Source of the DNA: a virus
IMG/VR virus record: IMGVR_UViG_3300043468_000519
Span: 1 to 29,832 of that record
Direction: 5' to 3' (one strand)
Length of the DNA stretch: 29,832 nucleotides
The translations under genes and the position numbers were made by a program. Within the stretch, counting starts at the first letter, position 1, and each line of letters begins with the position of its first letter. Below, piece after piece: positions 1 through 29,832 of this stretch. The notes beneath the pieces are model-generated. The model was not told where the DNA came from. It did not search any database and worked only from the letters and a program-made list of their open reading frames with translations.

Positions 1-89
1 TCAAGTTTCCACATTGCGCCTTGCCATCTATCCGCGTTCAATGCTTGAATTGCTTCGTCTTTGTCGTCGTATTCTATTGTTACTTTCAT
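1..89 (-). CDS. Partial copy of the 75-aa unknown gene (N-terminal 29 codons)
   Basis: This is the start of the gene that is complete at 29481-29708, cut by the contig edge. It begins at ATG 87-89 and reads MKVTIEYDDKDEAIQ onward. It is a duplicate only because the contig ends overlap, not a second gene in the genome. Its start follows the 31-bp leader (87-117), and the stop of the upstream 50-aa gene lies one base before it. Confidence 0.9.
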   Translation of the reverse strand, partial: MKVTIEYDDKDEAIQALNADRWQGAMWKL

Positions 90-117
90 CTTATTCTGAT
101 TTATTTAGTTCGTGTTT
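87..117 (-). repeat. 31-bp start-associated leader, copy A
   Basis: It is identical to 827-857 and 29706-29736. Read on the minus strand it ends in AAATCAGAATAAGATG, the ATG being the start codon of the gene to its left. It carries TAA in two frames (in AAATAA and in GAATAAG) and reads through in the third, so it can close an upstream gene and open the next within about 30 bases. Copies A and E are the exact edges of the block that is absent at the right end of the contig. Confidence 0.9.
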
Positions 118-243
118 AATTAGTTCTTGTTTTATCATCTTATTAATCTTTTTTAATTCATTGTTCATTAGCCATCCTGGTAATGATACAAGCACTACAA
201 TAAATGTTATTGTTGCTAGTAATCCTGTTAAATATAATATCAT
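91..243 (-). CDS. Small membrane protein, 50 aa, in variable block
   Basis: The reading frame runs from ATG 241-243 to TAA 91-93. It starts MILYLTGLLATITFIVVLVS, one hydrophobic segment of about 20 residues, and continues into a Lys/Glu-rich, probably cytoplasmic helix that ends in NKSE. I do not recognise a family. Its start follows a leader copy (244-260), and its last codons and stop lie inside the next leader (87-117), leaving one base before the following ATG. That tight fit supports it as a real gene despite its size. The gene is missing from the short state of the genome. Confidence 0.65.
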   Translation of the reverse strand: MILYLTGLLATITFIVVLVSLPGWLMNNELKKINKMIKQELIKHELNKSE

Positions 244-260
244 CTTATTTTGATTTAAAG
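241..260 (-). repeat. Start-associated leader, copy B
   Basis: On the minus strand this reads CCTTTAAATCAAAATAAG followed by the ATG of the 50-aa gene. It differs from the consensus core AAATCAGAATAAG by one base (A for G) and has a shorter 5' part than copies A and E. Confidence 0.75.
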
Positions 261-261
261 G

Positions 262-447
262 TTAATCTTCAATGTTTTCTTTTTCAAACTCGGGGTCATA
301 ATATCCTTGCTTATACCCTCTATCCCAAGCATTATCCATCTGCTCCTTCTCAAATTTTTTGGCTTGGGTAATAATATGTGGTGGTATAAATAGTCCACCT
401 TCTGCCCATTTATTAAACTCAGATTCTAACCATTCTACTGCTGTCAT
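262..447 (-). CDS. Unknown 61-aa acidic protein in variable block
   Basis: I place the start at ATG 445-447, directly after a leader copy. The longer frame up to 519 would need a TTG start and would translate the leader itself (as LNQNK before the Met). The product starts MTAVEWLESEFNKWAEGG and ends in EFEKENIED. It is acidic, probably helical and soluble, with no signal peptide or membrane segment. No family was recognised. Length and position suggest an accessory early gene. The upstream gene stops one base before this start (TAA 449-451), so the two may be translationally coupled. Confidence 0.7.
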   Translation of the reverse strand: MTAVEWLESEFNKWAEGGLFIPPHIITQAKKFEKEQMDNAWDRGYKQGYYDPEFEKENIED

Positions 448-467
448 CTTATTCTGATTTAAAATTC
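445..467 (-). repeat. Start-associated leader, copy C
   Basis: The minus strand reads TTTTAAATCAGAATAAG before the ATG at 445-447, with a perfect core. The TAA inside the core is the stop codon of the upstream 52-aa gene. Confidence 0.8.
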
Positions 468-607
468 CAAAAATTTCTACCCCAAGCATTTTTACTTGTG
501 GAAATTCTAATCTCCACAAAAGGTAAACTAATTACAATTTGCCCATCATAAGATATTCCAATAGTAATTTGCCATTTCCAATAAATTGATAGTCTATATT
601 CTCCCAT
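449..607 (-). CDS. Unknown 52-aa protein in variable block
   Basis: The frame runs from ATG 605-607 to TAA 449-451. The product begins MGEYRLSIYWKWQITIGIS, is rich in Trp, Ile and Ser, has alternating hydrophobic residues suggesting beta strands, and ends in FKSE inside leader copy C. It ends one base before the next start, the same arrangement as the 50-aa gene at 91-243. Its own start lacks a clear leader copy, being preceded only by an A/T-rich run. No family was recognised. Support is mainly positional: it fills the only gap in an otherwise gapless row of genes. Confidence 0.5.
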   Translation of the reverse strand: MGEYRLSIYWKWQITIGISYDGQIVISLPFVEIRISTSKNAWGRNFWNFKSE

Positions 608-613
608 GTTATT

Positions 614-829
614 TTAATTAATTAAATTTTGAATGATTAAAAATAAAATCACTGAATATACTAATGAGGTTATAATAGTACCAATTAAAACTCCTTTGTT
701 AAATTGTGTCATATTATTCTGATTTATTTGTTTTTGTTTGAATCTTTCATACCAACTCTTCCAATCTTCCTTAGTCATTGAATCCAAAGCCTCATCAAAT
801 TCTTTGTTTAATTTTTCCCAATTAGCCAT
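614..829 (-). CDS. 71-aa protein with internal leader and possible second start at 712
   Basis: The frame begins at ATG 827-829 after leader copy E. The first 39 residues (MANWEKLNKEFDEALDSM onward) are charged and helical. Then a leader copy is read in frame as INQNN, followed by Met 40 (codon 710-712). From there a separate-looking 32-residue peptide (MTQFNKGVLIGTIITSLVYS onward) forms one membrane segment. Either this is one protein with a C-terminal anchor, or two genes were joined when the upstream one lost its stop, with the leader still able to start the 32-aa peptide at 614-712. No family was recognised. Confidence 0.65.
   Translation of the reverse strand: MANWEKLNKEFDEALDSMTKEDWKSWYERFKQKQINQNNMTQFNKGVLIGTIITSLVYSVILFLIIQNLIN
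710..730 (-). repeat. Start-associated leader, copy D, inside a reading frame
   Basis: The minus strand reads ACAAATAAATCAGAATAAT before ATG 710-712. The core has one change (T for the final G). Unlike the other copies it lies within an open frame and is translated as QINQNN, because the upstream sequence enters in the one frame the leader does not close. Confidence 0.65.
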
Positions 830-857
830 CTTATTCTGATTTATTTAGTTCGTGTTT
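827..857 (-). repeat. 31-bp start-associated leader, copy E
   Basis: It is identical over 31 bases to 87-117 and 29706-29736, and the flanking bases differ (826 C, 86 T). It gives the start codon of the gene at 614-829, and its AAATAA is the stop of the gene at 841-1098. Recombination between this copy and copy A, with loss of 740 bp, gives exactly the sequence seen at 29620-29832. Confidence 0.9.
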
Positions 858-1098
858 TACTTGCTTCGCGGTATCCATCGCTAAAGCCTTTGACGTAATG
901 AAGGTCAATCTCTTTCTTAATGCGGCTCAAATAAAGCGTTGCATCCATCAACTCCTCAAGTAAATGGTTTATCCATTGGTCAAGAGTCAGGTCTTCTCGG
1001 TCTAATGTAGTTCCGTATTTTCGTATGCCAGTAGTAGAGCGTTCTGCATACTTCGCCATCACGGATAAAACGATTTGGTCTTCTACTTCTTGTTTCAT
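841..1098 (-). CDS. MazG-like / dATP-dGTP pyrophosphohydrolase-like small protein
   Basis: This is an 85-aa, mostly helical protein. The stretch RKYG around residue 26 followed by HLLEELMDATLYLSRI (residues 45-60) resembles the small phage proteins of the all-alpha NTP pyrophosphatase (MazG-like) group, where an ExxxD pattern binds magnesium. Known members hydrolyse nucleoside triphosphates or act on nucleotide pools; activity here is inferred, and the protein is shorter than full MazG enzymes. The start overlaps the stop of the exonuclease gene by four bases (ATGA), and the stop lies in leader copy E. A truncated copy of its 3' end is repeated at 29720-29832. Confidence 0.5.
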   Translation of the reverse strand: MKQEVEDQIVLSVMAKYAERSTTGIRKYGTTLDREDLTLDQWINHLLEELMDATLYLSRIKKEIDLHYVKGFSDGYREASKTRTK

Positions 1099-1775
1099 AG
1101 GAAATTGTAAAGGGTGTTAAAATACTCGCGGCATAGTTCTACGCGCTCTTTTATTTGTTCTATTACTTGTTCGTCTTTTTCTACTTTAAAGACCTTTACA
1201 CGGCGTCCTAGCGGTATATGGTCGAAAACGTGGCGTTTTAGTATTTCGTCGCGCAAGTCTAGATCTTCTTCTAGTAGGTGGGCGTTCCAATGCGCTCGGC
1301 GTATTTCGTCTTCTACCATTTCGATAGGTGTATTAACTAGGCAGTAAACTAGTAGCGCTTCGGTCTTACCCGTCAATTCCATGTATCCTTGCAACTGGTA
1401 GTAGTAATCTTTAGTCGGTATTTCGGTAGCAAAAAACGGGAATGTAGTAGCGTCCCAAGAACTTTTTACGTCTAGTAGCACGTCGTCCGTGTTTACGTCG
1501 GGCGTACCAGTTAAGAACTCGTTTTCAAAGTGCCTTTCGTTCTTGTAAATAAAACTTAATTCTAGCGCTTCTGCGGCCATTTCGATAGCTTGGCCTTCTA
1601 CTGCATTACCTTTGTCCGTGTAACGGCTGTAAAACGGCTTAATTACGCCGTATTTCGCGCGCAATACTTCTTCTTCTATGTATGTCTTTGCCGTTTGGCT
1701 TAAAAACTCCCCCTTTGTGCGTGGGTTAGTCATTATTTTACCTATGGCAGAACATCGAATTTTCCAAGCGTTCAT
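1095..1775 (-). CDS. YqaJ/lambda-exo-type recombination exonuclease
   Basis: The 226-aa product has the PD-(D/E)XK nuclease pattern of the YqaJ/lambda Exo family: Glu 60 in GNAVEGQAIE, GTPD at 90-93, LDVKSSW at 101-107 giving the D-x-K catalytic pair, and the conserved Gln of YYYQLQGYM at 124-132. Enzymes of this type chew one strand from double-stranded ends to give 3' tails for annealing. The gene overlaps the annealing-protein gene upstream by four bases (ATGA) and the MazG-like gene downstream by four, so the exonuclease and its partner are made from one message. Length is typical. Confidence 0.88.
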   Translation of the reverse strand: MNAWKIRCSAIGKIMTNPRTKGEFLSQTAKTYIEEEVLRAKYGVIKPFYSRYTDKGNAVEGQAIEMAAEALELSFIYKNERHFENEFLTGTPDVNTDDVLLDVKSSWDATTFPFFATEIPTKDYYYQLQGYMELTGKTEALLVYCLVNTPIEMVEDEIRRAHWNAHLLEEDLDLRDEILKRHVFDHIPLGRRVKVFKVEKDEQVIEQIKERVELCREYFNTLYNFL

Positions 1776-2299
1776 AGCGCGTTAAGTATGTCGGTTTGTC
1801 CTTCGGTTAACTCAAAGCTAGCTTCTAACTTTTCGCGGGTATAGTCGCCTTTTTGAATGGCTACTAGTGCGGCTTGAAAACGTTTAGCGTCTATTTGCTT
1901 TTTCTTTGGTTCGTCTTTTACTTGTTCGCCGCTTGCGTCCGTGTCTTTATCCGTTACAAGACCTAAAGAACTAGCCAAAGCGTAACGACGGAAATACGTA
2001 ACACCACTACCGAAGCTTTGATAGTCATTCATTCCCTTTAAGGTTACGCTAGGAATAGCTACGGACGTTTCCATGTGTTCGCCAGTCTCTACGTGGAAAA
2101 TCATTGTAGCTAGGTAGTTTTCGCCGTCTTTGGTGTGTAGGTTTTGGGTAAAGCCTAGCCCGTGTTTTGCTAGTAGCGGGTTAATTACTTTAAAAATTGC
2201 GGGTAAGTCGCTATAAGAATAGCCGAACCCTTGCGTTCCTTTGTGGATTACTGGTACTTCTTGCTGAAAAGCCGCAAGCGCTTTTAATAAATTTTTCAT
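1772..2299 (-). CDS. ERF-family single-strand DNA annealing protein
   Basis: The 175-aa protein matches the ERF recombinase family (type member P22 Erf). The signature is the run SFGSGVTYFRRYALASSLGL at residues 95-114, followed by an acidic DKDTDAS segment. An N-terminal block (FGYSYSDLPAIFKVINPLL, 25-43) is also typical. Such proteins anneal complementary single strands and work with an exonuclease, here the overlapping downstream gene. Together they could circularise terminally redundant genomes and recombine short repeats, including the 31-bp leaders about 1 kb away. A C-terminal tail of about 50 residues is less conserved. The start is ATG 2297-2299, with a -7-like box 30 bases upstream. 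Confidence 0.88.
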   Translation of the reverse strand: MKNLLKALAAFQQEVPVIHKGTQGFGYSYSDLPAIFKVINPLLAKHGLGFTQNLHTKDGENYLATMIFHVETGEHMETSVAIPSVTLKGMNDYQSFGSGVTYFRRYALASSLGLVTDKDTDASGEQVKDEPKKKQIDAKRFQAALVAIQKGDYTREKLEASFELTEGQTDILNAL

Positions 2300-2329
2300 A
2301 ATCGGTTAATTATTAGTGTTATTTAGATA

Positions 2330-2337
2330 CAAATATA
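2330..2337 (-). promoter_or_regulatory. Candidate -7 box before the ERF/exonuclease genes
   Basis: The minus strand reads TATATTTG, a full match to TAnnTTTG, about 30 bases before the ERF start and just after the NinG stop. No TTTG was found at the expected 19-21 base distance, so it is a half-supported internal promoter. Confidence 0.4.
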
Positions 2338-2341
2338 TAGT

Positions 2342-2860
2342 TTATTTCAATTCGTTGTACTTTTTTTTATATTTTTTTATCAATTCTTTAAGTTCGTCTA
2401 CGTCCCAACGTTTCTCTAGGTGCGCGCGGCCTTGTAATTCTATTAATTTGTCGGCGCCTATGCGTTGTTCTATGCCTATTTGGTAGTTAAGAAGATTGCC
2501 AGACAAAAAAGTGTTGCAATGTTCGCATTGTAGGTGTACGTTGTCTTCGTCAAACCTTACGTTTGAGTGGCCACCTTGACTGAAATAGTGGCCAGCGTTC
2601 TTTTTCTTTGGCGGTTGGTTGCATGAAATGCACGCTTTGCCTTCGTCGCGTTTACGTATGTAGGCGTTAAATACTTTTTGTGCGTCTTTAAGCCAGTCGC
2701 TAGTAGTTTTTAGTTCGGTTGTCCATTTCTTTTTCGTGTTTTTCCAAGCGGCGGTTTTAGCTTCTTCTACAAACGCGTTAAGACATTCGCGTTTTAGGCA
2801 GTATTTCATATTGAATTTTACTGGTGTAAATTTTTCTCGGCAATTTTTACAACGTGGCAT
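2342..2860 (-). CDS. ninG: NinG/Rap-family recombination endonuclease
   Basis: The 172-aa protein matches lambda NinG (Rap), a structure-specific endonuclease acting on recombination intermediates such as Holliday junctions. Visible parts are an N-terminal zinc-finger-like set (CKNC at 4-7, with Cys 21 and Cys 26), then ACISC at 76-80, AGHYFSQGGHSNVRFDEDN at 89-107, the CEHCN pair at 112-116, and LSGN at 119-122, all in the family order. The C-terminus is Lys-rich and coiled. The start overlaps the methyltransferase stop by 14 bases. Its place beside ERF and the exonuclease makes a compact recombination set. Confidence 0.85.
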   Translation of the reverse strand: MPRCKNCREKFTPVKFNMKYCLKRECLNAFVEEAKTAAWKNTKKKWTTELKTTSDWLKDAQKVFNAYIRKRDEGKACISCNQPPKKKNAGHYFSQGGHSNVRFDEDNVHLQCEHCNTFLSGNLLNYQIGIEQRIGADKLIELQGRAHLEKRWDVDELKELIKKYKKKYNELK

Positions 2861-3500
2861 CTTTACAACTATTTAAAATTTCATAAACTAAAGCGCTAGG
2901 AATTACCGAACGTTCATAACTACCAGAACGTCCCTGCGTTCCTGTTTTAGATCCTCTAGGCGCTCTTTGGTGGTGGCAATGTATGTTTCCGTTAAAACAT
3001 TCGTGTTTTGGTAGCCAGCCGTTAGGGTTAAAAACGCTATATAAATGGTTTGTAAATATGTCCGTAGGCTTTGCGCGGTCGTCGCCGTAACGGCAATACC
3101 AAATAGTAGCCCTATCTATTCCCTTTACGAATGGCATTTTACGCATCATTCCCCGCGGGTTTTCAATAAAAAATTTTAAATTCGGGTTTAAATTTAAGTA
3201 GTAATTTATTAGTTCTATTTGGTGGAAATTTACGGCGTCGCACTTTTTTGCATAGTCGCTTACTGGTAGCGTTCCGTTTCTATGGTGGCTTATTGCCGCT
3301 ATTGAATAAGTTGTGCAATCTGGACTAGTCCAAATAACGTCGGGAATAAATGGCACGTGTTCTGGCGTTAATTTCTCTATGTCTATTACAAGGTCTATGT
3401 TTTCGTAGGGCGTCCAGTCAACAGAAAAAACCTTAAAGCCTAATTTTTCGGCTACTTTTCCTATTGATCTGCTACCAGCGTGTAGTTCTAGTATATTCAT
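2847..3500 (-). CDS. Phage DNA cytosine-5 methyltransferase-like protein
   Basis: The 217-aa protein has an AdoMet-binding start (LELHAGSRSIGKVAEKLGF, 4-22, then SVDW), an SPDC motif at 59-62 in the place of the catalytic Pro-Cys of C5 methyltransferases, and ENPRG at 113-117 in the place of the ENV motif. It is much shorter than host enzymes (usually above 300 aa), and the target-recognition region is small, as in other phage orphan enzymes. No restriction endonuclease gene is next to it, so protection from host restriction or genome marking is a likelier role than a restriction-modification pair. It overlaps ninG by 14 bases. Confidence 0.7.
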   Translation of the reverse strand: MNILELHAGSRSIGKVAEKLGFKVFSVDWTPYENIDLVIDIEKLTPEHVPFIPDVIWTSPDCTTYSIAAISHHRNGTLPVSDYAKKCDAVNFHQIELINYYLNLNPNLKFFIENPRGMMRKMPFVKGIDRATIWYCRYGDDRAKPTDIFTNHLYSVFNPNGWLPKHECFNGNIHCHHQRAPRGSKTGTQGRSGSYERSVIPSALVYEILNSCKDATL

Positions 3501-3503
3501 AGC

Positions 3504-3794
3504 TTAAAATTTACTTGTTTGTAGTTCCATTTCTAATTCTTTAACCCGTCTAGCTAGTTCTATGTTTCGACTTGCTAGTATCGTGTTTTCACGGCTCATT
3601 GCCACCGCGTGTTCGTGTAGCCTAGTAAAAAACGAAATAGCCTCTAGTAGTTCTTCTTCGCTTTGTTCTGCGCCTTGTATGTAGTCCTTTGCTTCTGGGC
3701 GTGTTTTTAGTATTTGTTCGCGTGCGGTCTTTATTCTTTGTCTAATTGAGTATAAATTGACCCGTGTTTTTATTATTTCTAGTCCTAGTTCCAT
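3504..3794 (-). CDS. Unknown 96-aa coiled-coil protein
   Basis: The protein is almost wholly charged helix. Heptad-like spacing of Leu and Ile continues to the C-terminal RRVKELEMELQTSKF. There is no signal or membrane segment and no family was recognised. It lies between the helicase-like ATPase and the methyltransferase with gaps of two and three bases, which ties it to the replication operon. A small accessory or adaptor role is possible, but nothing in the sequence fixes it. Confidence 0.65.
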   Translation of the reverse strand: MELGLEIIKTRVNLYSIRQRIKTAREQILKTRPEAKDYIQGAEQSEEELLEAISFFTRLHEHAVAMSRENTILASRNIELARRVKELEMELQTSKF

Positions 3795-3796
3795 GT

Positions 3797-4738
3797 TTAA
3801 AAAGGTAAATTGTTTGACATTCTACGTAATTTTTCGCTAGTTGACATTAACTCGCCGTCTGGTATTTGCTTTTGAACCTCTCGCGGTCTGTAATTAGCTA
3901 GAGGGTCTACGCCGTTAATAATAAAACCTAGCCCGTTGTTAAATTCGCACTTTACGGGTTGCTCAATTTCGGTGTGTTTACCGCCAGTTTCTTGGTCTTT
4001 AATCTTTTCTACGCCTATAAGCGTTTTGTATTTTAGTTCTGGGTGTTTGATTAGTCGGTGTATTACTAGCATATCGTCGCATCTGTTTAAGAACGCCTTA
4101 CCGCCCTCTATGTGGTCTTTCAATGGTGGCTTTAAATGGCCTTTTAGTTCTCCGTCTGCATAAATGTTACCACTTCGGCCGCTTTCTGTATTTGGGTGGG
4201 TGTTTATGTAAATAGTTATTCCAGTTTGGTTGCAAAATTGGCGGGCTTTATTCATAAATTCGTAATTCCCTTCATATCCCATTTGTCTATCTAGGCCCGT
4301 GAATGGATCAATTAACCCAACTTTAGCCCCGCTTTCCTTAAAAAGGTCTAGCACTTCTTCTGGTTTGTACAAATTCGAGTTGTCTACAAAAGTAAAGTAT
4401 TGTTCTAGGTACGCTAGGTCGCCCGCTATTTGACTATGGGTTAGTTGGCTGAAATGTTTGCCTCTATACATTTGGATAAGGTCGCGCATTATTTGCCCCT
4501 TTTGGTTTTCGCCTGACCAAATACAGAAAGTTAGTTCGTGTTTTAGTGCAAGAGTTAGGAAGTACCAGTTAATCCAATACGTCTTTCCGACGTTGTCATG
4601 TCCAAGAATTATAGTAAGTTGTTTAGGTTTAAAACGCAAGTATTCATCTAGGTAGCAATCTAGCCCAAGACCTTGTTTTATTTTGCCGTCCCTTACGTCT
4701 AGTAAGTATTGTAACGCGTCGCCTTGTTTTAGTAGCAT
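3797..4738 (-). CDS. RecA/DnaB-like replication ATPase (helicase candidate)
   Basis: The 313-aa protein has a Walker A motif GHDNVGKT at 46-53, a likely Walker B strand KVGLIDPF with Asp 144, and a later INTHPN segment that fits a sensor motif of RecA-fold ATPases. This is the layout of the DnaB C-terminal domain and of related phage helicases, but the DnaB N-terminal primase-binding domain is missing. The C-terminus ends in SNNLPF, slightly like the acidic/aromatic tips of SSB-binding proteins. It follows the replication protein gene by two bases. A replicative helicase is the best reading; a recombination ATPase is the alternative. Confidence 0.7.
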   Translation of the reverse strand: MLLKQGDALQYLLDVRDGKIKQGLGLDCYLDEYLRFKPKQLTIILGHDNVGKTYWINWYFLTLALKHELTFCIWSGENQKGQIMRDLIQMYRGKHFSQLTHSQIAGDLAYLEQYFTFVDNSNLYKPEEVLDLFKESGAKVGLIDPFTGLDRQMGYEGNYEFMNKARQFCNQTGITIYINTHPNTESGRSGNIYADGELKGHLKPPLKDHIEGGKAFLNRCDDMLVIHRLIKHPELKYKTLIGVEKIKDQETGGKHTEIEQPVKCEFNNGLGFIINGVDPLANYRPREVQKQIPDGELMSTSEKLRRMSNNLPF

Positions 4739-4740
4739 GG

Positions 4741-5412
4741 TTAGTTTTTTAGGTGTTCTAGTATTGCGTCGCTTTCTGTTTTAATAGTTAAGCCGCTGTA
4801 CTTGTCTATTGTTTCGGCTCTACTAAAAAATTCAGGGGTGCAATACTGGTAGTTCGTGTCTTTATGGTATTTACTAGAGGCGGCGTTGGTTATTGCGTCA
4901 AAAATACTTTCTTTTGTGTAACCTTCTTTTAATCTAGCTTTATAAGAGCGTTTTGTCTTTTCGTTAATTACCTCAAACTTACGACCGAAAGTTGTATTAA
5001 TGAAGCCTAGCAACGCTAGGTAGTCAATATTATTATTTATATCATTTACATTAACATTTACATTATCATTAACAGCTATTTTTGCTATGCCATTTATGCG
5101 TTTGCTATCTTTTGCCATAGGTTCGCATTCAGTCGCATCGTTTGGTATTTCGTTCCAACGTTTGCTAGCACCAGCCTTACCCGCTTCGCTACGTTTTATT
5201 TTAACTTCTTCAAATAGTTTTAAGTCGCGCTTAAGCTGTTGTTTAATTGGCTCAAAAGCTATTTCTATTATTAGGTCTTCAGCCGTTGGGTTTTCGTCGT
5301 TGACATAGGCGTAAATATGTTTGATTAGTTTACCCGCTATGTCGTCGGGTAGTTTGTTAAATAAGTCCTTTTGATCAACGTAAAGGATAAACGATTTTTT
5401 GTCTTTTGCCAT
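4741..5412 (-). CDS. Phage replication protein, DUF6291-like N-terminus with conserved phage C-terminal domain
   Basis: The 223-aa protein has two parts. Residues 1-90 (KSFILYVDQKDLFNKLPDD, later GKAGASKRW) look like the DUF6291 type. Residues 128-210 (LLGFINTTFGRKFEVINEK, YTKESIFDAITNA, TPEFFSRAE) match the conserved phage C-terminal domain (Phg_2220_C) of replication initiator or helicase-loader-like proteins. They are joined by a linker with alternating Asn-Val (NDNVNVNVND), coded by a hexamer repeat. The next gene downstream is the helicase-like ATPase, which fits a loader role. The start at 5410-5412 lies just after an attenuator-like RNA structure. Confidence 0.72.
   Translation of the reverse strand: MAKDKKSFILYVDQKDLFNKLPDDIAGKLIKHIYAYVNDENPTAEDLIIEIAFEPIKQQLKRDLKLFEEVKIKRSEAGKAGASKRWNEIPNDATECEPMAKDSKRINGIAKIAVNDNVNVNVNDINNNIDYLALLGFINTTFGRKFEVINEKTKRSYKARLKEGYTKESIFDAITNAASSKYHKDTNYQYCTPEFFSRAETIDKYSGLTIKTESDAILEHLKN
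5041..5070. repeat. Five tandem hexamers (NNCATT) inside the replication gene
   Basis: The plus strand reads ATCATT, TACATT, AACATT, TACATT, ATCATT, then AACAGC. It codes the Asn-Val linker on the minus strand. The block is followed on its left by an A/T-only stretch (about 5027-5040). Placement between the two domains of an initiator-like gene recalls lambda O, whose gene holds the origin iterons. Whether these hexamers bind anything is not known; they may only be a low-complexity linker. Confidence 0.6.
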
Positions 5413-5416
5413 TTTG

Positions 5417-5424
5417 CAAATTTA
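5417..5424 (-). promoter_or_regulatory. TAAATTTG box four bases before the replication gene start
   Basis: The minus strand reads TAAATTTG, CAAA, ATG. The box matches TAnnTTTG and sits between the terminator-like hairpin and the start codon. A transcript from it would begin at or next to the ATG, so it would be leaderless. The gene at 28296-28544 has the same box at the same distance. No -33 TTTG was checked as convincing. Confidence 0.3.
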
Positions 5425-5430
5425 GGTAAT

Positions 5431-5480
5431 AAAAAACCCCCAAACTTCATTGCGGCTGGACGTGCAAATCGGTTTGAGGG
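5431..5480 (-). terminator. Intrinsic terminator hairpin before the replication gene
   Basis: The stem CCCTCAAAC / GTTTGGGGG (minus strand) encloses 26 bases and is followed by TTTTTT and ATTA. Its large loop contains one arm of the second stem, so its formation could be set by that other pairing. It would separate the DnaA-like gene and the upstream small genes from the replication/recombination genes. Confidence 0.6.
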
Positions 5481-5514
5481 TAAATAATTCCTTTTGAGTT
5501 TATGGTGTCCAGCC
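5431..5514 (-). ncRNA. Structured leader RNA with two interleaved stems, attenuator-like
   Basis: On the minus-strand transcript the order is: GGCTGGAC (5514-5507), a 26-nt spacer, CCCTCAAAC (5480-5472), a 10-nt spacer, GTCCAGCC (5461-5454), an 8-nt spacer, GTTTGGGGG (5445-5437), then six T (5436-5431). The first and third pieces pair perfectly over 8 bp; the second and fourth pair over 9 bp with one G-U. The stems interlock, so both together make an H-type pseudoknot. The second stem plus the T run is an intrinsic terminator 18 bases before the replication gene. The G-U is a C-A mismatch on the other strand, which favours a minus-strand RNA. Confidence 0.7.
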
Positions 5515-5524
5515 AACTCGTCTA

Positions 5525-5532
5525 CAAATATA
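5525..5532 (-). promoter_or_regulatory. Candidate -7 box for the structured leader
   Basis: The minus strand reads TATATTTG, matching TAnnTTTG, just after the stop of the DnaA-like gene. A transcript from here would start near 5520, immediately before the first arm of the interleaved structure. I found no TTTG at 19-21 bases upstream. Confidence 0.4.
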
Positions 5533-5536
5533 ACGT

Positions 5537-5962
5537 TTATTCTTCTAAAAGGTTGCTTTCAAGTTGCAATTTTTCGTAAACACCTAGCTTAACACGGCGT
5601 CGAATACGTTTAAAGTCGCGTATTGTTCGTGCGTCTAATATGTCCGTCTTTAAGTCGCGTACTTTACGGGTGTCTTCTGGGTATAAAATAACGGAGCCTT
5701 GTAGTTGCTCTTTTAGTTGTATTGTTTCGTGTTTATATTCTTCGTCTTGGTAGCTTGTTAAGTCTCTGTGCGTTCTTATTCCGTGAATAATTGTAGCGTG
5801 GTGCTTACCGAAAATTTCGCCTATTTGCGTAAGGCTAAAGCCGCTAGTTCGTAGTTCGTTGTAAAGAAACGCACGCTTGTAAATTAAGCCACGATCGCGG
5901 CATTTGTTTGTAAGGTCGTAGCGTTCTATTAGTTCGTGTATTATTGCTATTCTGTTTTTCAT
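5537..5962 (-). CDS. DnaA domain IV-like DNA-binding protein
   Basis: The 141-aa protein has, at residues 41-66, GFSLTQIGEIFGKHHATIIH and following, a close look-alike of the DnaA domain IV DNA-binding helix-turn-helix, in which a basic-His-x-Thr signature contacts DnaA boxes. The ATPase domains of DnaA are absent. The second half is charged and helical (RTIRDFKRIRRRVKL). It may bind the phage origin or its own leader region, or interfere with host initiation. It lies upstream of the structured leader and the replication genes and overlaps the coiled-coil gene upstream by four bases. Confidence 0.65.
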   Translation of the reverse strand: MKNRIAIIHELIERYDLTNKCRDRGLIYKRAFLYNELRTSGFSLTQIGEIFGKHHATIIHGIRTHRDLTSYQDEEYKHETIQLKEQLQGSVILYPEDTRKVRDLKTDILDARTIRDFKRIRRRVKLGVYEKLQLESNLLEE

Positions 5963-6240
5963 TTGGTTTCGTTTTTAAATAGTTGTTTTTTAAGCCTAAT
6001 GTTTTCTTCTACGACTTTGTTACATTCCTTACGGCTTTTATCTAGTTGTTTTTGTAGGTTTTCTATTCTATTATTTGCTTGTTCTAGCGCGTCTTTATAT
6101 GTCTTTTTTACTTGGTTTTTTTCTAGTTCTTCTTTAAGTTCTTCTATATACGCGTTTGCTTGTCCTAGCTTAACACGAATTATTTTAATTACTTCGCGGT
6201 CTGGTAACTTCATTAAACCGCTCCATTCAGTATCTTTCAT
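5959..6240 (-). CDS. Unknown 93-aa coiled-coil protein
   Basis: Residues 25-90 form one long charged helix (EELKEELEKNQVKKTYKDAL and onward) with heptad spacing, a likely dimeric coiled coil. The first 24 residues (MKDTEWSGLMKLPDREVIKI) may be a short head. No family was recognised. Both ends overlap neighbours by four bases (ATGA), indicating translational coupling within the early operon. Confidence 0.65.
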   Translation of the reverse strand: MKDTEWSGLMKLPDREVIKIIRVKLGQANAYIEELKEELEKNQVKKTYKDALEQANNRIENLQKQLDKSRKECNKVVEENIRLKKQLFKNETK

Positions 6241-6383
6241 ATTTCCGTTATTTTAAACTTACCTAAATTGTAGTTATTCGTAAATAGTAGTTCCGACTTC
6301 GCGGCGTAGGCCATTGTTTTAGAGTAGAAACGCCAGCTTTGCACCGCTTTAGAACCGACGTAATAGGTTAGTAGGTATTTCAT
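6237..6383 (-). CDS. Unknown 48-aa protein
   Basis: The frame runs from ATG 6381-6383 to TGA 6237-6239. The product begins MKYLLTYYVGSKAVQSWRFY and is basic, without a membrane segment. Both ends overlap the neighbouring genes by four bases (ATGA), which is the main support for so short a frame. No family was recognised. Confidence 0.6.
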   Translation of the reverse strand: MKYLLTYYVGSKAVQSWRFYSKTMAYAAKSELLFTNNYNLGKFKITEI

Positions 6384-6496
6384 ATTTCTTGCATTTTGAT
6401 TTCACAAATTCTTTTATAAAGACCTTCGTTAAAGTTCGTCCAAAAGCGGTTCCTTTGGTAGTGGCTAAATGCCCCAGTCTGGACTCCACCCGTCAT
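6380..6496 (-). CDS. Unknown 38-aa protein, start uncertain
   Basis: The frame is open back to 6601, but a start there would overlap the next gene by 137 bases. I prefer the Met at 6494-6496, giving MTGGVQTGAFSHYQRNRF and onward, with a 32-base overlap. The stop overlaps the following gene by four bases, which fits the coupling seen through this operon. The product is basic and aromatic-rich. It could be unreal, since the support is positional only. Confidence 0.4.
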   Translation of the reverse strand: MTGGVQTGAFSHYQRNRFWTNFNEGLYKRICEIKMQEI

Positions 6497-6761
6497 CGAT
6501 GAGTTCGTCGTAATAGTTTGCGAGCATATCTTCGAAATAGCGTCGCCCGTGTTCTTGAAGTTCGGAAATAATTTCGTTTTCGGTTTGTGTTGTGTTTTCA
6601 TAAATTCGGTTTATTTTGTACATTAATTCGTCGTTATTGACGTCTATTTTAACTTCTACTTCGGCTAGAGGTTCGTCTGTTAAACTGCAATAAATAATAG
6701 CCTCTAGTTCGCCGTAAGAATCAAATTCGGTTAGCGCGTCAATCCAAATACTAGTTTTCAT
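6465..6761 (-). CDS. Unknown 98-aa acidic protein
   Basis: The product begins MKTSIWIDALTEFDSYGELE, is strongly acidic throughout and ends in DDGWSPDWGI. Predicted structure from the pattern is a few beta strands (EAIIYCSLT, EVEVKIDV) followed by helices. Strong acidity and small size are common in phage early proteins that bind host factors, but nothing here identifies a target. It overlaps the membrane-protein gene upstream by 11 bases. Confidence 0.65.
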   Translation of the reverse strand: MKTSIWIDALTEFDSYGELEAIIYCSLTDEPLAEVEVKIDVNNDELMYKINRIYENTTQTENEIISELQEHGRRYFEDMLANYYDELIDDGWSPDWGI

Positions 6762-6984
6762 ATTTCGATTTATAAACGTGTTGTGAATACTTTAGGTAAC
6801 TTTTAGGTAGTTCGTAGCTTTTTGCGGGTGTCTTTTCCGTCTTTTTGACGTATAGCTGTGGCATGGTGTTAGTTGAAGCCAACCAAAACAAGAACACACA
6901 ACCCGCAATAAATGTAACTACACCGCCTATAATTTGGCGTTCGTCTTGGTTTAAGTCAGAGAATAAGAATTTAAGCGTTTTCAT
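6751..6984 (-). CDS. Small single-pass membrane protein, 77 aa
   Basis: After an N-terminal segment (MKTLKFLFSDLNQDERQ) there is one hydrophobic stretch, IIGGVVTFIAGCVFLFWLAS (18-37), and then a Lys/Tyr-rich tail. This is an inner-membrane anchor with a basic tail of about 40 residues. No family was recognised. It overlaps the 57-aa gene upstream by 14 bases. Confidence 0.6.
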   Translation of the reverse strand: MKTLKFLFSDLNQDERQIIGGVVTFIAGCVFLFWLASTNTMPQLYVKKTEKTPAKSYELPKSYLKYSQHVYKSKYEN

Positions 6985-7144
6985 TTTGAATAGATTTTAA
7001 GATTTCGTAAGTTGTTGACCATCTAGCGCGAGCCACTTTGAAGGCTTCGCTATCTTCGCCAAAGACTAGTTTAGCGTTCGTTAATGCGCTGAAAAGTTCT
7101 TCTTCTTGTAGCATTAACATTGTAATAATTTGTTGTGTTGTCAT
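6971..7144 (-). CDS. Unknown 57-aa protein
   Basis: The frame runs from ATG 7142-7144 to TAA 6971-6973 and fills the gap between its neighbours. The product begins MTTQQIITMLMLQEEELFSA, appears helical and amphipathic, and has no signal peptide. It overlaps the next gene by 14 bases and is four bases from the gene upstream. Codon use is like that of the neighbours. No family was recognised. Confidence 0.6.
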   Translation of the reverse strand: MTTQQIITMLMLQEEELFSALTNAKLVFGEDSEAFKVARARWSTTYEILKSIQNENA

Positions 7145-7148
7145 TGTA

Positions 7149-7325
7149 TTACTTTTTTAAATAGTTATTAATCTTAATAATCATTTTTTCATAAGCAGTT
7201 AGTGTGTCAAGATGGCTAAAAGTGCCAAACATAACTTGACCATTCAAATATGCAACAGCTGTTGTCGCTCCGCCTTCTTGCATTGTTTCTGTAATTTCGA
7301 AACCTTTGTAATTCATTGTTATCAT
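7149..7325 (-). CDS. Unknown 58-aa protein, first gene of the early unit
   Basis: I place the start at ATG 7323-7325 (MITMNYKGFEITETMQEGG); a second Met at 7314-7316 is also possible. The open frame extends to 7364, but that needs a TTG start lying on the promoter -7 box, upstream of the likely transcript start. The product has short beta strands (TTAVAYLNGQVMFGTF) and a basic helical end. It is the first gene after the best promoter of the window, so it is probably the earliest protein made. No family was recognised. Confidence 0.65.
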   Translation of the reverse strand: MITMNYKGFEITETMQEGGATTAVAYLNGQVMFGTFSHLDTLTAYEKMIIKINNYLKK

Positions 7326-7361
7326 GTCGTTTATTTTTTGTGTTTGTGAATTAATTATATG

Positions 7362-7392
7362 CAAATATATACACTAATTCGTTATTAACAAA
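7362..7392 (-). promoter_or_regulatory. Bacteroidetes-type promoter of the early/replication unit
   Basis: On the minus strand TTTG (7392-7389) is followed by a 19-base spacer and then TATATTTG (7369-7362). This matches the -33 TTTG and -7 TAnnTTTG consensus with the expected 19-21 base spacing. The transcript would start near 7357 and give a leader of about 30 bases before ATG 7325. It reads into the early operon and is the only promoter here with both elements. Confidence 0.78.
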
Positions 7393-7485
7393 AAAAAGTT
7401 GCATTTTTTTAACATTATTTTCAAGATGCTAGTATTTACAAGGCTTACAGACGCAAAATTTTTTCTAATTTTTTTTCTAGAAAAC

Positions 7486-7509
7486 AAAAAAGCCACCCCG
7501 AAAGGTGGC
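7486..7509 (-). terminator. Intrinsic terminator of the late unit
   Basis: The minus strand gives GCCACC, loop TTTCGG, GGTGGC, then TTTTTTG. It lies about 26 bases after the stop of the metallophosphoesterase gene and before the early promoter, so it separates the two leftward transcription units. Confidence 0.85.
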
Positions 7510-7535
7510 CTTAACCTATTATGAAACGTGTAAAT

Positions 7536-8600
7536 TTACGAAAAAAAGTATTCGTTTATGCTTTTGCGGTGTTCGTCGTAGTTAAAATGTACGAAGCCCG
7601 ACCTACCTAGTTGAAAGTTTGTGGCTACCCAGTTGCTAGACGGGCTAAATGCTGGGTAATTATAATACTTAAACGCGTCGCTACTTGCGCTATCGAACAA
7701 GTAAAGGTGGCTATCGCCTTTTTCAAACGTTATTTCGTAGCCTTTGTTTAATAGTTGCTTCGTGTTTAGGTAGCCCATTATTTTGTTTATCTGCGCAGGA
7801 TCTATTTTCGGTTTAAAACCATGCTTTAAATTATGGGTGTCTTTGCCATGCGTAGTAACGAAGCAATAATTACCTATTACTTGGTAGTCTATAAACGCCG
7901 TTTGGTTGGTTACGTGTACGTTGTTTAGTTCGCGTTCTATGTAGTGTTTGAAAGCTTGGTTAACGAAGTAGGAAAAGTCGCCGCTATGGTTGTCGTTACA
8001 AATGTTTCGTATTTCAATAGTCTTATAATAAGGCGCAAGGGCTTGAACTAACCTAACTTTAAACATAAAACCAATGTCAAACGCTTGTTGGTTGCTCATG
8101 TTTTGCGGTAACGTGTGTCCACCTCTAGTAGTTTGGCCGTTAAACCCGTCTAGAAAGTCGCCTAAATCTAGTATATAAAGCGTGTCGCTGTTTTGTTTTT
8201 CTAGCGTGTAGGTTACCATTTGTTCTAAACGTTCGAATAGTATTGTTTCTGTCCATTCTACGCCGTACATATTACGCCCTTTGTCGCTTGCGTCCATTCC
8301 TATATGCACGTCGGTAAAAACTAGCTTATCAAATAGTCCGTTAAAGCTTCGTTTTTTTCTAGGTTCTATTTCTAGCTTTGGGGCGTTTTCAATTAGGGCC
8401 TTGAAGTCGATATTTTTAAAGTCCAAGTCGTTACCAAAAGACGGGTTCTTAAAAAAAAGACTGGCATCATTTGTTTTGAGCCAGCCGTGCTTTACGTCTT
8501 TTTCGTCTAGTCCTAATTCGTTAGACTTGTTTTTTATTGCGCGGTATTGCTGAATTATTTCTAATTCATCCGCCTTTAATCTTATGCGTGGTATTTTCAT
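7536..8600 (-). CDS. Calcineurin-like metallophosphoesterase
   Basis: The 354-aa protein carries the metal-binding motifs of the calcineurin-like/Mre11 group in order: TDVH at 96-99 (DxH), LGDFLDG at 146-152 (GDxxD), NDNH at 202-205 (GNHD-like), and THG at 250-252. Known members hydrolyse phosphodiester or phosphomonoester bonds; the substrate here is unknown. It closes the late operon, overlapping the spanin-like gene by four bases, so it is made late. Processing of DNA ends at packaging, or removal of a nucleotide defence signal, are possible roles, but neither is shown by the sequence. The first 90 residues are a helical extension before the catalytic domain. Confidence 0.78.
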   Translation of the reverse strand: MKIPRIRLKADELEIIQQYRAIKNKSNELGLDEKDVKHGWLKTNDASLFFKNPSFGNDLDFKNIDFKALIENAPKLEIEPRKKRSFNGLFDKLVFTDVHIGMDASDKGRNMYGVEWTETILFERLEQMVTYTLEKQNSDTLYILDLGDFLDGFNGQTTRGGHTLPQNMSNQQAFDIGFMFKVRLVQALAPYYKTIEIRNICNDNHSGDFSYFVNQAFKHYIERELNNVHVTNQTAFIDYQVIGNYCFVTTHGKDTHNLKHGFKPKIDPAQINKIMGYLNTKQLLNKGYEITFEKGDSHLYLFDSASSDAFKYYNYPAFSPSSNWVATNFQLGRSGFVHFNYDEHRKSINEYFFS

Positions 8601-9037
8601 AAAGGAATTTTAGAAAACTTTAGAAGCCAGTTTGTAATAAAACCAGTTCCGAAGCCTATTATAAACAGCCACAAGTTAGGCTTTTTTTTGTCGTTACGTT
8701 CTTTTTTCCATTTTACGACCTCTACTTTTTCAATCATTTTTAGCGTGTCGCGTTTTAGTTTGTACTCTATTCGTGTTTCTAATCGTGTTTTAGGCACGAA
8801 AGAACGCTTGTAACGCACGATTGTATCTTTTTGAACTATTACCCTTTCCCAAGCAATAGAGTCTCTTAAAACGTACGGAATTGAGTCAATAGAAGTTATT
8901 GTAATAGTGTCGGCCATTTCTTCGCACTTGTAGCCTTTTTTAATTGCTTTACGTAAATGATAGTTAGCCGAGCAACTTGTCACAAAAATTGCCAATATTA
9001 GCGACAAAATAAGGGTATAGGCTGAAAACTTTTTCAT
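8597..9037 (-). CDS. Lipoprotein with C-terminal membrane helix: unimolecular spanin candidate
   Basis: The 146-aa protein starts with a lipoprotein signal (MKKFSAYTLILSLILAIF) and a lipobox ending at Cys 22 (VTSC). A charged periplasmic region with beta-like Asp-Thr/Ile repeats follows, and the C-terminus carries one membrane helix (about 118-140, NLWLFIIGFGTGFITNWLL). An acylated N-terminus in the outer membrane plus a C-terminal inner-membrane helix is the layout of unimolecular spanins (type: T1 gp11), which join the two membranes at lysis. The place directly after the endolysin supports this. The alternative is an unrelated envelope lipoprotein. Confidence 0.65.
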   Translation of the reverse strand: MKKFSAYTLILSLILAIFVTSCSANYHLRKAIKKGYKCEEMADTITITSIDSIPYVLRDSIAWERVIVQKDTIVRYKRSFVPKTRLETRIEYKLKRDTLKMIEKVEVVKWKKERNDKKKPNLWLFIIGFGTGFITNWLLKFSKIPL

Positions 9038-9049
9038 TTTTTTAAGGCT

Positions 9050-9514
9050 TTAGGCTGAAATTTCGAAGTGCATCCAATCGTAATTCTTTTCTTTACCAAG
9101 TGAAATAAACCCGTGTTTGTAAAAGGTGTCTATAAGTTGCTTGTATTCTGGGCGTGCAAAGCGTGCAGTTTTAGACGTTTCCTTTAACGTGTTTCTAGCG
9201 GGGTCTAAATCTATAGCAATACCCCACGCGTGCTTTGACCAAGACGAACCGCCACGCATTTTTCGAAAGTTGAAACAACCGCCGTAAAGGTCTATTCCTA
9301 GTTCTACTATACGTTCGTACCCATAGACTTCTAAAAGTTCGTTAAACACGCTTAAAAACGCATCTGCAACGTCTTTGTGGCAACGCATCTTTGTTACTTT
9401 GGTGTCGGTGTCCCATGCTATACGCATAGGGTACGGCAAATTGATAGTGGTTAAGTAGGTTCCCGCTTCGTTTGGAGTCCCGTATTTTGCTAGTGCTTGT
9501 GCGGTTGTTAGCAT
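9050..9514 (-). CDS. M15-family peptidase endolysin
   Basis: The 154-aa protein has the zinc-peptidase pattern of the M15 (VanY/L-Ala-D-Glu peptidase) type: [13 protein letters not shown] at 93-105 with His 95 and Asp 102, and DWMHFE at 146-151 with His 149. There is no signal peptide or cell-wall-binding domain, as in compact phage endolysins of Gram-negative hosts that need a holin to reach the wall. It would cut stem peptides of peptidoglycan. It lies between the holin and spanin-like genes. The N-terminal third is probably a small helper region. Confidence 0.85.
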
Positions 9515-9534
9515 AACTTGTATTTAAAGTCTCA

Positions 9535-9568
9535 AATGTCCAGTTTTTTGTCCGTTTTAATGGACATT
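9535..9568. repeat. Inverted repeat AATGTCCA/TGGACATT
   Basis: Eight bases pair perfectly across an 18-base spacer that contains a further TGTCC. It lies between the -7-like box and the endolysin start, where an operator or a leader hairpin would sit. Confidence 0.45.
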
Positions 9569-9586
9569 GTATTATCTATATTTCGC

Positions 9587-9594
9587 CAAATGTA
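9587..9594 (-). promoter_or_regulatory. Weak -7 box before the endolysin gene
   Basis: The minus strand reads TACATTTG, matching TAnnTTTG. No -33 TTTG was seen at the right distance. A transcript would include the inverted repeat at 9535-9568. Confidence 0.3.
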
Positions 9595-9670
9595 TCTTAT
9601 TTTAAGTTATTTAGGCGTGATTTAAGTAAAATAACCATACTCTTATTTACTTTTAACGTGCTTAACTAAA

Positions 9671-9695
9671 ATAACCCCGCCAACATTGACGGGGG
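9671..9695 (-). terminator. Terminator after the holin gene
   Basis: On the minus strand CCCCGTC, a short loop and GGCGGGG form a stem whose one imperfect pair is G-U, followed by TTATTTT. On the plus strand the same position is a C-A mismatch, though a T run (9696-9700) follows there too. It therefore works best for leftward transcripts. Confidence 0.65.
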
Positions 9696-9740
9696 TTTTT
9701 CGGTTCAATCGGTTTACTCAACCAATAACAGCACCGCCAG

Positions 9741-10166
9741 TTATTTTAATTCTTCTAGTTGCTCTTTGCTACGTAGGGCGAAGGCTTTAAACTTGTCCCA
9801 AACATTAACACCAGTAACAGAAAAGTAGCTTTCGTTAATGCTTTTTACTTCGGTTACTACGCAAAAGAAAGTAAACATTTTTGTTAACACTAGATCCACC
9901 GCAATGAAATGCCCTAGAATGTCGGCTACTACGTACTTTTCTAGAAGGAAAATAAATACAATGGCGCCAGAGTAAAGTAGGCTTTTGCTAATTGTATGGC
10001 TCAAACGTCTAGAACGTATAGAAGACCAACCCGACTTTTTAACGCTTCGCCAAATACCGAAGCACGTATCTAAAATAATAGCTAGCACGGCAATAAATAC
10101 AAGCGGTTTAACGGGTGCTAAAACTGACAATAAAGCGAAGGCAAGTATTTGTGTTTTTGTAGTCAT
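9741..10166 (-). CDS. Phage holin, holin-4-like family
   Basis: The 141-aa protein has an N-terminal hydrophobic pair (LAFALLSVLAPVKPLVFIAV, then LAIILDTCFGIWRS), a basic loop (KKSGWSSIRSRRLSHTISK) and further hydrophobic segments (LLYSGAIVFIFLLEKYVV and LTKMFTFFCVVTEV). The order, with a Thr/Asp-containing second helix and a basic middle, matches the toxin-secretion/phage-lysis holin family. It would form inner-membrane holes to release the endolysin encoded next. The start overlaps the upstream gene stop by one base. Confidence 0.75.
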   Translation of the reverse strand: MTTKTQILAFALLSVLAPVKPLVFIAVLAIILDTCFGIWRSVKKSGWSSIRSRRLSHTISKSLLYSGAIVFIFLLEKYVVADILGHFIAVDLVLTKMFTFFCVVTEVKSINESYFSVTGVNVWDKFKAFALRSKEQLEELK

Positions 10167-10723
10167 TAAAATACCATTATTGCGTTATTGTACCCGTTGT
10201 CGTTGTAACGTTGCCCACAACGTCCGTAACACGTTCCTACGCAGTCGCACGCGTCAATCATGGGGCGTAAGTCGGTGTCGCGGTTTTGTAAGCTAGTGAA
10301 TAATGGAAATAAATTCTTGTTAGCTAGTAACCATTTCGACAAACGAGCCTCAAAGAAACTGGCTTTTTGTGCGTAGTGTTCCATAGAAAAGGCTACTTCA
10401 GCACGTGAAACGCTACTAGAAAAGTCCCCGAACTGCGTTTGCAAACCTTTGTTTTTAAGTTGGTACGAAAGACCGAAAACGGCATCTTCGGCAGAACGCC
10501 ACGCTACGACTGGCTGAATAAAAGCTACTAGGTCTTCTTCGTCGTTAGTTAAAGTTTGGTTGTTGTATGCGTCTAATAGGTGGTTGTAAAACACGGAACC
10601 CAGTATAGGCTGTACGCGTAAGTCTGACTGCGTTTTAATGTAGGGTGTTACGTCTGTTACGTCTACATTTGCCGTAATAGGCGTGTTCGTCTTTAGGTAG
10701 TTTTCTGTTATAAAGTAAATCAT
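10166..10723 (-). CDS. Head-tail connector-like protein, DUF6712-like
   Basis: The 185-aa protein begins MIYFITENYLKTNTPITANV and is mostly helical, with a Trp-containing middle (QPVVAWRSAEDAVF). It resembles proteins placed next to the portal in Bacteroidetes phages, some annotated DUF6712, which are thought to be connector or head-completion proteins. The C-terminus has an unusual Cys cluster (DACDCVGTCYGRCG, about 157-170) with five Cys in 14 residues, possibly metal-binding or disulphide-linked. It overlaps the portal gene by four bases. Confidence 0.5.
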   Translation of the reverse strand: MIYFITENYLKTNTPITANVDVTDVTPYIKTQSDLRVQPILGSVFYNHLLDAYNNQTLTNDEEDLVAFIQPVVAWRSAEDAVFGLSYQLKNKGLQTQFGDFSSSVSRAEVAFSMEHYAQKASFFEARLSKWLLANKNLFPLFTSLQNRDTDLRPMIDACDCVGTCYGRCGQRYNDNGYNNAIMVF

Positions 10724-11997
10724 TGCGCTGGGGTGTTTAATGGTGGTAAACTAGCCAAAGCGCGTAGTTCGTTTGGTGTCATTTGTTCAATTACTTTTTG
10801 CGCTATGCTTGCTTCTAAACTATTTAGGCTATCAATAACCTTCAAAACTTTTTCGTCGCGCTCTACTATTGTGTCGTTAATTATTTGAAAGTTTTTTATA
10901 TTGAACTCGGCGCTTATTCTAGAAATATTCATTAACTCTTGGAAAATTTCCGTTACTTGTTCGCGCAAAGGAATTACTACGTTCTTTTCAAAAATGATAT
11001 AGGCTTGTTTAATGTCCGAACCATTGCCCAAAGAACCCGCCGTGCGAACACCTAGTAAGATAGGATCAATAGTGTGGGCAAAACAAATTTGTTCGGTATT
11101 TAACCCGCTGGCTTCTTGAAATAGTTTGTCGTTTTGGTTGGTTGGTATGCTTTCAATTTTCGGTAGTTGGTCTTGACTATTTGCAAAGAACGCCACACCT
11201 TTACCCGCGTTTGCCGCGCCTTTCATTCTGTCTATTGTGTCGCGTAGTACCTTCTTTTCTTCTTCGCTTTGTGGGCGTTTAGGGAAAAGCATAGCAAAAG
11301 ACGGAAAAATAGAGTTTTGAATGTTCGATTTTGCGAAGTACGAAAGTTCGCCCGACAAGAAGGCGAAGTTTAAGGCGCTAGAATACTGCGGTAACGGGTA
11401 ATAGTCTTGACCAATACTAGGTAATTCATACGCCCAAAGCTGGCATTTGTCCGTATTTAGTGGGTGGTAAGCTTTAACTTCTTCTACGTCTATTCGACTA
11501 CTCCAGTCGTCGCACAAATAGTAACAATTCTTTTTATTGTTTATACGTACTTTTTCGGGGCTTACGTTTTCGATGCTTTTAACCTTACCTTTGTCGTCAA
11601 AGTACAACTTGAAGTAAACGCGGTGGTGCATTACTAGCTGTTTGGTAACGGCTTTAACCGACTTGGCTAGTTTCATTTTCTTTTCCCACGTGTATAGCGC
11701 TAGTTTTTCTTCGGGTGTTAGCTTGTCCGTTTTAATTTCGTAACCCGCGCCTATTGTAGCGTTAACTTTAAAGTCTACTATTGCCCCATGAAGTGGCGAC
11801 ATATAGTAAAGTTGGTTTAACGTTTCTGGGAAAAGGTTATCTTGTCCGAATGGCACATAGCCCGCCACTTGGTAGCGTCCGTTTACGTAAGGTAAAGTTA
11901 AGTTACCGCCGCCAATTTTACCGAAAGGCGTACTAAAAGACTGGTAGCCCTCTAGCACTTCGGTTTTAGGTTGTTTAAATCTGTCAAAAATTCCCAT
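10720..11997 (-). CDS. Portal protein
   Basis: The 425-aa protein has portal-type features: an N-terminal arm, SPLHGAIVDFKVNATIGAG near residues 68-86, a stretch with MHHRVYFKLYFDDKGKV, then SPEKVRI, and a long C-terminal helix region (FEKNVVIPLREQVTEIFQEL) typical of the portal stem and crown. Portals form the dodecameric DNA gate at one capsid vertex, where the terminase docks. Length is typical of short portals of this group. It sits downstream of the capsid and lies beside the connector-like gene, as expected. Confidence 0.82.
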   Translation of the reverse strand: MGIFDRFKQPKTEVLEGYQSFSTPFGKIGGGNLTLPYVNGRYQVAGYVPFGQDNLFPETLNQLYYMSPLHGAIVDFKVNATIGAGYEIKTDKLTPEEKLALYTWEKKMKLAKSVKAVTKQLVMHHRVYFKLYFDDKGKVKSIENVSPEKVRINNKKNCYYLCDDWSSRIDVEEVKAYHPLNTDKCQLWAYELPSIGQDYYPLPQYSSALNFAFLSGELSYFAKSNIQNSIFPSFAMLFPKRPQSEEEKKVLRDTIDRMKGAANAGKGVAFFANSQDQLPKIESIPTNQNDKLFQEASGLNTEQICFAHTIDPILLGVRTAGSLGNGSDIKQAYIIFEKNVVIPLREQVTEIFQELMNISRISAEFNIKNFQIINDTIVERDEKVLKVIDSLNSLEASIAQKVIEQMTPNELRALASLPPLNTPAQ

Positions 11998-12000
11998 TCT

Positions 12001-12351
12001 CTAGTCGTATATCGAAGAAACGGCAACGCCAGCAACAACTAGGCGGCCTTCTTCTATTAAGTTTAATTCGTCTGTGTTCGTGTTTTCGTCTATTACAATA
12101 GGTGTAGCGCTTTCGTAAACGCTATATTTATATTGTCCTTTGGTTAGTGTAACGTCTACGCCTTCTTCTAGCGTGAATAAGTTGTAACGTTGTGGCCAGT
12201 TGCTAGTGTCTGTGCCAACCCAATAAATAGGCTCTACGGCGGTGTTATATTCGCCTTCAAAAACGAACAAATAAAAGGGGTCTACTAACGTCGTTACTTC
12301 GCTTAACGTCAAAGCAAACGTGTTTATTTCCCCTTTGTCTATGTAAATCAT
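12001..12351 (-). CDS. Unknown virion-associated protein, about 116 aa
   Basis: I place the start at ATG 12349-12351 (MIYIDKGEINTFALTLSEV), because the motif TAATATTGTT stands directly before it as at other late genes; the frame open to 12390 needs a TTG start. The product is rich in beta strands (PFYLFVFEGEY, GQYKYSVYES, RLVVAGVAVS) with no signal peptide. This fits a small structural or assembly protein. It lies between the portal gene and a tube- or decoration-like gene. No family was recognised. Confidence 0.6.
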   Translation of the reverse strand: MIYIDKGEINTFALTLSEVTTLVDPFYLFVFEGEYNTAVEPIYWVGTDTSNWPQRYNLFTLEEGVDVTLTKGQYKYSVYESATPIVIDENTNTDELNLIEEGRLVVAGVAVSSIYD

Positions 12352-12390
12352 AACAATATTAAAAACTAAAAGCGTAACGTTCAAAAACAC

Positions 12391-12410
12391 AAAACCCCCA
12401 ATGAAGGGGG
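12391..12410 (-). terminator. Intrinsic terminator after the 172-aa structural gene
   Basis: The minus strand gives CCCCC, loop TTCATT, GGGGG, then TTTT and a further T-rich stretch. It lies about 30 bases past the stop of the gene at 12439-12957. It probably lets only part of the structural transcript continue to the portal and lysis genes. Confidence 0.8.
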
Positions 12411-12438
12411 CTAGTGTATTCCGAATAAAAGGGCCTAA

Positions 12439-12957
12439 TTATGGTGTAGTTAAACCAGCAATAATAGCTGGGTCTACTTCGTAAGCCAAAGCTTCGTTTT
12501 CCGCGATTAAAGTGAGGCTGTATTTTGAGCCGTCTGCACGGGTAACCCCAGAGCCTTCGCCGTATGCGCTAACTTGCAAATAAGGGAAATACCAATATTT
12601 GCCGTTTGCGTCGCCTACTACCGCGTTCAAGTATTGTTGGCCAGCGCCTAATACTTTGATAGCGCGGCTTTTTTCTTGATCACGTCGGTGGAACATTAAG
12701 TTAATTGTTTGAGTAACAAAAGACGAACCATTTACTAGGTCAATAGTTCCGTCTTCGGTAAAGCTACCAGTATTACGTTTAAACTCTAAAGCTACGTAAG
12801 GGGCCGTCTTTGTAATTGCGGTTACTTCCCAGTTCGTACCTGTTTCGTTTGTGGTAATTCCAGTAATGTTGTCTTGTTGGTTTATTAACAAGCTATAAAT
12901 GCCCCCCGAATTTGGGGAACAGTCCTTTAGAATTTCTTCAAGAGTTGCACAAGCCAT
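12439..12957 (-). CDS. Structural protein, tail-tube- or decoration-like
   Basis: The 172-aa protein is mostly beta (WEVTAITKTAPYVALEFKR, GTIDLVNGSSFVTQTINLMF, KYWYFPYLQVSAYGEG), with the flexible Gly/Ser/Thr loops usual in virion proteins. It lies just after the major capsid gene and is flanked by strong terminators on both sides, which points to high, separately set expression. A tail tube, head decoration or related beta-fold protein is likely; I cannot choose between them. A 172-aa length would fit a tail tube. Confidence 0.55.
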   Translation of the reverse strand: MACATLEEILKDCSPNSGGIYSLLINQQDNITGITTNETGTNWEVTAITKTAPYVALEFKRNTGSFTEDGTIDLVNGSSFVTQTINLMFHRRDQEKSRAIKVLGAGQQYLNAVVGDANGKYWYFPYLQVSAYGEGSGVTRADGSKYSLTLIAENEALAYEVDPAIIAGLTTP

Positions 12958-12980
12958 CTGTATATTTTTTAATTAGTTAT

Positions 12981-13008
12981 AAAAAAGGGCGGCGTTTTAT
13001 GGCCGCCC
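12981..13008 (-). terminator. Intrinsic terminator after the major capsid gene
   Basis: A perfect 7-bp stem (GGGCGGC/GCCGCCC) with an 8-base loop is followed on the minus strand by TTTTTT. It is the most GC-rich terminator in the window and stands 28 bases after the capsid stop. Confidence 0.85.
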
Positions 13009-13035
13009 CGTATGTTTTTAAATTGCGTTTATTGA

Positions 13036-13965
13036 TTAGTCGAAACAAACGTTATAAACTACAATTTGTGAAGGGTTCGTGTAGTGGAAACCAGCTTTCA
13101 AGTTTGCACGTGTACGGATATAAGGCTCTGCAACAGAGTCAGACAAGTTAACCGCTTTTAATGCTTTAGCGTCGCCTTCAGCGTCAAACGCATAGATAAG
13201 GTCTGTTTTCAAAGCAAGAACCATTGTGTTAACTGGCATACCTTCTGCAAGAACGATTTTGATACCAAGGAAAGTAGGTGCCAAAGGTGCAGTAACATAA
13301 GTCAAAGTGTTACCAGAAGCCGCTGCGATTTGGTAGTTAACGAATACGTCAGAAGAAACGAATAAACGAAGGTCAGCACGTTTGGCTTGTACAGCCGCTG
13401 GGCTAGCTTTAAGTACGTTTGTCATTTCGTCAAGAACGTTAGTAGCGTTAATGACGCCGTTGTAAAGTCCGTTTACTGCTTCGTCAGCGCAAAGTTTTTT
13501 CAAGTACCCGTCGCACAAAGAAAGAACTGGATTTAAGCTAGTGGTGTCGCCTTGCCAACGAATTAACTCTAGGTCGTTACCGATACGTGCAGCCATTTCT
13601 GTCCAGTAGTAAGACATAAAAGAAGCTACTGAAAAGTCGCCGTTTGAACCTTGCGACATTTGTAATGCCAAGAAAGATTGTTCGAGGTCAAATTGACAAA
13701 TTTGGCTCATAGCTGAAAGCGCACATACGTCGATGTCTACAGCGTCAAGGTTGTCTGTAGGTGCTGAAAAGTTACAAGTAGAAGGCGCTAGCAAGTTACC
13801 GAAAGTAACGTTTGCTAATTTAGTAGCTGACTTAATACCTGGAAGGGTGCGGTAGTTGTCGGCAATATCTTCAGTCAAATAAGCTTTGCTGTAGAATTCG
13901 TCTGGGTTAGGACAAAGAAGCGCGTTTGTTTCTACGTCCAAGTCAAATTTTAGGTTTCTAATCAT
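13036..13965 (-). CDS. Major capsid protein
   Basis: The 309-aa protein lies directly after the protease/scaffold gene, the usual order. It reads as a major capsid protein of Bacteroidetes phages: an N-terminal arm region, a long central helix (EQSFLALQMSQGSNGDFSVA), FMSYYWTEMAARIGNDLELI, and a C-terminal beta domain (TFLGIKIVLAEGMPVNTMVL, TDLIYAFDAEGDAK). The strong terminator after it and a more regular codon choice than in neighbouring genes fit very high expression. It has eight or more Cys residues, unusual for a capsid protein. The HK97 fold is inferred from context and length. Confidence 0.8.
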   Translation of the reverse strand: MIRNLKFDLDVETNALLCPNPDEFYSKAYLTEDIADNYRTLPGIKSATKLANVTFGNLLAPSTCNFSAPTDNLDAVDIDVCALSAMSQICQFDLEQSFLALQMSQGSNGDFSVASFMSYYWTEMAARIGNDLELIRWQGDTTSLNPVLSLCDGYLKKLCADEAVNGLYNGVINATNVLDEMTNVLKASPAAVQAKRADLRLFVSSDVFVNYQIAAASGNTLTYVTAPLAPTFLGIKIVLAEGMPVNTMVLALKTDLIYAFDAEGDAKALKAVNLSDSVAEPYIRTRANLKAGFHYTNPSQIVVYNVCFD

Positions 13966-13994
13966 TGTTTTGGTTTTTATTTGTTTTTAAATTG

Positions 13995-14975
13995 TTACTT
14001 GTTTGATGCGCGAAAGGCTTTGAACTTATCGAAAGCCGACATTTTTTCGTTTTTCGCTAGTTCGATTTCGTCTTCGACTTCTTCTTTTGCTACGCCTAGT
14101 TCTTCGATTTGGTTTTTCAAGTCTGCAACCATTCCGATAACGGCGTTAATTTGCTCTTCGAGAATAGGCATAACGATAGCTTTGATTGCTTCGGCGTCAG
14201 TAGCTGGGTCTACTGCCATTTCGGTAGCTACTTCTTCTTCTACTACTTCTTCTTCGGTTACCGCCGTGTCTTCCATAGCTACTTCTTCGGTAACTTCTTC
14301 GGTAACCTCTGCCATAGCTTCTTCTACTACTGGTGCGTCTTTAATTTCTACTACTTGGCCGTCTTTAACCACGTAGATTTTACCTTCAATTAGGTGTTCT
14401 CCGTCTGGGAAATTCATGTTATTTTGTTTTAAGTGTTTACTTAATTTCATTCCCAAAAAGCCCTCAATAGAAAAACCTAGCTGTTCGTTTTTTACTAGTT
14501 CGTTATAGTATTCTTTGTCGGTTACTTGGGCGGTTAGCATTAACGTACCTTTAGGCACTTCAATACCATATGTGGTATATGCTTTGTCTTGGGTTGGGTT
14601 TTCGACTATCCACGCTTCTAGAATGTACGCGGGTACCTCTTTGTTTTGGTCATGCTCTAGATTGAAAATATTTCTATTTTGCAAATCTTGCATAAACTTA
14701 ACGTGTATTTGTTCTATGGTTTGTTCGTCAAATTGCACGTAGTATTCTCCCGCTTCGTCGTCGCGTCTATAAATTTCCATTGGGATCATGGCGGGGGCGG
14801 TTACCCTATACTTTAATTCGTCTGCAAAAAAGTATTTTGCCACGTTTGAAAATGCAAGCCCCTTTACTTTTATAGCTGGGTTTGAAGTAAAAGCAATTTG
14901 TTCGATACCTAAATTTTCGCCGTCGCTATATTCGGGGTCTATTGTAATTTTGTAAACGGGTAAGTCGTTAACCAT
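13995..14975 (-). CDS. Prohead protease (XkdF/S78_2-like) with acidic scaffold tail
   Basis: I place the start at ATG 14973-14975, because the pre-start motif TAATATGGTT stands just before it; one base change there makes an extra ATG at 14979-14981 in the same frame. Residues 1-180 look like the XkdF-type serine protease: NLEHD with His 108 and LGFSIEG with Ser 169. From about 215 a repetitive Glu/Val/Thr segment (EEVTEEVAMEDTAVTEEEVV) leads to a coiled-coil end. The pairing of protease and acidic helical scaffold in one chain is common in capsid assembly, the tail being cut away later. A serine-rich plus-strand frame opposite the repeat is a shadow. Confidence 0.78.
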   Translation of the reverse strand: MVNDLPVYKITIDPEYSDGENLGIEQIAFTSNPAIKVKGLAFSNVAKYFFADELKYRVTAPAMIPMEIYRRDDEAGEYYVQFDEQTIEQIHVKFMQDLQNRNIFNLEHDQNKEVPAYILEAWIVENPTQDKAYTTYGIEVPKGTLMLTAQVTDKEYYNELVKNEQLGFSIEGFLGMKLSKHLKQNNMNFPDGEHLIEGKIYVVKDGQVVEIKDAPVVEEAMAEVTEEVTEEVAMEDTAVTEEEVVEEEVATEMAVDPATDAEAIKAIVMPILEEQINAVIGMVADLKNQIEELGVAKEEVEDEIELAKNEKMSAFDKFKAFRASNK

Positions 14976-14994
14976 AACCATATTAAAAAAGCCT

Positions 14995-15002
14995 TATATT
15001 TG
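14995..15002 (+). promoter_or_regulatory. Candidate -7 box for the plus-strand gene pair
   Basis: The plus strand reads TATATTTG, matching TAnnTTTG, 17 bases before ATG 15020. No TTTG stands at the expected distance upstream. As these are the only rightward genes, they need a promoter of their own, and this is the only good candidate. Confidence 0.5.
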
Positions 15003-15019
15003 TTCAAAAAATTATTATT

Positions 15020-15559
15020 ATGGTAACTATTTTAAACAAAGAAATTCCTAACGAATTAAATGAGTTGACTATTCAGCAGTTCGAAGACATTACAGAAATT
15101 CACGCTAACCCAAAACTAGACCACGTAGAAAAACATTTAGAGGTATTTAAGTACATGGGCGTTAGCGAAGAAATAGAAGAAGTAGACTTCGAAACTTTTA
15201 AAGAATACATAAAGGAATTTAACACGGCAAAGGCGCCCGAAGGTATCTTGTTAAAGCGTTTTGAAAACGACGGCTATACTTATGAGGCCTATCAATACGA
15301 ATGGAAATTAAGCGCCAAAGAAACGAAGCTTATCGAAAAGATTTTAAACAACAAACACAAAGGCTACATTTCCGAAGTGCTAGCGGTATTGTTTAAGCGT
15401 ACAGACCTAACGAAAAACGAACACTACACCGACGCGCATATCAAACACAAAGCAAAAATCATTCGTGAATTACCCGCCGAGGTTGCCGTTCCTTATTTGG
15501 TAGCCGTTGCCGATACAATTAACAAACAAGTTCAGACTTTGAATGAAACTACCGAATAG
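15020..15559 (+). CDS. Plus-strand protein, tail assembly chaperone-like, copy 1
   Basis: This 179-aa, helical, acidic protein starts VTILNKEIPNELNELTIQQF. It is alignable with the next gene through most of its length: PNELNELTIQQFEDI against PNSWHEVKTYQFKEI, then a GYTYEAYQ/GETYYLQP piece, and LAVLFKRTD against ASVFWRRID. The fold pattern and position between head and tail genes suggest a tail assembly chaperone, but I do not recognise a named family with certainty. It is transcribed against all neighbours and overlaps the next gene by 17 bases in the +1 frame. No obvious slippery site was seen in the overlap. Confidence 0.6.
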   Translation: MVTILNKEIPNELNELTIQQFEDITEIHANPKLDHVEKHLEVFKYMGVSEEIEEVDFETFKEYIKEFNTAKAPEGILLKRFENDGYTYEAYQYEWKLSAKETKLIEKILNNKHKGYISEVLAVLFKRTDLTKNEHYTDAHIKHKAKIIRELPAEVAVPYLVAVADTINKQVQTLNETTE

Positions 15560-16325
15560 TTGGCACGAAGTTAAGACTTACCAGTTTAAGGAAATACGCG
15601 CACTAAAAGACGCGGGCGGGTTCTTTAACATTCAGCTAGAAACGTTGGCTATTTTAGCGGACGTAAGCACGGACGAACTAGAAGACCTAACACTAGAAGA
15701 AATAGGCACCTTGTTTAAGTCTGTTAAATGGGTGTTACATGAGCCTAAAAAGGGGCTTTCTAACGAACTTTTAATAGATGGGGAAACTTACTACTTACAA
15801 CCATTTAAGAAACTAACGCTAGACGAATTTATAGACCTAGAACATTTCTTACAGAATGACTATTTAATACATATTTCGCATATAGCGTCCGTGTTTTGGA
15901 GACGTATTGACAAGGACAAGTGGCAAAATATTAGTTTTGAACCATACGTATTTAGTCCGTTTGATCGTTCCGAACTTTTCGACGACGTAGAAATAACAAA
16001 AATTTACGGAATAGTTCCCGAATACTTGAAATATCGGGAAAATTTCATGCAGAAATACAACGGCTTGTTCAATACAGACGACACAAACGACGACGAAGAA
16101 ATAACCCCTAACGACTTCGACAATATAGCCGAATACAAAGACCACTTAAAAAGAAAAGAACAAGATCAAAAGGCTAAAAAGTGGGGCTACGAAAGTTTAA
16201 TATTTGACCTTTGCGAAGGCGACATAACAAAAATAAAGGCAGTCGGAGAACTGCCCTTAATACTTGTTTTTAATATGTTAGCAATGCGTAAGGAAATGGG
16301 CTATTTAGAAGCCAGTAAACTCTAA
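15543..16325 (+). CDS. Plus-strand protein, tail assembly chaperone-like, copy 2
   Basis: The 260-aa protein is a longer relative of the gene before it. It shares the N-terminal PNSWHEVKTYQFKEI and the LLIDGETYYLQPFKKLTLDEF and IASVFWRRID pieces. It adds an acidic Asp/Asn/Glu stretch (TDDTNDDEEITPNDFDNI) and a C-terminal helical region ending LAMRKEMGYLEASKL. It may form a complex with its partner or replace a G/GT-type chaperone pair by gene duplication. Its 3' end overlaps the minus-strand gene at 16305-16736 tail to tail by 21 bases, with no terminator between. Confidence 0.6.
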   Translation: MKLPNSWHEVKTYQFKEIRALKDAGGFFNIQLETLAILADVSTDELEDLTLEEIGTLFKSVKWVLHEPKKGLSNELLIDGETYYLQPFKKLTLDEFIDLEHFLQNDYLIHISHIASVFWRRIDKDKWQNISFEPYVFSPFDRSELFDDVEITKIYGIVPEYLKYRENFMQKYNGLFNTDDTNDDEEITPNDFDNIAEYKDHLKRKEQDQKAKKWGYESLIFDLCEGDITKIKAVGELPLILVFNMLAMRKEMGYLEASKL

Positions 16326-16736
16326 AGCATACGGGAAGTCGCCGCCGATTGGTTGGAAAGTGTAAATAATACTTTTCTTTTGGCCTAGAATATTAGCTAC
16401 TTGTAAGATAGGGTAGCGTTGTGTCATCCATTCCGTATACTGCGCGTAAATTTCCGCTGTAATTCCTTCGGCGTTTAGGCGTTCCGTAAGCTTTGCGCAA
16501 AGGTCAAACTTAACCATATTTATAGTCCCGTTATTTAGGTAACCAAAGTAATACATAGCTAGTATCTGTATTTCTAGTTCGCCTAGCGCTGGGATAGCGG
16601 CATTAATACGGACGCTGTCGTATAGTGCGCCCGTATCTATTAGTGCTTCTTCGGCAATTACTTTGCGTAGCGTTCTAGCTATCTTATTACGGGTAGCATA
16701 TTTAACATTGAAAACGCCGTTATTCTTGTACGCCAT
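16305..16736 (-). CDS. Unknown 143-aa protein, possible tail completion protein
   Basis: The protein begins MAYKNNGVFNVKYATRNKIA and contains DTGALYDSVRINAAIPAL near residues 34-51, a DTGxLxxSV pattern seen in the small head-tail or tail completion proteins (HK97 gp10-like). Length is typical for that group, and a place near other tail genes is expected. Recognition rests on this one motif and context. It overlaps the gene upstream by 17 bases. Confidence 0.5.
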   Translation of the reverse strand: MAYKNNGVFNVKYATRNKIARTLRKVIAEEALIDTGALYDSVRINAAIPALGELEIQILAMYYFGYLNNGTINMVKFDLCAKLTERLNAEGITAEIYAQYTEWMTQRYPILQVANILGQKKSIIYTFQPIGGDFPYALEFTGF

Positions 16737-16938
16737 ATTCCTCGTTTATTGGTGTGTATTCAATGCGCTCAAGAGCATTAAGTTGTTCGTGTATTTCTAA
16801 AAAATTCGAGTCATCTAACACCTCAAGACCTACGATATATTTTCCGCTTCCATCAATAGCAAAAAGCAATTCACTTTCGTTTTTTCGGTAGCCGTTCAGT
16901 TGAGCGTGCTGCTCATCGTTTGCGTGTAGAACTATCAT
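16720..16938 (-). CDS. Unknown 72-aa acidic protein in the fibre module
   Basis: The product begins MIVLHANDEQHAQLNGYRKN and has beta strands (ELLFAIDGSGKYIVGLEVL) and an acidic end. There is no signal peptide. Base use differs from most neighbours: CTAG, very frequent elsewhere, does not occur. It is linked to the fibre-like gene upstream (overlap of four bases) and may be a small chaperone for it, by analogy with other phage fibre modules. No family was recognised. Confidence 0.55.
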   Translation of the reverse strand: MIVLHANDEQHAQLNGYRKNESELLFAIDGSGKYIVGLEVLDDSNFLEIHEQLNALERIEYTPINEEYGVQE

Positions 16939-17987
16939 AAAGAAGATTTATAAGTATTCCAGTCTGCGATAAATGCCGAGTGTTCAGCAATCAACGATGC
17001 ACCCATTGCATAGGCAGCACAAGTGTGCGCTCCGTATAGCACGCTGCCTCTTAAAATCAATTGGTTTGCGCTTGTAATTGCAGTAGATGTTTGTGTTAAA
17101 CCTACCGAACCCGTTGTGCTATTGTAAAGAGTTACATTAGATGCTGATGTTCTATGTATTGACTTTGTATTGACATTTGCGTCAAAATCAAAAGGCGCGC
17201 TCAAGTTGTTAGTTCCCGCATTAATTCGCTGCGATTGATTAGAGCCGCGTGTCATTGTATTTGCGTTAGATGACATAACTCCGTCAAGCCTACCCGTTCC
17301 ACTAATTGCGTGTGTAAAGAAGTAACGTGAAGCGTTGTTCTGCGTATACTGAACACCTTGAGTTGCGGGATTGAAGTTAGTATCAATGTAGCTACTTGTT
17401 CCGTTGCCTGTAAATCCACCATTGCTTACAAATGTTGGCGAGCTTACAAGCGTGCTTTGATTTGCGTTAGGATTCTTCCAATTGAGTGTGGCAAATGCAC
17501 TTGCGTTGTTGTCAACTGCGAACACATAGAAAACATCTAATTTTGCCCAAACTCCGTCAGCTTTCATTGACTTTAATAGCTTGTTTTGCTTTTGTTGAGT
17601 TGTTGTAGTTGGTAGCGTGTAACTTAATGCCGTTCCTCTATCCAAAACTGCTTTGTATTCAGTCGTGAATATGTACAAAGAATTTGACGTTGCCGATGCT
17701 GCTCCGATTGAATTGGTAGCAGTTACTTCGCAAGTTACGTTTGTGTCAGCATCTGCCTCAACAAGTACATATGTTGCAGATGTTGCGCTGCCAATATTTG
17801 AGCCGTCTCGCTTCCATTGATAGGTATATGTAAGCGGCAAAGAACCAGACCAAGTTCCATTGGTGGTTGTAAGCGTTTGACCTACTGCATTTGTTCCGCT
17901 AATTACGGGAGCCGTTGTGTTGGTTGGTGGAGTTCCACCCTCAACAAATGGCAAGCGATTGAACAAAGAATATCCGTAGCCGTACAT
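16935..17987 (-). CDS. Ig-like domain tail fibre / receptor-binding protein candidate
   Basis: The 350-aa protein has an N-terminal motif (MYGYGYSLFNRLPFVEGG) and then one Ig-like domain at about 22-105, seen from the ISG..AVGQTLTTTNGTW strand pair, YQWKRDG at 56-62, and Cys 86 in NVTCEVTATNS. The C-terminal 230 residues are a Ser/Thr/Asn-rich beta region with FTGNGTSSYIDTNFNP and YGAHTCAAYAMG, like a lectin or concanavalin-type domain. Such domains on phage virions bind carbohydrates or host receptors. Codon and base use differ from neighbours, and CTAG is absent throughout. The start overlaps the next gene by one base. Confidence 0.65.
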   Translation of the reverse strand: MYGYGYSLFNRLPFVEGGTPPTNTTAPVISGTNAVGQTLTTTNGTWSGSLPLTYTYQWKRDGSNIGSATSATYVLVEADADTNVTCEVTATNSIGAASATSNSLYIFTTEYKAVLDRGTALSYTLPTTTTQQKQNKLLKSMKADGVWAKLDVFYVFAVDNNASAFATLNWKNPNANQSTLVSSPTFVSNGGFTGNGTSSYIDTNFNPATQGVQYTQNNASRYFFTHAISGTGRLDGVMSSNANTMTRGSNQSQRINAGTNNLSAPFDFDANVNTKSIHRTSASNVTLYNSTTGSVGLTQTSTAITSANQLILRGSVLYGAHTCAAYAMGASLIAEHSAFIADWNTYKSSL

Positions 17988-18259
17988 TACCCAAGAACTA
18001 AAGCAACCGAACCGCTTGTTAATTGAACGCCGCTAAATTGCAAGTCGTTAATAGGTGTAATAATTGCACCCGCTTTAATTGCAGTAGCTGGCGCCGCAAT
18101 GTAAGTGCTTTTCGTATCTACACCCGCTGTTTTAATTGAACTAAAGATAGTGTCTTGTAGAACTACAATAGCGTCAATAGTTTTAGTTACTTCGGTTGTG
18201 TTGTTGACTATGTAAGTCCCTTTGTTGGCGACAAGTTCGCCCATTAAATTAGTGGCCAT
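17987..18259 (-). CDS. Small beta-rich virion protein, 90 aa, in the fibre module
   Basis: The 90-aa protein begins MATNLMGELVANKGTYIVNN and is made of short beta strands with many Thr, Val and Ile (AIVVLQDTIFSSIKTAG, then FSGVQLTSGSVALVLG). It has no signal or membrane segment. Adjacency to the Ig-like gene, with a one-base overlap, suggests a fibre base, a decoration protein or a partner for it. The leader before it holds AATATTGTTATA, a changed form of the pre-start motif, 14 bases from the ATG. No family was recognised. Confidence 0.55.
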   Translation of the reverse strand: MATNLMGELVANKGTYIVNNTTEVTKTIDAIVVLQDTIFSSIKTAGVDTKSTYIAAPATAIKAGAIITPINDLQFSGVQLTSGSVALVLG

Positions 18260-18289
18260 TTTTTAGATTTTATAACAATATTAAATTTA

Positions 18290-18736
18290 TTAGTCTACTT
18301 GTTTTAGGGGGACGGCGCAGTCTGTCCAGTTGTTAACGGCAAAAGTTGCAGTCATTACCCAACCCGCGGCGTAGTCTAGTAAGTCGTTGTTAAGTGGGTT
18401 AAATGTCGGAGTGTCTACAAGATCAAAAGCGTAGTTTGTAGAATTGATAAAATAAGTATACAAGTCGTACAATATTTGCTGGCAGTCGGACAGAATTACG
18501 TTAATATTTTCGCGGTCTTTTTGTATTATGTCGAAACAATAAATTTCTAGAACAAAGTCGTTCGTGTTTTCGGTAGCCAACGCTTGCACGGGTACTATAA
18601 AAACAATAGGGTATTTCTCGTCCTTTGTGGCGAAATTAAACATTTGCTCTTTGAAGTCCGAACCAACCTTTTTGACTTGTATGTGGTTGTTATAAAAGTC
18701 CGTTATTTCGTTAATTAGTGCTTGGTAACTTGTCAT
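18290..18736 (-). CDS. Tail terminator/completion-like protein
   Basis: The 148-aa protein begins MTSYQALINEITDFYNNHIQ and has alternating helices and strands (PIVFIVPVQALATENTNDF, LEIYCFDIIQKDRENINVIL, GWVMTATFAVNNWTD). The size, mixed fold and position directly before the tape measure gene match tail terminator or completion proteins of siphophages, and of a type common in Bacteroidetes phages. It overlaps the tape measure gene by four bases. The functional call is mainly by context. Confidence 0.5.
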   Translation of the reverse strand: MTSYQALINEITDFYNNHIQVKKVGSDFKEQMFNFATKDEKYPIVFIVPVQALATENTNDFVLEIYCFDIIQKDRENINVILSDCQQILYDLYTYFINSTNYAFDLVDTPTFNPLNNDLLDYAAGWVMTATFAVNNWTDCAVPLKQVD

Positions 18737-20760
18737 AATTCCGACCCTTGTTTGATTTTATTTATTTTACTTTGTGTGCTTGTAATGTCGCTTTCACTTA
18801 CGACCGCTTGCACTACTATGTTTTGGTTGGTTGTTACGCTTTTCGGTTGGCCTTGCGTGTTTAGGTCGTTGCCTTGTCCGAACATTTGAACCGAAGGAAC
18901 TAGAGGCGTAACGCTAGTAGAAGACGAACTAGAAGTAGAATTATTACTTGTGCTAATTGTCCCGCTAGGGTTACTCAATAGTTGTTTAGCCTTTACCATG
19001 TTGGTAGTAATTTGCAAGATACCACTAGCGAACTGCGCAATACCAGCGGCACCCGCTGACACCGAGTTAAACGGGTTAGCGTTTGAAGCGGCAACCAAAG
19101 ACGAAATAGCTTTCGCCGTATCTATTCCTATTTGAACTAGTGCCGACGCCTTGTTAATCTTTTCTAGTTTCTTTTGGTCGTTAGTTACTAAAGTTGCAAG
19201 GTTGCCTAACGCGTTAGCATAGTCGCCTACCATACTTATTTTAGCGTCGCGTACTTGCTTGTCTTGCTCTATTTGCGCTAGTGCTTTGGCTTTTGCGTCT
19301 TCGGCTTCTTTGTCCGTTATTGCTTTAATTTCAGCGGCGCGTTTTTCTTCTAGTGCTTTGGTGTCCATTCCGTATTGCTCGGCTAGGGCTATAAGTTCGA
19401 AGTATTTTGTTTGCACTTCGTCTATTGCTCGCTGTGTGTCCGTCATGGTAAGCACGCGCACTTGTTCTTCAAATTCTTCTTGCGCTTGTAGCTGTGCGTT
19501 CTGGTTGTCTTTAATGGCTTTAGCTATGTCGGCTTGTCGTTTGGCTTCGGCTTCAGCTTGCGTTTTAGCACTTGCGTCTAGTTCGGCTACGCGTTGGTCT
19601 TCGTAAAGTTTGGTTAAACGTACCTTTTCCGATCCCGTTAGGTTTTCGTTTTTCTTTACGTCTTCTATTAGCCTTCTATACTTTTCGTTTGTCGTAGCTA
19701 TTTCGCGTTCGTTGTCGTTTGCTATCAAAGCTATTTCTATGTCCTTAATAGTACGCTCGGCGTCTAGTCTATTCTTTGCGTAGGCCTTTTGTTTTTCTAT
19801 TCGTTTGGCGTTGTCTTCTTTTGCTTTAGCTTCTTGTTCGGCTTGGTCTTGAATTTCTAGTAAGCGGCGTTCTTTGCGTCCGTCTGCTAGTATTTTCTTT
19901 TCGGCTTCTATTTGTTCGCGTAGTTTCTTACGGCGTTCTAGGTTGTCTTTAGATGCTATCTTTTGAAGGTAAGCATATTCCTTTTGTGCGTTGTTTAAAC
20001 GTCCGTCTGCCTCTTTAGAAATGGCCCTACTCTTTGCTTGTTCTAGGTCGGTGGTATCTTTGCCCGCCGCTTTTGCTTTGGCTATTTCTATGTCGTAGGC
20101 GTCGCTTACTTTTTCGGCTCTTTTCTTTGAACTTTCGGCCGCCTTTTCATTGGTCTTTTGCATGACCTTTGCGTGTTCTTCAGCCTTGTAGTTAGTTAAG
20201 CCCATTTCGTCGGTAAGCTTTTGAAAGGCTTTTATAATTGCATTAACGGGGGCCATTAACAAATTAAACGCTTTTTCTAGTGCGCCTATCTTACCCAAGA
20301 AAGCAACGAAGCCAGCAACCAAAGCGGCTATTATTGCACCTAGTAAGAACATAGGGTTAGAAAGTATTTGCGCGCCTAGCTTTACGAAGGCCCCGCCAAC
20401 GTTTTTAACTACGCCTGTAAGTCCCTTTATTGCTCCAGTTATTTCTTGCTTTCCAACACCGCTTAAAGCTTTTTTAAAAATTTCGGCTTTTTCAGCGGCG
20501 CCCTCAAAATCTAGACTAGCAAGGTCGCCTTGTATTGCAGAAAAAGAATTAGTTACAGCTTCAAATTTTGACCCTGTGTTAAAAATACTTACTTGTTCGT
20601 TTACTGCCTTTAATTGATCGGCTAATTCCCCCGCACGCTGCGCTAAAGCTGTCATTTGTTCGGGGTCGGTAGCGTTTGAAATTGCGCTTTTTACTTCTCT
20701 TAATTCAGCCTTAATTGCTGCAATGCCTGTAAGTTTTAAAGGTATTTGTACTTCGTTCAT
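18733..20760 (-). CDS. Tail tape measure protein
   Basis: The 675-aa protein is the longest helical protein in the window. An N-terminal helical region is followed by a hydrophobic segment (FLLGAIIAALVAGFVAFLG, about 138-156), then long charged coiled coils to about 500 (such as KKILADGRKERRLLEIQDQA), a small-residue region and a Gln/Asn/Ser-rich end. That is the usual form of tape measure proteins, which set tail length and help DNA entry. At about 0.15 nm per residue it would give a tail near 100 nm. It starts directly after the pre-start motif TAATATTGTT. Confidence 0.85.
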   Translation of the reverse strand: MNEVQIPLKLTGIAAIKAELREVKSAISNATDPEQMTALAQRAGELADQLKAVNEQVSIFNTGSKFEAVTNSFSAIQGDLASLDFEGAAEKAEIFKKALSGVGKQEITGAIKGLTGVVKNVGGAFVKLGAQILSNPMFLLGAIIAALVAGFVAFLGKIGALEKAFNLLMAPVNAIIKAFQKLTDEMGLTNYKAEEHAKVMQKTNEKAAESSKKRAEKVSDAYDIEIAKAKAAGKDTTDLEQAKSRAISKEADGRLNNAQKEYAYLQKIASKDNLERRKKLREQIEAEKKILADGRKERRLLEIQDQAEQEAKAKEDNAKRIEKQKAYAKNRLDAERTIKDIEIALIANDNEREIATTNEKYRRLIEDVKKNENLTGSEKVRLTKLYEDQRVAELDASAKTQAEAEAKRQADIAKAIKDNQNAQLQAQEEFEEQVRVLTMTDTQRAIDEVQTKYFELIALAEQYGMDTKALEEKRAAEIKAITDKEAEDAKAKALAQIEQDKQVRDAKISMVGDYANALGNLATLVTNDQKKLEKINKASALVQIGIDTAKAISSLVAASNANPFNSVSAGAAGIAQFASGILQITTNMVKAKQLLSNPSGTISTSNNSTSSSSSTSVTPLVPSVQMFGQGNDLNTQGQPKSVTTNQNIVVQAVVSESDITSTQSKINKIKQGSEL

Positions 20761-20775
20761 AACAATATTAGCCTT

Positions 20776-23472
20776 TTAGTAGGTGCGTATTTCTAGCGTT
20801 GTGTTGTTTAGTATGTCGTCGTCGTGTTGGTGGTTTGACGTGTTGGTAGTTTTTACTACTATGTCGCCGTCCGTGTTTATGTAAGCGCTACAAAGGTGGT
20901 CGTGTTCGTTGCTATTAATCATTACATAGGTACTTTGAAAGTCGAACGGGGTTACTGGAGTTCCTAGATACTGACCTTGTCCAGTTCTAGTCCATGTTAC
21001 TACGTCCAAGTTATTAGCTAATTCTAGCGCCTCTGGTGCATTTGTTCCTGTTTGGGTAAGGTTAGCTATATATGCGCCCCTATTCGTCGCTATGCCGTTA
21101 ATTCTAGGCGTTATAATTCCGTCTTCGTTTAGCGTGTTGTCGTCGCCTATTACGATACCCCTAACGCCTTGCGCTATGGTGTTACGCGTTCCGTATACCG
21201 ATACGTTTGCACCTTCTAGAATTAAGTTACCCGTAGACATTCTAGACTGCATTACGCTTTGTAAAGCTACTTCGTTGTTTGTGCTAGGTGCGGGGCTTCC
21301 TGTGTTTGTAATGAAAGGCGCTAGTTCTATTTCGCTGTCTACGCTTATTAGTTCTACTTTGGTTAGCGTGTCCGTGTTTGCGTTGTAATCTATTACGCGG
21401 TTAATATTCCACCACGAATTGTCTATTCGTATTTTGTCGTTAAGCTTTAAGCCGTGAATGTCGCTTTCTGTTAATCTAAAAAACGCGGTCAACATTTTAC
21501 CCTCGTTAATCTGGTTTATTGTACGGCGCCAGTATAGGTTATAAAGGTTGTTATTGGTTAGCGTTTGCGGTTGGTAATAGTAGAAGTCGCACGTTCCAAA
21601 GTTAATGTCGAAGCTAGGCGTTTCGGCGTTGTCGAAGTGCGTAATAGCTGGGTAAGAAGTTACGCCGTAAGTACCCGTTAACCCGCCGTCTATTAAGTCG
21701 TAAGACCCGCACGTTTGTTCGCCGCCGTCGTAAAGAATACGAAGACCCGTTTTTGGCGCTTGTCCGTCAATCATTGGGACGATTGCGTTAAACGTAGTCT
21801 TGGTTATGGGCGTAGGGCTAAAGATTAGTTCTTTTGTGTCTACGTCTTTAACGTATTCGCTATTGAAAATGTATTCAAGTTGCCCGTAAACTTCGCGCGT
21901 CGTGTTAAAATATAGCGTGTTTGGTGTGTCCGTGTCTTGTTTGTAAGTCAAGATTAAACGCTTGTTCGTTACGTCTGGTAAGAACGCTAGGCTTTGTTCG
22001 CGGTCTTTGGCTAGTTTCTTTGTCCAGTCCTTCTCGGCGCCGTTGTCGTAGTATTCGTCGCGGTGGGTTAGTATTATGTTGTTAGGTTGTTCGGGGTCTA
22101 CGTCTGCGAAAAGGTTGTACATTGTAAAGATTGACTTCACAAAGTCGCTTTGCTTTACCTTTTGCGGTACGTATTCATTCATGATAACAAACCCGCCTAT
22201 CGGTTGAGTATTGCTATTCGGCGTAATTTCTGCCTTTATTTCTAGAATGTCTAGATTTACATTAACACTAGCTAGCACGTTGGTTGTCGTAGTTCGCCAC
22301 TTTGTACCGCCGTTCTGCCAGTTGGTAGACAAGATGCCAGTAACCATAGTAAGAAGGTCGCCCGTGTTTATGTAGCTCGACGGGCTTGTTATTACTAGGT
22401 TGGCGTAAGTTCCAAACGTCGTAACTCCAGAGGCTAGCGCCGTGTTTATTGTAATGGGTGTAAGCGAGCCTATCGTTCCTTGTCCCGAAGGGTTTAAAGC
22501 TTTGACAAACGGGTAAAACACTACGTCTTGCGGTGCGCCGTTGTAATACGCCCTAACTGGTAGCGCGCTAGTGTTTTCAAACGTAACGTCGTACTGAATT
22601 GTTATATTAAATTCGTAGCCTTGCGAAGCGGCAGGGTCTGTGTTAGTCGGCGCGGTATATTGTCCAGTAATAGGGTCAAAGATGCCTTGCGTATCTAGTT
22701 CCTCTGTCCATCCCGTAAGCGTTTCTTGAAACGTATAGAAGTTACCTAAAGACGGCGTCTGCGAAGTTGTCCACGAATTACGGGCCTTAACTTTGTAGTC
22801 CGTCCAGTCTATTTGGTTTTCGTCGCCGTTGTAAGGAATTAACAACTTATCAAAGCGTGCGGCTTGTAAGCCCGCCCAAGTGTATGTAAAACCAGCATTT
22901 GCGAAGATGCGATCAAAGTAAGTCTTTGCATAGATAGCGGGCTTTAGTTGGCGAACGTTGTATAGGTTGTCGTTGTCGTAAGGTAGGACGTATTTGTAGC
23001 CGTTGGCTTGCGTAAAGCCATACGTTGCAATAATGCTAGTAGAGTTGGCGTAGTGGTTTAGGTCGCTGAAGTCTATGTCTGTAAGTTCGGCGTTTGTTAT
23101 GGCCGTGTATAGTTCCGCTTTTGTGTCTTTAATTAACACTTCGTAGTTAACAACTTGTTCGTAGGCGTCCGTGGTTTGGTATTTATTTACGGCAATAAGT
23201 TGTAAGATTGCGTCTTCTAGAATTATAACGTCGTTTTGTAAAACTTGACAACGCGTAAGCTGGGTAATGTCAAACGTACCCGCATCTATGTTTACGTCGT
23301 AGTAATGGTTTAAAAGTTGGTTGTTGTTGTCCGTGGCGGGTAGTACAATGGTCTTCGAGAATGTACCCGTTCGCTTTGTTATGTCGCGTATTTCGCCAAC
23401 TGAAAACGTCAAAGGAAAATTAACGTCGGGGCGCACGTCTAGCACGCCACTATCTAAAACTATCTTAACCAT
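20776..23472 (-). CDS. Large tail-associated protein (tail hub/baseplate-like)
   Basis: The 898-aa protein begins MVKIVLDSGVLDVRPDVNFP and is mostly beta structure. The N-terminal part (FSVGEIRDITKRTGTFSKTI) is a pattern I associate with large tail proteins next to the tape measure in Bacteroidetes phages. The C-terminal third has repeats of Gly/Asn/Thr loops (ILEGANVSVYGTRNTIAQG, GDDNTLNEDG) like a beta-helix or passenger region. A tail tip or hub protein, possibly with receptor contact, is the best reading. It overlaps the next gene by eight bases. Confidence 0.6.
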   Translation of the reverse strand: MVKIVLDSGVLDVRPDVNFPLTFSVGEIRDITKRTGTFSKTIVLPATDNNNQLLNHYYDVNIDAGTFDITQLTRCQVLQNDVIILEDAILQLIAVNKYQTTDAYEQVVNYEVLIKDTKAELYTAITNAELTDIDFSDLNHYANSTSIIATYGFTQANGYKYVLPYDNDNLYNVRQLKPAIYAKTYFDRIFANAGFTYTWAGLQAARFDKLLIPYNGDENQIDWTDYKVKARNSWTTSQTPSLGNFYTFQETLTGWTEELDTQGIFDPITGQYTAPTNTDPAASQGYEFNITIQYDVTFENTSALPVRAYYNGAPQDVVFYPFVKALNPSGQGTIGSLTPITINTALASGVTTFGTYANLVITSPSSYINTGDLLTMVTGILSTNWQNGGTKWRTTTTNVLASVNVNLDILEIKAEITPNSNTQPIGGFVIMNEYVPQKVKQSDFVKSIFTMYNLFADVDPEQPNNIILTHRDEYYDNGAEKDWTKKLAKDREQSLAFLPDVTNKRLILTYKQDTDTPNTLYFNTTREVYGQLEYIFNSEYVKDVDTKELIFSPTPITKTTFNAIVPMIDGQAPKTGLRILYDGGEQTCGSYDLIDGGLTGTYGVTSYPAITHFDNAETPSFDINFGTCDFYYYQPQTLTNNNLYNLYWRRTINQINEGKMLTAFFRLTESDIHGLKLNDKIRIDNSWWNINRVIDYNANTDTLTKVELISVDSEIELAPFITNTGSPAPSTNNEVALQSVMQSRMSTGNLILEGANVSVYGTRNTIAQGVRGIVIGDDNTLNEDGIITPRINGIATNRGAYIANLTQTGTNAPEALELANNLDVVTWTRTGQGQYLGTPVTPFDFQSTYVMINSNEHDHLCSAYINTDGDIVVKTTNTSNHQHDDDILNNTTLEIRTY

Positions 23473-24901
23473 TTATTGCGTCGTTATTTGCAAGCTTAAC
23501 GTTTATAGTTTGCTTAATTAGGTTCTTGTTTCGTTGTTTGAATACTTCAAAGCTATTCGTTGTTACAATGGCTGGCACGTATTCCGTTGACGTTACTAGC
23601 ACGCCGTCGGGGCAACTATACGTAACTTGCTTTATGAATACTTGAGGGCTTGTTACTAGTTCTTCGAAGTAGGTAGCCATGTCTTGATTCATCCAGTTAG
23701 TATTCAATTCTAAAGACTTTACGGCGTTTAAATTAATTGTGCTGTAGCCAAATTCTTTCGGTTCGTATTTCCATTGGTTGTCGTCAACGTAGCCCGTTAC
23801 GTCTTGGTTGTATTCCTCGCGGGTTACTTCTACACGTTCGTAGGTCTTTAGTTGAAAAGCAAAACTAGACATTGACCCCATGCGATCCAAAAAGACTACG
23901 TCCACTTCTTCGATGCTTTCGCGTCTGTCTAAATTTACTCTATACGTTTTAGAACTTACCCCGCTGTCGTCGTAGTAAAATTCGTAGTACGTTGTGTCGT
24001 CTTTAATTAGTGGCAATGTAGCTAAACCTACGGGCGTAAGCGTGCCGTAATTGTTAGGGCCAACCGCGACACCTTGAATAGTTGCATTCGTTGATATGGT
24101 TTTATAGAATTGTTCGCCGTTTGAGTTTTCAAATACTACTTTTCTGCCAGCCCTTGCGCGTATGTTTAACCAAATGTCTTGGCCTAGCGTGGCGGTAAAA
24201 TTAGTTAAAGGCTGGTTTGTTAGCCATAGTTTGCTAGGGTCGTCAGGGTTGTACGTGTCGTCGTCCCAAGTAGGCCACAAAGCAAAGCGCACAGCCCCAT
24301 TAAAGACGTTGGCGGCCGATATGCTTTGTATGTTGTAATTAACTATTTTTCGGTTGTCGGCATAGGTTACCACCCCGTCTATGTTTGCGTCGGTTACACT
24401 TGACCAGCTTACGCCTATTTCGAACCAAGTAGTAGAAGCGTTAGTAACAGAATGTAAGCCTTCTACTAAAGGGTTAGCCGTACCGCCGTCAGCTTGCGTT
24501 ATGTTTACTTGGTCGCCTATTGCGAAGGTATTTGAAACGTTTATGCGAACAAAGCCACCCGAGTTTGTTAGGGCAGACGTGTAGCTAAATTCGGCTAGGT
24601 ATTCTTCGCCCGTCTTTACTTGGTATAGGTAGTAACAATTACTAGCGTCGTAGTCTGTTGTGTTCGTGTTTTCAAAGTTCCAACTTACGTAACTTGAAAG
24701 GAATTTCGATAGGTCTTGTTCGCCGTACCCGTCCGCTATTCTTGGTAGGGTCTTGAAGCGTCCTATTCGTGTCGCGCCGTCGTATACGTCGAAAATGTAC
24801 TTGAAGCCCGTGTTGTTTTTGTTCGTGCTGTCTATAATGTACTTAACGGGGTTGTAAGCTGGTGTGAAGCTTTGGGGTCTTGCTATTGTAGTCTGTGCCA
24901 T
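23465..24901 (-). CDS. Tail protein, distal-tail or minor structural type
   Basis: The 478-aa protein begins MAQTTIARPQSFTPAYNPVK and is largely beta, with many aromatic residues (YYLYQVKTGEEYLAEFSYTS, KLWLTNQPLTNFTATLGQD). No coiled coil or signal peptide is present. It lies between terminase and the large tail-associated gene, where distal tail or minor tail proteins occur. Its start is directly after the pre-start motif TAATATTGTT. The last Lys/Asn-rich segment overlaps the next gene by eight bases. The specific role is uncertain. Confidence 0.55.
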   Translation of the reverse strand: MAQTTIARPQSFTPAYNPVKYIIDSTNKNNTGFKYIFDVYDGATRIGRFKTLPRIADGYGEQDLSKFLSSYVSWNFENTNTTDYDASNCYYLYQVKTGEEYLAEFSYTSALTNSGGFVRINVSNTFAIGDQVNITQADGGTANPLVEGLHSVTNASTTWFEIGVSWSSVTDANIDGVVTYADNRKIVNYNIQSISAANVFNGAVRFALWPTWDDDTYNPDDPSKLWLTNQPLTNFTATLGQDIWLNIRARAGRKVVFENSNGEQFYKTISTNATIQGVAVGPNNYGTLTPVGLATLPLIKDDTTYYEFYYDDSGVSSKTYRVNLDRRESIEEVDVVFLDRMGSMSSFAFQLKTYERVEVTREEYNQDVTGYVDDNQWKYEPKEFGYSTINLNAVKSLELNTNWMNQDMATYFEELVTSPQVFIKQVTYSCPDGVLVTSTEYVPAIVTTNSFEVFKQRNKNLIKQTINVKLANNDAING

Positions 24902-24932
24902 AACAATATTAATTTAAGGCGTCCGTGTTAAT

Positions 24933-26084
24933 TTAGAACGCAAAGTAGGCGTCATCGGTAAAGTATTGTTCTTTAATGTAGGTAGTCGCGTACCTTACGG
25001 CGTCCATAGCGTCATCGAATAGCTTTACTGGTTCGTCCGTGATTGTGTCTCCTACCTTTTTCCACTTGTAATTTGCGTATTCCTTTTCTAGGTTCTTGTC
25101 TGCCATAGCAAACACTCCGAAGGTCTTAATGTTGTCAATACCCTTTTTTACGACCTTGTTAGCGTTAAGGACGTTGTATCCCGCGTTATTCATTTCGGCT
25201 ATTATTTCGGGGCGTGCGTAGTCCGCTATTATTTCGGTTTCCTTTTCGACGTCTAGCGAAGCCATGCGGTCTATTAGGTTCGACGTGGTTAGGTAGCTTT
25301 CGTATATTACGGGTTCTATGAATATGTCTTTTTCGTGCCAGTAGACGCGCATTAAAGCGGTGGGGTGATTATAACCAAAGTCTAACCCGTAAACGTATTG
25401 GGTAAAGCGTGCGGGCCTGTGCGGTAAAAACGTCCAGTTTGAATATATGTTAGCCTTGCTTATTGCGTGTTCGCCTAGTGCGTAAATTTGATATAGTGCT
25501 TCGTCGGTTCGTTTGAGGTCTTCTATCTGTCGTTTGATGCTGTCAGGTAAAAAGGGGTTGTCGCGGTATGTGCTTTTGATTAGTACGCTTTCGTCTTTTG
25601 GTAGTTCGTAAAGCCAACTTGTACTATCGGACGGGTTGTAATCAAAGATTAGCTTTTGTTCGGTACGCATATTTAACTGCGTGAAGTCGTCTAGGAATAG
25701 TTCGTTAGCCTCATTACACCATGCTACGTGGCGCTTGCGTCCCCTTATTTTTTGTTCGTCGTCAACACTAAAGAACTCAACTATAGATCCGTTAGGAAAC
25801 GTGTAAATATGTTCTGACATATTGTGGCTAGACTTGTCGTATATGCCCGCCTCTTTAAGCACTTCTAGGAAGTCGCGCATAGCCGTTGCCCGTAACGCTG
25901 GGAATGTCTTACGAATTATAGATACAACCTTTTGCGGGTTTTGTAAGCAATAGACCATTATAAGTTGACAAAGAGAATACGTCTTACTAGAACGGCTACC
26001 CCCTTCGTTAATGATAAAACGCGCCTCATTGTTGTAAAGCGCGTCGTAGTTACGTTCGAATACTATTGTAGACTTTAAGTCCAT
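24933..26084 (-). CDS. terL: Terminase large subunit
   Basis: The 383-aa protein has both halves of a packaging motor. The ATPase half has Walker A GGSRSSKT at 28-35 and a Walker B strand HVAWCNEA at 119-126 with the catalytic Glu 125. The RNase H-fold nuclease half has the metal-binding acids in GLDFGYN (Asp 235), IADYARPE (Asp 288) and DDAMDAVRY (Asp 357/358 and 361). This arrangement is the PBSX/Terminase_3 type. It pumps DNA through the portal and cuts the concatemer. It overlaps the small-subunit gene by one base. Confidence 0.92.
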   Translation of the reverse strand: MDLKSTIVFERNYDALYNNEARFIINEGGSRSSKTYSLCQLIMVYCLQNPQKVVSIIRKTFPALRATAMRDFLEVLKEAGIYDKSSHNMSEHIYTFPNGSIVEFFSVDDEQKIRGRKRHVAWCNEANELFLDDFTQLNMRTEQKLIFDYNPSDSTSWLYELPKDESVLIKSTYRDNPFLPDSIKRQIEDLKRTDEALYQIYALGEHAISKANIYSNWTFLPHRPARFTQYVYGLDFGYNHPTALMRVYWHEKDIFIEPVIYESYLTTSNLIDRMASLDVEKETEIIADYARPEIIAEMNNAGYNVLNANKVVKKGIDNIKTFGVFAMADKNLEKEYANYKWKKVGDTITDEPVKLFDDAMDAVRYATTYIKEQYFTDDAYFAF

Positions 26085-26515
26085 TACTCTAGTTCTTTGG
26101 TGTCGGGTCGAATTATGCTAATCTTAATTTCGTTTATGTTGTCGCCGTTGCTGGTTACATCCGTCTTTTCGGTTAGGTTGTTGAGCCTTTGAGTTATGGA
26201 CGGGTTGTACTGGCCAACCATGCCACCTTCGATTTGGTCGCGTCGGATTGCTTTCTTAATACGCGTAGTGATTGTCCCATATTCGGAGTATCTCCCGTCC
26301 GTATTATCGAAATAATGATGGCAGTCGCTGTAATTTTCGATGCACCAAATTTCAAAGCCTTCCATTGTTAGTGGTACTTCTAGCTTTTCTTGTACGACTT
26401 TACCGCTTTGTAGTGCTTTGTCTATGGTTCTTGGGTTCGTCTTTACATAAGTAGCGTATTCCTTAAACATTTCCCATAGTTTCTCTGGTGTTTCTATGTA
26501 TTTATGCTTTCCCAT
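26084..26515 (-). CDS. terS: Terminase small subunit
   Basis: The 143-aa protein directly precedes terL. It begins MGKHKYIETPEKLWEMFKEY, a start common among small terminases of this group, and has a helix-rich middle (PLTMEGFEIWCIENYSDCHH) resembling the DNA-binding part and an oligomerisation region. The C-terminal third is a polar tail (NGDNINEIKISIIRPDTKEL) that probably contacts TerL. It selects the phage DNA for packaging. It overlaps the next small gene by 14 bases. Confidence 0.8.
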   Translation of the reverse strand: MGKHKYIETPEKLWEMFKEYATYVKTNPRTIDKALQSGKVVQEKLEVPLTMEGFEIWCIENYSDCHHYFDNTDGRYSEYGTITTRIKKAIRRDQIEGGMVGQYNPSITQRLNNLTEKTDVTSNGDNINEIKISIIRPDTKELE

Positions 26516-26696
26516 TTTTTTTCGTGTTTTTAAAGTGGTCTAAAAATTGGTCTTCTGTTAGTTCTTCTACGCATAGCAAAAAGGGCATATCTGTAAGGTA
26601 AACGATTAAATGGTGTCCTTCATTACGTAGCTTTTCTTCTACTATGCTACCTATATGGCTCATTTTATGCCCCATGTCTATAAGGTAAAAGGCCAT
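26502..26696 (-). CDS. Unknown 64-aa protein
   Basis: The product begins MAFYLIDMGHKMSHIGSIVE, has a hydrophobic middle (LIVYLTDMPFLLCVEEL) and a basic tail (HFKNTKKNGKA). The hydrophobic stretch is interrupted by charged residues, so a membrane segment is doubtful. It follows the next gene with no gap and overlaps terS by 14 bases, so it belongs to the packaging operon. No family was recognised. Confidence 0.55.
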   Translation of the reverse strand: MAFYLIDMGHKMSHIGSIVEEKLRNEGHHLIVYLTDMPFLLCVEELTEDQFLDHFKNTKKNGKA

Positions 26697-27176
26697 TTAC
26701 TTTTCGTTTTTTATCTGTTCGAGTTTTCGTTGCGCCCATTCTATGCCTTCGTCGCCACCCCATGCCAGCCACATTAAACGCCCGCACCCGTCTCCTAGTT
26801 CCTTTTGTGAATTTTGGCGGTGTCGTTCAAAGCTTGCCATACGTGAAATTACGTCTTCCGATAAAGGTCGGCCTTCAGCGAGGTCGTTGGCGCGTCTTTT
26901 CCCTACGGGCGTGCCACACGAACCCCAGCCGTTTTGTTCGGCCCAACGTAAGGCTATTTTTGCATTTTCGCTTGCGGCTTTTGGATAGTCCGTGTAGGTC
27001 TTTTCAGCAAACGACTTCTTGTATAGGCTTAATGCCTCGCGGCTGTGCGTTTCCCATACTCTTTGGCACACGGCGAAACGTTGGCTTTCGTCTGGAAAGC
27101 TATTAACGCTTTCTTCGTCGGCCATGCAACGTTGTAAGAACTTGTCTTTACCTTCTCCCTTAATTGGTTGCGGCAT
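26697..27176 (-). CDS. Unknown conserved-looking 159-aa protein next to terminase
   Basis: The N-terminal piece (KGEGKDKFLQRCMADEESVN and SQRFAVCQRVWE) is of a type I associate with the start of some phage head proteins and prohead proteases. The second part has SENAKIALRWAEQNGWGSCG, RANDLAEG and IARM-like stretches, then GDGCGRLMWLAWGGDEGIEW, which looks like a compact conserved domain with invariant-looking Gly, Trp and Cys. The function is unknown to me. Position before terS suggests a packaging or virion role, perhaps carried into the particle. It overlaps the gene upstream by 17 bases. Confidence 0.55.
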   Translation of the reverse strand: MPQPIKGEGKDKFLQRCMADEESVNSFPDESQRFAVCQRVWETHSREALSLYKKSFAEKTYTDYPKAASENAKIALRWAEQNGWGSCGTPVGKRRANDLAEGRPLSEDVISRMASFERHRQNSQKELGDGCGRLMWLAWGGDEGIEWAQRKLEQIKNEK

Positions 27177-27426
27177 TTTTTCTACGTTTTCGTGTTTTCT
27201 TAACTACTGGCTTTGGTTCTTCTACTGCGTCCGCTTGCGCTACTTCGTGATCTATTCCCGTGTAGCTTATTGTTTGGCTTTCACGTTCAAAAAGGTAGCC
27301 TAGCCCCATAGTAGCGTAATAGCTAAACCTAGAAGGGTCTATTTTGTCTACTTCTATTTTGCGTTCGCCTAAAACGCTGTCGTAAGTTATTAGGGTTTTA
27401 CCCTTGTATTCGTCTTTAATTTTCAT
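27160..27426 (-). CDS. Unknown 88-aa protein with basic tail
   Basis: The product begins MKIKDEYKGKTLITYDSVLG, contains beta strands and aromatic residues (SRFSYYATMGLGYLFER), and ends in a very basic tail (PVVKKTRKRRKNAATN). The tail could bind DNA or RNA. It overlaps the downstream gene by 17 bases and the small membrane-protein gene upstream by 11. No family was recognised. Confidence 0.55.
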   Translation of the reverse strand: MKIKDEYKGKTLITYDSVLGERKIEVDKIDPSRFSYYATMGLGYLFERESQTISYTGIDHEVAQADAVEEPKPVVKKTRKRRKNAATN

Positions 27427-27583
27427 GTTCGTCTTTATTTAGTGCTTCAATAACTATTTCTAGGCCACCTATGGAAATAAGCACACCCATTAAAAACACG
27501 GCGTGTTTAAATTCGGCTAGGGAAACCAAAACCCCAACAGAGGTAATAATTAAGCCCGTTGCTATGTTATTTTTGTTTTTCAT
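27416..27583 (-). CDS. Small membrane protein, 55 aa
   Basis: The frame runs from ATG 27581-27583 to TAA 27416-27418. It has two hydrophobic segments (IATGLIITSVGVLVSLA, 7-23, and AVFLMGVLISIGGLEIVI, 28-45) joined by a short EFKH turn, so both ends would be on the same side of the membrane. It overlaps the sigma-like gene by 17 bases and the 88-aa gene by 11. Small hairpin membrane proteins like this may act as accessory lysis factors, but that is inference only. Confidence 0.6.
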   Translation of the reverse strand: MKNKNNIATGLIITSVGVLVSLAEFKHAVFLMGVLISIGGLEIVIEALNKDEHEN

Positions 27584-28148
27584 TTCTATAACTATATTCT
27601 ATTTCCTTTATTCTTTGTTTCAAGGATTTAATCATGTAGTAGGCAGAGGTACGCGGTATGTCGAAAAAGTCCGCCATTTGTCTAGAAGTTTGGCATTTGT
27701 GCTTAAAATAGGCTTCGGCTATTCGTTTTTCTACGGGGCTGGTTATTTCGTCCAAGTAAATAGATATGCAAGCCATACGTAAAGCTATTGTTTCTTCTAT
27801 GGCTATTTTGTGTTCTATTTCGGTGTCGTTTGGTTCGTCTTTTGGTACGTATTCGACACTATGCACTTCGTCTTGTTTGCGACTTACGGACGTAGGCCAC
27901 CAAATTTGCATTTTGATTGTGTTGAGTAGGTAGCTTTTTACTTGACTTTCGGTTGCTTCATGGTCTTCCATTGTAGCAACGTGCAAATAGGCGTTGTTTA
28001 TAATGGTGTCGGCCTTTACCATAATAAGGTCTAGCTTCTTACTTATTCGAAGACGCGTTAACATATACGTAGTATAAGCTTTTACTTCGTCGTAGTTCGC
28101 CGTTATGTAGGCATCAAGCGTTTTTTTGATACCAGACGAGGAACTCAT
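27567..28148 (-). CDS. Sigma-70-like transcription factor
   Basis: The 193-aa protein has the layout of small sigma factors. Residues 20-85 (ADTIINNAYLHVATMEDHEA, then VKSYLLNTIKMQIWW) resemble sigma region 2. After a charged linker, residues 130-185 (LDEITSPVEKRIAEAYFKHK, TSRQMADFFDIPRTSAYYMI) form a region 4-like helix-turn-helix. The length fits the ECF type, but region 2 is poorly conserved, so a relative or anti-sigma partner is possible. It lies in the first part of the late operon, where it could direct late transcription from promoters that differ from the host form. It overlaps neighbours on both sides (17 and 35 bases). Confidence 0.6.
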   Translation of the reverse strand: MSSSSGIKKTLDAYITANYDEVKAYTTYMLTRLRISKKLDLIMVKADTIINNAYLHVATMEDHEATESQVKSYLLNTIKMQIWWPTSVSRKQDEVHSVEYVPKDEPNDTEIEHKIAIEETIALRMACISIYLDEITSPVEKRIAEAYFKHKCQTSRQMADFFDIPRTSAYYMIKSLKQRIKEIEYSYRNEKQK

Positions 28149-28317
28149 TATAAAATTTTAATCGATCTGAAGCGGCGCACAAACAGCGGTTGTCATTTTC
28201 ACGCGTTACGGCGTTTTTAATCTTTTGCAGTTTCTTTAAGTGCAACTTGCTCAACCTTGTCGGGGTTAATTGCTCTAGTATTTGGTTGGTTTCTATTATT
28301 TGATTTTCTGTAAGCAT
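28114..28317 (-). CDS. Unknown 67-aa protein
   Basis: The product begins MLTENQIIETNQILEQLTPT, is helical with a basic middle (KLHLKKLQKIKNAVTREND), and has two close Cys residues (RCLCAA). It overlaps the sigma-like gene by 35 bases and the membrane-protein gene upstream by 22. Such long overlaps favour coupled expression; a partner of the sigma-like protein is conceivable but not shown. No family was recognised. Confidence 0.55.
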   Translation of the reverse strand: MLTENQIIETNQILEQLTPTRLSKLHLKKLQKIKNAVTRENDNRCLCAASDRLKFYNEFLVWYQKNA

Positions 28318-28544
28318 AAATCTATAAAATAAGCGGTTAAACTTACTAGCGTAGCCGTTAAGAAATTACCAGTTAAAAACCATGTAGACCAAAATCCAAC
28401 GCATTTAGGACAACCAAAAGCGGCGTGTATGTATATTGTAAGGCCATTAATAGGAATACGACTAAAGATAGCGTCTATAAGTAGCTGTAATGGCTCAAAA
28501 TTAACAAGCCACCAAGCGAGGGAAACATATATTATAAAGTCCAT
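28296..28544 (-). CDS. Small membrane protein with FGCPKCVGFW motif (DUF1360-like)
   Basis: The 82-aa protein has an N-terminal hydrophobic segment (FIIYVSLAWWLVNFEPLQLL), the motif FGCPKCVGFWSTW at about 43-55, and a C-terminal segment (FLTATLVSLTAYFIDLCL). The motif recalls the CxxCxGFW of DUF1360 membrane proteins. The two Cys may bind metal or form a disulphide. It is the first gene of the late unit, four bases after a TAAATTTG box, so its message may be leaderless. Confidence 0.55.
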   Translation of the reverse strand: MDFIIYVSLAWWLVNFEPLQLLIDAIFSRIPINGLTIYIHAAFGCPKCVGFWSTWFLTGNFLTATLVSLTAYFIDLCLQKIK

Positions 28545-28548
28545 AGTT

Positions 28549-28556
28549 CAAATTTA
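28549..28556 (-). promoter_or_regulatory. Candidate promoter -7 box of the late unit
   Basis: The minus strand reads TAAATTTG, then AACT and ATG. The box matches TAnnTTTG but no -33 TTTG is at the right distance. It is the only candidate between the early terminator (28593-28614) and the first late gene. A start here would be at or near the ATG. Confidence 0.45.
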
Positions 28557-28592
28557 CTTGTTTTTATATTCGTGTTTATATAAGATATTAAC

Positions 28593-28614
28593 AAAAAAGC
28601 CCCAATTAAGGGGC
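28593..28614 (-). terminator. Intrinsic terminator of the early unit
   Basis: The minus strand gives GCCCC, loop TTAATT, GGGGC, then TTTTTT. It lies about 20 bases after the stop of the HTH-like gene and before the late promoter candidate, so it closes the early unit after it has run round the contig join. Confidence 0.85.
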
Positions 28615-28635
28615 CTTCTAGTAGTAGTTAAACGT

Positions 28636-28836
28636 TTAAAGTTGGTTTATAATTAGGTACTCGTCTAGTTTTATGGCGGTCTTTAGTGTAACGTCTTTAC
28701 CTTCTAGGAAATTGTCTATTTGGAAGCTGTGAAATTTGCCCGTTCTAGCTTTAATTTCTTCGGCTATTTGGTTACGTGTTTTGGACTTTAAAACCTCGCG
28801 TAGTTTATTGCGCAATTCAATGTCATTTATGTGCAT
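28636..28836 (-). CDS. Small helix-turn-helix-like regulator
   Basis: The 66-aa protein reads as four or five helices, with RNQIAEEIKARTGKFHSFQI and LEGKDVTLKTAIKLDEYL spaced like the helix-turn-helix of the XRE/Cro type (QIAEEI, then a recognition helix and an alpha 4). It is small, as in Cro-like repressors. It is the last gene of the early unit, next to the late promoter region, where it could repress or switch transcription. No operator was identified. Confidence 0.5.
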   Translation of the reverse strand: MHINDIELRNKLREVLKSKTRNQIAEEIKARTGKFHSFQIDNFLEGKDVTLKTAIKLDEYLIINQL

Positions 28837-28842
28837 ATCTTT

Positions 28843-29073
28843 TTAAAATGGTAGGTCGTCGTTCGCTCTTACTGGTTCGCTTTGCGTTGGTGCTACGTAT
28901 GGTTCGCTAAACGAAGCAGAAAAGAACTTTTCGCCCGTCTTTGTGTCTTTAACCCAAAGGGCTATTTCCATTTCTTTTCCATTTACTACGCATTTGCCTT
29001 TATAGTCTGGGTGGCTATCCGTCTTTTTGTAGTTGTTTTTAAAGATTGATCCCGCGTTGTTCTTTGTTTCCAT
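28843..29073 (-). CDS. Small SSB-like protein with DDLPF tail
   Basis: The 76-aa protein has a short beta-strand core (HPDYKGKCVVNGKEMEIALW, KTGEKFFSASF) and a flexible end finishing in NDDLPF. The acidic-then-Pro-Phe tip is like that of SSB proteins (DDIPF), where it recruits replication and recombination proteins. The core resembles small DUF736-type single-strand-binding-like folds. A single-stranded DNA-binding or mimic role beside ERF, exonuclease and helicase is plausible but not shown. Confidence 0.55.
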   Translation of the reverse strand: METKNNAGSIFKNNYKKTDSHPDYKGKCVVNGKEMEIALWVKDTKTGEKFFSASFSEPYVAPTQSEPVRANDDLPF

Positions 29074-29076
29074 TTT

Positions 29077-29484
29077 TTATTTGCTTAAATAGATAATAAT
29101 ATTTACAATAATAGCTAAAATTGTTACGCCTATTAATGCCATAGTAGCGTAAGCGCCCGCTTTTTCTTTGTTCATTTGCTTTTGTGTTGGTTTTTCCGTC
29201 TTTTTAACGGGTTTAAATTCCATTTTAGTCTGTTTGGCCGTTCGACCATTACCCCAAGTCTTGCGGTACTCCATAGTTAACATGGCCACACGTTTAGCGG
29301 TTCGAATGTTTGGACGTTTGCCAGACCATTCGTAAACGCCGTAGTCTACTTGGTGTATGTACTTGTTATGTTTCAAGACGTAGAACACGTCAAAACGTCT
29401 AGGGTAAATTTCTGCAAAGCGAAAAGTTCCCTTGTCGGCCATTTGTTCAAGCGTGGCCTTGTAGCTTTCTAGATTGTATTTCAT
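29077..29484 (-). CDS. Unknown 135-aa membrane-anchored protein
   Basis: The first 65 residues (AEIYPRRFDVFYVLKHNKYI, VDYGVYEWSGKRPN) form a small mixed domain. A Lys/Thr-rich linker follows (KPVKKTEKPTQKQMNKEKAG), and the C-terminus is one membrane helix (ATMALIGVTILAIIVNIIIY). The cytoplasmic domain faces inward with a tail anchor. No family was recognised. It overlaps the 75-aa gene upstream by four bases (ATGA). Confidence 0.6.
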   Translation of the reverse strand: MKYNLESYKATLEQMADKGTFRFAEIYPRRFDVFYVLKHNKYIHQVDYGVYEWSGKRPNIRTAKRVAMLTMEYRKTWGNGRTAKQTKMEFKPVKKTEKPTQKQMNKEKAGAYATMALIGVTILAIIVNIIIYLSK

Positions 29485-29708
29485 ATGTCAAATGTTATGT
29501 CGTTATCGTTCATTGCGTCTATGAGCATCTCTCGGCATTTGTTGTAGGTTTCTATTTCGCATTCAGTTGCCTCTATGTTACCTATGTATCCGTGTTTTAC
29601 TATCCCTCGCAGTTCTTGGTCAAGTTTCCACATTGCGCCTTGCCATCTATCCGCGTTCAATGCTTGAATTGCTTCGTCTTTGTCGTCGTATTCTATTGTT
29701 ACTTTCAT
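29481..29708 (-). CDS. Unknown 75-aa acidic protein next to the variable block
   Basis: The product begins MKVTIEYDDKDEAIQALNAD and is acidic and helical after a first strand. It is the first fixed gene after the cassette block and starts directly after leader copy F. Its N-terminal 29 codons are repeated at 1-89 because of the end redundancy. In the short state of the genome the MazG-like gene ends only 11 bases before this start. No family was recognised. Confidence 0.75.
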   Translation of the reverse strand: MKVTIEYDDKDEAIQALNADRWQGAMWKLDQELRGIVKHGYIGNIEATECEIETYNKCREMLIDAMNDNDITFDI

Positions 29709-29736
29709 CTTATTCTGATTTATTTAGTTCGTGTTT
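29620..29736. repeat. Terminal direct repeat, right copy
   Basis: It is identical to 1-117. It is followed by sequence identical to 858-953, not to 118 onward, so this end records the state without the 740-bp block. Confidence 0.95.
29706..29736 (-). repeat. 31-bp start-associated leader, copy F (junction of the short state)
   Basis: This copy joins the 75-aa gene directly to the MazG-like gene. It equals copies A (87-117) and E (827-857) over all 31 bases, so it is what one crossover between A and E would leave. Confidence 0.9.
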
Positions 29737-29832
29737 TACTTGCTTCGCGGTATCCATCGCTAAAGCCTTTGACGTAATGAAGGTCAATCTCTTTCTTAAT
29801 GCGGCTCAAATAAAGCGTTGCATCCATCAACT
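29720..29832 (-). CDS. Partial copy of the MazG-like gene (C-terminal part)
   Basis: These bases equal 841-953 and carry the stop and the last 36 or so codons of the gene that is complete at 841-1098. The contig edge cuts it. It is a product of the end overlap, not a second gene. Confidence 0.9.
   Translation of the reverse strand, partial: LMDATLYLSRIKKEIDLHYVKGFSDGYREASKTRTK

Follow-up and report, generated by a model that had tools for sequence, protein, structure and literature searches.

A repeated leader before start codons as a candidate exchange site for small-gene cassettes in probable Flavobacterium-type phages

T4-like phages carry promoter early stem-loops (PeSLs), which contain a promoter together with a stem-loop. 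In cluster K mycobacteriophages, the 13-bp SAS, one of a pair of elements known as SAS and ESAS, has a Shine-Dalgarno core and stands before the starts of a subset of genes (PMC3203893). Cyanophage S-PM2 can lose its "ORFanage," a large block holding 13% of its open reading frames (ORFs), a deletion that was attributed to mispackaging and is seen in mixed populations (PMC4503421). Rad52-like phage recombinases, including Erf of phage D3, outperform RecA on short homologies (PMC3945230). Here, we describe a locus at which a short repeat directly before ATG, the leader, bounds a block of tiny genes that is present in one state of a phage genome and missing in another.

The window, i.e., the whole stretch of DNA analyzed, is a 29,832-base IMG/VR virus record (IMGVR_UViG_3300043468_000519). 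All genes around the block are carried on the minus strand, and the features discussed below are as follows.

87-826, minus strand: 740-bp block, made up of tiny genes and a single copy of the leader, missing in the short state
87-117, minus strand: 31-bp leader repeat, downstream copy, before the 75-amino-acid (aa) gene (ATG at 89-87)
91-243, minus strand: block gene, 50 aa, membrane type; 3' end inside the leader (HELNKSE stop)
241-257, minus strand: leader core variant TAAATCAAAATAAG-ATG
262-447, minus strand: block gene, 61 aa, a member of the TAVEWL family, which is the most frequent among cassette genes and has homologs in Flavobacterium elemo phages
445-461, minus strand: leader core TAAATCAGAATAAG-ATG
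449-607, minus strand: block gene, 52 aa (MGEYRLS...); homolog in related locus L079
614-829, minus strand: block gene, 71 aa (MANWEKL...); may instead be a pair of genes, with 39 residues in the first part and a membrane-type peptide of 32 aa starting at 712
710-726, minus strand: leader core variant TAAATCAGAATAAT-ATG
827-857, minus strand: upstream copy of the 31-bp leader repeat, preceding the first gene of the block
841-1098, minus strand: conserved gene directly upstream of the block, 85 aa; 3' end inside the leader in another frame (KTRTK stop); PHROG 17558, annotated unknown
1095-1775, minus strand: phage exonuclease, RecE-like; PHROG 5715, E value of 3.7e-60
1772-2299, minus strand: Erf single-strand annealing protein; PF04404, 6e-29
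29481-29708, minus strand: conserved gene directly downstream of the block, encoding 75 aa (MKVTIEY...); in the long state, its 5' end is found at 1-89
29706-29736, minus strand: sole copy of the leader at the junction of the empty, or short, state; L083, L234, and L281 share this junction
29706-29832, no strand: terminal 127 nt, equal to 827-953, likely a k = 127 node at which the assembly graph branches; the same signature marks an end of L261

The initial annotation had read the two ends of the window as the same locus with and without the block, and its coordinates were reproduced throughout. Positions 1-117 are 100% identical to 29620-29736, and 29737-29832 is an exact match to 858-953; with the repeat included, the latter match extends to 827-953 against 29706-29832 (127 nt, 100%). 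The 31-mer CATCTTATTCTGATTTATTTAGTTCGTGTTT is present at 87-117, 827-857, and 29706-29736, and because the bases just outside the copies differ (T at 86, C at 826, and T at 29705 on one side; A at 118, T at 858, and T at 29737 on the other), the repeat is exactly 31 bp long. A 31-nt exact match in 30 kb is far above chance expectation, and one repeat copy together with the block comes to the 740 bp claimed. As for the contents of the block, said to be four or five tiny genes without an enzyme motif, none reached a curated Pfam cutoff, and PHROGs returned only weak matches to unknown families. The gene at 614-829 holds a second, in-frame leader and start at 712. Elsewhere in this otherwise minus-strand genome, two plus-strand ORFs (179 and 260 aa) occupy 15020-16325.

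A separate contig, L083 (IMGVR_UViG_3300042520_000318; 7,360 nt), which was retrieved by a search with the neighboring exonuclease gene, bears directly on the two-state reading. It is the reverse complement of window positions 26568-29832 joined to 954-5048, with zero mismatches. The empty site sits in the middle of L083, with 3 to 4 kb of flank on each side identical to the window, which means that the short junction did not arise as an artifact of a contig end. With the empty site inside L083 and both ends of the window joined in it, the short state is real and the genome is circular or circularly permuted, which upholds the annotation's further suggestion of a circular or terminally redundant genome. 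De Bruijn assemblies collapse identical sequence, and L083 therefore very probably comes from an assembly other than that of the window. It was also the sole contig matched when the window protein at 29077-29484 was used as bait. The population would accordingly be a mixture of genomes with and without the 740-bp block, and the assembly signature considered below suggests that both occur in one sample. A search for the block sequence in other IMG/VR contigs found none, and a 42-nt pattern across the empty junction also occurs in L234 and L281, which are more distant relatives; within this clade, the empty site is thus more common than the occupied one. The block may accordingly have been acquired recently, or it may be in the course of being lost.

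On the coding strand, the 31-bp repeat reads AAACACGAACTAAATAAATCAGAATAAG, with the ATG of a small gene following at once. Five starts in or beside the block (six with the second contig end) are preceded by its core, TAAATCAGAATAAG-ATG, or by a close variant. Six of the seven near-matches to the core in the whole window lie in this array, all of them directly before ATG and on the same strand; the other match is weak. Relatives carry between 0 and 6 copies of the leader at the equivalent site downstream of the exonuclease gene, again on the same strand. Exact matching against IMG/VR recovered at least 119 stretches with this class-1 leader, on contigs of up to 373 kb, and in other phage contigs more than 100 unrelated families of small genes have the core before them. 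The 276 leader-led ORFs in the fetched loci represent 234 unique proteins (136 families, 106 singletons), and the median length is 65 aa in the exact-leader set. The class-1 consensus had no match in 50,697 phage records. Among the products, the commonest are small helical proteins of the TAVEWL...AKEMEKEQ...YYNETFKSE family, whose genes often stand in tandem; structure prediction for the TAVEWL protein gave helices only (pLDDT of 74), and the model's small size and uncertainty made it unsuitable for a fold search.

The upstream half of the leader occurs in two main forms, AACGAAACCTT and AAACACGAACTAAA, of which the first is the end of the commonest cassette gene (TAVEWL...QYYNETFKSE). A protein-coding tail as the sole cause of the leader is nevertheless ruled out by the differing frames in which upstream genes read it: among 174 contexts, 107 end in FKSE-stop, 36 stop early, and 2 read through. 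Since the frames differ, protein conservation cannot explain the conservation of the DNA, and the leader is conserved as nucleotides. Stem-loop or RNA structure was also considered and rejected, as leaders fold no better than shuffled sequences (z-scores near 0).

We compared all loci for class-1 cassette indels with leaders at both edges and found 20 pairwise events in five lineages, with pairs nonindependent within a lineage; randomly shifted leader positions gave a mean of 0.27 and a maximum of 5. The lineages are window/L083 (740 bp), L093/L103, L008/L006, L065/L064, and L159/L158. Gain and loss of cassettes at leaders thus recurs in related phages, and the window is one instance of a general pattern. 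Some high-identity indels in relatives fall away from leaders, indicating that these phages change elsewhere too.

Screening de novo for 14-mers that recur in front of ATG returned the class-1 leader and a second leader, AAACAACAAGAACA, at 33 loci each, the class-1 count being inflated by loci fetched with that motif. The class-2 leader precedes ATG(A) and has its own cassette arrays in L079, L030, L045, L108, and more than 100 other IMG/VR stretches. Subtracting from L108 the 206 bp between two 19-nt copies of TAAACAACAAGAACAATGA gives L107 with 0 mismatches over 7,077 nt, and the cassette that L107 lacks is once more a TAVE-type gene. Class-2 leader-edged events numbered 26, a count not clearly above the shifted control, which had a mean of 4.6 and a maximum of 44. 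Homologs of the 32-aa part of the gene at 614-829 and of the MGEYRLS protein adjoin each other in L079, inside its class-2-leader array, which indicates that genes pass between leader classes. A third 14-mer repeated before starts, AAAATAATATAGTT, was seen at six loci (L041, L045, L049, L055, L057, and L060).

We assign a probability of roughly two in three to the reading that this is a circular phage in a mixed state, that the leader is both a translation start and a homology patch, and that cassettes are swapped between leaders, most likely via Erf and the exonuclease. As RNA, the leader would be an unstructured, strong Flavobacterium translation start with A residues at four initiation-favoring positions. 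Initiation in Flavobacterium johnsoniae, which does without Shine-Dalgarno sequences, is favored by A residues at -3, -6, -12, and -13 (PMC6847099); all four are present at 5 of 6 array starts versus 6 of 43 other genes, which suggests a role in translation. As DNA, the leader would offer short perfect homology between neighboring genes that are otherwise unrelated. Recombination of leader with leader by strand annealing could then remove whole cassettes or bring them in from another phage, and since the product of such an exchange is invariably an intact leader in front of an intact gene, no gene would be broken. The phage's own Erf protein and exonuclease, whose genes lie shortly upstream of the array, are the most likely candidates for this step, and the Erf gene lies directly upstream of the exonuclease gene in 77 of 80 related loci. 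Separately, a segment of the Erf gene (window positions 2144-2317) is 74.7% identical to Rhodobacteraceae phage LS06-2018-MD05, the only phage record matching window positions 1-8000.

The best-surviving alternative, which we nonetheless doubt, is that the repeats are merely good translation starts and that cassettes are lost by passive slippage or by host RecA acting at any direct repeat, with no evolved role in exchange. The leader does fit the F. johnsoniae start rules, and any perfect direct repeat of 19 to 31 bp can delete. Moreover, L191 and L261, otherwise identical over 2,530 nt, differ by the loss of 445 bp bounded by 102-bp repeats that lie in TAVEWL paralogs (L191:1295-1866 versus the end of L261), so that this pair recombined inside gene paralogs and not in the leader itself. 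However, 17 to 31 nt are conserved across unrelated genes and phages, well beyond the few positions that matter for initiation. Nor would good starts alone account for the separation of the two leader classes: among 159 loci fetched by terminase or exonuclease, class 1 is present in 37, class 2 in 66, and both in 0 (Fisher 6e-11, a value that ignores phylogeny).

An assembly artifact, either a false join over the 31-bp repeat or misextension at a contig end, is very improbable. One point in its favor is the 127-nt end match, a length typical of assemblers. This match, the last 127 nt of the window, starts at the exact base where the two states diverge. The window end looks like a contig finishing on a branch k-mer of a k = 127 assembly graph with both paths supported; if k was 127, all 128-mers over the short junction came from reads, and the join then did not come from a mistaken overlap of 31 bp. 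A simple k = 127 branch fails to account for the match at the left end, which is 117 nt long. A similar signature is found in another two-state array, where L261 starts with a 127-mer ending exactly at its point of divergence from L191. Against an artifact, this junction is also present in the separate contig L083, which shows zero mismatches over 7.36 kb, the 42-nt junction recurs in two other related contigs, and the exact L107/L108 pair repeats the pattern. Contig ends in relatives are denser 0.5 to 1 kb downstream of the exonuclease gene, at the array site (0.38 to 0.48 per kb), than upstream (~0.05 to 0.2 per kb); within 1.5 kb of the gene, 28 ends lie downstream versus 13 upstream (P = 0.03), as expected if the array is often polymorphic. 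Two other contigs, 3300042444_000023 (L007/L104) and 3300034051_000038 (L057/L137), are near complete and have ends that overlap at just 98% (531 bp) and 95% (299 bp), respectively; these are ends from different strain alleles, near window positions 27.8 to 28.5 kb.

We give just as little credence to a site-specific recombinase that recognizes the leader in the manner of an integron or an invertible array. Breakpoints do fall in the same short sequence, but the flanking perfect repeats differ in length (13 to 31 nt), two unrelated leader sequences behave alike, the class-1 leader lacks a structured site, and no recombinase gene was recognized near the array among the subset of ORFs searched. 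Least probable of all is a single linear genome with heterozygous terminal redundancy, one end with the block and the other without, in place of a mixture of genomes: headful-packaged phages can hold different alleles at their two ends, but L083 passes through the short state with 3 to 4 kb on each side, and such ends need a mixture as their origin anyway.

Homologs of the TAVEWL protein among the 50,697 phage records are confined to Flavobacterium elemo phages, with similar gene ends, and the phages described here are likely virulent and of the Flavobacterium type. Elemo-type phages that grow on Flavobacterium sp. BAL314 have TAVEWL genes, although the leader may be missing from them. Among 84,980 bacterial and archaeal genomes, neither the 23-mer of the class-1 leader nor the 21-mer of the class-2 leader had a match, and hence no prophage host can be named. 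The literature searched, outside which most subscription journals fall, contained no description of such leaders in Flavobacterium phages. If leaders and cassettes work as in our preferred reading, the repeat would act like a plug-in socket for small accessory genes, a testable mechanism by which tiny genes move in and out without breaking their neighbors, the translation-start signal doubling as a recombination patch. More tentatively, two standard leaders in many Flavobacterium-type phages of ~30 to 370 kb could define a shared pool of interchangeable small-gene cassettes, in which a matching leader would suffice for any cassette to be plugged in or out by short-homology annealing and expressed at once, and this pool may be enriched in counterdefense genes. 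The leader is also a search handle with which more than 100 families of small phage proteins can be collected by leader alone; anti-defense genes of archaeal viruses were collected via regulatory sequences (PMC11065993). With exact natural pairs that do and do not carry a cassette (L083/window, L107/L108, and L261/L191), gain and loss can be measured in environmental data.

Compared with known systems, the leader is closest to SAS and PeSLs. Like SAS, it is a short conserved asymmetric repeat directly before start codons, nearly all in one orientation (six same-strand copies in the array, and likewise in relatives), with conservation above what translation alone seems to need. Unlike SAS, TAAATCAGAATAAG lacks AGGAG, the SAS core, and has no Shine-Dalgarno sequence, fitting the Shine-Dalgarno-free rules of Flavobacterium instead; cassettes are seen to be gained and lost at its repeats, and many unrelated phages share it. 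The array showed no inverted repeat of the kind found in ESAS (17-bp imperfect inverted repeats upstream), consistent with folding no better than that of shuffles. Like the T4 PeSLs (mentioned in PMC4503421), it is a regulatory element repeated between small accessory genes, whose shuffling it would mediate. It differs from them in being unstructured, with no stem-loop in the repeat (z-scores near 0), and in ending directly at ATG, so that it is unlikely to be a normal promoter of that gene. The leader thus resembles both SAS and PeSLs, and the features tested rule out membership of either. The S-PM2 deletion is alike in that a block of small orphan genes is lost and both states occur in mixed populations; there, however, loss of a large block was attributed to mispackaging, as opposed to recombination between leaders. 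Finally, the locus shares with the mosaics made by Rad52-like (Erf/Red-beta) recombinases an encoded Erf-family annealing protein, an adjacent partner exonuclease, and exchange at short homologies (PMC3945230), but the homology here is a standardized leader between cassettes rather than chance similarity between genomes.
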